Shown: positions 1 through 64,000 of the stretch, in pieces
Layout: each line of letters begins with the position of its first letter
Position numbering within the stretch: the first letter of the stretch is position 1
IMG/VR virus record: IMGVR_UViG_3300009149_000024
Coordinates: 1-64,000 of that record
DNA: 64,000 nucleotides
Strand: one strand, 5' to 3'
Origin: a virus
Position numbers and translations under genes: made by a program
The notes under the pieces: model-generated
The model's database searches: none
What the model was told of the DNA's origin: nothing
The model's input: only the letters and a program-made list of their open reading frames with translations

Positions 1-1230
1 AATGGTAGTAATATTGGGTACATAGGGTCAGGTCATCATTTATGGGTTTCTCCAAATAATATTGCAACTAGCTTAGGAATAAGAGCTCAAACAAGGCTGG
101 ACTTAGGTATACAAGCAAGTATTCATATGACAATTCTCAACACAGGCAACGTAGGAATAGGAACAACAAGTCCAGGATATAAACTAGATGTAAACGGAAT
201 AGGGTATTCTTCAGATTCATTCAGAGCTCCTATATTTTATGATTCTGACAACACTGGTTATTACGTAAATCCGGCTTACCTATCTAATTTCAACACTGTT
301 TTAGGTACGTCAATACAAGTACTGTCTAATAACCCTGTGTTAATATTACAAGACCCGAATGGGTCAGGGGCATCCCAAACAGGGTATATATCTTATGTAA
401 ATCTTAGTGGGGTAGAAACAGGCTAGGTAGGATTCGGATTAAATAGCAATACTGATTTTACTGTTAGAAATACGTTAGGAAGAGTTTTATTAAGCGGGAC
501 ATATTCAGAAGCAGTAGGTGATTTTAGAGCCCCCATATTTTATGATTCAAACAGTACTGGCTTTTATGTAGATCCAGCTAGTACAAGTGTTCTAAATAGA
601 CTTAGTATAAGTCTTAATGACGCAACTTATCAAAGTGGCATAGCTGTAACAAATACTAATACAGGAGCTCAAGCAATAGCAGGGCTTAGTATGACTTCAG
701 GTGCATATGGTGGCAGTATTAATATGTTTTCATCTGGTTATCTGGATATACTTAACCAGAATACTACAAATGGTGCTATACAATTTAGACCTAGAGCAAC
801 AGTATCTATGAATATAGACAATGTGTCTTCTACATCTAGAGTTACAATTGGCTCAAGTAATACAGCATCTCATCCACTAAGAATAACACAGCAAGTCAGC
901 AATGTCTCAATTTACGCAGACTATGACATTGTAGCATACTCAGATCAATCAGTAAAAGAAAATATAAGACCAATTGAAAATGTATTAGACAGAGTTAATA
1001 AATCAAGAGGTGTACTATATGATAGAATTGACAGTGGAGAAAAAAATAATATAGGATTTATAGCACAAGAATTAGAAGTAGAGTTTCCAGAGTTAGTAGT
1101 TACAAATGAAGATAACACTAAAGCTGTAAAATACCAAAACGCAGTAGCTGTATTATTCGAAGCAGTAAAAGAACAACAAAAACAAATTGAAGAATTAAAA
1201 GAATTAGTAAACAAATTAATAACCAAATAA
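1..1230 (+). CDS. Tail fibre with C-terminal S74 chaperone domain; 5'-partial, interrupted by one in-frame TAG
   Basis: Frame 1 is open from base 1, so the gene starts outside the window. It runs to TAA at 1228-1230 with a single internal TAG at 424-426; the same frame stays fibre-like on both sides. Visible parts are a GNVGIGTTSP motif near nt 148, two RAPIFYD...TG(Y/F)YV(N/D)P repeats (217-279 and 520-582), and a C-terminal intramolecular chaperone of the peptidase S74 type (from about nt 925). That domain has SDQSVKENI (Ser codon 940, Lys codon 955), GFIAQELEVEFPELV and a final coiled coil. S74 domains assist fibre trimerisation and then cleave themselves off. The protein should be a receptor-binding virion appendage. 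If TAG stops translation, the product lacks the chaperone; an internal start at 691 would give the chaperone part alone. The family call is secure; the effect of TAG is not. Confidence 0.85.
217..582 (+). repeat. Two copies of a RAPIFYD fibre repeat
   Basis: About 21 codons at 217-279 and 520-582 encode near-identical peptides of the form FRAPIFYDS..TG(Y/F)YV(N/D)P. Such repeats are common in phage tail-fibre shafts and suggest a modular beta-structured stalk. The in-frame TAG lies between the two copies. Confidence 0.75.
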
Positions 1231-1238
1231 CAAACAAA

Positions 1239-1583
1239 ATGGAATACACTTGGAAAATTACAAACATTAAAACAGCAGATACTGCAGATGTAGCAGATGC
1301 TATTGTTCAAACGTATTGGACTAAAACAGGAACAGATGAAAATGGAAATGAAGGTACGTTTACCGGAGCCACACCTTTTGCATTAGCCACTGTAAACCCT
1401 GATACATTTGTTCCTTTATCAAGTTTAACAGAGGAAACAGTATTATCATGGATTCAAGGTGTTGTTGTTAATGACTATGAAGAACATGTTAATGGTCAAA
1501 TTCAAAAACAAATTGATCTTAAAATTGTAAAAGAAGTTAAAATGCCTTGGGCACCTGAAGAAATTGTTGAACCTATAGTATAA
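1239..1583 (+). CDS. Small tail-associated protein, DUF7936-like
   Basis: A 114-residue protein starting MEYTWKITNIKT, with VVQTYWTKTGTDENGNEGTF, a GATPF motif, LTEETVLSWIQGVV and a C-terminal MPWAPEE. This pattern recalls a small protein found beside tail-fibre genes in many phages; its biochemical role is unknown. It lies 8 bases after the S74 fibre stop and is probably cotranscribed with it. A remote relative is encoded at 2053-2511. A virion or assembly role is inferred from position only. Confidence 0.6.
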   Translation: MEYTWKITNIKTADTADVADAIVQTYWTKTGTDENGNEGTFTGATPFALATVNPDTFVPLSSLTEETVLSWIQGVVVNDYEEHVNGQIQKQIDLKIVKEVKMPWAPEEIVEPIV

Positions 1584-1587
1584 TAAT

Positions 1588-2019
1588 ATGCCTTTACAAA
1601 CCACTGGTCAAATAAGATTTAATGATATAGCTGGAGAATTAGGTGTGTCCCCACCTTTTTCATTAAACAGCATGTCTGAGCAGGCGGGTTTTTCAACACC
1701 AGATGCTGTTAGTGAATTTTATGGTTATAGTGCTGGTACTGTTTTAACTGAATTTACGGTAACACCTTCTTCAAGTAAATTTTTTGAAAACTTATGCAAT
1801 CTACAAACTGCTGATCTTCTTTATCATAATGGAGTTGGCGGTATTCCTGCTATAGGTGATACCGTTTATAAGGATCCTGCTGGGACTATATTAGCAGGTT
1901 GGAAATATTATAAAGGTTTTAATGCTTTTGAAGGACCAGCATTTGCTGCTGGAAGAGTATTTAATGGTGTAATAACTCATATTCAGTATTGTTACAAAGC
2001 AAAATTTAAGTATAAGTAA
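1588..2019 (+). CDS. Small virion appendage protein (MPLQTTGQI family)
   Basis: 143 residues, starting MPLQTTGQIRFNDIAGELG. N-termini of this form (short Gly/Ser stretch, ISF/RFNDI, then ELG) are common in small neck or tail accessory proteins of tailed phages. The rest (residues about 50-143) is a beta-rich segment with GDTVYKDPAGT and no recognisable enzyme motif. It follows the previous gene by 4 bases, in the tail-accessory group. It may be a structural tip or decoration protein; the exact role is unknown. Confidence 0.55.
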   Translation: MPLQTTGQIRFNDIAGELGVSPPFSLNSMSEQAGFSTPDAVSEFYGYSAGTVLTEFTVTPSSSKFFENLCNLQTADLLYHNGVGGIPAIGDTVYKDPAGTILAGWKYYKGFNAFEGPAFAAGRVFNGVITHIQYCYKAKFKYK

Positions 2020-2052
2020 AATAATTACCAAAACTTTTTAGAAATCATAAAT

Positions 2053-2511
2053 ATGAAAAAATTAATTAATAAACCAATAGCAAAAAAAGAAACTGTTAAA
2101 AAAGTTGCAATTAAAAAACCTGTTAAAACAAAACCTATTGTTGAAAAAGTTAAAACAGTTAAAATTGTTAAACCTGTTTTTGTAGAAAAGCCAATTATTA
2201 AAATTAAATATAATTGGGATATTGAAAACATTGAGGTTAATAATCTTACTAATGTTATCAGTCAAATAACCTATGAATTTATTGGTACACTAGCTGATCA
2301 AAAATATTCACTAGCTGGCACAATTGTAATATCCATAGATCAAGGTTCTCTTAATAAAGTAGAAACAAGTGATTACAGAAGTCTATCAAAACAAGAGATT
2401 TTAGATTACATTATAAGTAAAGTTTCAGATAAACACTTGGAGTCAATGAAAGTTTTAATTGTTCAAAATCTAAGTGGAAGTAAAATAATTGATAAAACTT
2501 TCTGGAAATAA
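2053..2511 (+). CDS. Lys-rich N-terminal tail plus domain related to the 1239-1583 protein
   Basis: 152 residues. The first 50 are a Lys/Val/Pro-rich, highly basic low-complexity tail (repeated KK, VKK, KPV). Residues about 55-150 read YNWDIENIEV...ITYEFIGT...LAGTIVIS...LSKQEILDYIISKVSDKHLE, which lines up with WKITNIKT...VVQTYWTKTGT...EGTFTG...LTEETVLSWIQGVV in the gene at 1239-1583. I infer an ancient duplication. The basic tail could contact nucleic acid or acidic virion surfaces. No catalytic motif is seen and the function is unknown. Confidence 0.55.
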   Translation: MKKLINKPIAKKETVKKVAIKKPVKTKPIVEKVKTVKIVKPVFVEKPIIKIKYNWDIENIEVNNLTNVISQITYEFIGTLADQKYSLAGTIVISIDQGSLNKVETSDYRSLSKQEILDYIISKVSDKHLESMKVLIVQNLSGSKIIDKTFWK

Positions 2512-2530
2512 TAAATAAGTTATATATTTG
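2499..2530 (+). promoter_or_regulatory. Possible Bacteroidota-type promoter
   Basis: TTTC (2499-2502), 20 bases, then TATATTTG (2523-2530). This resembles the Bacteroidota primary-sigma pattern TTTG-N19/20-TAnnTTTG with one mismatch in the upstream box. It would drive the small gene at 2568 and perhaps genes beyond, although a strong hairpin follows at 2877-2922. Confidence 0.35.
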
Positions 2531-2567
2531 TGAAACAATTTTAAAATCAAATTAAAATCAAATTAAA

Positions 2568-2852
2568 ATGGCAAAAACAAAATTACCAAAAGAAGAAGCT
2601 GTTGAAGTAAAGAAACTTACAGCAGAAGAATTACAGGGTTTAGTTGAAACTCAACAAAAACTTAATAATATTACTTTAAATTTAGGTAATGCAGAACTAG
2701 CTAAATCAGCTATGTTAACTGAATATGCTAAAGTTAAAGAAGAATGGGATATAGTAGCAAAAACATTAGAAGACAAGTATGGTCAAGTTAATGTTAACTT
2801 AGCTGATGGTACAATTCAACCAATTGACCCTTCTGGAAATCCATTAGGATAA
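2568..2852 (+). CDS. Small coiled-coil protein of unknown function
   Basis: 94 residues. A Lys/Glu-rich N-terminus (MAKTKLPKEEAVEVKKL) is followed by a helical, coiled-coil-like stretch (about residues 15-70: ELQGLVETQQKLNNITLNLG...) and a short tail ending DPSGNPLG. No enzyme motif or membrane segment is seen. It has its own possible promoter upstream and a strong hairpin terminator directly downstream, so it may be a separate transcription unit. Small proteins of this kind occur in phage tail clusters, but I cannot name the family. Confidence 0.5.
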   Translation: MAKTKLPKEEAVEVKKLTAEELQGLVETQQKLNNITLNLGNAELAKSAMLTEYAKVKEEWDIVAKTLEDKYGQVNVNLADGTIQPIDPSGNPLG

Positions 2853-2876
2853 TTCCCTTATACATAAATATTTTAT

Positions 2877-2922
2877 AAAAAATTTTATAACTGAACTTTC
2901 TTGTTTGGTTATAAAATTTTTT
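2877..2922 (+). terminator. Rho-independent terminator, 15-bp perfect stem
   Basis: AAAAAATTTTATAAC (2877-2891) pairs perfectly with GTTATAAAATTTTTT (2908-2922) around a 16-base loop. The T-run at the 3' end and A-run at the 5' end allow action on both strands. It separates the small tail genes from the unit starting at 2981. Confidence 0.65.
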
Positions 2923-2941
2923 GTATATTATAATTGTATAG
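2919..2941 (+). promoter_or_regulatory. Candidate phage promoter motif, copy 1
   Basis: TTTTGTATATTATAA, one base (T), then TGTATAG. The same 23-base word with one change occurs at 47288-47310. Both lie in AT-rich gaps just upstream of a plus-strand cluster (here the gene at 2981). It overlaps the 3' arm of the terminator. A shorter form, TTTGTATATTA, is at 16644-16654. Promoter function is inferred from repetition and position. Confidence 0.45.
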
Positions 2942-2970
2942 ATTATAGTAAACTATTAGATTATAGTAAA
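2940..2970 (+). repeat. Tandem 13-base direct repeat upstream of 2981
   Basis: AGATTATAGTAAA occurs at 2940-2952 and again at 2958-2970, 18 bases start to start, directly before the ATG at 2981. The layout suits a regulatory site or part of the leader; function unknown. Confidence 0.5.
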
Positions 2971-2980
2971 AAAAATATTT

Positions 2981-5242
2981 ATGATACCAACAAATTCAAG
3001 CAATACAACAAACGGCTGTGATAGCATTTCATCCAACTGTGTCATTTGGCAAGGTCCAGATATCAATTGTATAAATCTTTGTAATGGAGATACAATTAGT
3101 GATGTAACAGCTAAGTTAGCTGAATTAGTATGTAACTTAATTACAGATGGTGTTCAAGCTAATCCAAACTTAACTGGTTTAGATTTATCATGTCTTAATA
3201 TACCAGGCACAGAACCTACTACATTAGTTCCGGTTTTACAGGAAATGATTAATGCAATATGTGCAGATAATACTAAGCTAGCAGAACCAAGTAGTGAATA
3301 TATTCAAGCTAATCTTCCTATAATGACATTACCTGCATGTTTGCAGTATAATGATGCATCAGGAAATCCAGTAACACAATTACGTTTAGATTTATTTACT
3401 ACTTTAATAGCAAATAAAGTTTGTGATATACTTACTGCAATAGTAACTATCAATACAACTCTGAGTAATTATAATACTAGAATATCAGTATTAGAAGCAT
3501 GTGTATTACCATGCACTGGAAAAGTAGCAGAAAATCAAATAGTTCCTACATGTATAATTAATGTTGGTCAATTAACAGATGTATCTGTTTTATTGCTTGC
3601 TTTAGAAGTAAGATTTTGTGCATTAGAAACAGCAGTAGGTTTACCAGCTGCAATTAATGCTGCTATTGGTCAAGCAACTATTTTAGGTACAACAACTACA
3701 TTGGCTGATCCTTCAGTATCATATGGTTCTATAACAGGGTGGAATAATAATCCTTCTACATTAGCTCAAAGTGTTCAGAACATATGGGTTGTTTTAGGTG
3801 ATTTATATAATTCTGTTTCAAGTATTCAAACTAACTGTTGTCCTACAGGTTGTGCTAGTGTAATTTTTGGTTATAATACAACTACAGTAATAAATAGTGA
3901 AGGTGTTATATCAGGACTTAATTTTAACTTTCAAAATACAACAGGAACAGGATCAGTTATTCCAGCAACATTTAATGATTGTGCTGGCAGTACAATTATT
4001 ACTATTAGAGATAGTAATAATGTTGCAGTTACAAGTACAGTTAGTGTTTCTTCTTTACAAAATTCTGCTAGCGGTGTTACTATATCTTTACCAGGTTTAA
4101 ATACTTATGGTGCATTAACTACTAGTGTAGCATTTTGTGTTACAGATGGTAGAGATACATGTAGTGACACAGTGGTTAAATCTGTTGCGGGAGTTATACC
4201 TTGTCCAATACCATCTATGAGCGCAATTACAACAACAGAGGCTACAGTTACATTTATAAATACATTAGGATTAACACCTGTGTATATTATAGATATACGT
4301 AATAATACAACAAATGCTCTAGTAGCAACGTACACACAAAATTCTCCAGGTATTGATGTAACTCATACTTTTACAGGATTATTGGCTGGTACTGAATATA
4401 AAACTATAGTGACTGTTCAAGTAGGTGGTCAAACACAAGTTTGTACAACCAACGTAGTAACATTTACAACACAAAGTGCAGCTGCTGCATGTAGTAATGG
4501 ATTAGATGTTGCATTTATAGTAGACTATACTGGTAGTATGGGTACAACTATTGATACAATTAAAGCGGGTATACCATCTACTATAAGCACAATACAAGCA
4601 GCATCTGGAACTAATGATTATAGATTGGCTTTAGTTTTGGCAGATGAAGGTTATGATAATACACCTACTTATCTTACTTCAAATGATTATGTGGCATTGC
4701 CAGCAGATCAAAAAGTTATAAATACAGGTGCAAGTAGATGGCAATATATTACTGCAGTAGAAAAATTTGCTACAAATAATGAGACATCATTTACAACACA
4801 ATTAAATAAAGTTTATAACGGTACAGATTCTGCTGGTGGACCTCCTCCTGTATATTGGCCATTAGGTGAAGGGGCTGGTGGACCAGAACCTACAGATATA
4901 GCAATTGGATTTGTTATAGAATCATTGCAGTTTGCTGGAGCATTTAGACCTAATGTTGCAAAATACTTATTAATTTATACAGATGTTTTACCTAGTGGAA
5001 ATGATGATAACTTTACAGATACAGATGTTACAAGATTAAACTCTTTAGCTCAAACTTGTTTATTAGAAGGTATTAAATGTTTTGTATTAGGTGCAGGAGT
5101 TGATGCTACTTATATACCAATTGGAGGAACAACAACATATCCTTGGAGAGTATTTGCAAATGCAACAAATGGCGCATGGGATGTATCTTATACAACAGCA
5201 ACAGTAAATTCATTAATCACTGATGGTTGTGCTCAACCTTAA
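2981..5242 (+). CDS. Virion protein with fibronectin III-like and von Willebrand A domains
   Basis: 753 residues. The N-terminal region is Cys-containing (NCVIWQGPDINCINLCNGD) and resembles the attachment end of phage appendage proteins. The middle is low-complexity beta-rich sequence. About residues 405-500 look like a fibronectin type III domain (TTEATVTF...GLLAGTEYKTIVTV). Residues about 508-750 are a von Willebrand A domain with a metal-dependent adhesion site: D515-Y-T517-G-S519, and a later YTDVLPSG that could supply the second Asp. Such folds bind proteins or glycans through a divalent ion, so adhesion to the host surface is a reasonable inference. The next gene also has an FN3-like end and a Cys-rich start, suggesting joint assembly. 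Confidence 0.75.
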   Translation: MIPTNSSNTTNGCDSISSNCVIWQGPDINCINLCNGDTISDVTAKLAELVCNLITDGVQANPNLTGLDLSCLNIPGTEPTTLVPVLQEMINAICADNTKLAEPSSEYIQANLPIMTLPACLQYNDASGNPVTQLRLDLFTTLIANKVCDILTAIVTINTTLSNYNTRISVLEACVLPCTGKVAENQIVPTCIINVGQLTDVSVLLLALEVRFCALETAVGLPAAINAAIGQATILGTTTTLADPSVSYGSITGWNNNPSTLAQSVQNIWVVLGDLYNSVSSIQTNCCPTGCASVIFGYNTTTVINSEGVISGLNFNFQNTTGTGSVIPATFNDCAGSTIITIRDSNNVAVTSTVSVSSLQNSASGVTISLPGLNTYGALTTSVAFCVTDGRDTCSDTVVKSVAGVIPCPIPSMSAITTTEATVTFINTLGLTPVYIIDIRNNTTNALVATYTQNSPGIDVTHTFTGLLAGTEYKTIVTVQVGGQTQVCTTNVVTFTTQSAAAACSNGLDVAFIVDYTGSMGTTIDTIKAGIPSTISTIQAASGTNDYRLALVLADEGYDNTPTYLTSNDYVALPADQKVINTGASRWQYITAVEKFATNNETSFTTQLNKVYNGTDSAGGPPPVYWPLGEGAGGPEPTDIAIGFVIESLQFAGAFRPNVAKYLLIYTDVLPSGNDDNFTDTDVTRLNSLAQTCLLEGIKCFVLGAGVDATYIPIGGTTTYPWRVFANATNGAWDVSYTTATVNSLITDGCAQP

Positions 5243-5259
5243 TAAAATAAAATAAAAAG

Positions 5260-5820
5260 ATGGCATGTAATTGTTCAAAATGTAGTAGTAAATGTGGTTG
5301 TGCTGATACAGCATTAACTAACCCATGTACATATACTGACTGTAGTGTTGGTAGTGAAAGATGTGATGATATACAATGTGCTGAATGTGTTAGCTATTGT
5401 GGTACTTCTTTTCAAATAGGAGATCCTGCATCATTAATTCAAATAAATAAAGGTGAAAGACTTGATTATATTATACAAAAATTTGCTATGATACTATCTA
5501 ATGGTTTAGGTACTTGTACTTCTAATGATGTGCAGCATGATCCATTTAATGTATATGCTGGTGTTATTACAAACAGTACAGCATCAGTATTATGGAATGG
5601 TACTTGGAGCGGAAGCACTGGAGTTAACATTTATTATAATACACAGATTGCTCCTGGTGCATGGATTTTAGCTAATCCAACACCTATAGTAACAACAATA
5701 TTTAATTATACAATAACAAACCTTTTAGCTAGTACAGCATATAAAGTAAAAGTGGTTGATGCTGGTAATTCAGGATCATGTGAACCAATAGAAATTTTAT
5801 TTTCTACACTAGCAGTATAA
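5260..5820 (+). CDS. Cys-rich N-terminus with FN3-like C-terminal domain; virion appendage
   Basis: 186 residues. The first 50 contain many Cys (MACNCSKCSSKCGCAD and later CDDIQCAECVSYCG), suggesting metal binding or disulfide cross-links. Residues about 100-186 are fibronectin III-like (NSTASVLWNGTWSGS..., TNLLASTAYKVKVVDAG). It follows the vWA-domain gene by 17 bases and is closed by a terminator. The pair probably forms a surface appendage; the exact location on the virion is unknown. Confidence 0.6.
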   Translation: MACNCSKCSSKCGCADTALTNPCTYTDCSVGSERCDDIQCAECVSYCGTSFQIGDPASLIQINKGERLDYIIQKFAMILSNGLGTCTSNDVQHDPFNVYAGVITNSTASVLWNGTWSGSTGVNIYYNTQIAPGAWILANPTPIVTTIFNYTITNLLASTAYKVKVVDAGNSGSCEPIEILFSTLAV

Positions 5821-5874
5821 GATTAAAAAAAACAACAAGAGTGATAGTTTGTTGGTTTTCTGTCACAGGAGTTG

Positions 5875-5908
5875 AAAGAGGCTGGGGTAACTCAGTCTCT
5901 TTTTTTTT
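5875..5908 (+). terminator. Rho-independent terminator
   Basis: AAAGAGGCTGG pairs with CTCAGTCTCTTT (two G-T wobbles) around a GTAA-type loop, followed by eight T (5901-5908). It ends the unit containing the vWA and FN3 genes. Confidence 0.7.
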
Positions 5909-5972
5909 AAATAAACCTCTAATATTATAAAAAATATTTTACATTTACATAATTAATTTTAAAAAAGATTCT

Positions 5973-7178
5973 ATGAGTTATTTAAAAAATAAAATACTTG
6001 AGTCATTAAAATGGAAAAAATCACCAGCTTATTGCGCGTCAAGATTAGGTATATCAGAAGAAGAATACATAAAAGTTAAAGGTCAAATTCTAAATAAATT
6101 TAAAAAAGTTAATACAAAACAGGATTCAAAGATAACAGAATCAGTAGATTTAGAAAAAGGTCAATCAACAATTTCAGGTTCTTTTACATATGAACCAAAA
6201 ACTGCAGAAGAGATAATTAAGCTTTTAAAAATTGATACAAAAGTTTGGAAGTTATCACAATATTGGAATAAACAAATGGGGGACCATTGGAGAGTTTCAG
6301 CTTTAATAACTAAAATTAAAGAAAATACTAAAGAGGATTTATTAGTTAATCTTTTAAACAACTGGAAACCAAAGGTTTACAAAATACCTACTACAAATAA
6401 ATTCTATAGTTCTGATAAAGAAGATGTATGTGGAATAATATCTTTACAAGACATACATTTTGGAAAACAAGGAAATGAAACTATTGATAAAGATTTTGAA
6501 GATACTATTAAAAACTTATTAGCTAAAGGTTCTGCCTCACACAATATTAAAGTATTATATTTTGTTGTTGGCGGAGACTTAATCAATATGGATACTTTTG
6601 CTGGTACAACAACAAGTGGAACACCTGTTGATAATTGTATGTCTGCAACAGATGCTTACATGCAAGCCTTTGATGCAATGCATTGGGCTATAGGTTATAT
6701 CAAACAATACTGTGAAAAACTTGTAGTTGTGTATGTACCCGGTAATCATGATAGATTATCCTCACACCATTTGGTACATGCTTTATCTAAATCTATTTAT
6801 AATGAAGGAGATATAGTATGGGATATAAAGTATGAAGAAAGAAAAGTACATGTATGGCATAATAACTTTAATGCATTTGAACACGGTGATAAAACCAGTA
6901 AGAACAATCCATTAATATATGCATCAGAATATCCAAAAGAATGGGGTGTTACTACAAATAGAACTTTGTATAAAGGTCATATTCATACTGATAGAAAAGT
7001 GGAATATATGACATCTAATGAGACAGCAGGATTTATAGAAAAGACACTTCCTAGTTTAGGAAAAACAGATTACTATCATTATAGTAATAAGTATGTTGGC
7101 AACAGAAGATCAGGAAAACTTGAACTACAGGATCCGCTTTTAGGGAATATATGTGAATTAACTCATCAATCAATATAA
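5973..7178 (+). CDS. Calcineurin-like metallophosphoesterase with N-terminal helix-turn-helix
   Basis: 401 residues. All metallophosphoesterase signatures are present and in order: D160-I-H162, GGD (D202), G257-N-H-D260, the H304-G-D region, and G335-H-I-H338. Residues 1-45 (LKWKKSPAYCASRLGISEEEY) look like a helix-turn-helix. The fold hydrolyses phosphomono- or diesters with two metal ions; relatives include DNA repair nucleases of the SbcD/Mre11 type and phosphatases. The location between appendage and connector genes suggests late expression. Substrate unknown; a nuclease role is plausible given the possible DNA-binding start. Flanked by terminators on both sides, so probably its own transcript. 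Confidence 0.85.
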   Translation: MSYLKNKILESLKWKKSPAYCASRLGISEEEYIKVKGQILNKFKKVNTKQDSKITESVDLEKGQSTISGSFTYEPKTAEEIIKLLKIDTKVWKLSQYWNKQMGDHWRVSALITKIKENTKEDLLVNLLNNWKPKVYKIPTTNKFYSSDKEDVCGIISLQDIHFGKQGNETIDKDFEDTIKNLLAKGSASHNIKVLYFVVGGDLINMDTFAGTTTSGTPVDNCMSATDAYMQAFDAMHWAIGYIKQYCEKLVVVYVPGNHDRLSSHHLVHALSKSIYNEGDIVWDIKYEERKVHVWHNNFNAFEHGDKTSKNNPLIYASEYPKEWGVTTNRTLYKGHIHTDRKVEYMTSNETAGFIEKTLPSLGKTDYYHYSNKYVGNRRSGKLELQDPLLGNICELTHQSI

Positions 7179-7215
7179 AGACACAACTTAAATTTCATTA
7201 AGTGGTCTTTTTTTT
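7177..7215 (+). terminator. Rho-independent terminator
   Basis: AAAGAC-ACA-ACTTAA pairs with TTAAGT-G-GTCTTT with a small internal loop, followed by eight T (7208-7215), right after the metallophosphoesterase stop. Confidence 0.65.
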
Positions 7216-7236
7216 GTAAATTATAAATATAACCAT

Positions 7237-7803
7237 ATGATTAACAATTTTAAAAAACCAGATTTAAAAGCACCAAGATACAGAGAAAAAAGATTGGGTA
7301 TATTAAATGAAGAAACAATAAAAGAATTTAAAGAAAAAAAACCTTTATATTCTAATATAGATAATGATAAATTAAAAAAAATAATAAAACTATATAATGT
7401 AAATTTATGGCAAGCAGTAATTAAAAATAGAGATGGTGTAGAATTACCTGATTCACTGGGGTACTTGTTTATTGGAACATGTCCTTCATCTAAAACGGTA
7501 AATACAAATTATGCATTGTCTCAACAGTATGGTAAGGTTTTACAAAATAAAAATTGGGAAACTGATGGTAACATAGGAAAAATATTTTATACTAACTGGT
7601 CAACAAAATATAGATTTAAAAATAGAGAGCTATGGGGATTTACAGCATGCAGAGAATTTAAAAGGGGAGTGGCTAAAACTTACCCTCAAGATTGGACCAA
7701 GTATGTTGTAATGAAAAATAAATATAGAGTAGCACATCTATATGATATGAATACAAAAGAAACCAAAAAAGAATTAGAGTCTTATAATGAATTTGAAACA
7801 TAA
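7237..7803 (+). CDS. Conserved structural-cluster protein of unknown function
   Basis: 188 residues, basic N-terminus (MINNFKKPDLKAPRYREKRLG), then a helical stretch and a core with NLWQAVIKNRDGVELPDSLGYLFIGTC, and an aromatic and basic second half (WSTKYRFKNRELWGFTACREFKRG). I recognise the pattern as typical of the crAss-like structural block but cannot assign a role. Six bases separate it from the next gene, which implies cotranscription with the connector genes. It could be a small connector or assembly factor. Confidence 0.6.
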   Translation: MINNFKKPDLKAPRYREKRLGILNEETIKEFKEKKPLYSNIDNDKLKKIIKLYNVNLWQAVIKNRDGVELPDSLGYLFIGTCPSSKTVNTNYALSQQYGKVLQNKNWETDGNIGKIFYTNWSTKYRFKNRELWGFTACREFKRGVAKTYPQDWTKYVVMKNKYRVAHLYDMNTKETKKELESYNEFET

Positions 7804-7808
7804 AAAAA

Positions 7809-8486
7809 ATGTCACAGATAATAATAGCAGAAGCAATATCAAGAATAAGAGGCCAGGTTAAAGCTGAGGTTCAAGATTCTTTTGTAACAGATAGATATAT
7901 CTACAGTTTAATAGAAAAGTATTCTCAAGTTTTAATGAGAAGACAAGATTCATTAAACAAACTAATGAAGTTTAACTCAGTATGGGCAACACTTCCATAC
8001 GTTGAAATGATTGATGTTGACAAAGTAGAAGCGGGTTGTTCTGGAATAACTAGTGGTTGTACCATTAAACGTTCAAAACTTAAGTTGCCATCAATGGTTG
8101 AAGGTTATTGGGGTCCACTGATTAGAACTATAAGTTCTATAGATGGTTCACAAGAACTTCAAGCTACATATCCTGGAGTATATACATCCATGACTAAAAC
8201 AACATCCTTTAAATATAATAGAGTAAAATATTTTTGGTGGTTAAATGGTTACATTTATTCACCTAATATTGAATGGGATGCTGTCAAAGTTGAAGGTGTA
8301 TTTAATGATGATATTACAAAGTGGAACTGTGATGAAAAAGATGATTGCACACCAAGATATAAACAACCAATATATGTACCTGAAGCAATGTTTGCTGAGA
8401 TTGAATCTCAAATCATAAATATTATGATGAACACAATGAAGATACCTAGTGAAGATTCTGATAATAAACAAAACATACATAGATAA
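7809..8486 (+). CDS. Putative connector ring / tail adaptor protein
   Basis: 225 residues. The N-terminal half is helical (AEAISRIRGQVKAEVQDSFVTDRYIYSLIEKYSQVL), resembling head-tail adaptors that stack helices under the portal. The C-terminal half is beta-rich (SPNIEWDAVKVEGVFND), ending with PEAMFAEIESQIINIMM. It lies two genes upstream of the muzzle gene, where crAss-like phages encode the ring proteins joining portal and tail. The stop overlaps the next start (TAATGG). The role is inferred from position and secondary-structure pattern. Confidence 0.6.
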   Translation: MSQIIIAEAISRIRGQVKAEVQDSFVTDRYIYSLIEKYSQVLMRRQDSLNKLMKFNSVWATLPYVEMIDVDKVEAGCSGITSGCTIKRSKLKLPSMVEGYWGPLIRTISSIDGSQELQATYPGVYTSMTKTTSFKYNRVKYFWWLNGYIYSPNIEWDAVKVEGVFNDDITKWNCDEKDDCTPRYKQPIYVPEAMFAEIESQIINIMMNTMKIPSEDSDNKQNIHR

Positions 8487-9430
8487 TGGGAGTATCACAT
8501 AAATATAGAACATTCACTCAACTATATGAAGATGTTGCAGTTGACTTTGCATCTTATTCATTGGAAGGAATGATTGAACCACAACAATTAATTAAAGTTG
8601 CTACTAAAATTAATTATGAATTAGGTTTAAAAATACATAGAACTAAAGAAACAATAATTGATGTTGAACACGGTAGAGCTCAATTACCTAGAGATTTTGC
8701 ATATATTAATTATGCATTTCTTTGTGGTGAATATCATATCAATGCAACAATGCCTTCCGGTACACATGTTGAAACATTCAATGATGTACCTTATGTACCA
8801 GCACCTGGAGAAGTTGCTGCATGTAGTACGGGAGAAGGATGTGCTGATGTATGTGTTGTTAAGACATGTGAAGATAAAAATAGTTATCAGTTAGTTCAAA
8901 GAATTTCACCAAATCAATATAGAACTTATAGTACTTGGACAGAATTAAAAATTCAAGACATAAATCAAAAGAGTTGTTTTTGTCCTGACCTTGCTGCACA
9001 AGCACCTGATATTGCGCAAATAGTTGATGGATTTTTAATGACTAACTTTACTAGTGGTAGAGTTTATATAAGTTATCAAGGAGCTATGGAATCTCCTGAT
9101 GGAGACTTATTAGTTCTTGATCAACCTCTTTGTAATGAATATTATGAGTATGCCTTAAAACAAAGAATACTTGAAAATATGATATGGCAAGGAGAACAGG
9201 TTGCACCTCAATTACAATTAATTGAGACACGTTTAAGACCAGCAAGAAATAATGCATTATCATTTGTAAATACACCTGATTTTGCTGAGATGCAAAAAGT
9301 TTTTGTAATGAACAGAAGAGCTCAATATCATAATTATTATAATATGTTTAAAAGCTATGCTCCTTATAATCCAAGACTTCATACAGGAATCAATACATCA
9401 AGTAGTATAAATAATCCTACTTACCAATAA
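8486..9430 (+). CDS. Putative connector ring / tail tubular protein
   Basis: 314 residues. The helical N-terminus (RTFTQLYEDVAVDFASYSLEG...QQLIKVATKINYELGLKI) is followed by a beta-rich middle with several Cys and a helical C-terminal third (EYYEYALKQRILENMIWQGEQ). It overlaps the preceding gene by one base and precedes the muzzle gene by 14 bases. In crAss-like phages the gene before the P22 gp10-like protein encodes a tail-tube or ring protein comparable to P22 gp4. The assignment rests on order and fold impression, not a motif. Confidence 0.6.
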   Translation: MGVSHKYRTFTQLYEDVAVDFASYSLEGMIEPQQLIKVATKINYELGLKIHRTKETIIDVEHGRAQLPRDFAYINYAFLCGEYHINATMPSGTHVETFNDVPYVPAPGEVAACSTGEGCADVCVVKTCEDKNSYQLVQRISPNQYRTYSTWTELKIQDINQKSCFCPDLAAQAPDIAQIVDGFLMTNFTSGRVYISYQGAMESPDGDLLVLDQPLCNEYYEYALKQRILENMIWQGEQVAPQLQLIETRLRPARNNALSFVNTPDFAEMQKVFVMNRRAQYHNYYNMFKSYAPYNPRLHTGINTSSSINNPTYQ

Positions 9431-9444
9431 AGAATTAAATTACT

Positions 9445-12400
9445 ATGGCACAAGAGAATCAAAATCCTGGAACATCTTCTGTAAACACTAATTCATTTTT
9501 AAAAGGAATGAATAAGGATGTTACACAAGCTATGGAACCAAAAGAAAGTTGGTGGCATGCACGTAATGCTGCAAACAATTCTACTGATGGTGATCTAGGG
9601 GTAATTGGTAATGAACCATCAAATTTACAATGTGGTGTAATACCGTACACAATTATTGGTGCCATACATAGATATGGAGATCAATGGGTTGTGTTTTCTA
9701 CAGATAATGTAAATTCTGAAATTGGTAGGTTTGATGATAGTTTATGTAAGTATGAAGTTATTGTTAATGATCCTTGTTTAAACTTTAATACAAAACATTT
9801 AATAACTGGTGCAGCAAAAGAAAATTTTGATTGTACTTGGCAAGTATATTGGGATGATGGTAATAACCCATCACGTACATTAAATATTGATAATGTACCC
9901 TGGATTCAGACAATATCATCTGCACCTGGAGATCCTTGTATTACTTATACAGATGAAGCAAATTTAAATTGTGAAAAGATTAGACTTGCTCCTTTATTAG
10001 ATACACCTTGTGTTAGTTTAACTAAATCAATAGATGGTGGTATGTTGCAAAATGGAGCATATCAAGCATTTGTTGCTTATACAGAAAATGAACAAAGAGT
10101 AACTGATTATATTGGTGTTTCTAATATTCAAACATTATGGTCACATTCTGGTACAGGAGGTTCATTAAATCTTAAATTAAGCAATTTAGATGAAGATTAT
10201 GATTACTATGAATTAGTATTACTTATAAGAAATCAAGGTCAAATATATGCTAAAAGGATAGGTCTTTATAGTACACAACAAAAAGATATTAATATTGATT
10301 ACGTAGATGATACTTTACTAGCTATAGATTTAAAAATAATTCCTCAAAGAAGTCCTGCTTATGAAAAATCAAATGCAATGTATGTTGTAAATGATTGGCT
10401 TATAAGACAAGGACCAGTAACTCAATTTGATTTTAATTATCAACCAATAGCAAATCAAATTAAAGTTAATTGGGTAGCAAATGAAATAGATGCTAGTTAT
10501 TATCATTTAGGTGGTAATAAAATGGGGTTCTTAAGAGATGAGCAATATGCTTTCTTTATTAGATGGATTTATAATACAGGAGAAAGATCTTCTTCTTATC
10601 ATATTCCGGGTAGAGCTTCTGAACCATTTACAACTCCTAGTGGAACATATATGGAGGATGAAATTATATATGGTGATAATGTTTTAGATCTTGCAGGTGA
10701 TCCTTTATTTAAAGTTTATAATACAGGAAGTATTACAGCACAAAACTTAACAGAAGTTCAAGCTGATGGTTCATTGGTTATTGCTAGAGGTAAAATGGGT
10801 TATTGGGAATCTACAGAAAGATATCCGGCCAATAGACCAGACATATGGGGTGATCTTTGTGGTAAACCAATTAGACACCATAAGTTTCCTACTGAAGAAT
10901 TAGGAGGTGCAAACTCACCTTTGCATATAAGTACAACAGATGGAGATTTAATTAATTTATTAGGTGTTGAATTTACCAATATAGGCAGACCAAAAAATAA
11001 TGATGGTACTTACATTACTAATGTAGTAGGTTATGAAATACTAAGAGGTTCAAGAGCAGGAGCCAAATCTATTTTAGCAAAAGGTTTATTTAGAAACATG
11101 CGTAAGTATACTATACCTAATGCAGAAAACTTAATAGGTGGTTCTGTTCAGGGATTGTATCCTAATTATCCATATAATGATTTAAGACCTGATGTTTATT
11201 TTCATGATGGAAATGCCAACTCTATTCATAGAACAGAAGGATGTGATAATTATTCAGGATCAATTAGCAGCTTTAGACCTCTAGGTTCAGCACCAGCTAC
11301 AGCTGGAGATCCTTCTGGATATTCTAAAAAAGTATTTACATTTTCATCACCTGATCTAATGTTTACCAAACCTTTTCTTAATGCATATGAAACTAGATTA
11401 TATGGATATGTAAGCGGTAATTCAAGTGGTTATTTTAAAGCTTCTGAGGATCATCCACAATTTAAATTACTAAGGAATGGTGCTGCAATCATTGCTGCTG
11501 TTATTGGGGTAGGATATGCTATGCATAAAATGCTGGGTACTAGAAGTAAAACTGTTGAAGGTGCTAAAGGTAGTTATCAAGCAAATGATTTTTATTTAGG
11601 TTTTGGTACTGGTGGTACAACAGGTGGTGGTGCAAATCTTGTAGTAAATGCTGCTGGAGCTGGTATAGCTTCTGGAGCTTCAACACTTGGTCAAATAGCT
11701 TTAAATGCATTACTCAATGATGTAATAGGTTTAGCAGATCTTTATGCTGGTGGTATAGCTACATATGCATTAGATATGGTTAATGCGGGAATTGTTACTC
11801 TTGCTGGTGCATCACCTGGTACAATTGGTGGTTCATTAAATAATACACAAATAAATGATTCATCTGAATCTTCATTACCATATATTGTAAGATTCTTTGT
11901 AGCTCAAGCTATGTCTAGAACTAATATAGCCATTGGTGGGAATGAAATATTAGAATTAATTTATAACTTAATTAACAAGTCTGATTTTGCATTTAAATAT
12001 AATTCTTATGGATTTTTTAATTCATTTACTAAGATTAATACAGGATTATTTAGAATTAAAAATACAGATTCAAATTATTTAGGTCAATCATTTCAATCAT
12101 TTGATAATGGTAATTATAAAATTAATAATTTATTTAGACCTTCTACTGTAGCTGTTTCATTAAGTAATCCTGTAACGGAACCAAGTGTAATTGATAAATC
12201 AAGATTTACAATTGGAGGTTCCGTTAGTACTACAGGTAGTGTTAATGTTACAGATGGTAATATAACTAATCCATCAACTAAACATAAAACACCTATATCA
12301 GCTTATTATGGTGCTCTTAAATTTAATTTTGATAATCAGTATGGTCAACTAGATGGTATTAAGCAAGTTCAAATGAGAGGTTGTGTAGAATATTTAGATC

Positions 12401-14886
12401 CTACTAAACCTGATGCTTTTAAATATTCTAGTTCAGCTATATTTGGTGGTGATACATTTATTACTAGATATACTGAAAAAGTTATTATGCCAATATTTGC
12501 ACAATATTTATTAGGGCAACCAGATGAATTTACATATGATTATTCTCAACATGTTAATATACCTTATCCAAGATTTTGGTTAAATTCTCAAAAATTTGAT
12601 ATGAGTGTTTTGGCTGGTGAGATTGCTTCTTTAGGTCTTATAAGTTCTAGTAATTTAGATGCTATTTTTCCTAGTGATTTATTTTATTTAGACAGAGGAT
12701 CAAATAGTTGTGCTAGTGGTTTGACCGCAATCTTTGGTAATAGTAGTGATCCTAATCCTAAGTTTGCTATGAGATATGCATATATGTATACTCACGTCAA
12801 TGGTATATTGGATTTCTTTGTGGAGTCTGAAGTTAACTTAGCTAATAGAGATTGGGAAGATAGAGCTGATGCAAGAATATATGATGTATATGGTTATAAT
12901 GATGTAGATGAATTGTTTCATGCTCAGATTGAAAAGAAAGACAACTTTTATAAGTATGATGAATCATTAAGTCCATCTAAATTTGTAACACAGTTAAGTA
13001 GTTTTGGAGAAATTCAACCAAGATATTATGATCCTTATGTTGCTGCTAATTGTTATGTTAGTTATCCAAAAAGATTAATCTATTCTTTACAAGCACAACT
13101 GGAATCTAAAAAAGATTTTTGGAGAGTATTCTTACCTTTTAACTATAAAGATTTTAAAGATAAAGTAAGTGTAATAAAACCAATTAATAAAAGTGGGGCT
13201 ATTATTTTCTTTCCTTTTTTATCTCCACAAATGTTTCAAGGTTTAGATACTTTAAAAACTCAGTTAGATACTAAACTTACAATTGGTGATGGAGGGTTGT
13301 TTAGTCAACCATTTCAAAATGTAGTTAATTCAGATTTATCAAATGAATATGGTTCATGTGAAAGTTTAAGAAGTGTAATGAATACACCTGTAGGTTTGTT
13401 TTTTATATCTCAAGCTCAAGGAAAAATATTTCATTTTACAGGTCAAACATTGGATCCAATTTCTAATCAAGGAATGAAATGGTGGTTTAATAAATACCTA
13501 CCATCTCAACTTGTTAAACAATTTCCTCAATTAGAAGCTTCACCATTATCAGATAATCCTGTAGTTGGTGTAGGTTGTCAAACAATCTATGACCCTAATG
13601 ATGATGTAGTTTACTTTATGAAAAAAGATTATAGAGTTAAAGCTTCATATATTGCAAATGTTTCATATGCTGAGAGTAGAGGTTTTACATTAAATAATGG
13701 TTCAAGTAGAAATCCTATTACATTGGGTGATCCAATATTCTTTGATGATTGTTCTTGGACTGTAAGTTATGATCCTAAAGCCAAAGCTTGGATATCATTT
13801 CATGATTGGCATCCAGAATTTGCATTACCTAGTATCAACCATTTCTTTACTACTAAGACTATGGCTACTACTATACCACAATGTCCTCCAGGGTATAATT
13901 TTAATTCTACTAATGGATTATGTGAAAGATCAATTAATATTAATGAGCCGGCTATTGTTACAGTAGATCAAATTAACTCTGTTGTTAATGGTGGGCCAGT
14001 TAATTGTTTATGCGCACCTGGTTATACAAAAGTATTTTTTAATACAGCAACAAGTCTTTATACTTCACCAACAGGTGTGTGTGATGACATTACACCACCG
14101 GTATGTAGAAAAGTAAGTTGTGAATGTCCAGAATCTCCTGCAGGTAGTGTTACTACAACAACAGGAAACTGTGATGATGTATACTTACTTGGTGATCCAA
14201 CATATGTGAATCCAAATCCACAGATCTGTAATTTTTATAAATATGAATCTACACCTGCTAACTATAAAGTTGGTTCATTCTGGAGACATAATGTAAGATG
14301 TGATAGCTTTGCTAATTTTTATGGTACTGATTATCCATGGGAAGTAGAATTAGTTTCTAATACGGGACAAATGGTTAACACTGTTAGAAGTATGGAATAC
14401 CAATTAGAATCTTATGTATACAAAGGGGATATGGGACATGCTTGTAATGATGACAGATGGGAAGATTTAAATTTTAATTTTGATCAATCTGTTATTTATA
14501 ATAATGAACAAGTGTCTGGGTTCTTACAATTAACTCCAACACCATATAATGATCCTGTATTAGAATTGAGTTATCCTATAATCAACTGGAACAGTATTAA
14601 TATACTATGTTCTAAGGTTGAGCAAAAATATAGATTCAATCAGTTCTATGATATTACTAATGATAGAGGTGAGTTTACAAATGCTGAACAAGCTATATGG
14701 AATACACAACCTAATGGATATATAAAACTTTTAAATACTACAAATTTAAATTATAATAAGGCTCCATTACAACATAAGAAGTTTAGACATTATTATAACA
14801 ATGTTATTTTAAGAAGAGTTAATTCAGGAAATAGAAAGATGTTATTAAGATTGAATAACACTAAATTACTTTTATCAATGAGATAA
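9445..14886 (+). CDS. Muzzle / tail stabilization protein (P22 gp10-like)
   Basis: 1813 residues. It opens with NTNSFLKGMNKDVTQAMEPKESWWHARN and a run of beta-propeller-like blades (GDLGVIGNEPSN, IIGAIHRYGDQWVVFSTDN), the usual start of P22 gp10-type stabilization proteins, called the muzzle in crAss-like virions. Residues about 685-810 are Gly/Ala-rich and hydrophobic and may be flexible. The part near residues 1470-1600 is Cys-rich with repeated APGYTKV / CECPESPAG-type segments. The protein forms the end of the short tail, holding packaged DNA in place and guiding ejection. The stop overlaps the next start (TAATGG). It is long for a gp10 relative, as usual in this phage group. Confidence 0.8.
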   Translation: MAQENQNPGTSSVNTNSFLKGMNKDVTQAMEPKESWWHARNAANNSTDGDLGVIGNEPSNLQCGVIPYTIIGAIHRYGDQWVVFSTDNVNSEIGRFDDSLCKYEVIVNDPCLNFNTKHLITGAAKENFDCTWQVYWDDGNNPSRTLNIDNVPWIQTISSAPGDPCITYTDEANLNCEKIRLAPLLDTPCVSLTKSIDGGMLQNGAYQAFVAYTENEQRVTDYIGVSNIQTLWSHSGTGGSLNLKLSNLDEDYDYYELVLLIRNQGQIYAKRIGLYSTQQKDINIDYVDDTLLAIDLKIIPQRSPAYEKSNAMYVVNDWLIRQGPVTQFDFNYQPIANQIKVNWVANEIDASYYHLGGNKMGFLRDEQYAFFIRWIYNTGERSSSYHIPGRASEPFTTPSGTYMEDEIIYGDNVLDLAGDPLFKVYNTGSITAQNLTEVQADGSLVIARGKMGYWESTERYPANRPDIWGDLCGKPIRHHKFPTEELGGANSPLHISTTDGDLINLLGVEFTNIGRPKNNDGTYITNVVGYEILRGSRAGAKSILAKGLFRNMRKYTIPNAENLIGGSVQGLYPNYPYNDLRPDVYFHDGNANSIHRTEGCDNYSGSISSFRPLGSAPATAGDPSGYSKKVFTFSSPDLMFTKPFLNAYETRLYGYVSGNSSGYFKASEDHPQFKLLRNGAAIIAAVIGVGYAMHKMLGTRSKTVEGAKGSYQANDFYLGFGTGGTTGGGANLVVNAAGAGIASGASTLGQIALNALLNDVIGLADLYAGGIATYALDMVNAGIVTLAGASPGTIGGSLNNTQINDSSESSLPYIVRFFVAQAMSRTNIAIGGNEILELIYNLINKSDFAFKYNSYGFFNSFTKINTGLFRIKNTDSNYLGQSFQSFDNGNYKINNLFRPSTVAVSLSNPVTEPSVIDKSRFTIGGSVSTTGSVNVTDGNITNPSTKHKTPISAYYGALKFNFDNQYGQLDGIKQVQMRGCVEYLDPTKPDAFKYSSSAIFGGDTFITRYTEKVIMPIFAQYLLGQPDEFTYDYSQHVNIPYPRFWLNSQKFDMSVLAGEIASLGLISSSNLDAIFPSDLFYLDRGSNSCASGLTAIFGNSSDPNPKFAMRYAYMYTHVNGILDFFVESEVNLANRDWEDRADARIYDVYGYNDVDELFHAQIEKKDNFYKYDESLSPSKFVTQLSSFGEIQPRYYDPYVAANCYVSYPKRLIYSLQAQLESKKDFWRVFLPFNYKDFKDKVSVIKPINKSGAIIFFPFLSPQMFQGLDTLKTQLDTKLTIGDGGLFSQPFQNVVNSDLSNEYGSCESLRSVMNTPVGLFFISQAQGKIFHFTGQTLDPISNQGMKWWFNKYLPSQLVKQFPQLEASPLSDNPVVGVGCQTIYDPNDDVVYFMKKDYRVKASYIANVSYAESRGFTLNNGSSRNPITLGDPIFFDDCSWTVSYDPKAKAWISFHDWHPEFALPSINHFFTTKTMATTIPQCPPGYNFNSTNGLCERSININEPAIVTVDQINSVVNGGPVNCLCAPGYTKVFFNTATSLYTSPTGVCDDITPPVCRKVSCECPESPAGSVTTTTGNCDDVYLLGDPTYVNPNPQICNFYKYESTPANYKVGSFWRHNVRCDSFANFYGTDYPWEVELVSNTGQMVNTVRSMEYQLESYVYKGDMGHACNDDRWEDLNFNFDQSVIYNNEQVSGFLQLTPTPYNDPVLELSYPIINWNSINILCSKVEQKYRFNQFYDITNDRGEFTNAEQAIWNTQPNGYIKLLNTTNLNYNKAPLQHKKFRHYYNNVILRRVNSGNRKMLLRLNNTKLLLSMR

Positions 14887-16613
14887 TGGAAAAGAATATG
14901 CAAAATAAAGAACTTAGGGGGTTACCTGGTGGGCCAAATGAAATACCTGTCTATACTACAGGAGTGTTCTCTACAGAAGGATTTAGAATGGATAGTCCAG
15001 ATGTGAATAATGAAGTAAACATTATTCCATCTGGTTCTATAACCATGAAAGAAAAAGATGGAAGTCCTCTAAGAAAAGGACCAATTCATGGTGTAGATAA
15101 TCTAGGTAATGAACAAGTTATGTATCCTGGATTTGACTATCAGTTTCCTGGTACAGAAGTAACAGAAACATTGCTAGCACAAACAGGTTATGAAGTTCCT
15201 AAAAGACGTGGTGTTAGATTAAACTATGATGACAAAGGTAATGTTGTTAGTGAGTCAACACATATAATGGCAACAGAAACTGATGGTAAAGGTAATTGGT
15301 TTTCATTTCCAACTTTATTTCAAAACTCTATTCCTTATGCTGATGATTCTAAAAATTGGGTAGACATGTCAGATAGACCATGGAAGGAAGCATATGAAGA
15401 AGCTAAAAAAAGAAATGAAGTTATAGAATTTGGTAAAGATAAAGAAGCTGCTATTAAATTTGGTGAAGGATCTTGGAAACCTAAAATGAAACTTGGTGGT
15501 GGTCTATTAGATAAAACTGTTAAATGTGGTAACTGTGGATGGGAATGGAAAGCTGCTGATGGTGGATCTGATGTTATGGATTGTCACAAGTGTGGTGGCA
15601 AAGGTTTGGTAAAAGCTCAGAAAGGAAAAGAAACTGAAGACACTTCATGGACAGCATACTTAAATCCAGCAAACTGGGGTACATCTAGATATGATGATTC
15701 AGGTACATTTAAAGAAGCTTTTAGAGCAGCACGTAATGAAGGTGATTCTGATTTTTTATGGAAAGGTACCAGATATACAACAGAATTAAAAGATGCACCC
15801 ACTACTACTGCTAAACCAAGTGCACCAAAAGGTATAACTCCAGAGCTTTTGGTAAGACAAGCATATAGAGAATCTACATTTAATCCTAAAGCAGTATCAC
15901 CTGCCGGTTATAAAGGATTAGGTCAAATAGGTGATCAGGTAATTAAGGATTATAAAAAAGCAAATAATATTACAGGAACAATAGATCCTTTTAATATGAA
16001 ACAAAATTCTGATGTACATAAGTATTCAATGAATGAGTTATATAATTCAAGTTTTATCAATAAACCAGGGCAGTCTGAACAAGTAAGGTTAGCTAAAACT
16101 TTAGCTGCATATAACTGGGGAAGAGGTAATGTTGCAGGTTTATTAAATGATTTAAAGGAAGATGGTGTTGATATATATAATAGTTTAGACTGGGTTAATA
16201 AATTACCTAAAGAATCAAGAAATTATATTAATGATATACTATTACAAAAAAACACTACCTTTAACACTGATTTTTCTAAAGCATTAAGTAATCAAAAAAA
16301 CAAACCAATTACAAAATTGTATGGTTTTAGAAATGGTGGTGAATCAAAACTAGGACCTTTGATGCAAGCATATACTAGATTGACAATAGAAAAGAAAATG
16401 GGAGGTGCTATTGCTAATAAAAAAGAACTTGGTGGACAATTAAACTCTGGTAATATCACCATGTATAAAGACTATGTGAAAGGTAATATTGGTAATGAAG
16501 AACAAGCAATAAAAAACTATGATAAATTAAATAGGATTTACTATACTAAAGCAAAAGAGTTAGGAATGTCTGCATCCAATTACATAATGACGTATATTGT
16601 AGGTAATTCTTAA
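14886..16613 (+). CDS. Virion lytic transglycosylase (SLT domain) with a zinc ribbon
   Basis: 575 residues. The SLT lysozyme-like domain is at about 310-450: AYRE329STFNPKAVSPAGYKGLGQIG gives the catalytic Glu and the GLGQ motif, and AAYNWGRGNV is the typical third motif. Before it lies a four-Cys zinc ribbon, C214-x2-C217-x15-C233-x2-C236, preceded by MKLGGGLLDKTV. Encoded between the muzzle and the cargo-type genes, it is most likely carried in the particle and opens peptidoglycan during DNA entry; a role in lysis is also possible since no other endolysin is seen in the window. The C-terminal 110 residues contain three Gly-Gly motifs shared with neighbours. Confidence 0.8.
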   Translation: MEKNMQNKELRGLPGGPNEIPVYTTGVFSTEGFRMDSPDVNNEVNIIPSGSITMKEKDGSPLRKGPIHGVDNLGNEQVMYPGFDYQFPGTEVTETLLAQTGYEVPKRRGVRLNYDDKGNVVSESTHIMATETDGKGNWFSFPTLFQNSIPYADDSKNWVDMSDRPWKEAYEEAKKRNEVIEFGKDKEAAIKFGEGSWKPKMKLGGGLLDKTVKCGNCGWEWKAADGGSDVMDCHKCGGKGLVKAQKGKETEDTSWTAYLNPANWGTSRYDDSGTFKEAFRAARNEGDSDFLWKGTRYTTELKDAPTTTAKPSAPKGITPELLVRQAYRESTFNPKAVSPAGYKGLGQIGDQVIKDYKKANNITGTIDPFNMKQNSDVHKYSMNELYNSSFINKPGQSEQVRLAKTLAAYNWGRGNVAGLLNDLKEDGVDIYNSLDWVNKLPKESRNYINDILLQKNTTFNTDFSKALSNQKNKPITKLYGFRNGGESKLGPLMQAYTRLTIEKKMGGAIANKKELGGQLNSGNITMYKDYVKGNIGNEEQAIKNYDKLNRIYYTKAKELGMSASNYIMTYIVGNS

Positions 16614-16643
16614 ACCTTAAAAATTAGTAAATCTGTTGATTTA

Positions 16644-16654
16644 TTTGTATATTA
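16644..16654 (+). promoter_or_regulatory. Partial copy of the candidate phage promoter motif
   Basis: TTTGTATATTA in the 62-base gap before the gene at 16676. It equals the left part of the motifs at 2919 and 47288, but the right part diverges (ATAATATATAATC). It could provide extra transcription for the cargo-protein genes. Confidence 0.25.
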
Positions 16655-16675
16655 ATAATATATAATCTAGATAAC

Positions 16676-18907
16676 GTGAAAGTAAACAATATAAGTTTAA
16701 AGCAAGAAGGAGGACAGATGACTGAACAAGTTGAGGCACAACAGCAACAACAATCAGTAGATCCTGCTATACAACAAATTTCAGATTTTATTTCTCAAGC
16801 AATAGGACAAGGACAAAATCCTGCTGAAGTTGTTATGGCTTTAGTTGAACAACAAGTTGATCAACAAACCATTGGTCAGGCTTTGATGATGAATGGTTTT
16901 GAAGAAAATGACATTATGTCTTTGTTTGAACAAATGAGTCAAGGTCAACAACCAGAAGAACAAGTTGGTGGTGAATCAATGCCTGTTGATAATTTAAATC
17001 AAAGTCCAGAAGAATTAACTGAAGATGAAAGCATGCATTCTGATGATATGTCATTAGAAGAAACTGAAGAAGCTGGAATGTCTATGGGTAAATCTGGAAT
17101 AGAAATTAAACCTGAAAATGAAGGTAAGTTTACTAGATGGGCTGAGGCACGCGGTATGTCTGCACAAGAGGCTGCAAGTAAAGTTATGGCAAATACAAAT
17201 GAGTATCCACCAGCTATAGTTAAAATGGCAAACTTTGCTAAGAATGCTGCTGGTTGGAAAAAAGAAGATGGTGGTGAAAATTATCAAATGGGTGGTGTTC
17301 CTCAAGGTAAAGTAGGAGCAGTTAATAATGTAGCAGTAGGTAATAGAGGTATGAATTGGCAAAAAGCACCTTTATATATTAATCCAATGCAATATGAATA
17401 TACCAATGATAATTTTAGTTTAGGTAAAGCTGCTGCTGTTGCATATGGTGGTTATAAAGAATTTTTAAGTGGTGCTGATGAAAATAAAGATGGTGTAAAA
17501 GATGGATTCTTTAGAGATGGTGATAAAAAATCTGCAATAAGAGATGCAAGTAAAGGTGACTACTATAACTATAAAGTTACTCAAGATGCCAATGATCCAA
17601 ATAAGTACATGGCTGATAATACAGATTTATACAATACTTCAAAAGGTGAAGGTAACTTAAGAACAGTTGATCAATATGGTAAAGATGTAGCAAGTAATTC
17701 TAGATTTAACTATGATACTAAAACTCATGCTTATAATTCTATTACTAGCAGTAGACCTATAGATGAAAGAATTTATAATTCAGCTGCTCAAAAAAATGCA
17801 ATAGCAGGTAAAGATTATAACTACTTAGCTAGCATGGATAAAGATACCAAAGCTATGATTATGAGTGGTAAAGATGATCCTGCTGGAGTTAGAATGGGTA
17901 TTGATGAAAAAGGTAATGGTATGTCATATATGCCCGGTGCAAATAATCCATATGAGTATAATACATATATGGGTATTAATAAAGTTGCTCAAAATTCAAT
18001 GATACCTACTGGAAATACAGGTCAACCTGCTCCAGCAATGGTTAATACACAACCATCAATAATGGCTGCTGCACCTTCTAGTACTCCACCTAATGTACCA
18101 CAAAAATCATTTAAAGATTGGTATTCTACAGGAGATATTATAAGAAATCAAGGTAAAAGTGAAGCACAACTTAAATCTGATTATGAATCTTATCTTATAC
18201 AAGGGTTCAAAGATGGTGGTTCTTTAGATAAAGCTCAGGTTGGTCTTCCAAATTGGTTATCAGGAATGGTTGATCAAAATGCTTTTTATGATCCAACACA
18301 GCAAGAAGACATGTTAAATTACTTTAAGAATATGGGTCAAACTAATTATGCTCAAGATACAAAAGCTGTAGCAGATGCAAAATTACAAAATCAAAATCCA
18401 GGATTAGGATTAACTCCACAACAACAACAAATGCAAAATATGTTTACTCCTCAACAAGGAGTAGCTGCGTCAACATTTCCTTTTGTTGATTCAACAGACA
18501 CAACAAGTCCTACATTTGAATCACCAACAGTAGAAAGAACAAATAAACTTGAAGGTGGCTTTAATAGATTTTTGGATAGTCCTGCTGTACAAGGTTATGG
18601 AAAATTGTCTAACTTTGCAGTTAAAGGTGCTGATGTTATTAATGATTATTTTAGAGATAAAAATGTAAACAAAGCAAGAGAAGATAACTTTAATAAGTTA
18701 GGTGCTGATTATCAATATGCTACTGCAGAAGATCCTTTCAATAAAAGAGGATTATGGGATGTTAATACAGGAACGGCAGGTAGTGAAGGAGATAGAACAA
18801 CCGGTTTATATATGAGCAAGTATGGTGGTGAAAACAGTACTGTAAATGTTGATTCAAATTTATTAGCAAAATTAATTGCAGCGGGAGCTGACATTGAAAT
18901 ATTATAA
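16676..18907 (+). CDS. Putative virion cargo protein, Gln-rich N-terminus
   Basis: 743 residues from GTG 16676. An alternative start is ATG 16718, 14 codons in, which has AGGAGG four bases upstream; this gene set otherwise lacks Shine-Dalgarno sites, and the same bases encode QEGGQ, so the choice is open. Residues about 15-90 are Gln/Glu-rich (QVEAQQQQQSVDPAIQQI). A following helical segment (EIKPENEGKFTRWAEARGMSAQEAASKVM) recurs in phage internal proteins. The rest is low-complexity with Gly-Gly motifs (KKEDGGEN, YQMGGVP, KDGGSLDKAQ, SKYGGEN). By position, between the transglycosylase and the polymerase, it is likely packaged and ejected with DNA. Confidence 0.55.
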   Translation: MKVNNISLKQEGGQMTEQVEAQQQQQSVDPAIQQISDFISQAIGQGQNPAEVVMALVEQQVDQQTIGQALMMNGFEENDIMSLFEQMSQGQQPEEQVGGESMPVDNLNQSPEELTEDESMHSDDMSLEETEEAGMSMGKSGIEIKPENEGKFTRWAEARGMSAQEAASKVMANTNEYPPAIVKMANFAKNAAGWKKEDGGENYQMGGVPQGKVGAVNNVAVGNRGMNWQKAPLYINPMQYEYTNDNFSLGKAAAVAYGGYKEFLSGADENKDGVKDGFFRDGDKKSAIRDASKGDYYNYKVTQDANDPNKYMADNTDLYNTSKGEGNLRTVDQYGKDVASNSRFNYDTKTHAYNSITSSRPIDERIYNSAAQKNAIAGKDYNYLASMDKDTKAMIMSGKDDPAGVRMGIDEKGNGMSYMPGANNPYEYNTYMGINKVAQNSMIPTGNTGQPAPAMVNTQPSIMAAAPSSTPPNVPQKSFKDWYSTGDIIRNQGKSEAQLKSDYESYLIQGFKDGGSLDKAQVGLPNWLSGMVDQNAFYDPTQQEDMLNYFKNMGQTNYAQDTKAVADAKLQNQNPGLGLTPQQQQMQNMFTPQQGVAASTFPFVDSTDTTSPTFESPTVERTNKLEGGFNRFLDSPAVQGYGKLSNFAVKGADVINDYFRDKNVNKAREDNFNKLGADYQYATAEDPFNKRGLWDVNTGTAGSEGDRTTGLYMSKYGGENSTVNVDSNLLAKLIAAGADIEIL

Positions 18908-18909
18908 CT

Positions 18910-21426
18910 ATGGCAAAAATTAAAATAAATAGTTTACCTGCAGGCTTCAAGTTAGTTAATGGTAAAATAGAAGAAGACCAAATGATGAGAGATGGTGGCC
19001 GGGTAACTGGTGATCAGGCTGGTTATGGTTTGGTTACTTTACCTCAAGAGTATTACAATAATGCTAATATGAATACTACAAGAGATGAATCTGTTAGATA
19101 TAGTTTATCTAGTGTTCCTAGGGACAAAGCAAATATTGAAGCTGAAGGTGGTGAAACTGTATTGACTGATTTAAATGATGATAATCAATTTGGTTTGTAT
19201 AATATAACTGGACCAAGACACTCTAAAGGTGGTGTACCAATGTATTTACCAGAGCAATCTTTTATCTATTCTGATACAGATAAGATGAGATTTAATCAGG
19301 AAGAAATGGCTGAGTATGGTATTGAAAGTAAATCAAAAATGACTCCTGCACAAATATCTAAAAGGTATGATCTTAACAAATACTACGGTACAATGAAGGA
19401 TCAATTTGCAGATGAAATTACTGCACGTAGTTCTGAACTCATGTTAAAGAAAAATATGATGGGTTTATCTAAATTAGCATTTGGTCAAGAACTTAAAAAG
19501 AAATTTGAAGATGGTGTGCCTTTGGCAGCTCATCCTTATTTAGTTTCTATTGGTGAAGATCCAATTGAGTTTACTGCTAAGGTAGAAAACATTACAAAAC
19601 AACAAGCACAAATGAAAGCATTTGCTGCTTTAGATCCAGAACAACAACAACAATTACTTCAGCTACAAGAGATGATGGCTCAAGTTGATGGACAACAACC
19701 TCAACAAGAAGAACAACCATTTGAAGATCCTTCAATGCAAGATCCTAATATGCAAGACTTATCTATGGCTGATGAGGATGTTATGGCTATGGGTGATCCT
19801 AATGAAGGCATGGCAAGATATGGTAGAGAGATAGGAATGTATCAAGATGGTAAAGAAAAACCAGTTAATCCACTTCCTAAAGATCATCCTAATTATGCTA
19901 AAGCACAAGAGATGATTGACTCTGGTAAGTTTGCAGTTACTAAAGGTGCTATTGAAGATGGTAAACAAAAATATGATTTTAAAAAGATTGAAACTGAAGA
20001 TCCAAAATTTAAAGCAGATAAAGAAGCACAATTAGCTAAAGAAAAAATTTCTGGTCAAAATCAAAAAGGTACAGGTAGTGTATCTATTTATGGTGAAGAT
20101 CTTACAGGTGAAGGAAAAGCATTTCAAGAAAATTCTAAAGGTATTTATCAATACGGTAGATTATCACAAGGTAATAGACCTGAAGTACAAGGTGAAGTAG
20201 ATGGGGTATTTGGTTCAGCAGATATAAAAACTCCAGAATCACAAGCTGATTTTATGGATAGATGGGGAGATGTTGTAGCAACAATACCTGGGTTTGATTA
20301 TAATAAAGACGGTAAAGATAAACAATGGGGAGAATTTCAAAAGAAAGCTGAAGAAACTAGAAAAAAAGAACACGTTGCTGTATTTGGTAGTGATAAAGAT
20401 TATGTTCCATATTGGAAACAAAAAGGAACTAAAGGTTATAAACCAGGAGAAGATTTTGATAGTAGATTAGGATTACATACTTATAATGCTCCGCGTTTTA
20501 AAGTTGGTGCTGTTGAACCTGGTGATGCTACCTTTAGTGTTGATGTTCCACCAGATCCAAGAGATCCTTTACAGGCTCCTGGAGTTCAAAATTTTAAACA
20601 ACCTGAAGGACAATGGTGGGCACAAGATATTAATAACTTAGATACATTAGGTTTAATTGATGATAATTTATATTTACCATGGGCACCAGATATGAATCCA
20701 GCTAAAATAGATTATGTATTAGATGATTGGAGAGGAGCGGCTAATGCAAACTCAGCAGCTGCAAATACTATGGCTAATGCTTTAGGTGCTGTTGGTGGAC
20801 CACAAGCTGTTGCTAATTCAAATATTCAGGGTCAAGCAATGGATGCAAATGCACAAGCTATCAATAGAGTTAACACTAATGATGTTGGTATTATGAATCA
20901 AGTAGCCCCAATGCAAGCACAATTAAATATGAAAGTTGATGAAATTAATCAAGGCAGAAATATGAATGTTTATGATAATACACAAAAAACATTACAAAAT
21001 GCTGATAACTTTAAAAACTGGAAAATTAATAAACAAAATGAATTATTTAATACAGCTCTTACTAATAGAGCCAATACATATAATCTAAATTCAACTTATG
21101 ATTACTATGCAATTGACCCCACAACAGGAGGTCCTATTTATTATAAGAATGGAAAAGCATTACAGAAAGTTGGACCACAACCAGATTTAATGAAAAACTT
21201 TTATGATAAAGTTGCAGACTATGGAAGACAGACGGGTGAAGAAATGCCAGCAGAACTTATAAAAGCTTTATATCCTGGGCAAATGGCAAATAACAATCCT
21301 GATATATCTAATGCACAATTAGAAATGCAGAGAAGAGGTAACCCTCAAGGTTATGTTCAAGGTAAGTCAGGAAAAGAAATAAAAAGAATGATAGTACCAT
21401 TCTATACAGGAAAGATGGGATCATAA
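18910..21426 (+). CDS. Putative virion cargo protein
   Basis: 838 residues, starting two bases after the previous stop. N-terminal sequence MAKIKINSLPAGFKLVNGKIEED, then RDGGRVTG and a segment GGETVLTDLNDDNQFGLYNITGPRHSKGG that resembles assembly-associated motifs in crAss-like structural proteins. Residues about 220-265 are Gln-rich (PEQQQQLLQLQEMMAQ). The C-terminal third is Asn/Ala-rich and helical (NANSAAANTMANALGAVGG...). No enzyme motif is visible. Gene order before the giant polymerase suggests a cargo or scaffold-like protein inside the particle. Low-complexity composition fits disordered packaged proteins. Confidence 0.55.
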   Translation: MAKIKINSLPAGFKLVNGKIEEDQMMRDGGRVTGDQAGYGLVTLPQEYYNNANMNTTRDESVRYSLSSVPRDKANIEAEGGETVLTDLNDDNQFGLYNITGPRHSKGGVPMYLPEQSFIYSDTDKMRFNQEEMAEYGIESKSKMTPAQISKRYDLNKYYGTMKDQFADEITARSSELMLKKNMMGLSKLAFGQELKKKFEDGVPLAAHPYLVSIGEDPIEFTAKVENITKQQAQMKAFAALDPEQQQQLLQLQEMMAQVDGQQPQQEEQPFEDPSMQDPNMQDLSMADEDVMAMGDPNEGMARYGREIGMYQDGKEKPVNPLPKDHPNYAKAQEMIDSGKFAVTKGAIEDGKQKYDFKKIETEDPKFKADKEAQLAKEKISGQNQKGTGSVSIYGEDLTGEGKAFQENSKGIYQYGRLSQGNRPEVQGEVDGVFGSADIKTPESQADFMDRWGDVVATIPGFDYNKDGKDKQWGEFQKKAEETRKKEHVAVFGSDKDYVPYWKQKGTKGYKPGEDFDSRLGLHTYNAPRFKVGAVEPGDATFSVDVPPDPRDPLQAPGVQNFKQPEGQWWAQDINNLDTLGLIDDNLYLPWAPDMNPAKIDYVLDDWRGAANANSAAANTMANALGAVGGPQAVANSNIQGQAMDANAQAINRVNTNDVGIMNQVAPMQAQLNMKVDEINQGRNMNVYDNTQKTLQNADNFKNWKINKQNELFNTALTNRANTYNLNSTYDYYAIDPTTGGPIYYKNGKALQKVGPQPDLMKNFYDKVADYGRQTGEEMPAELIKALYPGQMANNNPDISNAQLEMQRRGNPQGYVQGKSGKEIKRMIVPFYTGKMGS

Positions 21427-21485
21427 ACTTTAAAAGTTTTATGATTTATCTTGTTAAACTTAATAAATTTTAGTAATTTACAATT

Positions 21486-24400
21486 ATGGCAACATACGTA
21501 CCAGGAGTAGAAACATATTTACCAGATATCAAACCGTTTACACCAGACTATAAATTCTTGTCTGCTGTACTTGATGTAAGAACGGATAAATATAACACTA
21601 ATTGGAAGGCAACTAATGACCTTTACAATAAGGTTGTTTATGCAGATTTGTCTAGAACAGATACCAAAGAACAAAGAGATCAATACATAAATCAAATAGC
21701 TCCATCTTTAGAGAAAATTGCAGGGATGGATTTATCAATGATACAAAATGCGGATTCAGCACAAGCTGTATTTGCTCCATTTTTTGAAGATGATTTAATA
21801 GTAAGTGATATAATGCATACTTCCAATTATAGAAAGGAAATGGATTATGCAAATAGACTTATTGATTCTCCTGATCAAGAACAAAGAATGAAATACAATG
21901 AAGATGGTGTAAGAGGATTGCAATATCATATGGAAGACTTCATTACTTCAGCTCCAGATAAAGCAATGAAAATGGGGTTACCTCAATTTGTTGAAGGTGC
22001 TAATATGATGGTGATGGCTCAAAAGATTTTAGGTGAAATGAAACCACCTTTAAAAATGAAAAAGGACAGCACTCAGGGAGATTGGATTATCATACAACAA
22101 AATGGTAGTTTAGTATTTCCTGCTGCAAAAGCATATATTGAACAAGCATTATTGAATGATCCTAGAATCCAAAGATTCTATAAGAACCAAGCTTTTGTAA
22201 GAAGTAGAAACCGTGCTGCAGAAGGAATTGCAAATGGTGAATTTGCTACTGTAGAACAAGGACAAGCTGCATGGGCTGAAGAAACAATCAATAGAATAAC
22301 TGAACAGAATCAATACTACTTAGAAAAAGAAAGTATTCAAGCAGCTGAACAAAAAGCTATAAATGATAATTATAAAAATATTGAAGAAAGCAATGGTATA
22401 GTTCCCGGATCAGATGATGACAAAGCAAAGAACCAACAGCTTTCTATGTATGAAAGAACTAAAGCTGCTTTAGAAGCTAGACAAAATGTTAAACAGTTAT
22501 CTAATGAACCAGTAAAAGATTTTCAATCTACATTGGCTAAAGCATACCGTCTTTATCAGGCGGGTAACATAGGTAGAGATATAGATGCTGCAGCAGCAGA
22601 GTTTGCTAGTAGAGATTCTGAATATACAATAAAGGTAAACCCTTTAGTTCAAGATCAAAAGAACTTTCAATATGATATGGCTAAAATTAGTCAACAACAT
22701 GCTAATGCTAAAGAATTAAAAATACTTCAAGGAGATATTGATTATGCATTAGCTGATGCTAAAGGTGAGATTGTTGGTGCAAAAAGCGCAAGTGAATTAC
22801 AAAAAGAAATGGAAGCAAGTGCTCAAGAGGCCATAGTAGGTGATGCTACAAATTCTGAATTTAATATTGGTGAAGATAATTTACCTGATGCTAATACAGA
22901 TATGAATGGAAAACTTATTGAAGATATTGATAAAGCTGTAGCAGAAACTGATGGTAAACAATTAGATAAGATTACACGTATATTAAAACTTTTAAATCCT
23001 GCAGGTAACATAAATGCTGCTAATGAAGCCACTCAACAATATACAATAAAAATAAAAGGTGAAAATTTTACAGGTGGAATAGATCAAATAAAAAATAAAC
23101 TTGGAGAAAAAAATTCAAATGGTACTTATAAATATCAAACAGATATCCAAAATTTGTATAATGAAAAAATAAAAATATTAAGTAGTAAAGAAGAAATGGC
23201 TAAATATCCACGTAAATCTGAATCAGAAGAATATGGCATGTTAATTCAGGAAATATTTGGTGATAAAGGTTTAAATAGTGATATTGAAATACAAAAGATG
23301 GCTGTAAAAACTTTAACTAATAGGTATAAAAAAACACATGATGCTGCAGTTGCACTTGTTAAAGGTGAAGACTCAGATGTAAAAAATTTAATGGAAAATG
23401 GTGGTATGCCTGGTATATATCAAACTTTACCATCTGGGGTATCTCAACAAATGTCTAAGCCCGCATATATTAAGTATGTTGCTGAACTTGCTAAAAAAGG
23501 AAAAGTAAAGAATGTTAATTTACCTTGGACTATAGATACAGGTACAAATAATAGTAACTACATGCACACTGTTCAAAAAGGAACTGGTGAATATTATACT
23601 GTTAGAGATGGTCAAGGTGGAATTGAAAAAAGAGAACGTACAAAATCTGTTACTGAATTAGATATGAGTGCTATTGAAGCTGAAGCTGGTTTAGTATATG
23701 ATAAGATTAAGCAAAAAACTAATAGTGCTTTAACTGGTCATGAAAGTGAGTATGGTGAATTTGAAACTGGTACTTATAAAGGTTTTATGAATGGAAGAAC
23801 TGGTGCATCTGATATGGTTACGTCTCCTGTTTATAGATCTGCTATAGATCCATTATCAAAAACATCTGCAGGACAAAGTGAATTATCTTATATGATGCGT
23901 CAAAAAAGAATGTTAGAATCAGAAGGTAAGAATGTTAGTTTTGTTATTGGAAATTTATCAGATAAAAAAGGTAATGAACCTATAGCAAATGAAGAGTTAG
24001 CACAGAGAGCTTACAATGCTTATATAGCAGATATGAGAACTTGGACAGGTAATTCTAAACGTAGTAACTCAGCTGCTATTGCACCAAGAAGTAATATTTC
24101 TTATAGTACTGTTATGGGATCCCCTGAAGATGGTAAAAAAACTACAGCTGGTTATACTATTAATGGTTTTAACGAATGGTTGGCTAGTAAAATTAAAGGT
24201 ACAAGTAAAGATGATGGTACTGGTGAGTATGGTTTATTTAGTAAACCAGAAGTAGACCAATTGAAAAATGGTATTAGTATGGTGTTTGATAAAAATTTAG
24301 ATATAAATCCAAAGGCTAGACAATATACTTCTGCTGTTTTGGCAGCTGTTGAAGCAAGTGGTAAAAACTTTGCTGAGTTTATGTATCCTGGTGTAGATGG

Positions 24401-24686
24401 TATGACACCAACTGCAACATATAGAATTGTTAAAACAGGTACGGAACAGTATTATGCTACATATAAGGTTAACATTTATCAACCTGACGGAACATATCTT
24501 CCAAGTGATTGGGAACAAATACCAATAAATATAAGTCCTTTTGATAGTGCTGAAAAAATAGATTTACAAATAGCAAAAATGAAAGAAAATTTTGAAAATC
24601 TAAAAAATTTAAACGAACAGCTTGGGATAAAAATTCTGCTGTTAACGGTAAGGGAAATAAAAAATAATTATATTTACAAAAAATAA
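21486..24686 (+). CDS. Large helical virion protein, putative cargo
   Basis: 1066 residues. It begins MATYVPGVETYLPDIKPFTPDYKFLSAVLD, a form I associate with the large internal proteins before the RNA polymerase gene in crAss-like phages. Much of residues 180-480 is helical and charged (AAEQKAINDNYKNIEES, YERTKAALEARQNVKQL), suitable for coiled coils; the last 300 residues are mixed. No membrane segment or catalytic motif is seen. It precedes the giant gene by 15 bases and is probably cotranscribed. Likely ejected into the host together with the polymerase; this is inference from synteny. Confidence 0.55.
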   Translation: MATYVPGVETYLPDIKPFTPDYKFLSAVLDVRTDKYNTNWKATNDLYNKVVYADLSRTDTKEQRDQYINQIAPSLEKIAGMDLSMIQNADSAQAVFAPFFEDDLIVSDIMHTSNYRKEMDYANRLIDSPDQEQRMKYNEDGVRGLQYHMEDFITSAPDKAMKMGLPQFVEGANMMVMAQKILGEMKPPLKMKKDSTQGDWIIIQQNGSLVFPAAKAYIEQALLNDPRIQRFYKNQAFVRSRNRAAEGIANGEFATVEQGQAAWAEETINRITEQNQYYLEKESIQAAEQKAINDNYKNIEESNGIVPGSDDDKAKNQQLSMYERTKAALEARQNVKQLSNEPVKDFQSTLAKAYRLYQAGNIGRDIDAAAAEFASRDSEYTIKVNPLVQDQKNFQYDMAKISQQHANAKELKILQGDIDYALADAKGEIVGAKSASELQKEMEASAQEAIVGDATNSEFNIGEDNLPDANTDMNGKLIEDIDKAVAETDGKQLDKITRILKLLNPAGNINAANEATQQYTIKIKGENFTGGIDQIKNKLGEKNSNGTYKYQTDIQNLYNEKIKILSSKEEMAKYPRKSESEEYGMLIQEIFGDKGLNSDIEIQKMAVKTLTNRYKKTHDAAVALVKGEDSDVKNLMENGGMPGIYQTLPSGVSQQMSKPAYIKYVAELAKKGKVKNVNLPWTIDTGTNNSNYMHTVQKGTGEYYTVRDGQGGIEKRERTKSVTELDMSAIEAEAGLVYDKIKQKTNSALTGHESEYGEFETGTYKGFMNGRTGASDMVTSPVYRSAIDPLSKTSAGQSELSYMMRQKRMLESEGKNVSFVIGNLSDKKGNEPIANEELAQRAYNAYIADMRTWTGNSKRSNSAAIAPRSNISYSTVMGSPEDGKKTTAGYTINGFNEWLASKIKGTSKDDGTGEYGLFSKPEVDQLKNGISMVFDKNLDINPKARQYTSAVLAAVEASGKNFAEFMYPGVDGMTPTATYRIVKTGTEQYYATYKVNIYQPDGTYLPSDWEQIPINISPFDSAEKIDLQIAKMKENFENLKNLNEQLGIKILLLTVREIKNNYIYKK

Positions 24687-24701
24687 TACATCTAATATTG
24701 T

Positions 24702-27700
24702 ATGGAAAATCAAGTTAAAAATAATAGTTTAGAGCAAACAATTTTAGATAATCAAACATCAGAAAGTGTCATTCCAAAAGATAATTCATTTGAATCTGTA
24801 AGGGAAATGTTTAATACTCCCGCTACTGAGATTCTTATGGGTAAAATGGATATGTCTCAATTTGAACAAGTAGAGTCATTAAGACCTATGATTAATTTGA
24901 CAGGTATTAGATCAAATGCTAATGCTAATACAATAAGACCTACATTATCTACAAATACATTTGATCCTGTTCTACAACAAAATCCACCAAATTTACAAGA
25001 ACCAGGTGGATTTCACAGAATGATGACACAAAGTGTAAAAGATGCTTTTCAAAGAAGTGAAGCAGATGCAGTACCAGGAAGAGGTGTTGCATCCCCTGTT
25101 TTTTCAAGTATGCTTCAAACTAATTTTAAACGTTATTATGAGCATCCTGAATTTCAAACTTTAGGGTGGAAACCTTATGCTGATAATGAAGCTTACTATA
25201 ATGCTAACTCAACTATCTATGATGATATGAGTAGAATGTGGGGTCAATTTGGAAGCCTGGTTGGTACAGGATTTATGAGTGGTTATAGATCAATAGGTGA
25301 TATGATTGGTGGAGGATCCATGGTAACTGATTTAAAATCTGCAAATGAATTTGAAGATGCAATGGCAATTGGTAATTCAAGTAGAGGTGGTGTTTTAGGT
25401 TTTACTAATAACCTTTTACTAAACTCTGCATATACAGTTGGTATTGTTAGTTCAATTGCATTAGAAGAACTTGTAATGGCCGGATTAGAAGTTGTAACTT
25501 TTGGTGGAGCTACACCACTTGTAGCTGGAAGAACTGCACTTAATGCTGCAAGATTAGCTCAAGCTGTTGGTAAAGCAACTACTGTTGGTAGAATGTACAG
25601 TTCAGGAAGAACTATGATGAATACTTTAAAAGGTATTGACACAGCAAAAGATTTTTGGACAGCTAGTAAAATGGGAGGTAAAGCTGTTGCTAGTATTTTT
25701 GCTCCTGAAACTATAGCTGCTATTAATAGATTGCATACTACTGAAGTACTTGCTCAGAACTTAACTAATATGGCTAAAGCATCTGAATATGCTGGTTCAT
25801 TTTATAGAGATCTTAGAGGATTAAATTTAGCTTTATCAGAAAGCAAGCTTGAAGGAGGTATGGTTTACAATGATATGGTTAAAACAGGAATGGCCATTAA
25901 GTTTGCTGAAAATAATGGACTACCAGTTACTCCAGAACAAGCAGCAGAAATTGGCGCAAATGCACACAAAGCGGCATTTGCAACTACAATGCATAATATG
26001 CCTGCTATATTTTTAACAAACAAATTAGTTTTAGGTAATTCATTAGGTGGTTTTAATAAATCATTAGGTAGGGTATTTAGTGAAAATTCAGTAAACATAC
26101 CAAGTAGACTTATTAAAACTGCAGGTAAATTAAATCCGTTTAAAGATGCTGGTACAGGATTTAAAGGTTTGATGACAACAATTGGTAACGCAGGTGTTAA
26201 AGGTAATTTAGCAAAAGCAGGTACAGGGTCATTAAGATTTTTTGCTGCTAACTTAGGGGAAGGTATTCAAGAAGTTACACAGGAAGCTATTTCTGCAGGT
26301 ACTAAAAATTATTATACAACTCTATTAAAGGATCCACTAGCTGGTGGTACAGAATTATATAAAGCATCTGTTACTGCAGGATTAGGTGAGCAATTTTCAG
26401 CTCAAGGTTTTGAAACATTTATGTCAGGATTTTTAATGGGTGGTGTAGTATCTGGCCCACAAAAATTATTTTTCCAAGGAGTTCCTGCATTATATCAAAG
26501 AGTTTCTAATCCAGAAAAATATGCAGAGTATAAACAACAAAAAGAAACTTATATTAAATCTGTAGTAGATACATATAATGCAGTTTGGAATGCGCAAGCT
26601 AATGATCCAAATTCAATATTTGATCAAAAAAGATTTAACTTTTTAATACAGAAAGCAATATCTGAAGAAAAAACAATTTCTGCTATTCTTAATGATAAAT
26701 TTAATTTTGTTGATGAGACAGATGCTGCTAAGTTTCAACAAATACATACTGTACTATCAACAGGTGGTGCTTATTTATTTAAAGATCAGTTAACTGATTA
26801 TATGAAAATGTCTGATCAAGATTTAGCTGAGGCTTTTCCTTCAAGCAAATCAGAGATTAAAAATGGAAAGATAAGAGAGCGTCTTCAAAGTATGGTTAAT
26901 CAAATTGATAAAACTGAAGATGTATATGAAAAATCAAAAGATCAATATCCAAATCCATTTAATCCTAAATCTTTTGAAAAAGGTACAAGAGAATGGGAAC
27001 AAGAAACATTAAATAATCTTGCTTGGGAACATGCAAGATATCTTTATATGTTTACCCAAGATGGTTTTACTAGAGCACTAGAAAGATCAAATAGTATTTA
27101 TCAAAATCTAACATCAGATCCATTGTTTGAAAACATGGCTGCTAATGATTTAACTGTATTATTAGATCCTGCTTCTATTGATAAAGAAATGCAAATGTTA
27201 ACAGAAGAAGCTTTGCTTTTATCTGGAGATACAAAACTTAATGCTGATAAAATAAAAGAAAAAACAGAAAGAATAGAAAGACTGTCTGCATTTAAAAATA
27301 TAGTAATGGAGAACCAAAACAAAGATGGTTCTTTTGATAAAAGAAAAATTAGTTTACTTAGAAAAGAATTTGAAAAGTATGTTAAACATATGGCTCAAGC
27401 AACTGGCTCATTTGTAAACAAAGAAGCTATTGATAATGCATTAAAACAAATTGTAGATTATACTGCATTAAAAGGTAGAGCTAAGGTTTATGATAAAGCA
27501 ATTGAGTATTTAAACAACCCTCAAAAATTTAGAGATTTATCTGAAAGATCTGCTGAAGCAATGCAGGAACAATTTAAAAATAGAAAAGCAATATTTGAAA
27601 AACAAGTACGTGATTATACTGATGTAATTGAAAGAAATGAATTAGCTAATCAAATTGCAAAATTAGGATATATACCTAACCATGTTGAAATGAAAATGTT

Positions 27701-30700
27701 TTTAGAAACTGGAGACAGTAAATATTTAAAAACATTTTATAATCAAAAAGGAGAAGACATTACCAGATATGATTCAGAAGGTTTAGCTAATATCCAAGAA
27801 TTATTAAATACTTATGAGCAAACTAGACCTGATAAAAAAGTAGAGGCAGAAATTAAAGAAGAGGAAGAGGTTGCTGAAGAAGGAAGAGCTGATGTAGATG
27901 ATATATTAGTGTCAGCTGGAATAACTACTCAAGTATCAGTTAAAAATTCAGTTCTTCTAGACAATGCCGTTAAAAAAGCTTATGATAAATATTCAGCTAA
28001 AGAAACAAGAGCTGGTAAAAAACCAATGTCTTTAGAAGCATGGATTGGTGGAGATGGTGGTAAAAATCTTAGAGCATCATTCATTGCAGTTAAAAGAATC
28101 TGGGTAGAAAATGATTTACTTATAAACCCAAACAACCCACTTACAGAACAAGAAATTGAAAGTGAAAGTAAGTTATTGTCATGGTTACAAAGCCAAGAAG
28201 GTAAAACAAATGATTTAGTTGAGTCAGTAGTAAATGCTGTTGGATTAACTATTGAAGATATTACAGGTCAAGTTGAATTATTGCCAGCACAAGGTGAAAG
28301 CATTGAAGGAAATAAAAGTGCTACTGTTGCTGAAAAAGGAAATGTTATTTCATTAATTGAATTGAATACAGTTGATCCAGAAGGCAATGCTTTTACATCA
28401 TATCAATTGGTTGATCAATATAAACAACCGTTAGATGAAGAAACATTAACCAGATATGGTATTCCTACATTAGGAATATATGATGAAGCTAATAAAGCTG
28501 AAGGTATTAAAATGCAAAAAGCTTTAAATGATTTAATACCTGATAGCACTAAATTTACTTTTGCTGGTGCAACTTTAAATTATGGACAACTTATTTATGA
28601 TAAGACAGGTCTAGAATTTATTATATTAAGTGACCCTAAACAAATTAAAAAAGATGGTAAATTATTAATAATTCCATCTAATGAAATTAGTCCAATAATT
28701 AAAGATACTGAAAGATCTACTCAACCTATTACAGCTAAAGAATTTGCTGAGTTATTTAGTGTTCAGGATTTAAATGTTAAACTGTTACCTAATAATGTAG
28801 CTAGATTAAGCATCAATGAACCTATTCAACCATATCCTTATAGAAATAAAGTTGAAGGTAGTACAAATGATTGGACAGAAACTAATGAACAAGCAATAGC
28901 AAGATATAATTTAATTATGTCAGTGCTAACACCAGAAGAAGTAAATGATTTAGAATTAGTTGTAAGTTTAGATCCTGAAGGCGGAACAGAAGGTCCTCTT
29001 TTATTTATTCCTGGTAGTAAAGAAGCAAATCCATACATTCAAACAGTAAGAGCAAAGTATTCTGTAGGAATAAGAATTGCTAATCCTGCAGTTCAATCTA
29101 AAGTTGATGCTATTGTAGAAAAAATGGGATTAACTAAAAGTACTTCTACAAATGGTGTTTTTGCATTTATGCAAAATAATAACTTTATAATTACAAATTC
29201 TCAAGGTACTGTTATTGATCCAGTCAATATGACAATGGATGAATACAAAAACATAATCTACCTTCCAGAAGGAATGGTTAAAAATCCTGAAACAGATTTA
29301 AAGCGTGCTCAAGATCACTTTGCTTTAAATAATGTATTGAGTGCAGCATTACCTGGTTTAGTAGCTAAGTATCCAAATGGTATTATACCAATGAGTGAAT
29401 TACCTAATGGTTTATCTTTTGTATATAAAGAAGCTGTAATGATGTATGATAAATCACCAAAGTCATTGACTGATTTACAATTTAATGCTGCTGATATAAA
29501 TGGTAACTATTTAATTTATCAATCAGAAATAGTTAGAGATGAAGAAGGTAAGCCTGTCAAACCTTTTCAAAGAACTAAAATAGCTATATCAAACCTTGAA
29601 GGTCAAGCAAGAAGACAACTTATAAATGAAGTTGAAGCAAACTTAAGTGAACAAGATTTAGCAAAACTTATTAGCGGTCAAGATGCATATAATGCAATTG
29701 TATTAATGCCTGATGGCAAATATAAAGTGGTTAACTTAAAAGCTAAATCTATTGATAAAGCAATTTTAATGGAAAAGTTTACAGCAATAATTAATAAAGC
29801 TGAATCAACATTAATTGAAAATCCAGAAAAATCTGATTCTTTTAAGACAAACTTTAATTCTGATTACAATGAAAACTTACCTAAAGAAATATTTGTTAGT
29901 ACAAAAAACGGCTATAAAATTTCTCTTCAAGTTAGTCCTTGGGGTAAAATAGAATTAGATTTATTTGATACTGTCAATAAGAAAAAATTAGGTATTGCAA
30001 GATTAAAGCCAACTGCAAAGACATCTGTTGATGAACAACTTAAAACTTTGTTAGATGATTTTAATGCATTACCTGGAGCTATAGCTGTAGGAATAAAGAT
30101 TACTCCTGAAAACTTTAGAGAAAGTTTTCCAAGAGATATATCTGCTAATGATTTAATTGAAAAAACAACAACTGAGGTTGCACCTAAAGTTGCATCTAAT
30201 AGTAAGATTGAATTGTCTGGAGATTCTGCATTTATTCAAGCTGCTAGAAATATACCAGTATCAACACAAGGTACTTTTACACCAACAGAAACATTTACAG
30301 ATGCTCAAGGAAATCCAATTCCTAAAGGTCCTGAATTAACAACAGCTGCAACACCTGAAGAGGTGGCAGACGCACTTGATACAGATAACATTAATCCTGA
30401 AGACATCAATGTAGATGATATTGCTGCACGTAGAAATGGTGTTAGATTAAATAAACTAGAAGGTGTTAAAGAACAACTAGATACTTTAAAAGCAAAACTT
30501 ACTGAAGGATTAGTTGGTGCAGCAAAAATTAAAGCTGTAAAAGAAAGCAAAGAATATCAAGATCTTTTAGCTGAAAGAAAAAAATTAGAAAGTGAAGCTA
30601 ACAAAATAGTTTCTGTTCAAGATGCTGTTGTTGATGCTGAAGATATTGATGTATTTACAGAATGGGCAACTGCAAGTCTTCCTGAGTTTATATCAATAGA

Positions 30701-33700
30701 AGATATTGAGACTTTAGGTAATAATCTTAAAGCTGGGGGAGTGCGTGTTGGTGCATTTGTATTAGGTCTTAATAATATAGGTGGAGGATTAACTGTTAAT
30801 GGAACATTATTTACAGGAGCCAAATCTCCATTTAAATATCATGAAGCATTTCATGGTGTATTTAGAATGTTATTAACTGATGCAGAAATTAAAAAATACT
30901 TAACTATTGCTAGAAAAGAAGTAAGAGCTAAGTTAAGAGCAGAAGGTAAAAGCTTTGAGGCTGAATTGCAAAGATTCAAAAACTCAGCTGATACTTATTC
31001 TGACATGAGCCGTGAAAGATTAGAACAAGAATACTATGAAGAATATTTAGCTGATGAATTTGAGAAATTTAAAACAAATGCAAAGTCAACTCAAACGGAT
31101 TCTGCTGTTAAGTCTTTATTCACTAGAATTATGGAGTGGATTAAATCTGTATTCCAGTCCTTTACTAAGAATCAATTACTTACTTTATATGAAAACATTG
31201 ATGCGGGTAAATTCAAAACAGCATCAATAAGTTCAAATCAATTTGTCAATAGTTTGATGACCGGTATATCATTAGAAGCTAATGCATTAATACCATATGA
31301 TACTGAACAGAATGCCAACAATAAAGTTGGATACTATTTCTTAGATAGTGTTATTGCTGAACCTTTGGTTTCAGGTATAGCTGCTATGTATATACAAGAA
31401 ATTGCAAAAGTAAAAGATCCTAATGTAAAACGTGGAGATATACTTGATAATGTTATAAATGATTTTGCTGCTTTATATGATGAAGATAATGAATCAAATC
31501 AAAATCTTTCAGATGAACAGAAAAAATTCTTACCTCAAATAACTGAAGTATTTTATAATTTTTCTGATGAGTTAAAAAGTGAAGTATTTAAAGTTTTAAA
31601 TATTATAACTAAACAAACTGAAGAAGAAGAATATAACAATGAATACTTTGAAGAACAAGTTGGTCTAAGAAATACAGAACAGTACAACATGGATGCGTCT
31701 ATGATTGGTGGTTTTGGTTCTTTGTCTGAAGGTTTAAGAAGTTACTTGGCTACAACAACAATAGCAGAGACTGATTACTTTGGTAATAAAGAATTAAAAC
31801 CTGGGGTAAAATTAATTGTTCCTATAAATTTTGTATCTGCTTATAATGGGTTATTAAAAGCTGTTAAGAATATTGATGACCCTAAAAAGATGTTACAGAA
31901 CATGTACTTCTTTGGATTAGATAATCCTCAGACTGGTGCCGTTGTAACAAGATTACTACAAGACTTTGGTTTATCTGTAGAAACATTATTAGAGTCAGGA
32001 CCATTACCTACTAAGATTAAAAATGCTGCTTTATTCCAATCTGTTGTAAAAGGTTTTACAACATTTAGAGTAGATTATTTATTTGTACAAAGAGATAATG
32101 CTGGTTCAGTATTAATTTATTCTGCAGCCCAAAGAGATGATATTAATTCACAATTAGAATCATGGTCTCAAGCTTGGGGTCAAGCTGAAAAGAAAATCAA
32201 AGCAGATCCAAAAGTTAAAAAAGAAACTCTTGATACATTAGAAGATTTTGCAAGTTATTTAAAACCTAGTGATGCTCAAATTACTGATTCAAAATTAGCT
32301 GAGTTATCTTCTAAATATTCTCAGGATATTTTTAAACTTACAGGTATTAAATTAAGCAAGCAATTTATTAGCTTTAGTATTGCATCAGCAAGAAATAATC
32401 CCACAACAATGCAGGCTGCATTAATAAATGCTAATTCTGAACAAACACCTATAAGTTATAGTGACATTCTTGAAATAAATAAATTAATTCAACAAGGTAA
32501 TGATATCTTTAGTGAAGGAGCATTGGGAGCTAATTCAAGAATTAGAACTTTAGCAATTCAAAATGCACCATTTGATGAAACAATTGGGGCATCTGTATTT
32601 AAAAATCCTGAAGGTAATTTAGTATATGCACATCAATTACCTACATTCCATTTAAAAAGAATACAAGAGTTAAATGATGTGGCAGAATTAGAACGTCTTA
32701 AAGAATCTGATCCATATTTAGCAGATAACTTCCTTTTAAATAGTGAAGCCTTTTTACAAATGTCTGCAGAAAATAGACAAAAAGTTTTAAGAATAGCTGG
32801 AAGTAGTGTTGGTAAAATAAACAATACAGAAGAAGAACTTAATGATAAAATTTCTGGAGTATCTAATAAAGCATCTTATGGTAACTATACACCACAAGAA
32901 TTTACATTAAGTATACTTAATACATATATAGCTTTACTAAATACTAAAAGTAATAAAGTTGAGTATGTAGAATATTTTGATAATAAACTTAATAAAACTG
33001 TTAAGTCTGCATTAGCCCCGGTATTAATGAGAGTATTAGAAGCATCTAATACAGGAGACTTAATGTATTTACCTGTAATTAAAGCTGTTAAGTTTGAAAA
33101 AGCAGGTGGTGGTAAAGTTGTTTTAACTAATGAAACTGTAAACATTTTTGTTGATAATATCAAGAATGAATACAATAGAATTGTAAGAGAATCAAACTCT
33201 GAGACTAGAACTGAAGATACTCAACTTGGATACAATACTGAAAATGGTAGAGCATTTAAGTTAACAAACACTGGTTTATTTGTTACTCCAGATTTAAAGG
33301 CTTCATTAGAAGCTATTGCTAGCCGTGAAAATGCTCCTTCATTTGAAGAAGCTTTAAAAGAATTAAAGATTAGTGATACTAAATTTAGATCAGCAGTAAA
33401 TCAACAATTAGAAAGTCAGTATGATATATTCTCTAAAAGTTTAAATAATTTACAAATAGAAGATCAATTAAGTAAAAGTATAACAGAAGGATTAGCAGTT
33501 GATAAAAAAGGAGATAAAAATCTTATTGAATCAGCTGAACTACTTAATCTTACTTATGATAAAGAATATAACCTAAAACAAATATTTTTTAATGACTGGG
33601 TTAATACACTCTCTATAAATGAAGTTCTTTTAGGTGATCAGGCTGTAACATTAAAAGATGGAGTTGATGCCGTTAAAAGAGCTAAGATGCAGAATGCGGC

Positions 33701-36700
33701 ATACTATAGTGCTTATAGTTCTATAATGGCTGAAGATATGGGTGTAATGCATACTGTTGATGATATTAGTTTAGTTGCTTTAGAAGAACCAGTAGGAGTT
33801 TCTGCATTAACAGGAAAAAATATTGATAGATCAGATGCTCAAATGTGGATGACTACAAAAGCATTTAGATACATGTGGTTTGGATTTGGTAAACTTAATC
33901 CTGCTCAAGCAAAACTTATTGATAAAATTGAAGCTGGTGAAAAAATAACTTCTGAAGAATTGTTTGGTCAAGATGGTTATGTTGATATGGGTAGTATGCT
34001 TAACTCTAAAAAGTTAGTGTATGGTGATGGTAAAACATTTATTAAAATGTCTGCCTTTGTATTGACACCTGAACTTACATCTAATAAAGTAGTAGATGAG
34101 AATGGTAATGTAACTTGGGTTGCTAAAGAAACTAGATCTGAATTACATGATTTAAGAATGAAGCTTGAAGGCATTGAAGCTTTACCTGGAAAACAAACTT
34201 TAGGTATAGCGGCACCATTAAGTGCATTGAAAATGCTTAAGCAAAAAGTGCAAACATTAAATAGAGTTGGTGAAGATAAAGCATTTGAAGAGGGTGATTA
34301 TACTACATTGTCTGCAAAATATATGGGTCTTCAAGTATTAACACCTTCAAATAAGACAGAAGTTATTGATGCAACTCAAATAAAGAATATTGTTACTTCA
34401 GAACAAAAAGATGATGTTTTTGTAGAAGCTTTGGGAATGACCGTTGGTCAAATTAGAGCTGCATATAATCTTGCTACCTCAGCTAGAGTAGAATTAAAGT
34501 TTAAAAATAAAAGAAACTTAATTTTTAGTTTTGATAAGGGAATGCAAGAGCTTGCAATCTCTAGAGAGAATAATAAATTAACTCCTAACTTAACAGCATT
34601 CTTAAGATATGCCACTGAAGGTCTTAAAGCATCTCAAGCAAGTAGTAACTTGTTAGAGTTCTTTTCAACTCAAGATGGAGAACAAAAATATGATTTAAAT
34701 AATCCTATTACTTTAAATAAATTTGAACAGTTGTTCTTGAGTTATTTAAGTAAAGGAACACTTGCTGAAAAAGCACCCGGTCATGCTGTAGCTTTAGTAT
34801 CTGATTTTGGTACTAAAGTTTATAGAAGAGTATTTAGTGTTGATGAAAATGGTGTTCCTGATAGATCAGAAATCATTAGAGAAAATGTTTGGAATAGTTT
34901 AGCTAACAAACCTGCACTAGGTGAGTATGATACTTTATCTGTTACAGTTAAAGACAACAAAGAGGGTGTAGTTATACTTGACCGTTTAAGATCTGGTGTA
35001 AAAGAATATGATAAAGATGGTAAGTTTACAGGTGAAAGATATACTGAAATGCTTATGCCGGCACACTTTAAATCTGTTATGGATTTAATTGAAAATTCTA
35101 ATGGTAAGTTTCCAGATGTATTATCTAAAATGTTTGGTGTACGTATCCCATCTCAAGATAATCACTCAACAATTAACATTAAACATGTTGACTTCTTACC
35201 AGCATTCTATGGTTCATCTGCAATGTTTGCACAAGAACTTATTGAGATATCAGGAGCGGATTTTGATATTGATAAAGTTTATATGCAAATCAAAGAGTTC
35301 TATGAAGAAGGTGGACAGTTCTATGAGTATGGTAAACAAACTACAGATCAAGGTAAGTACACAGACTATTTAAAGTATGTATCTGAAAAAGTTAAAGTAT
35401 CAGGTACTACTTATGCTGAAGCATTAGAATTATACAAAAATGATAATCAAGGTGCAAGTATAGAAAATTCTGTTACAGATATAGAAGAAGAAATAGCTTC
35501 TGATGCAGGTTTGTCTGAAGATGGTATTAAAGCTTTGCAAATTTTAGGATTACCTATTACAAAAGAACAATATTTAGAATACAAGAAAAAGTTCCGTGAG
35601 CCATATGAAGCTCCAATGAATAATGCAATACTAGATTATAAGTATGCCTTAATGGGTAATACTGGTGTAACAGAAACAACAATTGAAAATGAAACACCAA
35701 TTTCATATACAGCTGCTAGTTTAAAGATCTTAACTGATTTATTAAAGGAATTTGTAGGTGAAGGTGAAGTGCAAGGTTTATTACCCGGCCTAAGTGAACG
35801 CTCAAGAGAAGACAATATTGACATCAATAATATGATTGGTAAGATAAAAGCATTTACTAATAATAAAGGTGCTGCTATTGGAGCCATTGTATTACCAAAC
35901 GTATACTTAAGTTTACTAACTGAGTATGGTATTAAAATAAATTCTAATGGTCCACAAATTAGTATTAATGGTGTTCTTTATAATGACTTTACAACAACTA
36001 GAGAAAAAATATCTAAAACAGAAACCGGACTTAGAAAGCAAGATATTATCTCAGCATTGATTACAATGGCTACAGATAATGCTAAAGAACGTCTTGTTGC
36101 TAAACTTGGTTTAAATAAACATGCTCTTGGTGTAGTAGCTAACTTAACTGCTTTAGGTGTACCTATTAAAACATCTTTATTGTTGATTAATAATCCAATG
36201 ATACAGGATTTATATTCTCAAGCATTAAACAAAAAAGATAAATTAGATCCTGGAGTTTCTGCTTTAGTAGACAAGATGATAATTGAGTTACTAGAAAAAA
36301 CAAAAGCTATTAAAAAAGATGATCTAGAGAAGTCATTATCAGACATGGGTGTAGATTTTGCAACCTATGATGAAGTTAATGATGCTCTTTTAATAGATGC
36401 ATTCAATAATGCAGAAGAGGTTACTGATAAAGAAAAAATTGCAATATTAAATTTATTTTCAGATGCTGTAAAAGTTAAAGACTTTACAAGTAATATGTCA
36501 GCTATTGCAGGTTTAACAAATGGATTAGGTAAAGATATCTCAGCAGTCAATGAAAAAGCTGAACAAATAGATAAGCTGTTTGATGAAAAAGCAATGATGG
36601 ATTTAAAGCCAGTATACAAAAGCAATACTTGGCAATCAAAATATCTTGACATATTTAATCAAATCAGAAATGAGTTATTACCTGTTACATTTTTAACAGC

Positions 36701-38192
36701 AAGTGAAAACTTTCAATCAATTTTGAGTGAAGTATATGAAAATGTAAATTCTAATTCAAATGATTTTAATGAAGAAGTAAGATCTAAAATATCAAAAGAT
36801 TTATTATCATACTTAACTATTAAAGCATATCAAGAAAACAAATTAAAAAATGATCCACAGTCAGCGGCTACTTTAAGTAATGAGTTGATCTATCCTGGAG
36901 GTGATTATTTATCAATCAATGATATTGTTGATAGATTACGTACTACAGAAGCTGGTCAAAATAATTTCTTCTTAGATAACTTTGCAATAAATGTTAAAGC
37001 AAGTGATGCTAAAAATCAAACAGGTTTGAATACAGTTGATGCAAATACTTTTAGAAGTTTGAATGCTGGTCAAAAAGTAGATTTACAAAATTCATTTGCT
37101 AAACTATATGGCTCATTAGAAACTAAGAATGATGCTTTATCTATAATTAACTATATCATGGTTAAAGATGGATTACAATTAGGGTATGCTTCTTTATTAG
37201 AAGCAATCAGCCCTTTTGTAATGGATGCATATCTAAGTCAAATTGAAACAGCAAATGCTGCATTAAGAAGTAATAATGAAGTAAAAGTCAAAGAAACTTT
37301 TGGTCTGAATACAGATGAATTAAAATCTGATTTTGTCAATAATTATTTGTTATCAAATATAAATGGACCTTTGTTATATACATTTAATAAAAACTTCCCA
37401 GCTAAAGGAATTACTATTAAAAAAGAAGACATTACAAATGAAGTTAAAGTTGATTGGAATCAAATTAATGGTGGTACACCTACGCGTTTTATTAGATTAA
37501 AAAGCACAGATGTATTAGGTAACATGTCTTATGAAACATTTATTTCTACATCAGATCCTGAATTAACAACACAAGTTTATAATAGAGTAGAAACAAAAGG
37601 CTCTAATCAACAAAATCCAATTGGGTTTATGTTTGGAGAAAGACCTACGTATAAAGCTGTAAGACAAAGCATTAAACTTAAAAATTCAAAAACAAGTCAA
37701 GATGCATATGCTGATAATGTTCAATTTGAGGTACCTGAAAATTTTGCAATATCATCTGATGAAATGATTCAATTAGGTGCTTTGAATGATGAGAATGCTG
37801 ATATTGAAGCAACTGAATTTGGTGTTAATATTAACGGTAACAACATTGCTAACATTAGTGCAATGGAAGCATTGCTTACAACTGAACCAAAAGAAAAAGC
37901 AGAAAAGGTTGAGTCAGATATTACTGAAATTGGTGAAGCAACAACACTACTTGACTCAATGAGTGATCTTGAAAGAGAGTTGTATGACGAGATGAATGCT
38001 GAAATAGAAAGTGATTATTCAGCAATTGAGAATTTCTGGGATGCTAACATTCAAAAAAACACTCAAGCTAAAGAAAATTTGAGAGTAAATAATAATGTTC
38101 TATCTTTGGAAGATCTTATAGATATGTACAACAATGGTATATACACAAGTCAAGAAGAATTTATTGAACAAATAAAACAATGTAATCTATAA
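24702..38192 (+). CDS. Giant virion RNA polymerase protein with zincin-like domain
   Basis: 4496 residues in one uninterrupted frame. Residues about 228-285 hold long hydrophobic stretches (NSAYTVGIVSSIALEELVMAG) that could insert in a membrane. A zincin signature lies at H2047-E-A-F-H2051, with a downstream E2113-E-Y-L-A-D-E that could supply the third ligand. The RNA polymerase active site is D3520-F-D3522-I-D3524, preceded by VRIPSQDNHS and HVDFLPAFYGSS; this matches the catalytic double-psi barrel of crAss-like virion polymerases, which are related to eukaryotic RNA-silencing polymerases. The polymerase is expected to be packaged, ejected, and to transcribe phage genes early. At twice the length of characterised single-domain relatives, it combines ejection-type, protease-like and polymerase parts and may be processed. 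Confidence 0.85.
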   Translation: MENQVKNNSLEQTILDNQTSESVIPKDNSFESVREMFNTPATEILMGKMDMSQFEQVESLRPMINLTGIRSNANANTIRPTLSTNTFDPVLQQNPPNLQEPGGFHRMMTQSVKDAFQRSEADAVPGRGVASPVFSSMLQTNFKRYYEHPEFQTLGWKPYADNEAYYNANSTIYDDMSRMWGQFGSLVGTGFMSGYRSIGDMIGGGSMVTDLKSANEFEDAMAIGNSSRGGVLGFTNNLLLNSAYTVGIVSSIALEELVMAGLEVVTFGGATPLVAGRTALNAARLAQAVGKATTVGRMYSSGRTMMNTLKGIDTAKDFWTASKMGGKAVASIFAPETIAAINRLHTTEVLAQNLTNMAKASEYAGSFYRDLRGLNLALSESKLEGGMVYNDMVKTGMAIKFAENNGLPVTPEQAAEIGANAHKAAFATTMHNMPAIFLTNKLVLGNSLGGFNKSLGRVFSENSVNIPSRLIKTAGKLNPFKDAGTGFKGLMTTIGNAGVKGNLAKAGTGSLRFFAANLGEGIQEVTQEAISAGTKNYYTTLLKDPLAGGTELYKASVTAGLGEQFSAQGFETFMSGFLMGGVVSGPQKLFFQGVPALYQRVSNPEKYAEYKQQKETYIKSVVDTYNAVWNAQANDPNSIFDQKRFNFLIQKAISEEKTISAILNDKFNFVDETDAAKFQQIHTVLSTGGAYLFKDQLTDYMKMSDQDLAEAFPSSKSEIKNGKIRERLQSMVNQIDKTEDVYEKSKDQYPNPFNPKSFEKGTREWEQETLNNLAWEHARYLYMFTQDGFTRALERSNSIYQNLTSDPLFENMAANDLTVLLDPASIDKEMQMLTEEALLLSGDTKLNADKIKEKTERIERLSAFKNIVMENQNKDGSFDKRKISLLRKEFEKYVKHMAQATGSFVNKEAIDNALKQIVDYTALKGRAKVYDKAIEYLNNPQKFRDLSERSAEAMQEQFKNRKAIFEKQVRDYTDVIERNELANQIAKLGYIPNHVEMKMFLETGDSKYLKTFYNQKGEDITRYDSEGLANIQELLNTYEQTRPDKKVEAEIKEEEEVAEEGRADVDDILVSAGITTQVSVKNSVLLDNAVKKAYDKYSAKETRAGKKPMSLEAWIGGDGGKNLRASFIAVKRIWVENDLLINPNNPLTEQEIESESKLLSWLQSQEGKTNDLVESVVNAVGLTIEDITGQVELLPAQGESIEGNKSATVAEKGNVISLIELNTVDPEGNAFTSYQLVDQYKQPLDEETLTRYGIPTLGIYDEANKAEGIKMQKALNDLIPDSTKFTFAGATLNYGQLIYDKTGLEFIILSDPKQIKKDGKLLIIPSNEISPIIKDTERSTQPITAKEFAELFSVQDLNVKLLPNNVARLSINEPIQPYPYRNKVEGSTNDWTETNEQAIARYNLIMSVLTPEEVNDLELVVSLDPEGGTEGPLLFIPGSKEANPYIQTVRAKYSVGIRIANPAVQSKVDAIVEKMGLTKSTSTNGVFAFMQNNNFIITNSQGTVIDPVNMTMDEYKNIIYLPEGMVKNPETDLKRAQDHFALNNVLSAALPGLVAKYPNGIIPMSELPNGLSFVYKEAVMMYDKSPKSLTDLQFNAADINGNYLIYQSEIVRDEEGKPVKPFQRTKIAISNLEGQARRQLINEVEANLSEQDLAKLISGQDAYNAIVLMPDGKYKVVNLKAKSIDKAILMEKFTAIINKAESTLIENPEKSDSFKTNFNSDYNENLPKEIFVSTKNGYKISLQVSPWGKIELDLFDTVNKKKLGIARLKPTAKTSVDEQLKTLLDDFNALPGAIAVGIKITPENFRESFPRDISANDLIEKTTTEVAPKVASNSKIELSGDSAFIQAARNIPVSTQGTFTPTETFTDAQGNPIPKGPELTTAATPEEVADALDTDNINPEDINVDDIAARRNGVRLNKLEGVKEQLDTLKAKLTEGLVGAAKIKAVKESKEYQDLLAERKKLESEANKIVSVQDAVVDAEDIDVFTEWATASLPEFISIEDIETLGNNLKAGGVRVGAFVLGLNNIGGGLTVNGTLFTGAKSPFKYHEAFHGVFRMLLTDAEIKKYLTIARKEVRAKLRAEGKSFEAELQRFKNSADTYSDMSRERLEQEYYEEYLADEFEKFKTNAKSTQTDSAVKSLFTRIMEWIKSVFQSFTKNQLLTLYENIDAGKFKTASISSNQFVNSLMTGISLEANALIPYDTEQNANNKVGYYFLDSVIAEPLVSGIAAMYIQEIAKVKDPNVKRGDILDNVINDFAALYDEDNESNQNLSDEQKKFLPQITEVFYNFSDELKSEVFKVLNIITKQTEEEEYNNEYFEEQVGLRNTEQYNMDASMIGGFGSLSEGLRSYLATTTIAETDYFGNKELKPGVKLIVPINFVSAYNGLLKAVKNIDDPKKMLQNMYFFGLDNPQTGAVVTRLLQDFGLSVETLLESGPLPTKIKNAALFQSVVKGFTTFRVDYLFVQRDNAGSVLIYSAAQRDDINSQLESWSQAWGQAEKKIKADPKVKKETLDTLEDFASYLKPSDAQITDSKLAELSSKYSQDIFKLTGIKLSKQFISFSIASARNNPTTMQAALINANSEQTPISYSDILEINKLIQQGNDIFSEGALGANSRIRTLAIQNAPFDETIGASVFKNPEGNLVYAHQLPTFHLKRIQELNDVAELERLKESDPYLADNFLLNSEAFLQMSAENRQKVLRIAGSSVGKINNTEEELNDKISGVSNKASYGNYTPQEFTLSILNTYIALLNTKSNKVEYVEYFDNKLNKTVKSALAPVLMRVLEASNTGDLMYLPVIKAVKFEKAGGGKVVLTNETVNIFVDNIKNEYNRIVRESNSETRTEDTQLGYNTENGRAFKLTNTGLFVTPDLKASLEAIASRENAPSFEEALKELKISDTKFRSAVNQQLESQYDIFSKSLNNLQIEDQLSKSITEGLAVDKKGDKNLIESAELLNLTYDKEYNLKQIFFNDWVNTLSINEVLLGDQAVTLKDGVDAVKRAKMQNAAYYSAYSSIMAEDMGVMHTVDDISLVALEEPVGVSALTGKNIDRSDAQMWMTTKAFRYMWFGFGKLNPAQAKLIDKIEAGEKITSEELFGQDGYVDMGSMLNSKKLVYGDGKTFIKMSAFVLTPELTSNKVVDENGNVTWVAKETRSELHDLRMKLEGIEALPGKQTLGIAAPLSALKMLKQKVQTLNRVGEDKAFEEGDYTTLSAKYMGLQVLTPSNKTEVIDATQIKNIVTSEQKDDVFVEALGMTVGQIRAAYNLATSARVELKFKNKRNLIFSFDKGMQELAISRENNKLTPNLTAFLRYATEGLKASQASSNLLEFFSTQDGEQKYDLNNPITLNKFEQLFLSYLSKGTLAEKAPGHAVALVSDFGTKVYRRVFSVDENGVPDRSEIIRENVWNSLANKPALGEYDTLSVTVKDNKEGVVILDRLRSGVKEYDKDGKFTGERYTEMLMPAHFKSVMDLIENSNGKFPDVLSKMFGVRIPSQDNHSTINIKHVDFLPAFYGSSAMFAQELIEISGADFDIDKVYMQIKEFYEEGGQFYEYGKQTTDQGKYTDYLKYVSEKVKVSGTTYAEALELYKNDNQGASIENSVTDIEEEIASDAGLSEDGIKALQILGLPITKEQYLEYKKKFREPYEAPMNNAILDYKYALMGNTGVTETTIENETPISYTAASLKILTDLLKEFVGEGEVQGLLPGLSERSREDNIDINNMIGKIKAFTNNKGAAIGAIVLPNVYLSLLTEYGIKINSNGPQISINGVLYNDFTTTREKISKTETGLRKQDIISALITMATDNAKERLVAKLGLNKHALGVVANLTALGVPIKTSLLLINNPMIQDLYSQALNKKDKLDPGVSALVDKMIIELLEKTKAIKKDDLEKSLSDMGVDFATYDEVNDALLIDAFNNAEEVTDKEKIAILNLFSDAVKVKDFTSNMSAIAGLTNGLGKDISAVNEKAEQIDKLFDEKAMMDLKPVYKSNTWQSKYLDIFNQIRNELLPVTFLTASENFQSILSEVYENVNSNSNDFNEEVRSKISKDLLSYLTIKAYQENKLKNDPQSAATLSNELIYPGGDYLSINDIVDRLRTTEAGQNNFFLDNFAINVKASDAKNQTGLNTVDANTFRSLNAGQKVDLQNSFAKLYGSLETKNDALSIINYIMVKDGLQLGYASLLEAISPFVMDAYLSQIETANAALRSNNEVKVKETFGLNTDELKSDFVNNYLLSNINGPLLYTFNKNFPAKGITIKKEDITNEVKVDWNQINGGTPTRFIRLKSTDVLGNMSYETFISTSDPELTTQVYNRVETKGSNQQNPIGFMFGERPTYKAVRQSIKLKNSKTSQDAYADNVQFEVPENFAISSDEMIQLGALNDENADIEATEFGVNINGNNIANISAMEALLTTEPKEKAEKVESDITEIGEATTLLDSMSDLERELYDEMNAEIESDYSAIENFWDANIQKNTQAKENLRVNNNVLSLEDLIDMYNNGIYTSQEEFIEQIKQCNL

Positions 38193-38198
38193 TAAGCT

Positions 38199-41100
38199 AT
38201 GGCAAGATGTCCTAATAAAAACGCACCGGAATATAAAGCTTTACAAGAAGTTTATAAAAGTGAAATTGCAACAAACAATATCATTAATACTTGGCAGGAT
38301 GCAAATAATACAGATGTATTTCCAACTGTAGTTGAAGCAAAACAGTTTGCTAAAAACAACAAGGTTGCTTTTGCATTAAAGCAAAAAACTTTTGCTGAGA
38401 GTTTATTAAATAACTTAAGGGAGAAAAAACTTATTCATACTGAATTTGGTTTAAATCTTATTAATGCTTCAGATCCAAATGTTTTTTATACAGAAAGGGT
38501 TGCTGATCCGGTAGTTGTTGAAGATAACAAAAGAAAAATAGAGCAATATCTAAAGACTAATAATATCCCTTTAGATGCTGTTTCTATTATAAAGACTAAC
38601 AAAACATATAAGGTTATAGTAGATCAAAATGTTTTTACCCCAAAAGATTTGTTACCATCATCTAGAGCTTGGGATACGCCAAGATCCAGAGCTGTTGTAA
38701 TGCATTTGATGAGAATGTTCCCGGATGTCAAAGTCAAGATGCTTAGTCCTACTGAAGCAGAAGCTATTTATAATACAATACCTAAATGGCAGAAGAGTAA
38801 AGTCAACTTTAAAAATGTAAATTCATTTTACTTTAACAATGTTGCTTACTTAGTAAGAGGAAGAGTTACAGATGAAACTGCAATTGAAGAGATGCTACAT
38901 CCATTTACTGATGCTATCAAAATAGATAACCCTCAGTTATTTAATAGTTTACTTACAGAAGCTAAAGCAAATTTTCCTGAAATGGTACAGTCTATTAATG
39001 AGGCCTACAATGGGAATAGAAACTTCAGCCAGGTAGAAAGAGATCTTGAAATAGTAACTCAAGCATTATCTAGACATTTCAATAATGAATATGAGTCAAC
39101 TCCAACTAAAAAATTCTTAGATAAAATCAAGGAAGCTTTAGACTGGTTTTTAAATGTTATTAATAACTTAAATGAGTACATAACAGGTAAGCCTTTATCT
39201 GTAAAATCTATTAACAACAAAACTACTTTTACTGATATTGCTAAACTTTTAAATACAGAAGGTATAAGTTTCAATCTGGGTAGTAGTTCAAATGGAAAAG
39301 TAAGATATTCATTATCTCCTGCAAAACAAAAGATTGTAAACAAAGCACTAGAAGAAGCTAATCCTATTCAAGCAGAGATAATTAAAAAATTATTTCATGT
39401 TGCTATTAATTCTAAACAAGAGATAGATTCTTTATCTGCAAATTTAAGTGACACAACTTCAGCTAATACAATTGTAGTTCTTAATCAAGAAGATCATACT
39501 TATGTTGATATTACAAACCGTGAAATTTACAAATCAGTAACTACAGCAATTAAAGGTCAACTTGCAAATCAAGAAGATGTAGAACTTAATTTGGCTGTGG
39601 GCAATGATGTAGATGGGTTATTGGATTCCATAATATCTAATGAATCATTTGATGAAGCATTTCTTAAGATGAAATCTATAAATAGAGAAACTGCAGAAAA
39701 AATGTTTGATTTATTACAAGATCAAATTACCCAATTAAAACCATTAAATTCAATTGCTATTTCACAAGTTGTTGTATATGATGAAGCAACAAAGCTTGCA
39801 GGTACAGCAGATTTAGTTATTATAGATGAGTATGGTAGAATAAGAATTGTTGATTTAAAAACAAGTAAAAATTCTATTTATGATATGTCTACTGTAGCTT
39901 CTATTAAAAATAAAATACCCGGTAGAAAATCAGGTACTAGATATGAAGTAGTAGAGTATGAATTAAAAGAAGATGTTCCTGCACTAGATAAAAATGGTAA
40001 ACCTATTTTAAATCCAGATGGTTCACCTAAAGTATTTCTTGGTAGTGACCTTAAAAAAATTCACGGGGTTGATGCATTATCAACTAGAGCTCAACATAAC
40101 TTACAAGTAAATCTTTATAGACGTATGTTTCAAAACATGGGTTATAATGTTTATGAAGGTGATGCTGGTGCTGTTACTTTTCACATACAAGCAGACATAA
40201 CGGGTAAAGGTAAAAATCAAGTATTCAATAATAAGTTTAGATTAGACGGTAGAGTTGAACATCCCATATCACAAAATTTGCTTTATGTTGATATGCTTGT
40301 TCCTTCTATAGAAGTGCTTGATAAAAATATTAACATAGCAGAAAATGCTATATACCGTGGTGATCAAGATTTGGAAGCTATGGAACAACTGGCTGATACA
40401 GTAGAAGCTCAACAATATTCAGAGTACAATACTATTACAACAGCATTAGAAAACTACATTCTTGCTTTAGTAGAGCAAAACAAAGCTTTAGACAAACTTA
40501 AAAACAATGTATTTAGGGATAGAACTAAAGAGCAAACTAGAGATGATATTGCAAGTACATTAGCATACATCAGTAGTAATATTAATACTGGACCAATAGC
40601 TAGATCTCAGACATATACTCAATTACTAAGAAGCTCTTTAAATCAAATGCAAAAATTTAGAGAGTTTGTTGAAGATCCAGCTAATGTAAATAAGCCTGAG
40701 TACATTACATATGTTTTAAACTTCCAAAGATTCTTAAGTACATTTGATGCTTTATATTCAATCAAAGATTCTAAGGAGCTTAATGCTACACAAAGAACCT
40801 TGGTTCTTCAAATGCAACTTGAACATAATAAACTTGTTGGAACTAATAATAGTGAAGGTTTAATCAATGATGCTATTTTAAATTTTGTAAAAGAAACTAT
40901 CAGACTTAGATCAAGTAATGATTGGGGTGGAAAAGGTAGTGCATTTACACAAGAAATGTTGGATGACCTTATGGTTATGGCTCCGGATATTGCAATAGAT
41001 GCATTACAAGCTCAAGATATGGCTACTCAAAAAGATCCTATACTTGCTGTAATGGATAAGATATATAAAAGCCAAAAACAAAAACTTTTAGACAGAATAG

Positions 41101-43973
41101 AGGAAAGAGAATATTCAATTAGAAATGCAGGTAATACTTTATTAAAACTTTCAGGAAACAAAGATCTGCAAAAGCTTTATGACTTCATGCTAGAGTATGA
41201 TCAAGATGGTCAATTTACCGGTTTTTATACTCAAAAAATTGGTATACAATATACAAATATTCAAGAAGGATTAAGAAGTAAACTTTATGATAATGCAGGT
41301 CAACCTTATGAATATAGAGATGTTACTGATTTAAGTAAAGCAAAGCCGGAAGATATTCAATTTAACATAGAGTTAGCTAAAAATAAAGCTACCTTTGGTA
41401 AATTCTTTCAAGCTGAAACTGTAGCTGAAGATGGTACTATAACTAGCGGTGAGTTTCATAAATATACTCAAGAATTTATTGATGTTAGAAATAAATTTGA
41501 AACACCAAAAATATCTAACAACAAACAATATATTACATGGGTAAGAAAAGCTGGTATTTCAGAAAGAGATTGGAGTATTTATCAAAATAAATACTATGAT
41601 TTTAGTGATTATACAAAAGCAATTAAAGTTAATGGTGAGCCAACAGGTGCTATAACAAAAAAGGTGGCAGCTGCATTTCCAAAGGTTAAATTTAGAGAAG
41701 CCTTAGAAATAAGTAATCCTAAAGAAGGTCAACCTCAAGACATGCGTAGTGAAAAGTATAGAGCACTAATGGATCCTACTAAAACAGATGCATTAAGTGT
41801 TGCTCAAAAAGATTTTTACAACATGTTTATAAAATACTATGAGAAAGAACTATTAAATAAATTACCACAAGGAATTAGAAATCAAATGACAGGCCGTGTT
41901 CCTGTTGTTAAAAATAATATTTTAGATACATTAAAAGATCAACCAAATGTTGTAACTAAAATGTATGCTAATTTTGTTAGATCTGTTAAGAATTTTACTC
42001 AAGAAACAGCAACTCAAAAGAATGTTGCCTTTGATGAGAATGGTAATTTTGTCAATGCTCTTCCTGTTTATTATACAGGTAAGTTAAGAGTTGATGATGA
42101 ACTTAAAGAAGTTGAAACACAGATAACAGCATTACAAGATAAAAGCAGAAAGGGTACAATTACTCCAGATGCATATAAAAGAGAGTTGGCTTTACTTAAT
42201 GGTAAAGCTAAACAACTTAGAAGTCAACCATCATTAGGTGAACTTAATAAAGATATGACTAATGCTTTACTTAAGTTTAGTGCAATGGCTGAACATTATG
42301 AAGTAATGGGTGAGATTGAAGATACACTTACAGCTATGGTGGATGTTATTAAAAAAAGAAAATATACATCTGCTGATCCGGCAATAAGTTTAGGTACTAC
42401 TGTTGACAGTAAGTTTAAAACGGCAGGAACAATTAAAGGTGTTGATTCAAATGCCCTAAGAAGAGCTAAAAAGTATATGTCAATGATTTATTATGACAAT
42501 GAACTTGTATCTAAAGGGATGTTTGATAAGTTAGCTGATGAACTTATTGGTGTTTCTTCATTAGCTTATGTAGCATTTAACCCATTTGGTAACTTTAATA
42601 ACTATGTTATGGGTAGAATCAATAATGGTATTGAAGTTTTAGGTAGCAGATACTTTCCTAAAAAAGATTATGTAAGAGCAACAAGAGAGTATAATACAGA
42701 AGGTGTTAAAGGATTGTTAGATAGAGTTTCTGCCGGTGCAACTGATTTAGCTGATATAGCTACTTTAGGAAAAACAGGTTTAAAGAAAGCTGACTATAAT
42801 TCTGATTTACCTAATAATAAATATGAAGCTTTAGTAGACTTTTTTAGAATGATGGATAAAGCTACAGACATACGTGAAAGTACTTCTGAGTTTGATAGCA
42901 AATCAATATGGTCAAGATTTAAAGAGTGGGGTTATGTAATGCAAGATGCTGCTGAATATAATGTTCAAACTAAAGTTGGTATAGCAATGGTCATGGCTAA
43001 TACAATTAAAAATAGCACAACTGGTGAAACATTATCTCTTTATGATGCATTTGAATATAATGCAACAACACATAAAGTAGAATTAATAGAAGGTTATGAT
43101 ACTATTGTAAATAAAAATGGAACAGAACAACCATATACCGATCAGTTTAGATATGATTTAAGAAATGAAATTAGAGAAGTAAATAAGCAAATTCATGGTA
43201 ACTATGCTAAAGAAGACAGAATGGTTTTACAAAATAACACTCTGGGTAATTTAGCAACACAATTTCATAAATGGGTGGCACCTGCAATTAGAGCTAGATT
43301 TAGAAGAGAATACTTTGATCAAAATTTAGGTTGGATGGAAGGCCGCTATAGAGCTTGGTGGAAATTCATGGGTCATGTTAAACGTGAAATGGTACGTGGT
43401 AATGTTAGTATAAATCCTGCTAACTATGCAGAAAGCTTTAAAGAAGCTTATGGCTTTACAGGTGAAGGTGGTAACTTAGATCAAAAAGCTGAAGATAAAA
43501 TGAGAGGTTTTTATAGAACAACTGGAGAACTAGGTATTATGCTAAGTGTTGTTGTATTAAATTCATTGATGGCCGGTTTACTTGCTAATGATGATGATGA
43601 CAGTGAATTACAAAAAAGACTGAAAAATGTAATAAGACTTCAGGGAGACAGAACATACAAAGAAATGGTGTTGTTTACAATGGTGTTACCACAGAGTCAA
43701 CAACAATTATATGCAATGATGAAATCTCCAATTGCAACTACCAGAACTCTGGGTGAATTAGGTGAAGCATTAGAGTTAAGTGTTCAAACACCTTTGGCTT
43801 GGCTTTATCAAAGTGAAGCAGACTTTAAAAATAATTCAGATTATGTATATCAAAATAAACCAAATAAAGGAAAACTAAAGGTTTATAAAAATTGGGTAGA
43901 TGTAATACCTCTTTTAAGAACCATACAGAAATGGGAAAACATGCTTAAAGCACAAGACTTCTACATTAAGTAA
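38199..43973 (+). CDS. Large polymerase-companion protein with RecB/Cas4-type PD-(D/E)XK nuclease motif
   Basis: 1924 residues, starting 6 bases after the giant polymerase gene. Residues about 520-645 contain the nuclease core: LAGTAD538LVIID, IVD552LK554TSKN, and Q636VNLY640, matching motifs II-IV of the RecB/Cas4 branch. Near the N-terminus is E230-E-M-L-H234-P-F followed by KFLDKIKEALDWFLNVI, which resembles the layout after the zincin motif in the upstream protein but lacks HExxH, so it may be a degenerate zincin. The C-terminal third is helical and basic with one hydrophobic segment (LGIMLSVVVLNSLMAGLLA). It is probably packaged and ejected with the polymerase. The nuclease could attack host DNA or process phage DNA; neither is proven. 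Confidence 0.7.
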   Translation: MARCPNKNAPEYKALQEVYKSEIATNNIINTWQDANNTDVFPTVVEAKQFAKNNKVAFALKQKTFAESLLNNLREKKLIHTEFGLNLINASDPNVFYTERVADPVVVEDNKRKIEQYLKTNNIPLDAVSIIKTNKTYKVIVDQNVFTPKDLLPSSRAWDTPRSRAVVMHLMRMFPDVKVKMLSPTEAEAIYNTIPKWQKSKVNFKNVNSFYFNNVAYLVRGRVTDETAIEEMLHPFTDAIKIDNPQLFNSLLTEAKANFPEMVQSINEAYNGNRNFSQVERDLEIVTQALSRHFNNEYESTPTKKFLDKIKEALDWFLNVINNLNEYITGKPLSVKSINNKTTFTDIAKLLNTEGISFNLGSSSNGKVRYSLSPAKQKIVNKALEEANPIQAEIIKKLFHVAINSKQEIDSLSANLSDTTSANTIVVLNQEDHTYVDITNREIYKSVTTAIKGQLANQEDVELNLAVGNDVDGLLDSIISNESFDEAFLKMKSINRETAEKMFDLLQDQITQLKPLNSIAISQVVVYDEATKLAGTADLVIIDEYGRIRIVDLKTSKNSIYDMSTVASIKNKIPGRKSGTRYEVVEYELKEDVPALDKNGKPILNPDGSPKVFLGSDLKKIHGVDALSTRAQHNLQVNLYRRMFQNMGYNVYEGDAGAVTFHIQADITGKGKNQVFNNKFRLDGRVEHPISQNLLYVDMLVPSIEVLDKNINIAENAIYRGDQDLEAMEQLADTVEAQQYSEYNTITTALENYILALVEQNKALDKLKNNVFRDRTKEQTRDDIASTLAYISSNINTGPIARSQTYTQLLRSSLNQMQKFREFVEDPANVNKPEYITYVLNFQRFLSTFDALYSIKDSKELNATQRTLVLQMQLEHNKLVGTNNSEGLINDAILNFVKETIRLRSSNDWGGKGSAFTQEMLDDLMVMAPDIAIDALQAQDMATQKDPILAVMDKIYKSQKQKLLDRIEEREYSIRNAGNTLLKLSGNKDLQKLYDFMLEYDQDGQFTGFYTQKIGIQYTNIQEGLRSKLYDNAGQPYEYRDVTDLSKAKPEDIQFNIELAKNKATFGKFFQAETVAEDGTITSGEFHKYTQEFIDVRNKFETPKISNNKQYITWVRKAGISERDWSIYQNKYYDFSDYTKAIKVNGEPTGAITKKVAAAFPKVKFREALEISNPKEGQPQDMRSEKYRALMDPTKTDALSVAQKDFYNMFIKYYEKELLNKLPQGIRNQMTGRVPVVKNNILDTLKDQPNVVTKMYANFVRSVKNFTQETATQKNVAFDENGNFVNALPVYYTGKLRVDDELKEVETQITALQDKSRKGTITPDAYKRELALLNGKAKQLRSQPSLGELNKDMTNALLKFSAMAEHYEVMGEIEDTLTAMVDVIKKRKYTSADPAISLGTTVDSKFKTAGTIKGVDSNALRRAKKYMSMIYYDNELVSKGMFDKLADELIGVSSLAYVAFNPFGNFNNYVMGRINNGIEVLGSRYFPKKDYVRATREYNTEGVKGLLDRVSAGATDLADIATLGKTGLKKADYNSDLPNNKYEALVDFFRMMDKATDIRESTSEFDSKSIWSRFKEWGYVMQDAAEYNVQTKVGIAMVMANTIKNSTTGETLSLYDAFEYNATTHKVELIEGYDTIVNKNGTEQPYTDQFRYDLRNEIREVNKQIHGNYAKEDRMVLQNNTLGNLATQFHKWVAPAIRARFRREYFDQNLGWMEGRYRAWWKFMGHVKREMVRGNVSINPANYAESFKEAYGFTGEGGNLDQKAEDKMRGFYRTTGELGIMLSVVVLNSLMAGLLANDDDDSELQKRLKNVIRLQGDRTYKEMVLFTMVLPQSQQQLYAMMKSPIATTRTLGELGEALELSVQTPLAWLYQSEADFKNNSDYVYQNKPNKGKLKVYKNWVDVIPLLRTIQKWENMLKAQDFYIK

Positions 43974-44049
43974 TTATATGCAAATGCATATTGCAATACA
44001 CAATATAGCTAACGCAAAATACTATATGTAGAAACATATAATGAATGAA

Positions 44050-44092
44050 AAAGCCATCATTAAACCCTAAAAAAGGACTTAGTGATGGCTTT
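44050..44092. terminator. Bidirectional terminator between convergent clusters
   Basis: A 14-bp stem (44050-44063 with 44079-44092, one wobble) around a 15-base loop. On the minus strand it is followed by five T, on the plus strand by a short T-run within the stem end. It lies between the convergent stops of the nuclease protein and the RNR large subunit. Confidence 0.65.
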
Positions 44093-44123
44093 AACATACA
44101 TTAAATAAACCTATAGGTTGATT

Positions 44124-45749
44124 TTATCCTTCACAACTTGCACAATCTAAAATATTTCTGGCAAATTCTTGAGCTGAACTTTGACTAAATTGATAGTATA
44201 AAGTTTTAACTCCTTCCTCATGCGCGTATAAATACAATTGATTGATATCTTTAGCTGGAACAGATGGGTGAATCATTAAGTTAAGTGACTTAGACTGATC
44301 AATAAACTTTTGTCTTTGAGCTGCCTGCAAGATTAACTCTTTAGGGGTGATCTCAATGAATGACTTGAATACTGTTTTTGTAGGAAAATCTAAGTGTTGA
44401 ACTGAGCCATCTTTTTTCAAGATGCTTTTCCATACTTCCGGGGTATTCATACCATACTTATCTAACTCACACTCTAGGAAAGGATTCTTATAGATAGTCT
44501 TAGACTTGGCCAAATCTTTAATAAAATAATTAGACTTGATTGGTTCAATTCCCATACTTACCTGTCCCAAGATAAATGAGCTTGACTTGGTAGGAGCAAT
44601 TGCAATCAATGTTGAATTGGCATAACCTTTTCTAATTGACTCAACACCTTTAGAATCATGCAACCATTTAGAGGCTGCCTCACTTTTCTCTTTAAGTGCT
44701 ATAAAGATCTGAGAGTTTAACATCTTAGCTTCCAAGGAATCAAAGTCAATTAACTTAGATTGGAACAGTGAATGGTATCCTAATACGCCTAAACCAATTG
44801 TTTTGTGTTGACTTGCAAATCTATATGCTCTCTTCATACCGGGCATTACTGCAGACTTCTTAATGAACTCATCCATCACAGCATTTAAGAATAATGTGTA
44901 AGTTTCAATAGCGTCTGTGTTTTTCATCTCTTCCCAGTGCAGCAGGTTGATAGATCCTAAGCAACAAACAAATGAGTTAAATGAATCTGTTGGCAACTGA
45001 ATCTCAGAACATAAATTGCTAGCAGTAATTTCAAGACCCAATTCTTTATAAGGAGTATTGTTATTTGAATTGTCTTTGAACATAATGTATGGAAAACCAA
45101 ACTCATTACGTCTTTGAATTACCTTAGCCCATATTTTACGTTTGTCCCCATCACCAGCTTTCATTTCTTCAAGCCACTTGTCAGTTACTGTAACACCATA
45201 TTGTAGATTTTGTATTGGGTTTCCCTCAGTACCAATATCTAAGAACTCTAAGGCATCTGAATGCTCTAATGGTAACCATACCGCGCATGCTCCTCTTCTT
45301 GCTTCAGATTGCTTGCATACATCTACTGTGGTATCATAAAGTTTAGCATAATGTATTGGTCCATCTGCATGGCCCCCGGTTGAAATGACAGCACCTCTTG
45401 GTCTGATGTTACCCAAATAGACACTTGTTCCTCCGCCATACTTTGACATTAAACCAATCTCACGACCACCATTCAGGATACTATCTAATGAATCATCTAC
45501 ATTAGACCCATAACAACTAATAGGTAAACCTTTTTGTTTACCAAAGTTAATCCACACCGGGGTAGACAGACTATAAAATCCTCTGGCCATATAGTCTTCA
45601 AACTTCTGAGCAAAGCCTTCAATCTTCAAATACTTTTCAGCAATTGTTGCAATGTCTTTGATTCTTTGCTCCGGGGTTTCTGTTATATAACCTCTTGACA
45701 AAAAGGTGCGGCTATCTTCATTGAGCCAGTAATATTTTTTATATTCCAT
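44124..45749 (-). CDS. nrdA: Ribonucleoside-diphosphate reductase, large (alpha) subunit, class I
   Basis: 541 residues. STPVWINFG...ISC79YGSN supplies one of the redox Cys, N245-L-C247-S-E249 is the catalytic N-C-E triad, C262 or C263 fits the second redox Cys, PTKSSSFILG is the substrate-binding loop, and the C-terminus ends with C536-A-S-C539, the swinging dithiol reduced by thio- or glutaredoxin. There is no N-terminal ATP cone, so overall activity may escape dATP inhibition. Paired with the beta subunit gene upstream, it converts NDPs to dNDPs for phage replication. It is read opposite to the flanking late genes. Confidence 0.95.
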   Translation of the reverse strand: MEYKKYYWLNEDSRTFLSRGYITETPEQRIKDIATIAEKYLKIEGFAQKFEDYMARGFYSLSTPVWINFGKQKGLPISCYGSNVDDSLDSILNGGREIGLMSKYGGGTSVYLGNIRPRGAVISTGGHADGPIHYAKLYDTTVDVCKQSEARRGACAVWLPLEHSDALEFLDIGTEGNPIQNLQYGVTVTDKWLEEMKAGDGDKRKIWAKVIQRRNEFGFPYIMFKDNSNNNTPYKELGLEITASNLCSEIQLPTDSFNSFVCCLGSINLLHWEEMKNTDAIETYTLFLNAVMDEFIKKSAVMPGMKRAYRFASQHKTIGLGVLGYHSLFQSKLIDFDSLEAKMLNSQIFIALKEKSEAASKWLHDSKGVESIRKGYANSTLIAIAPTKSSSFILGQVSMGIEPIKSNYFIKDLAKSKTIYKNPFLECELDKYGMNTPEVWKSILKKDGSVQHLDFPTKTVFKSFIEITPKELILQAAQRQKFIDQSKSLNLMIHPSVPAKDINQLYLYAHEEGVKTLYYQFSQSSAQEFARNILDCASCEG

Positions 45750-45763
45750 ATTAATTTTATTAA

Positions 45764-46006
45764 TTATATAGAAAACTCTTGTTCGTGAACAAGTTCTCCT
45801 ACTTTTACTTTATTTATTTTATAAAAAATTACATTATTGTCTATTGATTCAAATTCTATAGCTTTCTTATAGCAATAATCAATTTTATATGCTACTGATA
45901 TTACTACAGTTTTTGAATTACATTTAGCCATTCCCATGTAAATATACTCTCCTAACTTAAAATCAGGTTCATTTGCTTTGTTTAATTCATTCTTAAAATA
46001 AGTCAT
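45764..46006 (-). CDS. Small protein between the RNR subunit genes
   Basis: 80 residues, MTYFKNELNKANEPDFKLGEYIYMGMAKC..., beta-rich and with no recognisable domain. Its start overlaps the end of the RNR beta gene by 14 bases and its stop lies 14 bases before the alpha gene start, so it is translated within the RNR operon. Glutaredoxins and RNR accessory proteins are often placed here, but no CxxC motif exists. Function unknown. Confidence 0.55.
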   Translation of the reverse strand: MTYFKNELNKANEPDFKLGEYIYMGMAKCNSKTVVISVAYKIDYCYKKAIEFESIDNNVIFYKINKVKVGELVHEQEFSI

Positions 46007-46973
46007 CTTCTGTTATACTTTTGCTTTTTTTGTTATAATCTACACTTTTCTTGTAAAAGAAGTCACCTTCTTTTGTTGAAAGAATCTCAATGTTAAACCA
46101 CTGAGTTTTTTCAAGTAGTTCATTATCAACCTCAAACAAGGCTTTCATACCTATGTTTTGTAGTGAATTATTGAATCTGTCTTTGATAAAATGCTGTATT
46201 GTTTCTTTAGAAAGAAAAGATAACTCTCCTTTTTCAAAGATCCAGTCTAGTATTTTGCACTCAGCTTCATAAGCTTTCTGACATGCAGAATCTATAAGTT
46301 GCTCAAACTCAGCATCAAACCATTCAGGATTTTCTTTTTTGATGATGTTAATCAGTTCAGCTCCAAAGTTTCCGTGGATTTCTTCTTCTTTACTTGTTGC
46401 CTCAACCACATTTGAGATACCCTTAAACAGGTTCTTTTCTTTGTTAAAAGACATCATAATTAAGAATTGGCTAAACAAACTAACATGCTCAATGAATAAA
46501 GAAAATAAAAGTACTGATTTGGTGTACATCTTATTGTCTTTACTTCTGGTGCCATCTAGGTATTTAGTAAGATATGCTATTCTGTCTTTGATAGCGGGGA
46601 TTTCTACTACATGTTGGAACTCTTTTTCAAGACCTAAGATTCTAAGTAGTTGTGCATAGGCATCTTTGTGTCTTACTTCAGATTCAGCAAACGTCATACC
46701 TACATCTCCAATCTCAGTGATTGGCATTCTTTTGTAAAGATCTGCCCAGAATGTTTTAACATTAACTTCAATTTGAGCAATTGCTAGCATGGACCTTTTG
46801 ATTACTTCTCTTTCTTTAGAGTCAATTGTAATCTTAAAATCTTGGATATCTTCAGTAAAATTAAACTCAGTATGTATCCAATACGAGTGTCTAATAGCAT
46901 CTTTATATGCTAGTAATTGAGGGTATTCATACGGCAATATGTTTACCCGTGGTAAGAAAATGTTTTTGTTCAT
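45993..46973 (-). CDS. nrdB: Ribonucleoside-diphosphate reductase, small (beta) subunit, class I
   Basis: 326 residues with the ferritin-like di-metal centre: E69, E99-x2-H102, E162, and E197-x2-H200. A Tyr stands four residues after the first His (Y106), where the class Ia radical Tyr is found, so a tyrosyl-radical enzyme is expected. The C-terminus ends with acidic EDDLF, typical of the tail that docks to the alpha subunit. It is the first gene of the minus-strand RNR cassette after the small gene at 47051. Start ATG 46973 gives MNKNIFLPRVNILPY, normal for the family. Confidence 0.95.
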   Translation of the reverse strand: MNKNIFLPRVNILPYEYPQLLAYKDAIRHSYWIHTEFNFTEDIQDFKITIDSKEREVIKRSMLAIAQIEVNVKTFWADLYKRMPITEIGDVGMTFAESEVRHKDAYAQLLRILGLEKEFQHVVEIPAIKDRIAYLTKYLDGTRSKDNKMYTKSVLLFSLFIEHVSLFSQFLIMMSFNKEKNLFKGISNVVEATSKEEEIHGNFGAELINIIKKENPEWFDAEFEQLIDSACQKAYEAECKILDWIFEKGELSFLSKETIQHFIKDRFNNSLQNIGMKALFEVDNELLEKTQWFNIEILSTKEGDFFYKKSVDYNKKSKSITEDDLF

Positions 46974-46995
46974 AAAATTGTATTTTTGAATTTTA

Positions 46996-47014
46996 AAGTT
47001 CTATGAAAGAACTT
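46996..47014 (-). promoter_or_regulatory. Perfect short hairpin in the leader of the RNR genes
   Basis: AAGTTCT (46996-47002) pairs with AGAACTT (47008-47014) around a 5-base loop, 22 bases upstream of the beta-subunit start. There is no T-run, so it is not a terminator. It may be an operator or an mRNA leader structure. Confidence 0.35.
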
Positions 47015-47050
47015 GATGGTATATATAATTTACTAAAAATAAAGGAAATT

Positions 47051-47245
47051 TTACTTACTATTATGCATATTTGCATAGCTAATTGTAAAAAATATAAAGC
47101 CTATTTCTAATCCAGTGACAAGACGGTATCTGTCATCTTCACATAAAACTTCACAGTTTATAAGTTTAAGGCCAAGTATAGGTTCTGTTGGTAGAAATTC
47201 TACATTGAACCTATTTCTAAAAATTAAAGGGTTTACTTTATTCAT
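47051..47245 (-). CDS. Small protein of unknown function upstream of the RNR genes
   Basis: 64 residues from ATG 47245 (MNKVNPLIFRNRFNVEFLP). A longer frame from 47284 exists, but its extra residues (MLLINFFKSKKFI) look like leader sequence read in frame. The protein is beta-rich (LGLKLINCEVLCEDDRYRLVTGLEIGFIFF) with no known motif. It opens the minus-strand cassette, divergent from the block 3 genes. An opposite-strand frame at 47115-47354 was judged less protein-like. Confidence 0.5.
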   Translation of the reverse strand: MNKVNPLIFRNRFNVEFLPTEPILGLKLINCEVLCEDDRYRLVTGLEIGFIFFTISYANMHNSK

Positions 47246-47287
47246 AATGAATTTTTTTGATTTAAAAAAGTTAATAAGTAACAATTA

Positions 47288-47310
47288 TTTTGTATATTAT
47301 AAGTGTATAG
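47288..47310 (+). promoter_or_regulatory. Candidate phage promoter motif, copy 2
   Basis: TTTTGTATATTATAA, one base (G), then TGTATAG; identical in 22 of 23 positions to 2919-2941. It lies 44 bases upstream of the first plus-strand gene of block 3 (ATG 47354), in the divergent gap with the RNR cassette. Confidence 0.5.
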
Positions 47311-47353
47311 CCAGGGAAATACCATTGGCAAATATAAGATATATATATTTATA

Positions 47354-47740
47354 ATGAAGAGTAGAATACTTAATATTTTCAGTTACTATGACACTGAACC
47401 AATGGAAATACTCATTGGTTTAATATGGCTCATCATGCTGCCAATCATATGGTGCTTTGAGTTTTCTTGTAACTTATTTGTCATAATCCCAAGCATTTTG
47501 CTTGGAATAGCTATGATTAAAGCAACTTGTTCTCATCCAATTAAAGTAAGAAAGACTTTATCTTACGGGTCATTTATTTTTTCCATTTTTGTAGTTTTAG
47601 GATTTATATTTAATGGAGTAATGACTAATCCCACTCATTGGTTATGGTTTCTACCATCAATTATATCTTTTTTAAACCTAACATCAATGACATCAAAATA
47701 TTATAGAAAACAAAAACAAAGTAGCAATGACATCATATGA
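47354..47740 (+). CDS. Multi-span membrane protein, possible holin or membrane-remodelling protein
   Basis: 128 residues from ATG 47354. An in-frame ATG at 47303 would add 17 residues, but it lies inside the candidate promoter motif. At least four hydrophobic segments are visible: ILIGLIWLIMLPIIWCF, NLFVIIPSILLGIAMI, SYGSFIFSIFVVLGFIF and LWFLPSIISFLNL; the tail is basic (KYYRKQKQSS). It ends in TGA and overlaps the next gene by 14 bases, so the two are translationally coupled. Position at the head of a small membrane-protein series suggests lysis or membrane function. Holin is only a guess. Confidence 0.5.
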   Translation: MKSRILNIFSYYDTEPMEILIGLIWLIMLPIIWCFEFSCNLFVIIPSILLGIAMIKATCSHPIKVRKTLSYGSFIFSIFVVLGFIFNGVMTNPTHWLWFLPSIISFLNLTSMTSKYYRKQKQSSNDII

Positions 47741-48041
47741 TAATGTAACAACCGTATTAGTCACAATAATGACTGTCCTATTCTCTGCAGGAGCGTGGAA
47801 ATTTTATGAAAAAAGAATAAAGTTAAAAACTGAGTTAGAACGGGAAGATAGAAGTGATCAGAATATGTATAGAGATGATTTAAGAGATAGAGTCAGAAGA
47901 CTTGAGCAATTATTAACAGATAGTGCGGTTGAAAAAGATTTGACGAGAGATCAGATCCTTTCACTTACTAAAGAAGTAAGTACGCTGCATGTTAAGGTTG
48001 AATATTTAGAGAAAGAGAATCAGAGACTTAAGAATATTTAA
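47727..48041 (+). CDS. Membrane-anchored coiled-coil protein
   Basis: 104 residues. One N-terminal transmembrane helix (VTTVLVTIMTVLFSAGAWKFY) is followed by a long charged coiled coil (residues about 30-104: KLKTELEREDRSDQN...VRRLEQLLTDS...VEYLEKENQRLK). This topology (short N-in tail, one span, periplasmic coil) is shared by Rz-type inner-membrane spanins and by several small phage membrane proteins. It overlaps the upstream membrane gene. The exact role is unresolved because a second protein of the same topology is encoded at 48358. Confidence 0.5.
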   Translation: MTSYDNVTTVLVTIMTVLFSAGAWKFYEKRIKLKTELEREDRSDQNMYRDDLRDRVRRLEQLLTDSAVEKDLTRDQILSLTKEVSTLHVKVEYLEKENQRLKNI

Positions 48042-48051
48042 TCTAATTTCT

Positions 48052-48059
48052 TATATTTG
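48052..48059 (+). promoter_or_regulatory. Possible TAnnTTTG promoter element
   Basis: TATATTTG in the 77-base gap before the gene at 48119 matches the Bacteroidota downstream box. No good TTTG is found 19-20 bases upstream, so this is weak. Confidence 0.25.
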
Positions 48060-48118
48060 TCTATACAAATTATAATGTGTATATTATATATAAGTAAGAT
48101 TAACTAAAATTAAAAAAT

Positions 48119-48355
48119 ATGTTTAAAAAATTATTACATGCTGTATGGACTTTTTCATTAGAAAAAGGATGGAACTGGATCTGGTCAAAGACTGAGATTG
48201 ATGAAAAAGCAATTGAGGTTGTAGAAGAAATCCAATATAGAAAAGTATTAGTAAAAGAAGAACTTAAGGATGTTGTTAATGCTGTTAAAGGTATTCCAAG
48301 CAAACCTAAAAAGAAATATTACAAACCAAAAGCCAAAGCAGAACCAAAAAAATAA
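48119..48355 (+). CDS. Small basic helical protein of unknown function
   Basis: 78 residues. The amphipathic, Trp-rich N-terminus (FKKLLHAVWTFSLEKGWNWIWSK) may lie on a membrane, a central helix is acidic, and the C-terminus is Lys/Pro-rich (KPKKKYYKPKAKAEPKK). No known domain. It starts a new run after a 77-base gap with a possible promoter element and is followed after 2 bases by the spanin-like gene. Confidence 0.5.
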   Translation: MFKKLLHAVWTFSLEKGWNWIWSKTEIDEKAIEVVEEIQYRKVLVKEELKDVVNAVKGIPSKPKKKYYKPKAKAEPKK

Positions 48356-48357
48356 TT

Positions 48358-48687
48358 ATGGTTGATTTGTATAAACTTTATAAGTTTTTTAAAGAACAAT
48401 GGCTAGGTAGTATATTAATTATAGTTTGGCTAATTTCTGTATTTATATATCAACATAAAAAAAATGAGCTTCTTAATAAAGCATATATTTTAGAAGCTAA
48501 AGTTAAGGAGTTAGAGAATAAAACAAATGCTGAATTAAAAGGTGTAGATAGTTTAAAAACTATTGATACATTGATTGTAACTAGAATTAAAATAATCAAA
48601 CAAAAAGAATATGAAGAAATACGTATTATTGATTCCCTTCCTATTAGTGGGCTTCAAAGCTATTTCACAGAACGTTACCCAAAGTAA
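48358..48687 (+). CDS. Rz-like inner-membrane spanin candidate
   Basis: 109 residues: short N-terminus, one transmembrane helix (LGSILIIVWLISVFIYQ), then a charged helical periplasmic part (KKNELLNKAYILEAKVKELENK...IKIIKQKEYEEIRIID). The 3' 77 bases overlap the next gene in another frame. An inner-membrane coiled-coil protein whose gene is overlapped by one for an exported protein is the classical Rz/Rz1 layout, so a role in joining inner and outer membrane at lysis is a reasonable inference. No direct motif proves it. Confidence 0.5.
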   Translation: MVDLYKLYKFFKEQWLGSILIIVWLISVFIYQHKKNELLNKAYILEAKVKELENKTNAELKGVDSLKTIDTLIVTRIKIIKQKEYEEIRIIDSLPISGLQSYFTERYPK

Positions 48688-49087
48688 AGATTATGTAGTT
48701 ATTCTTTCTGAAAGACAAGCTAGAGCAGTTGCTACTGATCTAGTTAGATATGATTTTTTAAAAAATATTTCAAAAGAACAAGAGAAAAGAATTGTAAACT
48801 TTGAAAAAATTATTATAAAATTAGAAAATACAATAAGCATAAAAGATAGCATTATATTTTACCAAAAGGATTATATTAGTGCGCAGAATGCAGTTTTAAA
48901 TATAAAACCTAAACCACAATTCCATGCTTATCTTGGAGTTCAAAGTTCAGGATTTACTGTTAATACATCTTTATTTTCTGGAAGAGTACTTTTAGAATGT
49001 AGAAAAATGAATTTTGGTGTTCAATATATAGGAATACCAACACTCAATAATCAATATGGGTTACTTGTAGAATATAAATTATTTTAA
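48611..49087 (+). CDS. Exported coiled-coil protein with beta-barrel-like C-terminus; outer spanin candidate
   Basis: 158 residues. A signal peptide is clear (MKKYVLLIPFLLVGFKAIS, cleavage expected near AIS-QN); no lipobox Cys. Residues about 45-95 form a coiled coil (ISKEQEKRIVNFEKIIIKLE). The last 55 residues alternate polar and hydrophobic residues (YLGVQSSGFTVNTSLFSG..., YGLLVEYKLF) and end in Phe, as outer-membrane barrel strands do. It starts inside the preceding membrane-protein gene in another frame. It would reach from the periplasm into the outer membrane, fitting an unusual non-lipoprotein outer spanin or a small outer-membrane protein. Confidence 0.5.
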   Translation: MKKYVLLIPFLLVGFKAISQNVTQSKDYVVILSERQARAVATDLVRYDFLKNISKEQEKRIVNFEKIIIKLENTISIKDSIIFYQKDYISAQNAVLNIKPKPQFHAYLGVQSSGFTVNTSLFSGRVLLECRKMNFGVQYIGIPTLNNQYGLLVEYKLF

Positions 49088-49091
49088 ACTA

Positions 49092-49229
49092 ATGGCAGCA
49101 AAAACACAAATAACAACACTTAAAACTATTACAAAAGTAAGTAGACCAGGTGTACACGCTAAGACTAAAACGTCTAAGTCAAAGACATCAAAAAATTATA
49201 AAAAACTATATAAAGGACAAGGAAGATGA
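49092..49229 (+). CDS. Very small basic protein
   Basis: 45 residues, MAAKTQITTLKTITKVSRPG..., rich in Lys, Thr and Ser (AKTKTSKSKTSKNYKKL). It begins 4 bases after the previous stop and its TGA overlaps the next ATG (ATGA). Such short basic peptides occur in the virion region of Bacteroidota phages; function unknown. Confidence 0.5.
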   Translation: MAAKTQITTLKTITKVSRPGVHAKTKTSKSKTSKNYKKLYKGQGR

Positions 49230-49372
49230 GAGACTGGGCATTAAAAATAGACTTTCACTGGCCACATCATAGGTTTGCATTAGGTTGGGATTATATTGCT
49301 CCTGATGTAGATTATGATTATAGTACGGCAAGAGTTTATCTTTTATTTATTACATTTACATTGGATTATTAA
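49226..49372 (+). CDS. Very small aromatic-rich protein
   Basis: 48 residues, MRDWALKIDFHWPHHRFALGWDYI..., aromatic- and His-rich with a C-terminal hydrophobic end (RVYLLFITFTLDY). It overlaps the previous gene by four bases (ATGA), which supports translation by coupling. No domain recognised. Confidence 0.55.
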   Translation: MRDWALKIDFHWPHHRFALGWDYIAPDVDYDYSTARVYLLFITFTLDY

Positions 49373-49385
49373 AAAAATTAAAATT

Positions 49386-49670
49386 ATGAAAGCTCAAGGT
49401 TTACAACAAAGTAAGATATCTAAACAAAAAGTAAAACTTTTGTGTAGAGAAGGTGGGGAATTAGATGAAGCTATGCAGGGATCTATGGTTGAAAAAATGA
49501 GAAAAGGTGGAGATGCTATGAGATATGCATCAAGTGCTGATGGTTCAACAAAAAAACAAGCTTATAAAATGGGAGGTTGGGTTCATTCTGAATCAAAACC
49601 ATCTATGAAAAAATATAGAGGTGGTGGAGTACCAACTGCAATGATATATTCAGGTCCATCTAAAAAATAA
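49386..49670 (+). CDS. Small Gly-Gly-motif protein of the virion region
   Basis: 94 residues from ATG 49386 (MKAQGLQQSKISKQ); an upstream in-frame ATG at 49314 lies inside the preceding small gene and is less likely. Four Gly-Gly motifs are seen: CREGGELDEAM, MRKGGDAM, KMGGWVHSE and KYRGGGVPTAM. Similar motifs occur in the cargo-type proteins and in the small gene at 54312. Probably a minor virion or assembly protein; function unknown. Confidence 0.55.
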   Translation: MKAQGLQQSKISKQKVKLLCREGGELDEAMQGSMVEKMRKGGDAMRYASSADGSTKKQAYKMGGWVHSESKPSMKKYRGGGVPTAMIYSGPSKK

Positions 49671-49675
49671 AAACT

Positions 49676-50275
49676 ATGAATATTTTAACTGACATATTAA
49701 GTTTAATTAGACGCGGGGTTTTCACTAAGGTGGCAAACCCTGAAGATGTTATTGTACTTGGTGTAAATGAACAACCGGATATGACTGGTGTTGCTTCACC
49801 AATACCATACAAATCTGTTAAGCTAATTAAAGTTAAAGATCTAAAGATTGCATCAGCATTTTGTAATAATGAAAATACTGATTTTCCAAAAACTGGCGTA
49901 TTGGCAAATGTTTTTCAAAAACAAGAAATTGATCCTGTCACTAATGTTTGCACTAATTATTTTAGAACTTTGAAATCATTAAGTACTAATCTTTCAATTA
50001 GTGAATCACTTGATAATGATTATGTTGAGTTTATTACAACAGGTGAACCTAATAGTGCAAGTAATCTAGGTACAGGTGCCGGTTTATATGCTAGTAAAAC
50101 TGGTGAGACACTTAATTTTAAATCATTAAAAGGTACAGGTGTATCAATAACTCAATCAGGGACTGAGGTAACTATAAATCATGCAACAAAACTTATATTA
50201 AATTCACCAGATGGAAGTATTTGGGAAGTTACTGTTAGTAATACCGGAGGGCTTCAAACTGTTTCAATAGGATAA
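49676..50275 (+). CDS. Fibre-like appendage protein
   Basis: 199 residues. The N-terminal half is mixed. The second half has features of fibre shafts: LGTGAGLYASKTGETLNFKSL, then VSITQSGTEVTINHAT and a final SPDGSIWEVTVSNTGGLQTV, patterns common in small appendages of phages of Bacteroidota. It lies 2 bases before the holin-like gene and upstream of the 971-residue fibre. A structural role is likely; whether it is attached to head or tail is unknown. Confidence 0.5.
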   Translation: MNILTDILSLIRRGVFTKVANPEDVIVLGVNEQPDMTGVASPIPYKSVKLIKVKDLKIASAFCNNENTDFPKTGVLANVFQKQEIDPVTNVCTNYFRTLKSLSTNLSISESLDNDYVEFITTGEPNSASNLGTGAGLYASKTGETLNFKSLKGTGVSITQSGTEVTINHATKLILNSPDGSIWEVTVSNTGGLQTVSIG

Positions 50276-50277
50276 TT

Positions 50278-50544
50278 ATGGAAAAGAAAGAAAAAATAAG
50301 TTGGATTAAAGGTTTACTTCAAGATGAAAAGGGTGTTCCTTCATCAAAAAGATTTGTTGGTATTATATCAGGTCTTTGTTTGTCTTTCACACTTATTGTA
50401 AATCAATTTACTCCAAAATTAGTAGATCCATCTCCTGTATTAATCAATGCAGTTGCAATGTTAGCATTTGGTTGTTTAGGATTGGCTTCTGTAGATAAAA
50501 TTTGGGATAAGAAAAATTCAGAAAATTTAAACAATAACCAATAA
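50278..50544 (+). CDS. Holin-like protein with two membrane spans
   Basis: 88 residues with two hydrophobic segments (RFVGIISGLCLSFTLIV and VLINAVAMLAFGCLGLASV) separated by a short Pro-containing loop, a basic N-terminus (MEKKEKISWIKGLL) and a charged tail (DKIWDKKNSENLNNNQ). The size and two-span hairpin layout fit holins, which open the inner membrane at lysis. It lies in the same cluster as the spanin-like pair. No sequence motif is specific, so holin is inferred. Confidence 0.55.
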   Translation: MEKKEKISWIKGLLQDEKGVPSSKRFVGIISGLCLSFTLIVNQFTPKLVDPSPVLINAVAMLAFGCLGLASVDKIWDKKNSENLNNNQ

Positions 50545-50554
50545 ATCAAAAGAA

Positions 50555-50788
50555 ATGATGAAAGCATCAACAAACATGAAAGCAGAAGAACGTAAATGGG
50601 AAATTCAATCTGCATTGAGCACTCTACAAAGAGCTGAAGAAATTAAAAACAATTCATCACTGATGAAAGATGTTAAAAAAGCAGCTGGTTTAGAAGCTAA
50701 AAGATTACAAACTTTAGCTAATGGAGGAAGTGTAATGTCAGCTCCTAAAAAGATGGCAGTTAAAAAAGTAATTACTAAAAGAAAATAA
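50555..50788 (+). CDS. Small helical basic protein with a Gly-Gly motif
   Basis: 77 residues. The helical core (EERKWEIQSALSTLQRAEEI...LMKDVKKAAGLEAKRLQTL) is followed by ANGGSVMSAPKKMAVKKVITKRK, a Gly-Gly motif and a basic tail. Alternative in-frame ATGs lie at 50558 and 50576, and the last gives MKAEERKWEIQ, so the true start is uncertain. Likely a minor virion or assembly protein. Confidence 0.5.
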   Translation: MMKASTNMKAEERKWEIQSALSTLQRAEEIKNNSSLMKDVKKAAGLEAKRLQTLANGGSVMSAPKKMAVKKVITKRK

Positions 50789-50789
50789 A

Positions 50790-51038
50790 ATGAAAAGTCC
50801 TAAAACAGGTATTTCTTTTCCTATACAAGGAGCAGCATACCAAAGAGAAACAACAAATGGATATTATAATCCAACTTCAATACCTGCAGCTATTCAACAA
50901 AAAAAGAATCAAGCTAAAGTATTAAGAAGTATTAAAAAAGCAAAAGACGGGATTAGTATTCCAAGATCAAGCACAAGAGCAAAAGAACCTGTGCAATCAG
51001 AGGCTTTTAAAAGTGGCTATTGTTCACATAAAAAATAA
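50790..51038 (+). CDS. Small basic protein of unknown function
   Basis: 82 residues, MKSPKTGISFPIQGAAYQRETTNGYYNPTS..., Lys/Ser-rich with no domain or membrane segment. It starts one base after the preceding stop and precedes the fibre gene by 6 bases. Composition resembles the neighbouring small virion-region proteins. Confidence 0.45.
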   Translation: MKSPKTGISFPIQGAAYQRETTNGYYNPTSIPAAIQQKKNQAKVLRSIKKAKDGISIPRSSTRAKEPVQSEAFKSGYCSHKK

Positions 51039-51044
51039 ATTATC

Positions 51045-53960
51045 ATGAGTATTTTTATACAAGAAGTATTAGGATTACTAAAAAGGAATCAAAAGAAAAT
51101 AACTTTAGATAAAACTAAAGATTGGTTTGAATTTGGTAAACTATATCAAAGTAGTAGTTTAAATAATAAGTCTTCTTATACACCTAAGATGGACCCTTTT
51201 GTAATTAAATGGGGTGATTTAGTATGTCAAGCTACAGAAGATTTAACTAGAACTTTACCCGGTCAAGGTAATTTTGGATACATTCCTGTATATACTGATC
51301 CATCTGGATTTTGTAGTTGGGATACTTTAAAAGATTCCATTATTACACAGAATGCACTTAATACCATTATTAATATTGGAGGTGATTTAGAAGTACTTGG
51401 TGATGTTCAAATCTCAGGAGGAGATTTAACTGCAACTACTTCAACATTTAATCTTTTAAATACTGCTCCAGTATCTGTTATTAACTTTGGAAGTACTACT
51501 ACTAATATAGAAGTAGGTGGTGCAGCAACTGTTGTTAATATTAATGGAACTACAGAAAGTACAAGTTGTACTACAGGAGCATTAGTAGTTGACGGTGGAG
51601 TTGGTATAGCAAAAAATTTAAATATTTGTGGTATAGTATTTATAGATAACCCAACTCAAAGTACAGACTGTACAACAGGTGCTCTAGTAATAGGAGGTGG
51701 TGTTGGAATTGCTAAAAATTTAAATGTTTGTGAAGATTTAACTGTTCAAGGAAATACATATTTAAAAGGTAATGTAACTTTAGGTGATACTATTTCAAAT
51801 GATATAATATTAAATGGTCAATTAATAGATAATTATGGTAATGGTCCATTGCCTAATCAAGTTTTAGTTGGTCAAGGTGGTGGATTAGTAGCATGGCAAA
51901 ATGATGACATTGTTGAAACATTAAGTTATGGTAGTTTATGGCAAGGTGATGCATCTAATGTAAAACAAGAATTAACTATTGGTTCTGCAGATCAAATTCT
52001 TATATCTGATGGTATTACATTTTCATGGCAAAATAATCCAGCTGCAATTGTTGGTGAAGTATGTGCTGTGAACAGCATACCATTATGGACACCAAATTCA
52101 AATACATTAGGTTGTTCTCTTATTTATCAAGATGGAAATAGCTCAACACCAGCTGCTAAGATATTTCTTAAAGGTGGTTTAGCTAGTGAAACTTCTGATG
52201 TTAGAACAATAACGGATGTTGCTTTAGGATATGGTAACTATGCAGGTGGAGAAAACTCTGCAGCATTTAACTTTAGAAGTTCTGCTTTAGGAAATGATTC
52301 ATTTGCTGCTGGTCATAAAACTATTGCTGGAGGACATGGTTCATTTGTTGCCGGATACAATAGTGGAGCTGGTAATTATGGTTTTGGTTATTTTAACGCT
52401 ACAGTTACTTCTACAACTTTAGATATATTTATTCTTAGTGGAATAATTGCTGTTGGAGATTTTATAGTAGCAAATGTTGAAACAAATACTTCAATCAGAC
52501 ATGAAATTTTATCTGTTGTTGGAAGTGGTACTATAGGACTAAATACAATTACTATAGCAAATCCTATTTCAGTGAATATAGGTGAAGCTGTTGCAATAGA
52601 AGAGGTTATTCCTGTTAGAGGAGATAATCAAGGTGCAATTGCGCTTGGAGTTACTGCTGCTTCTAAAGGGGTTGGTGCAATTGCTATTGGTACAAGATCT
52701 ACAACAGATGTGCCTAATCAAATTGCTATTGGTAGTGATTTTACTACAGTGAAATTAGATGGTACTGTTCAAGATAATACTCAAAATAAAGTTCTTGTTA
52801 TAGATTCAAGTAATATTGTTAGATGGAGAGAAGCTTCTACAATTGGTGGAGGTAGTGGTACAATTACAGCTGATAATGGTCTTACAATGAGTAGTGCAAC
52901 TAACGTTCAGTTAGGTGGTACATTAATACAACAAACAAATATAAATACAGACAACTATAGAATTAGACTTACCAGTAATACTTCAATGACAGATTCTGTA
53001 TTTGTTATTGATGCAATTGGTGGAGCTACAAGTTCTCATGGTATTCGTTCTAACTCTGTTGGAGGATTTGCAGGATATTTTGAAACAGTTTCAGGTCTTG
53101 GTGCAATATATGCAACTAATAGTGGTTCTACACCAACTGTTACATTTAATCAATCAAATGGACAAGCTGTTGTAAAACTTTCACGTTCAGGAAATAATAC
53201 TGGAGGAATTAATCCTGTAATAGATATATATAATGAATGTAATGCTGGATCTACTCTTGAAGGTTTTGGGGCTTCTATTAATTTTAATTTAGAGAATGAT
53301 TCATCATTTGTATCATACGCTGGTCAAATTTCTTTTGATTGGACTATACCAACTGCAACAAATCTTTCATCAAGATTTAAAATAGAAACCATAGAACAAA
53401 ACATTGCATCAACTAAACTTGAAATTACACAAGGTCAATTAAAATTAAATAAATATGGTGTAAATAGTTTTGCAGGATCCGCTGTATATTCATTAGGTGT
53501 AAACTCAGGTGGTTATGTTGTTGAAATACCTATTGCAGGTGGAGGATCAGTAACATCTGTATCAGGAGTTGGTTCTGTTAGTGGTTTAACATTAACAGGA
53601 ACCGTAACAAGTTCAGGAGATTTAACTCTTGGTGGTACACTTTCATTAACAAGTAGTGATGTAACAAATGGTCTTGGATATACACCATATAATGCTACTA
53701 ACCCAGATGGATATACATCATTTGCAGAACCTGGTATTTATAGTGGCGGTGGTACTCCAACTTTAGCTGCAGGTGTTACTGCTCAAGAAGTTAGAGATCT
53801 TATAGGCGCAGGTACTCCAATAGTTGACACAGATTTTGTTAAAAATACTGCAGATACATATACAAGTACATCAAAAGTAACCCAGATAGTAACACTAACT
53901 CAGGCTGAATATGACCTTATACCTTCTCCTTTGAACTCAACCCTTTATGTAATTTTATAA
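51045..53960 (+). CDS. Large fibre / appendage protein with YadA-head-like repeats
   Basis: 971 residues. Residues 1-100 are a probable attachment domain (WFEFGKLYQSSSL...PFVIKWGDLVCQ). Residues about 170-230 contain a tandem repeat (STSCTTGALVVDGGVGIAKNL and a second near-copy). About 400-580 resemble trimeric adhesin head repeats (SALGNDSFAAGHKTIAGGH, GAIALGVTAASKGVGAIAIGT). The C-terminal part has fibre-shaft motifs (VTSVSGVGSVSGLTLTG, TNGLGYTPYNATNPDGYTSF). All this fits a trimeric fibre for host recognition. No self-cleaving chaperone domain is seen at the C-terminus. The stop overlaps the next ATG (TAATGG). Confidence 0.75.
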   Translation: MSIFIQEVLGLLKRNQKKITLDKTKDWFEFGKLYQSSSLNNKSSYTPKMDPFVIKWGDLVCQATEDLTRTLPGQGNFGYIPVYTDPSGFCSWDTLKDSIITQNALNTIINIGGDLEVLGDVQISGGDLTATTSTFNLLNTAPVSVINFGSTTTNIEVGGAATVVNINGTTESTSCTTGALVVDGGVGIAKNLNICGIVFIDNPTQSTDCTTGALVIGGGVGIAKNLNVCEDLTVQGNTYLKGNVTLGDTISNDIILNGQLIDNYGNGPLPNQVLVGQGGGLVAWQNDDIVETLSYGSLWQGDASNVKQELTIGSADQILISDGITFSWQNNPAAIVGEVCAVNSIPLWTPNSNTLGCSLIYQDGNSSTPAAKIFLKGGLASETSDVRTITDVALGYGNYAGGENSAAFNFRSSALGNDSFAAGHKTIAGGHGSFVAGYNSGAGNYGFGYFNATVTSTTLDIFILSGIIAVGDFIVANVETNTSIRHEILSVVGSGTIGLNTITIANPISVNIGEAVAIEEVIPVRGDNQGAIALGVTAASKGVGAIAIGTRSTTDVPNQIAIGSDFTTVKLDGTVQDNTQNKVLVIDSSNIVRWREASTIGGGSGTITADNGLTMSSATNVQLGGTLIQQTNINTDNYRIRLTSNTSMTDSVFVIDAIGGATSSHGIRSNSVGGFAGYFETVSGLGAIYATNSGSTPTVTFNQSNGQAVVKLSRSGNNTGGINPVIDIYNECNAGSTLEGFGASINFNLENDSSFVSYAGQISFDWTIPTATNLSSRFKIETIEQNIASTKLEITQGQLKLNKYGVNSFAGSAVYSLGVNSGGYVVEIPIAGGGSVTSVSGVGSVSGLTLTGTVTSSGDLTLGGTLSLTSSDVTNGLGYTPYNATNPDGYTSFAEPGIYSGGGTPTLAAGVTAQEVRDLIGAGTPIVDTDFVKNTADTYTSTSKVTQIVTLTQAEYDLIPSPLNSTLYVIL
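51554..51734 (+). repeat. Tandem repeat in the 971-residue fibre
   Basis: Two units, about 51554-51632 and 51656-51734, encode STSCTTGALVVDGGVGIAKN and STDCTTGALVIGGGVGIAKN. The DNA copies have diverged at many third positions, indicating an old duplication kept at the protein level. Confidence 0.6.
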
Positions 53961-54268
53961 TGGCAGATTTTAAAATTGGAAATATAACTCCTTTAGTAGG
54001 AAATTTAAAAGCAGGTAGCACTGATGTTATCCGCGTAATGAATGGTTCTGTACAAGTATGGCCTCCAACAGTCATACTATGTAATGAATATACAATTGGT
54101 GGTTACGATCAAGGTTGTACAACTTATATAAACTGTGAGGGAATACAAGAAGAAGCATGTTACAACGGACCATCTGCAGGTGGATATGATCAAACTAGTT
54201 TCTATGCTACTGAAATTATCTCATTCTATGGTGCTGAACCAGCTTTAACAGGTTTATGTCCACATTAA
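53960..54268 (+). CDS. Small virion accessory protein
   Basis: 102 residues starting MADFKIGNITPLVGNLKAGSTDVIRVMNGSVQVWP, a form seen in small neck or tail accessory proteins of phages, followed by a Cys- and Tyr-rich end (CNEYTIGGYDQGCTT..., GGYDQTSFYATEIIS). The GGYDQ motif appears twice. It overlaps the fibre stop by one base, so the two products are likely made together and may assemble together. Confidence 0.55.
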   Translation: MADFKIGNITPLVGNLKAGSTDVIRVMNGSVQVWPPTVILCNEYTIGGYDQGCTTYINCEGIQEEACYNGPSAGGYDQTSFYATEIISFYGAEPALTGLCPH

Positions 54269-54311
54269 GTCAAACTAACAACAATTTATATTTAATAATA
54301 TTATAAACAAA

Positions 54312-54473
54312 ATGAAAAAATATCAAATAGGTGGAAGTATGCAATCACGAACTAGTGATGAACTGGATCCAAATAAGATTAAGACACCAATTGCACCTAA
54401 TCCAGGTTTTATACCATCTGGTGCAATGAGTCAAATGAAAAAAGGTGGGCAAATGAAAAAATCAAAATGCTAA
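54312..54473 (+). CDS. Very small Gly-Gly-motif protein
   Basis: 53 residues, starting MKKYQIGGSMQ and ending MKKGGQMKKSKC. The Gly-Gly motifs and Lys/Met-rich ends match the small gene at 49386 and segments of the cargo-type proteins. It is the last plus-strand gene before the terminator at 54618. Function unknown. Confidence 0.55.
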   Translation: MKKYQIGGSMQSRTSDELDPNKIKTPIAPNPGFIPSGAMSQMKKGGQMKKSKC

Positions 54474-54532
54474 CAATGTGTGTTATAATACACAAATAGC
54501 TTGATTTTGTCCATTATATAACACATTATAAG

Positions 54533-54567
54533 TAGCCAAAACTACTAAAAAAAGTGAGTTTTGGCTA
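54533..54567. repeat. Inverted repeat in the convergent gap
   Basis: TAGCCAAAACT (54533-54543) pairs with AGTTTTGGCTA (54557-54567). Flanking AACACATT and AATGTGTT could extend the structure. There is no T-run, so it is not a simple terminator. It lies between the last plus-strand gene and the terminator, in a 265-base gap without any convincing gene. Confidence 0.5.
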
Positions 54568-54617
54568 AGTATAATACAAAATGTGTTATACAAATTGTAT
54601 AATTTTAATATAATTGT

Positions 54618-54660
54618 ACCTGAGTTGCTTACCATAAGAACAGCACTCAGGTCTTTTTTT
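54618..54660 (+). terminator. Rho-independent terminator of block 3
   Basis: ACCTGAGT (54618-54625) pairs with ACTCAGGT (54645-54652), extended inward by TGCT/AGC with a bulge, followed by a run of T from 54654. It ends plus-strand late transcription before the convergent minus-strand genes. Confidence 0.75.
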
Positions 54661-54738
54661 TGCTTTGATAAACTAGTAAACTCTTGTAACCATTATTGCA
54701 CAATATATGCAACAAGCTGTTTGTATAAATTCCATATC

Positions 54739-55095
54739 TTATTTGTTTTTAAATTGTTTATAAACTTGTTCTACTATCCAAGAAAGCAAATATGCTTGAG
54801 CTTCATCATTATTAACGTCAGGCTTAATACCTACGCGTTTCATAATAAAACTTGTAATATGTAAAGCTTCATGAGCTATTGTGCTGATAGCAAATATTTC
54901 ATCTGTCAGATTCTTTTTATTCAGCAATATTAAATGATGCTGACCTGTTGCTTCTGCATATGCTGCAAAATCATACCTATCAGTGTTCACATAGAACTTT
55001 TTATTTACTTCAGCTATTTCTTTTTCTACATCATTACATATAGCTATATGCAATGTCTGATGATACAGGGGTATACTAATTCTTTTGTAAACCAT
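54739..55095 (-). CDS. Small zincin-like metallopeptidase
   Basis: 118 residues with TIAHEALHITSF, an HExxH zinc-binding motif (about residues 74-78), followed by a helix with DEAQAYLLSWIVEQV in which the Glu could be the third ligand, as in minimal zincins. Such short phage zincins are known but have no established substrate. The start overlaps the upstream gene by 20 bases. Start ATG 55095 gives MVYKRISIPLYHQTLHI. Confidence 0.7.
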   Translation of the reverse strand: MVYKRISIPLYHQTLHIAICNDVEKEIAEVNKKFYVNTDRYDFAAYAEATGQHHLILLNKKNLTDEIFAISTIAHEALHITSFIMKRVGIKPDVNNDEAQAYLLSWIVEQVYKQFKNK

Positions 55096-55408
55096 TTTCT
55101 ATAAATTCTGCTATTACTTCACACATTTTACTTGCTGAATAATCTCTACGTTCTAACATTTCAGAATGTATAAAATCTAATATGATTTCTTGTTGCAATT
55201 TAGCAGCAAATACACCACCTCTTTTAAACCACTTAGCATTGTATCCTGCACTAGCTTGATTAAAGTTGTTTTGAGATGTTCTATACAAACCTTCCTTTGC
55301 AATTAGATCTGTTAGTGGTTCTAGATTATCAAAATCAATAAAATCATATGCATTAGACCTATTGGCCAATACTTCTTCTTTAGGAAGAACCTTTACTTCA
55401 TGTTTCAT
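55076..55408 (-). CDS. Conserved-looking protein of unknown function; ends in TAG
   Basis: 110 residues, MKHEVKVLPKEEVLANRSNAYDFIDFDNLEPL..., helical C-terminal half (AAKLQQEIILDFIHSEMLERRD...). No domain recognised. It is the only gene in the window that I find ending in TAG (55076-55078); reading through would add 14 codons to a TAA and lengthen the overlap with the zincin gene from 20 to 62 bases, so TAG is probably a true stop. Its ATG overlaps the preceding TGA (ATGA). Confidence 0.55.
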   Translation of the reverse strand: MKHEVKVLPKEEVLANRSNAYDFIDFDNLEPLTDLIAKEGLYRTSQNNFNQASAGYNAKWFKRGGVFAAKLQQEIILDFIHSEMLERRDYSASKMCEVIAEFIENGLQKN

Positions 55409-55680
55409 TTCAAAAATATTTTGAGTGTTTTACCATCATCCTGGTACTGTAGTTCTACATCTTTAGCATTGTAGTTTGTATATGCTCTACCCATATGTGG
55501 TGGAGAATGTTGTATTACTTCTACTCTTGTTACTTTAGGAAGAACAAAAGTTGTTTCTAAACCTTCTGGTTTACATGTATCACAATATAAGTCTTGAGTC
55601 AACCCTGTAGATATTATTACACTACATTTATGACAAAGTGTGGCACCAAGGCCTCCGTTAAGTTTATGAATTGGTTTCAT
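55405..55680 (-). CDS. Small zinc-ribbon protein
   Basis: 91 residues from ATG 55680 (MKPIHKLNGGLGATLCHKC); the frame extends to 55725, but that part overlaps the tRNA-like RNA, so the inner start is preferred. Two Cys pairs, CHKC and YCDTC, about 14 residues apart, form a zinc ribbon. The rest is beta-rich. Small zinc-ribbon proteins of this type are frequent in the early regions of phages of Bacteroidota; function unknown. The TGA overlaps the next ATG. Confidence 0.6.
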   Translation of the reverse strand: MKPIHKLNGGLGATLCHKCSVIISTGLTQDLYCDTCKPEGLETTFVLPKVTRVEVIQHSPPHMGRAYTNYNAKDVELQYQDDGKTLKIFLK

Positions 55681-55694
55681 AGTTTGTAATTTAG

Positions 55695-55864
55695 GGGTCA
55701 AGGCAGGATTTGAACCTGCATGCACACATTAAGGTGGTGCTTTGATATGTTTTCCAGTGTCCACTACAAGTTCCCTTAACTTTGTAGCAACTACTTTCAT
55801 CTCACATAGCGTCTACCATCAGGATACTGCTTTATCAGTGCAGTCCTTCTTCCGCCACTTGACC
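55695..55864 (-). ncRNA. tRNA-like RNA, class II (Leu/Ser-type) ends, about twice normal length
   Basis: On the minus strand the ends form a perfect 7-bp acceptor stem (GGTCAAG at 55864-55858 with CTTGACC at 55702-55696). There is a perfect T-arm (GCAGG, TTCAAAT, CCTGC), a GTGGCGGAA...TGGTAGACGC D-arm as in tRNA-Leu, and a long variable-arm-like hairpin just before the T-arm. But the D-loop carries an extra hairpin of about 30 bases, and some 50 extra bases lie where the anticodon loop should be, including a strong hairpin (CTACAAAGTT/AACTTGTAG). No clear anticodon. It may be a tRNA with insertions, an intron-containing tRNA, or another structured RNA. The region 55865-56021 upstream holds no gene I can support. 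Confidence 0.5.
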
Positions 55865-56021
55865 CAGAGAGTTAATTCACTGCAACTCACAAGCGTTCCC
55901 TATCCACAGAGACCATAGATTACAAGTTTAATGTGGATGTAATACCACAGCTCTTATTCTAATACCCTTTTATTTCAAGCCAACCTGCTTATCTTTAATA
56001 CGAGTTTTTCAAGGGTACAGG

Positions 56022-56585
56022 TTATTTTCTTTTAATAATGTAACTAGGATTCCAAGTTGATCTTTCAGTTTTCATATCTCTCCATGGCCATGTCATTCTT
56101 GCTTTGTGCAAGTTTCTATTAGCATAATGTTTCCACCATAATATCATTTCCCAATATCTATCATCATCACCGTCTGGAGCATGCCAATGTATTACAAATT
56201 GCCAATGGAAGAAAAATATATAAAATGCTGGAGCCCATTCAAATCTAGGTGAGTCATATTTATCTTTCCAACCTAATTCATTTCTTTTAATACACCAAGG
56301 CCATCCTATTTGTATCCAAAAATGATTACCAAAAATTGGTACTATCCAATCTTTAGCACGCCTAACCATAGGCATATTTTTAAATTTTTCTCTTTTATAA
56401 TAATGAGGATAATCTAAAATGTGTTTATCTAATTCTTCTTGTGTTTTAGGAATTAATCTACGGATACTAATTATATTCTTATTAAAGCCTATAGGCCAGA
56501 AATAAGGTGTTCCATAAACTATTTTTCCTAAATAATATCTTTTGACTGGAGGTACAAATACATCCTTTAAATCACTTATTTTCAT
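56022..56585 (-). CDS. Aromatic-rich protein of unknown function
   Basis: 187 residues, very rich in Trp, Tyr, Phe and His, especially about 85-165 (IFGNHFWIQIGWPWCIKR, FHWQFVIHWHAPDGDDDRYWEMILWWKHYAN). Comparable proteins occur in other large phages as far as I recall, but I know no function. The segment FYIFFFHWQFVIHW is hydrophobic yet interrupted by His, so a membrane span is doubtful. It overlaps the upstream 48-residue gene by 14 bases, implying coupled translation. Confidence 0.6.
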   Translation of the reverse strand: MKISDLKDVFVPPVKRYYLGKIVYGTPYFWPIGFNKNIISIRRLIPKTQEELDKHILDYPHYYKREKFKNMPMVRRAKDWIVPIFGNHFWIQIGWPWCIKRNELGWKDKYDSPRFEWAPAFYIFFFHWQFVIHWHAPDGDDDRYWEMILWWKHYANRNLHKARMTWPWRDMKTERSTWNPSYIIKRK

Positions 56586-56718
56586 GTCCTATAATATTAT
56601 TGATCCACCACTTTTTAAATTTAGATGAATCAGGTAAAGTAATTACAAATCTATCTATAATTACAATAGATGATGGAATTAATGCTCCAAGAATTAATAA
56701 AATAATAAGTATTTTCAT
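56572..56718 (-). CDS. Very small membrane or exported protein
   Basis: 48 residues. The N-terminal hydrophobic segment MKILIILLILGALIPSSIVI is a signal anchor or signal peptide, followed by a short polar end (DRFVITLPDSSKFKKWW). It overlaps the next gene by 14 bases (TGA inside the ATG region). Typical of small coupled early phage genes. Confidence 0.55.
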   Translation of the reverse strand: MKILIILLILGALIPSSIVIIDRFVITLPDSSKFKKWWINNIIGHENK

Positions 56719-56740
56719 ATTTAATTTTTTTAAAAGGTAA

Positions 56741-56761
56741 AGGGGATGATTTTACTCACCC
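56741..56761 (-). terminator. Terminator-like hairpin
   Basis: GGGGATGA (56741-56748) pairs with TCACCCC (56755-56761) with one bulge. On the minus strand it is followed by TTTACCTTTT. It lies after the DUF932-type gene and its small follower and before the small exported-protein gene. Confidence 0.5.
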
Positions 56762-56782
56762 CCTGTTGGTTTACCCACATAA

Positions 56783-56854
56783 TTATTTTGGATCATTTGT
56801 TATGCACAAATAAAAGCATATAAAAGCAAATATTGCAGCTAACAATGTCCACAT
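56783..56854 (-). CDS. Possible 23-residue membrane peptide
   Basis: MWTLLAAIFAFICFYLCITNDPK: almost entirely one hydrophobic helix. The ATG begins two bases after the stop of the DUF932-type gene, so translation by coupling is possible. Too short to be sure. Confidence 0.35.
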   Translation of the reverse strand: MWTLLAAIFAFICFYLCITNDPK

Positions 56855-56856
56855 AA

Positions 56857-57765
56857 TTAGTCTCTCATCAAATAAACGTCTTGTACTAATTTTGATGGTG
56901 TGATATCTTCATCTACTTCAATGGCATTTTCATTCCATTCTTCCATAGTAATATCTAAATTTCCGTCTTGAGTTGTATCAAACTCAGATAAATCCAATGC
57001 ATCATTCATTGTAATATTCATCTTTGATAAAACTCTGGCCGTCATGAAGTCATGAAAGTTTTGGCTATCAGATAACCAATCTCTTGGATGAGCTTTCTTC
57101 AATGCATGTGTAACGTGATTATAGAACGTCCAAGCATTTTCTTGATCACATTGGTAATCATATGATGGTTTTTCTAACTCAGCTTTAACGCAAGACATTT
57201 GTGATGCATCAAGAATATCTTCATTAATGTAAAGTCTTCCTGCAATCTCAGCTTGTTGTTGTAATGATAATTCAGTATTTCTCATTGCATCTCTATCATT
57301 AAGGATACGTTTGTAATACTTCTCACCATTCTTGATTTGATTAGAAATTTGCATTCTAATATCATGATCAGCAGATCCAGTATGCTTTCTTCTAAAGTTC
57401 ATCATGTCACCGGCCACCATACCATTATGGCAAACCATAACATATGCACCTATTGCGCATTGAAAACGTGTGCTCTTATCATAAGAGTTTGTCCAGGCAA
57501 ACATCATCCCTAACTCTTTCTCCTCTAAAATAGTAGGATCAACAGTGTTGATTGGTAAGATATGATATATGCCTTGTGCTACATTGGCATTCATATTTGC
57601 TCTATATAATTCTTTTTGGATAATAAAACCACTGTCTTGCAGTAGTTGTTTTGTGTTATCTATCACTTGTTTGTGTGATATAACTGTATAACTTTTACCA
57701 TGATTTGGTAAGGGTGCGTTTTCTAGGTAATTCCTAGTTGTTTCTTTTGGTTTATTATAACCCAT
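56857..57765 (-). CDS. DUF932 / TIGR03299-type phage protein
   Basis: 302 residues. The hallmark region is NSYDKSTRFQCAIGAYVMVCHNGMV, followed by a helical part (about 150-225) and a central EKPSYDYQCDQENAWTFYNHVTHALK. The family is frequent on phages and plasmids and is highly expressed in some, but its role is not settled. It stands alone upstream of small genes, with its own leader of about 60 bases holding TTTTTTGTATATTTAC, similar to the candidate phage promoter motif. Start ATG 57765. Confidence 0.75.
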   Translation of the reverse strand: MGYNKPKETTRNYLENAPLPNHGKSYTVISHKQVIDNTKQLLQDSGFIIQKELYRANMNANVAQGIYHILPINTVDPTILEEKELGMMFAWTNSYDKSTRFQCAIGAYVMVCHNGMVAGDMMNFRRKHTGSADHDIRMQISNQIKNGEKYYKRILNDRDAMRNTELSLQQQAEIAGRLYINEDILDASQMSCVKAELEKPSYDYQCDQENAWTFYNHVTHALKKAHPRDWLSDSQNFHDFMTARVLSKMNITMNDALDLSEFDTTQDGNLDITMEEWNENAIEVDEDITPSKLVQDVYLMRD

Positions 57766-57825
57766 ATTGTTAAACTTTTAAAATGTAAATATACAAAAAA
57801 TGTTTAGATAAACAATAAATAAATA

Positions 57826-58128
57826 TTAATTGTTTTTTACAAATTGTCCATCAACCATTTTACCGGTTCTCTTACTAATTACATTGTATGCTGACTCAAG
57901 ACATTCTTCCAAAGATAATCCTTGCATTTTTGCTTGAATAATCAATGTAACCATAATGTCCCCAATAGCATCAATGATCTCAGGACGGTCATTTTTGTTA
58001 ATTGCTGTACATAATTCTGTGCATTCTTCTAATGTTTTTAGTGCCTGTGCCATTGGTGTAGCTTTCTCTAAAATTCCTTTGTCTGCAGCCCATTGTTCTA
58101 CAACGGCTTCTAATTCAAAATAGTCCAT
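57826..58128 (-). CDS. MazG-like NTP pyrophosphohydrolase
   Basis: 100 residues from ATG 58128 (MDYFELEAVVEQWAADKGI). An in-frame start at 58179 would overlap thyX by 47 bases and is less likely. The metal-binding motif is visible as EECTELCTAI...EIIDAIGDIMVTLI (ExxE then ExxxD on two helices). MazG-like enzymes split NTPs or dNTPs to monophosphates; in phages they cleanse nucleotide pools or lower alarmone levels. It starts 4 bases after the thyX stop and so belongs to the dTTP-related operon. Confidence 0.8.
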   Translation of the reverse strand: MDYFELEAVVEQWAADKGILEKATPMAQALKTLEECTELCTAINKNDRPEIIDAIGDIMVTLIIQAKMQGLSLEECLESAYNVISKRTGKMVDGQFVKNN

Positions 58129-58132
58129 GTTA

Positions 58133-58777
58133 TTATAATTTAAATGATTTAATTGTGTGTTTAAATGGGTTTCCTTCAATATTTTTTACAAGATCCAACA
58201 TCTCTTGGGCCAATTCTCTAACTTCTAATTGTGCATGTTCAGAATTTCTTAGTCCTTGAAAGTGCGCAAAGCTTCTCCAATTGAAAGATATATCCATAGT
58301 TATTTGAGAATTAAAAGTTTTAAAAAATCTGGCTGATTCTTTAGCTCTTTTTCTACCTAATACAGGAGTTAGTTCTTCTAATGCTTTATGATACAAATGA
58401 TTTGCTTCATAAGTAAAATTTTGTAATCTTTCAGCCCAAGTAATTACATCATCACTTATTTCAGTATCAAACCAATCTTCAGGTATATAAGTCTTATCTT
58501 CTTTAAGTTCTTTGTATCTAGCTGATTCACCATTAATACTTACACCAATACGGTGTTTAAGTAAGTGGATGTGTGTAGCCTGATCAACATTAACCAAGAA
58601 ATGCAATTGACTCTTTTCAAATGGTGTATGATGGCCTTCTGTAGCTAGCATCTCTAATAAATTAGGGATCCTTGCTTCTTTTTCTGGTGTAATATCTCTG
58701 GATGTAGATGTCCAAGCTGAACTAGCATGAATCTTATCATCTCCATAGTAACCAATTAATTCTACTGTGTTAGACAT
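58133..58777 (-). CDS. thyX: FAD-dependent thymidylate synthase ThyX
   Basis: 214 residues with the ThyX motif at 74-88: K74-H-R-I-G-V-S-I-N-G-E-S-A-R-Y (usual RHRxxSxNxxSxRY; the first Arg is Lys here, a tolerated change). HTPFEKSQLHF near 50-60 and RNSEHAQLEVRELA near the C-terminus are also typical of the family. It makes dTMP from dUMP with methylene-tetrahydrofolate and reduced flavin. It overlaps the HAD gene by 8 bases and precedes the MazG-like gene. With RNR and dNMP kinase it should raise dTTP for an AT-rich genome. Confidence 0.92.
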   Translation of the reverse strand: MSNTVELIGYYGDDKIHASSAWTSTSRDITPEKEARIPNLLEMLATEGHHTPFEKSQLHFLVNVDQATHIHLLKHRIGVSINGESARYKELKEDKTYIPEDWFDTEISDDVITWAERLQNFTYEANHLYHKALEELTPVLGRKRAKESARFFKTFNSQITMDISFNWRSFAHFQGLRNSEHAQLEVRELAQEMLDLVKNIEGNPFKHTIKSFKL

Positions 58778-59123
58778 TGTTCTTTTTTTGTATTAAATAA
58801 TAGATTTCATCCCAAGTTTTTGGTAATCCCATTAAACATTTATCATCTATATAGATGTCTGCAGAAATCTTTCTACAGTCTTGTTTATAAAGTTTAATAA
58901 GTTCAGGGCAATTGCTGTTTATATAGTGGTATTTGATACCATGGTGATCTAAGAAGTCTTGTGCTAATCCTTCATACTTACCAGTTCTGCAGGTATTAAT
59001 GATTATAGTGTGTCCTTCATTATAGAGAATGTTAATGTAAGTATCCGCATCTTTTCTTAATGGTCCTACTTCAGGCCAAGATAATTCAGCTATGGTGCCG
59101 TCAAAATCAATTGCTAGTATCAT
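58770..59123 (-). CDS. HAD-superfamily hydrolase
   Basis: 117 residues. Motif I is D6-F-D8-G-T; motif II is in IIINTCRTG (Thr); and IYIDDK supplies the final acidic motif. It is a small HAD without a large cap, probably a nucleotide or sugar-phosphate phosphatase. Between thyX and a zinc-ribbon gene, with which it overlaps by 8 and 1 bases, it may act on nucleotides. Substrate unknown. Confidence 0.75.
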   Translation of the reverse strand: MILAIDFDGTIAELSWPEVGPLRKDADTYINILYNEGHTIIINTCRTGKYEGLAQDFLDHHGIKYHYINSNCPELIKLYKQDCRKISADIYIDDKCLMGLPKTWDEIYYLIQKKNNV

Positions 59124-59536
59124 TAATCAGGTACAATTATATTATTAAGGTTTCTATATTCCAACTCCTGCACAATTATTTTCTCAAACCATGGTTCTAT
59201 TTTTCCTCCCATATCTTTAATAATGTTTGTTAGGTGATCATTAGACATTTCTTCTACTGATTTGTATGATAAAGGTGATCTACCATCTTTACCTCTGTTA
59301 CCCCAATGTGCAGCACTTCTGTTCATCATATGATCATCTGATAGATATATTGTAGAGCTTCTGTCAATTAAATTAAGGTCTTTACCTCCATAATGTTGAT
59401 ATGCTGTTCCGCCATCTATCATTGTTTTATTTTCACAACTACATGTTTTGTAATCATGTCTATTGTAAGATATTAATACTTCATTACAGTTTTTACACTG
59501 TATCCTGTTCAGTACTATCTGTTCTAGTTCGTTCAT
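59123..59536 (-). CDS. Zinc-ribbon protein of unknown function
   Basis: 137 residues. The N-terminal CKNCNEVLISYNRHDYKTCSCENK has two Cys pairs that can bind zinc, followed by DGGTAYQHYGG and a C-terminal helical part (SVEEMSNDHLTNIIKDMGG). I have the impression this form is common in phages of Bacteroidota, without known function. It overlaps the HAD gene by one base and the upstream small gene by 44. Confidence 0.6.
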   Translation of the reverse strand: MNELEQIVLNRIQCKNCNEVLISYNRHDYKTCSCENKTMIDGGTAYQHYGGKDLNLIDRSSTIYLSDDHMMNRSAAHWGNRGKDGRSPLSYKSVEEMSNDHLTNIIKDMGGKIEPWFEKIIVQELEYRNLNNIIVPD

Positions 59537-59663
59537 AATTAATCATTTTTTTTAAATGTTTATACATTCTGTTTCCTAAACACCATGGGCAGGTACCATT
59601 ATTTCTACATTGATGGCTAACTGCTTTGGCCCCGGTTAGTTTCTTCTTGATAGTCCTACTCAT
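59493..59663 (-). CDS. Small Cys-motif protein
   Basis: 56 residues, MSRTIKKKLTGAKAVSHQCRNNGTCPWCLGNRMYK...: a basic N-terminus and C-x5-C-x2-C, plus His17, which can bind zinc. Very similar small proteins (basic start, SxxCRNxGxCxxC) are common in tailed phages. It overlaps the downstream gene by 44 bases. Function unknown. Confidence 0.6.
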   Translation of the reverse strand: MSRTIKKKLTGAKAVSHQCRNNGTCPWCLGNRMYKHLKKMINYERTRTDSTEQDTV

Positions 59664-59669
59664 AATGAA

Positions 59670-59828
59670 TCAGTTTAATTTAATTCTATATGTCCATTTT
59701 GATGCAGCCATATATGTTTCAAAATAGCAATCTTGCCAATAGTATACATTTTTACCTGCAACACGGTCATAAAAACCTACTCTTGTAGTCTTGACCATTG
59801 TAAACCTACTTATTAAATTTTTTATCAT
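59670..59828 (-). CDS. Small protein of unknown function
   Basis: 52 residues from ATG 59828; an in-frame ATG 30 bases on gives MVKTTRVGFYDRVAGKNVYYW. The motif YYWQDCYFETYMAASKW recalls other small phage proteins. It begins 5 bases after the upstream stop and ends 6 bases before the next start, so it fits the tight gene chain. Confidence 0.5.
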   Translation of the reverse strand: MIKNLISRFTMVKTTRVGFYDRVAGKNVYYWQDCYFETYMAASKWTYRIKLN

Positions 59829-59833
59829 AATAT

Positions 59834-60256
59834 TTATCTATCACAGTCAACAAATGATTCTGGGTACTTCTTTAATGCTTCAAGGTATTGCTCTATAAAA
59901 GGAATAAAATGAACATATAAACCCCATCCATTTGGTGAATCAAAGGTTCTATAGTGTTCCGGCCTTGCTAGCATATCTTCTAATCCCTTTTCAATAATAG
60001 GAATTATTTCATATGCTTTTACAGGATTTCTTGCTTCAAACTTATACTCAGCATCATTATCATTTTCAGGAATATTATATCCTTCTTTTAATCTATGAGG
60101 TCTCCACAATGCTTCATACAATCCGGCTGCATCAGCCATTTTTCTAAGATTATGTGTAATGTTTGCACTATACAGATCTTCTTCTCTTTCTTCTAATGTT
60201 TTACCACCGTCATAACTTACGTGATAATGTCTATGCAATGTTACGTCTAAACTCAT
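59834..60256 (-). CDS. Conserved phage protein of unknown function
   Basis: 140 residues, MSLDVTLHRHYHVSYDGGKTLEEREEDLYSANITHNL..., with HNLRKMADAAGLYEALWRPHRL, a stretch I have seen in many phage genomes. The rest has NGWGLYVHFIPFIEQYLEAL. No catalytic motif is known. Its ATG overlaps the TGA of the preceding 57-residue gene. Confidence 0.6.
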   Translation of the reverse strand: MSLDVTLHRHYHVSYDGGKTLEEREEDLYSANITHNLRKMADAAGLYEALWRPHRLKEGYNIPENDNDAEYKFEARNPVKAYEIIPIIEKGLEDMLARPEHYRTFDSPNGWGLYVHFIPFIEQYLEALKKYPESFVDCDR

Positions 60257-60426
60257 ACTTTTTCTAATTTTAATTTAAATTTAGTTCCATCAGCAGTTTC
60301 TATTACACCATTTGAATCAATGTTTTTAACTACTTTATAAATATCAATATGTCTAATCTTTAAAGATTCACATATAGCTGTTCTACAAGTATGTCCAGCT
60401 ATTCCATTTAATCTATATGAGTTCAT
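60253..60426 (-). CDS. Small protein of unknown function
   Basis: 57 residues, MNSYRLNGIAGHTCRTAICESLKIRHIDIYKVV..., ending IETADGTKFKLKLEKV. Both ends overlap neighbours by four bases (ATGA at 60426 with the kinase stop and at 60256 with the next start), strong evidence for translation. No domain recognised. Confidence 0.55.
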   Translation of the reverse strand: MNSYRLNGIAGHTCRTAICESLKIRHIDIYKVVKNIDSNGVIETADGTKFKLKLEKV

Positions 60427-61156
60427 ATCAGTTCTTCTAGTACAAGAATTTCTCTAACCTTTTTTACAAGTTCTTCCATGGTCCCATCATTAATGATTTC
60501 ATAGTCAAATTTAGCTTTGTCAAGAGATGTTTCTGATGGATGTAATCTTGCAGTGTTCTTACCTTTTTCAGCAGGTCTTGTTACTCTAATAGTAATACCA
60601 TGTCTTTTTTCAACAGATTCTAATTCATTAGGAAATCTCATGTCTGTGATAATCCAGTTAGGTAATGCATGTTTTTCAATAACTTTACCTCTAAATATAG
60701 ATTCAGTTTCTACATAATCAGCAAACAAAGCATTCACCCATACATTTGTATGTAAACCTTCACGCATTGCTTCTGTGCCAAGTCTTTGAAGAAACTCTCT
60801 TACACTCATCATAACATTAAACTGCATGTCAGCAAATGGTGGTATTGAATTAAGTGGTACATTTTGTACTGTACCCCATTCAGATCCTAAAATAGTTTTT
60901 TTAAACTCTTGATCTTCAAAGTTTTCTACAGGGATACCTGTAAGGATTGAAGCAATCTGTTTTAATTTGCCAGCAAACTTTTTAATTTTCCAATCACTTC
61001 TAATTTCAAGCATGTCAGTATCTTTAAACTCTTCATCTTTCCAATCTGATGTAAGATATTGAATAATTTTACCTACAGTGTCTTTACCTAACCTGACCCT
61101 ATCCTCCCATTGATACCAATGAGATTGACAGGGTGCTTTTTATTTTCTTTTTTCAT
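60423..61156 (-). pseudogene. Deoxynucleotide monophosphate kinase, frameshifted in the P-loop
   Basis: The gene should start at ATG 61156 (MKKENKKHPVNLIGINGRIGSG), which ends at TAG 61090-61088. Removing five bases (TAGGT, plus-strand 61086-61090 or an equivalent shift) restores GINGRIGSGKDTVGK, a perfect Walker A loop, and joins to the long frame ending at 60423. The rest is typical of phage dNMP kinases: WIITDMRFPNE, VTRPAEKGKNT and LHPSETSLD. The family phosphorylates dNMPs with ATP. As read, only a fragment from 61013 without P-loop can be made, so the enzyme is probably inactive, or the insertion is a sequence error. The gene follows the GIY-YIG endonuclease stop by one base. Confidence 0.8.
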
Positions 61157-61157
61157 G

Positions 61158-61739
61158 TTATTGATTTTTATATTTCCATTTATATTTTTTGTGAGTATTT
61201 CTACTCCTTTTGCAACAAGCAACAATGTGTCCAATTGATCCTTTTATAAATTCAGCAGCTTCAGTAGCTGAATCAAACACTTGAATAATTTCATCAGTTA
61301 AAGAATACTGAATCACTTGTTTCTTTTTATTAGAAGGTTTACCAAGTAATGATTCTCTAATTTGATTTCTTGTTTCTAAAGAAGGTGATTTACCTTTATT
61401 CCAAGGAATACTTCCTTTTTTAAAAGAAGTTTGATTACCTACAGTTAAACCATCTCCACCAGAAGTATGATTAACAAGATCAAATCCCCATTGTCTAAAT
61501 TGTTCTATCCAAAACTTTTCCCAGTATTTCCATTCTGATTCATTTATTTCATCAAGAATATTCATTACAGGTTTTAAACCTTGGTTTCTTAGACTATTTA
61601 TCCAATTTCTTTTATAAGAATATTGATTATGTAATCTATTACAATGATTGTGAAATCTTTCTTTTGGATTTTTAGTCTTGCCTATATATCTAACTTCTTT
61701 AGTTATAGGATGTTCTAATGTATAAATGTATACTTTCAT
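61158..61739 (-). CDS. GIY-YIG homing endonuclease with NUMOD motifs
   Basis: 193 residues. The catalytic domain has Y4-I-Y and R-Y18-I-G-K-T with ERFHNHCNRL; a Glu around residue 75 (EKFWIEQF) fits the metal-binding Glu. The C-terminal part carries DNA-binding NUMOD modules: SIPWNKGKSPSLETRNQIRE (NUMOD3-like) and QYSLTDEIIQVFDSATEAA... (NUMOD1-like). It is a free-standing mobile endonuclease placed directly before the dNMP kinase gene, and it has its own promoter. Such genes cut homologous loci lacking them and spread among phages. Confidence 0.9.
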   Translation of the reverse strand: MKVYIYTLEHPITKEVRYIGKTKNPKERFHNHCNRLHNQYSYKRNWINSLRNQGLKPVMNILDEINESEWKYWEKFWIEQFRQWGFDLVNHTSGGDGLTVGNQTSFKKGSIPWNKGKSPSLETRNQIRESLLGKPSNKKKQVIQYSLTDEIIQVFDSATEAAEFIKGSIGHIVACCKRSRNTHKKYKWKYKNQ

Positions 61740-61751
61740 AATATTTTTTTA

Positions 61752-61783
61752 CAAAAGTATATATTATACATTTAATATGCAAA
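61752..61783 (-). promoter_or_regulatory. Bacteroidota-type promoter of the GIY-YIG gene
   Basis: On the minus strand TTTG (61783-61780), 20 bases, then TACTTTTG (61759-61752), an exact TAnnTTTG box, about a dozen bases before ATG 61739. It fits host primary-sigma recognition, so the endonuclease may be expressed by host RNA polymerase. Confidence 0.6.
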
Positions 61784-61818
61784 CTTTCCAGAACCTATTT
61801 TTCCATTTATTCCTATTA

Positions 61819-61947
61819 TCATCTTATTTGAATTATTATACCTCCTTTGAAGTTATTCATAGCTTCTTCTTTAGTGTTGGCTTCAACATTTATCCATTCT
61901 TTGTCTTCTTTACCATATGGTAAATATATTATTGTAAATTGTTTCAT
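61819..61947 (-). CDS. Very small protein of unknown function
   Basis: 42 residues, MKQFTIIYLPYGKEDKEWINVEANTKEEAMNNFKGGI.... It looks like a small alpha/beta phage protein in which a Glu/Ala helix follows a strand. The ATG overlaps the preceding TGA (ATGA). No function known. Confidence 0.5.
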   Translation of the reverse strand: MKQFTIIYLPYGKEDKEWINVEANTKEEAMNNFKGGIIIQIR

Positions 61948-62237
61948 TGTTGGGGTTTTTTAAATTTTGGACTACAACCTAATAGTATACCTCTTGACAC
62001 AGCTTCTTTACGCCATTTAGGTAACTTAGATTCTTTTAGATGTCTCTTGACAATCTCTTCATATACATCCTGATCAATTAAATAATCATTATAAGGAATA
62101 ATCTTTTGACCTAGCTCATTTAATTCAGCAGATTCAATTAAGTAATTCCAACTTACAGATGGTTCTGACACAGCATACAATTCAGTATATATGCTGGTCA
62201 TAACATCTTCTATTTTTTTATCTAATGCTTTAGTCAT
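61944..62237 (-). CDS. Conserved-looking protein of unknown function
   Basis: 97 residues, mostly helical (MTKALDKKIEDVMTSIYTELYAVSEPSVSWNYLIES), ending SRGILLGCSPKFKKPQQ. It lies 4 bases after the DNA polymerase stop, so it is transcribed with it. I recognise the ending LGCSPKF from other phages but no function. Confidence 0.5.
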   Translation of the reverse strand: MTKALDKKIEDVMTSIYTELYAVSEPSVSWNYLIESAELNELGQKIIPYNDYLIDQDVYEEIVKRHLKESKLPKWRKEAVSRGILLGCSPKFKKPQQ

Positions 62238-62241
62238 AATT

Positions 62242-64000
62242 TTAAAATAATCTCAATTGATTTGATGATACAGTTAGAATGTTATTTATTTCATTTTCAA
62301 TGGCCTGGATATAATAACCTTTATCAATATTATATGATTCCCATTTAGGTTCCATTTTCATTTTGTTAAAGATTGCTTGTATCCATTTACCAGCTTCTAA
62401 TTGTATTTCTCTTTTATCAACTCTGTTAACCTTTATAATTTTAACTCCAGTCTTAGATATATAATATCTATTGATTTTTTGAAGTTCATCTTCTACAAAA
62501 GCACCCTGCTTGATTGATCTGGCCACACATTTCCAATCACCATTTGATTTGCTACCAATACAATAATCAAGTATATTTTTGTTTTCATTTAAATATTCTT
62601 CAGGAAGAACATTATGCACAAAATACTGATAGATTGCTTTAGGTATAACTAACTTTGATTTGTTTTTGTGTAGCTGTAAATTGTGAAAATCAAATCTACC
62701 TTTTAACTTCACAGGAGCATAGCTAAACTTATCATTTTCTACTTTAAATAAATAATGTGGATCTGATTGTTTAATTGCTCTCCATTTAGTAATGTCAACT
62801 TCTTTGTAGTCATTGATACCAATGTAATTGTTTACATCTCCTAATACCAATTTTTGGTATTGATCATGTTCTAAAGATAAATTGGTAGTTTCTTCCCACT
62901 CTTTACAGATAAGCATATACTCATCATAGTACTTTCTAGGTATTAATGTCTCAACACCATCTGTATTATGTAATAATGCTATTGCACCTGGGATTCTTTC
63001 CATAATTTGCTCATAAAGCATCATCAAACTCAATTGACCATTGATTGTAATCCTCATACATAACTCAGGATCATAAAAAAAGCTGTTTTCATCATTGCTA
63101 AGACCAAAAGTAGAGTTAAGTATAATCTTGTATACATAATTCATTGGATTGCTCTTAGGGATCTTCTTACGCTCTTCAAAGAACCATTCATATTGATCAC
63201 AAAATTCATCAACAGGAAAATGTCCCGGAGACCATCTATTTCTGATTGCAAGATTAGGATAAAAACTGGTAACATCTGAAGACATAATAATCATATCTTC
63301 ATTGCTTTCATAAACACCTTTTTTTCTTGCACCATGTACACCACCTAAACCAAAGTCAGTTTTAACATCTCTGTAATTCAAACTATACTTGAAGCTGCCT
63401 TTAAGATTCTTTCCATTTATTTCTAATGCATTAAATCTTTGCAATAAAGTACTAAACTCACTAGAACTAAACTTGATATAAGGTAGAATGATATCTTTAA
63501 TTTTAATGATATCTCTATGTGTTCTCATATCTTTCAATTCTTTTTTAGGAATATTTAGTTTTTCAGATAAATAATAGCCAAACAACTCTTTACTAATTCT
63601 TGGTTCAGAAGCACTAAATAAATTAATACCATATGTTTTAGTCAATTCTTTTCTTAATCCTATCTGTGATTTTGATCTGTTATATATTTCCTTAGTTGAC
63701 CTTACATCATTAATACAGTATTCCAATATTGTATCAATCTCCTCTCTTGTAGTTATTGCTGATTCATGGTGAATAGGCATTTCAAGAATGTTATCCCAAT
63801 CCATGCTATATTGGATCCATTTCAAACTAGAACGCTTTGCCGGGTTGTCCCAGTGATGCATTTTAAAGATATCTATTTGACCAATTGACATTTTCCATTG
63901 AGGGTAATCTGAAAACTCCTTTTTATTGCTTTTCTCTATAGCTCTTTGTGCACATCTATAAATGATATTTGCAATTTCACAACCCGTAAAATCCCACCAA
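62242..64000 (-). CDS. Family B DNA polymerase, 5'-partial
   Basis: The frame runs off the window; 585 codons plus stop are visible. The exonuclease domain is present (WDFTGCEIANIIYRCAQ..., IDIFKMHHWDNP, and YCINDVRSTKEIY as Exo III). Polymerase motifs follow in order: motif A SSDVTSFYPNLAI, motif B KIILNSTFGLS and motif C HNTDGVE. The catalytic Asp of motif A and the Asp of TDG are intact. It is a protein- or RNA-primed phage replicase of the PolB type common in part of the crAss-like phages; the other part use PolA. Three bases separate it from the small downstream gene. Confidence 0.92.
   Translation of the reverse strand, partial: WWDFTGCEIANIIYRCAQRAIEKSNKKEFSDYPQWKMSIGQIDIFKMHHWDNPAKRSSLKWIQYSMDWDNILEMPIHHESAITTREEIDTILEYCINDVRSTKEIYNRSKSQIGLRKELTKTYGINLFSASEPRISKELFGYYLSEKLNIPKKELKDMRTHRDIIKIKDIILPYIKFSSSEFSTLLQRFNALEINGKNLKGSFKYSLNYRDVKTDFGLGGVHGARKKGVYESNEDMIIMSSDVTSFYPNLAIRNRWSPGHFPVDEFCDQYEWFFEERKKIPKSNPMNYVYKIILNSTFGLSNDENSFFYDPELCMRITINGQLSLMMLYEQIMERIPGAIALLHNTDGVETLIPRKYYDEYMLICKEWEETTNLSLEHDQYQKLVLGDVNNYIGINDYKEVDITKWRAIKQSDPHYLFKVENDKFSYAPVKLKGRFDFHNLQLHKNKSKLVIPKAIYQYFVHNVLPEEYLNENKNILDYCIGSKSNGDWKCVARSIKQGAFVEDELQKINRYYISKTGVKIIKVNRVDKREIQLEAGKWIQAIFNKMKMEPKWESYNIDKGYYIQAIENEINNILTVSSNQLRLF

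Follow-up and report, generated by a model that had tools for sequence, protein, structure and literature searches.

A 4496-residue chain in a crassvirus relative: a probable virion RNA polymerase fused to a gp47-like half and a zincin-like module

A single gene of 13.5 kb joins several protein regions in one chain. The gene (24702..38192, forward strand, as are all features within it) lies in the window, the whole 64,000-nt stretch analysed here, which comprises bases 1-64000 of a virus record spanning 71,774 bp. It starts with ATG and runs through 4496 codons in a single frame without an internal stop, giving a predicted chain of 500 kDa. The original prediction had read this chain as a fusion of ejection-type, zincin-like and RNA polymerase (RNAP) regions, and the three motifs that it named, HEAFH (2047-2051), EEYLADE (2113-2119) and DFDID (3520-3524), were all at the positions given. 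When the protein was shuffled 2000 times, at least one HExxH appeared in 0.8% of the shuffles, D[FYW]DxD in 7%, and both together in none (0). The whole chain had no significant match in Pfam or PHROGs, and its first 2766 residues had no tblastn match in phage records. The best overall explanation, in which we have good confidence, is a virion RNAP that carries a gp47-like half and a zincin in the same chain.

A long reading frame could also arise artefactually, if assembly or annotation had joined two genes. Relatives with split genes do exist, and the giant ORF showed a frame break in two loci (L041 and L058). However, the ORF was uninterrupted in dozens of contigs obtained independently from many metagenomes and also in Suoliviridae genomes, and we give the artefact practically no credence. 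Nine IMG/VR contigs have close homologues, with identities of 76-88%, and at these identities the gene is full length in one ORF in independent contigs. Scanning with an RNAP alignment that spans the crassviruses gave at least 458 stretches that encode relatives, and 80 of these were retrieved. In nearly all loci reaching far enough, the zinc and RNAP motifs shared one ORF of ~4300-5000 residues, and the distance between the two motifs across the family was mostly 1460-1860 residues.

The polymerase reading was upheld by both fold and sequence profiles. The AlphaFold2 model of residues 2700-3850 (32799..36251), the RNAP core, had a mean pLDDT of 82.5 and a pTM of 0.78. Its best Foldseek match among solved structures was 6VR4_A, the packaged RNAP of Cellulophaga phage phi14:2 (E 1.3e-28, probability 1.00), with a TM-score of 0.63 by query length over 1241 columns. 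The next-best matches were QDE-1 RNAi polymerases, of which crassviral RNAPs have been reported to be kin (PMC7886860). Profile comparison of the region reached the crAssphage gp44 group at 99.5%, the crAss001 gp50 group at 98.4% and phi14:2 g66 at 89-95%, the 95% match being around the catalytic loop, with further matches before and after it. This Mg-binding loop, DFDID (35259..35273), was conserved across alignments A2 and A5 as well as the 64-row alignment, its residues being invariant or nearly so across 64 diverse homologues, and it sits in a conserved GxDFDxD context. In a tblastn search of 50,697 phage records with the last 1896 residues, crassviruses were the only phage matches (E down to 1e-9). 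No RNAP was matched when the sequence, or even a 43-row profile, was compared with solved structures, so that 6VR4 was reached only by fold. It is close to certain that residues ~2200-4496 are an RNAP of the phi14:2 gp66 type. An N4-like polymerase, that is, the T7-type single-subunit enzyme, was ruled out by the fold, which is that of the phi14:2 enzyme.

The zincin-like module covers residues ~1980-2195 (30639..31286), as delimited by profile matches and a block of conservation, and is preceded by a linker of variable length (residues 1855-1925, 30264..30476) where insertions and gaps peak. The module profile matched the C-terminal region of Steigviridae gp47 at 98.4% (E 1e-14) and cr118_1 at 96.5%. 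Within HEAFH (30840..30854), H2047 and H2051 are the predicted zinc ligands and E2048 the predicted general base, while E2113 or E2114 of EEYLADE (31038..31058) is the likely third ligand. All five residues were present in 64 of the 64 homologues covering the site in the family alignment, where identity ranges from 29 to 90%. Residues 2001-2250 held 22 near-invariant positions, a density equal to that of the RNAP core; that such positions are lacking before 1750 is due in part to truncated contigs and was not counted as evidence.

The fold of the module gave a less complete picture. The HExxH helix and the Glu helix were well modelled, with E2113 and E2114 in the following helix, and the sheet region upstream of the motif helices was largely below 50 pLDDT. 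Foldseek against the PDB gave no significant match for this model. Among predicted viral proteins the best matches were crAss-like giant proteins, mainly of Suoliviridae, which supports kinship rather than the zincin fold. Among solved structures, the closest by sequence was the Pro-Pro endopeptidase 6fpc, at a non-significant E of 0.21; Pro-Pro endopeptidase is a zincin. Nothing was found for the region in Pfam, and a literature search on crassviral zincins found no paper in the collection searched. The predicted zincin thus stood as to its invariant HExxH, its downstream Glu and its homology to the HEAFH end of gp47, whereas its fold was not confirmed. Judged from these sequence features, a zincin is the probable identity of the module. 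The invariance of the zinc ligands implies catalysis, and we therefore consider it highly likely that the module would be an active peptidase.

What lies on either side of the module had been described as having no known function, and this description did not hold throughout. The downstream flank is the RNAP part, and a stretch of the upstream flank, residues ~400-690 (25899..26771, limits approximate), resembles crassviral gp47-type proteins. In profile comparisons this stretch matched residues 312-571 of crAss001 gp47 (92%), residues 279-583 of the Leptolyngbya phage protein XAI97382 (93%) and residues 347-519 of the csAssE-Sib structural protein WOZ57301 (82%). The HEAFH of crAss001 gp47 lies 184 residues before its end. 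Because both the ~400-690 stretch and the HEAFH module match gp47-type proteins, we read the giant chain as a gp47-like protein to which a gp50/gp66-like RNAP is joined. The predicted joint falls at residues 2150-2210 (31149..31331), where split relatives have their gene boundary. It was placed from a low-confidence segment of the model (2150-2193), a drop in conservation at 2200 and the arithmetic of motif spacing. A cut at ~2195 would yield parts of 243 and 257 kDa, as compared with 262 and 277 kDa for the separate crAss001 proteins gp47 and gp50.

Hydrophobic segments had been predicted near residues 230-285. They were present, but weaker than implied: Kyte-Doolittle values in 19-residue windows exceeded 1.5 only at residues 246-275 (25437..25526), with a peak of 1.61. 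Most of the full-length homologues tested have the stretch in this position too, and cr118_1 and crAss001 gp47 have a similar N-terminal hydrophobic patch.

The fusion of gp47-like, zincin and RNAP parts is already present in known crassviruses and is not new. In cr118_1 of the Suoliviridae, gp_13828 (QOR58373.1, 4946 aa, annotated as 'DNA helicase') has the same order of parts in one chain. Its HEAFH is at 1734 and its DFDID at 3209, a spacing of 1475 against 1473 in the window, and the same third protein follows the giant gene. As aligned, the two chains are ~23% identical over the RNAP core and 32% identical over the zincin region; cr118_1 differs in its gut origin and in occupying a separate deep branch of the RNAP tree. 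In 26 phage records, a single location covered at least 80% of a 1600-residue query spanning both motifs. Both motifs lie within one open frame in cr10_1 and cr1_1, and cr109_1 and cr52_1 have stop codons in frame under table 11, which would fit an altered genetic code. The fused Suoliviridae genes bear names such as 'DNA helicase', 'nuclear pore complex protein-like' and 'DprA-like'.

In other families the parts are separate. In crAss001 (Steigviridae), gp47, which ends in HEAFH, and gp50, which has DFDVD, are homologous to the two halves of the window chain, but are two genes on opposite strands. Carjivirus communis (crAssphage) has KP06_gp45, annotated as 'RNAP associated protein fused to zincin protease', adjacent to gp44, its RNAP, on the same strand. 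These too are two genes, with HESLH in place of the HEAFH of the window, and gp44 is itself fused to another subunit. Rudgehvirus has the same gene order as crAssphage gp45/gp44. The module profile had no match above 20% among Intestiviridae gp45-type proteins, and the suggested kinship with them comes from gene order and annotation only. The RNAP-region fold and DFDID loop are common to the window and phi14:2 gp66 (6VR4), but there the RNAP stands alone, the upstream protein g67 lacks HExxH, and a HEIMH occurs in the third protein, g65. The N4 virion RNA polymerase, one of the polyvalent proteins (PMC5512222), is likewise a giant injected chain joining an RNA polymerase to a zincin-type peptidase domain. 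However, its polymerase is of the T7 single-subunit type and not a double-psi-barrel enzyme, and its zincin is C-terminal to the polymerase. Polyvalent proteins combine several enzymatic domains in one chain that is transmitted with the genome; the window chain joins an RNAP to a zincin-like module, and would presumably be passed on in this way.

In a quick RNAP tree the window lineage formed a single, well-supported branch that stood outside all named families. With the long branches of this tree, the fused and split states require at least two changes, and one or several origins of the fusion are compatible with it. The window gene is thus a new environmental lineage whose parts, and their joint, are known in crassviruses. 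Only one homologue, L036, lacks HEAFH. Its first ~1400 residues are 100% identical to L120; beyond this shared part, L036 continues into a window-type RNAP, and L120 has HEAMH and no RNAP motif. The sequences may reflect recent recombination or a chimeric assembly. Given the identity with L120, we did not rely on L036 as a natural loss of HEAFH.

The order of the neighbouring genes agrees with a place in the Crassvirales. A structural block (virion structural proteins at 7809-14886) comes before the giant transcription genes, in which the RNAP gene is followed by a third RNAP-associated protein of 1924 aa (38199..43973, forward strand), homologous to crAss001 gp49 and phi14:2 g65. Residues 473-564 of the third protein (39615-39890) are a PD-(D/E)XK nuclease (Pfam E 1.6e-6, PHROG exonuclease E 2.4e-10). 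A second zincin-like site, EEMLH at residues 230-234 (38886..38900, forward strand), has Glu in place of the first His, and EE[MIV][LM]H occurs throughout ~70 homologues and in cr118_1. In Leptolyngbya phage Lbo-JY46 the homologous site retains an intact HExxH, as HEFMH (profile match 96.8%). Since the window lineage has EExxH where phi14:2 and the Leptolyngbya phage have HExxH, loss of this His is tolerated in the third protein but not in the HEAFH module. A homologue of crassviral TerL occurs in 11 related contigs, with E values from 1e-17 to 1e-24, and the crAss001 MCP was matched by 3 of 12 records at E <1e-3. The window virus is most likely an uncultured environmental relative of the gut crAssphages (Crassvirales).

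The protein at 14886-16613, upstream of the RNAP gene, contains an SLT transglycosylase domain (Pfam E 1.8e-11). Lbo-JY46 (L016, PP438436.1 62354-87808) is recorded from a cyanobacterium, and its record bears no order name. Crassvirus-like stabilisation, gp47-like and third-subunit proteins are present in it, and the proteins read did not contain the usual RNAP catalytic motif.

The expectation that the chain is packaged cargo of the ejection type is well supported by homology: crAss001 gp47, gp49 and gp50 were found in virions (PMC10172136, PMC6235969). According to PMC7886860, which cites the phi14:2 study, the phi14:2 RNAP is ejected and transcribes early genes. Packaging of the window chain is argued from relatives only, because its own 71.8-kb record has no detectable terminase or capsid match. 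By analogy with these relatives, the giant chain would be packed in the capsid and ejected with the DNA, and early genes would then be transcribed. The zincin would act as a peptidase after packaging, during or after ejection. Its likeliest substrate would be its own chain near the joint at ~2195, which would free the 257-kDa RNAP from the 243-kDa gp47-like part.

Self-cutting has been proposed for the zincins in N4-like RNAPs, which according to the same study might cut such chains ahead of packaging, inside the head or once injected, or might instead attack proteins of the host (PMC5512222). The N4 virion RNAP is packaged uncut despite its zincin domain (PMC5512222). Gels of crAss001 virions showed bands at 150, 270 and >300 kDa (PMC6235969), the latter two being compatible with the size range of intact gp47 and gp50. 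Because the N4 RNAP is packaged uncut and the crAss001 bands are compatible with intact subunits, we favour action on or after ejection. Against self-processing, crAss001 encodes the two halves as separate genes, and since Steigviridae and Intestiviridae, whose RNAP has its own gene, retain the zincin, separating the halves cannot be its sole role. We therefore hold only tentatively, at somewhat less than even chances, that the zincin cuts its own chain. The fuller scheme is a little more doubtful: a 500-kDa polyprotein would be packed whole, pass through the tail unfolded and be cut near 2195 by its own zincin inside the host. If it is true, the cut releases the RNA polymerase and thereby sets the timing of early transcription.

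Two other roles compete with self-cutting. The zincin could be an effector that is injected to cleave a protein of the host, such as one of defence or transcription, with the RNAP chain only as its carrier. Such use is among the options in PMC5512222, and it would suit both the conservation of the zincin where zincin and RNAP are separate genes and the uptake of other cargo by the family, as with the DUF7831 carried by the L036 chain and an insertion with its own HEYAH in L069. However, the near-invariant surroundings of the motif across divergent lineages favour a housekeeping substrate over a diversifying host target, and there is no known host substrate, so that we think this role rather unlikely. 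Slightly less probable again is that the target is some other protein of the virion or of the ejected set, or that the module serves packaging, its own chain being left uncut. The zincin-holding region of N4 is required for encapsidation while the RNAP stays uncut (PMC5512222), and the crAss001 virion contains gp47 and the RNAP as two separate chains (PMC10172136). Yet a purely structural role leaves the invariant H, E, H and E ligands unexplained, whereas in the third protein the first His of the sister site has clearly been lost.

Between them, the fused and split relatives confine the predicted cut to a narrow region. Together with the invariant active site, this makes the role of zincins in packaged RNAPs directly testable on cultured crassviruses. 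The comparison also places a large environmental lineage, with hundreds of IMG/VR matches, firmly among the packaged crassvirus RNA polymerases, and it explains the misnamed Suoliviridae genes in public records.

Further variation was seen around the polymerase. Residues 2860-2900 (33279..33401) are the family's insertion hot spot, which in L069 (5159-9097) holds an insertion of ~1200 residues just before the RNAP core. Besides the HEYAH site, SLOG/DprA-like and macro-like motifs were seen in this insertion by eye, and Pfam had no match for it. The cultured Flavobacterium phage FPSV-S29 (L125, 11972-25231) encodes a 4419-aa chain annotated as 'structural', with RNAP matches at 2769-3265 (DYDID) and a HEVIH at 4197, after the RNAP and not before it.
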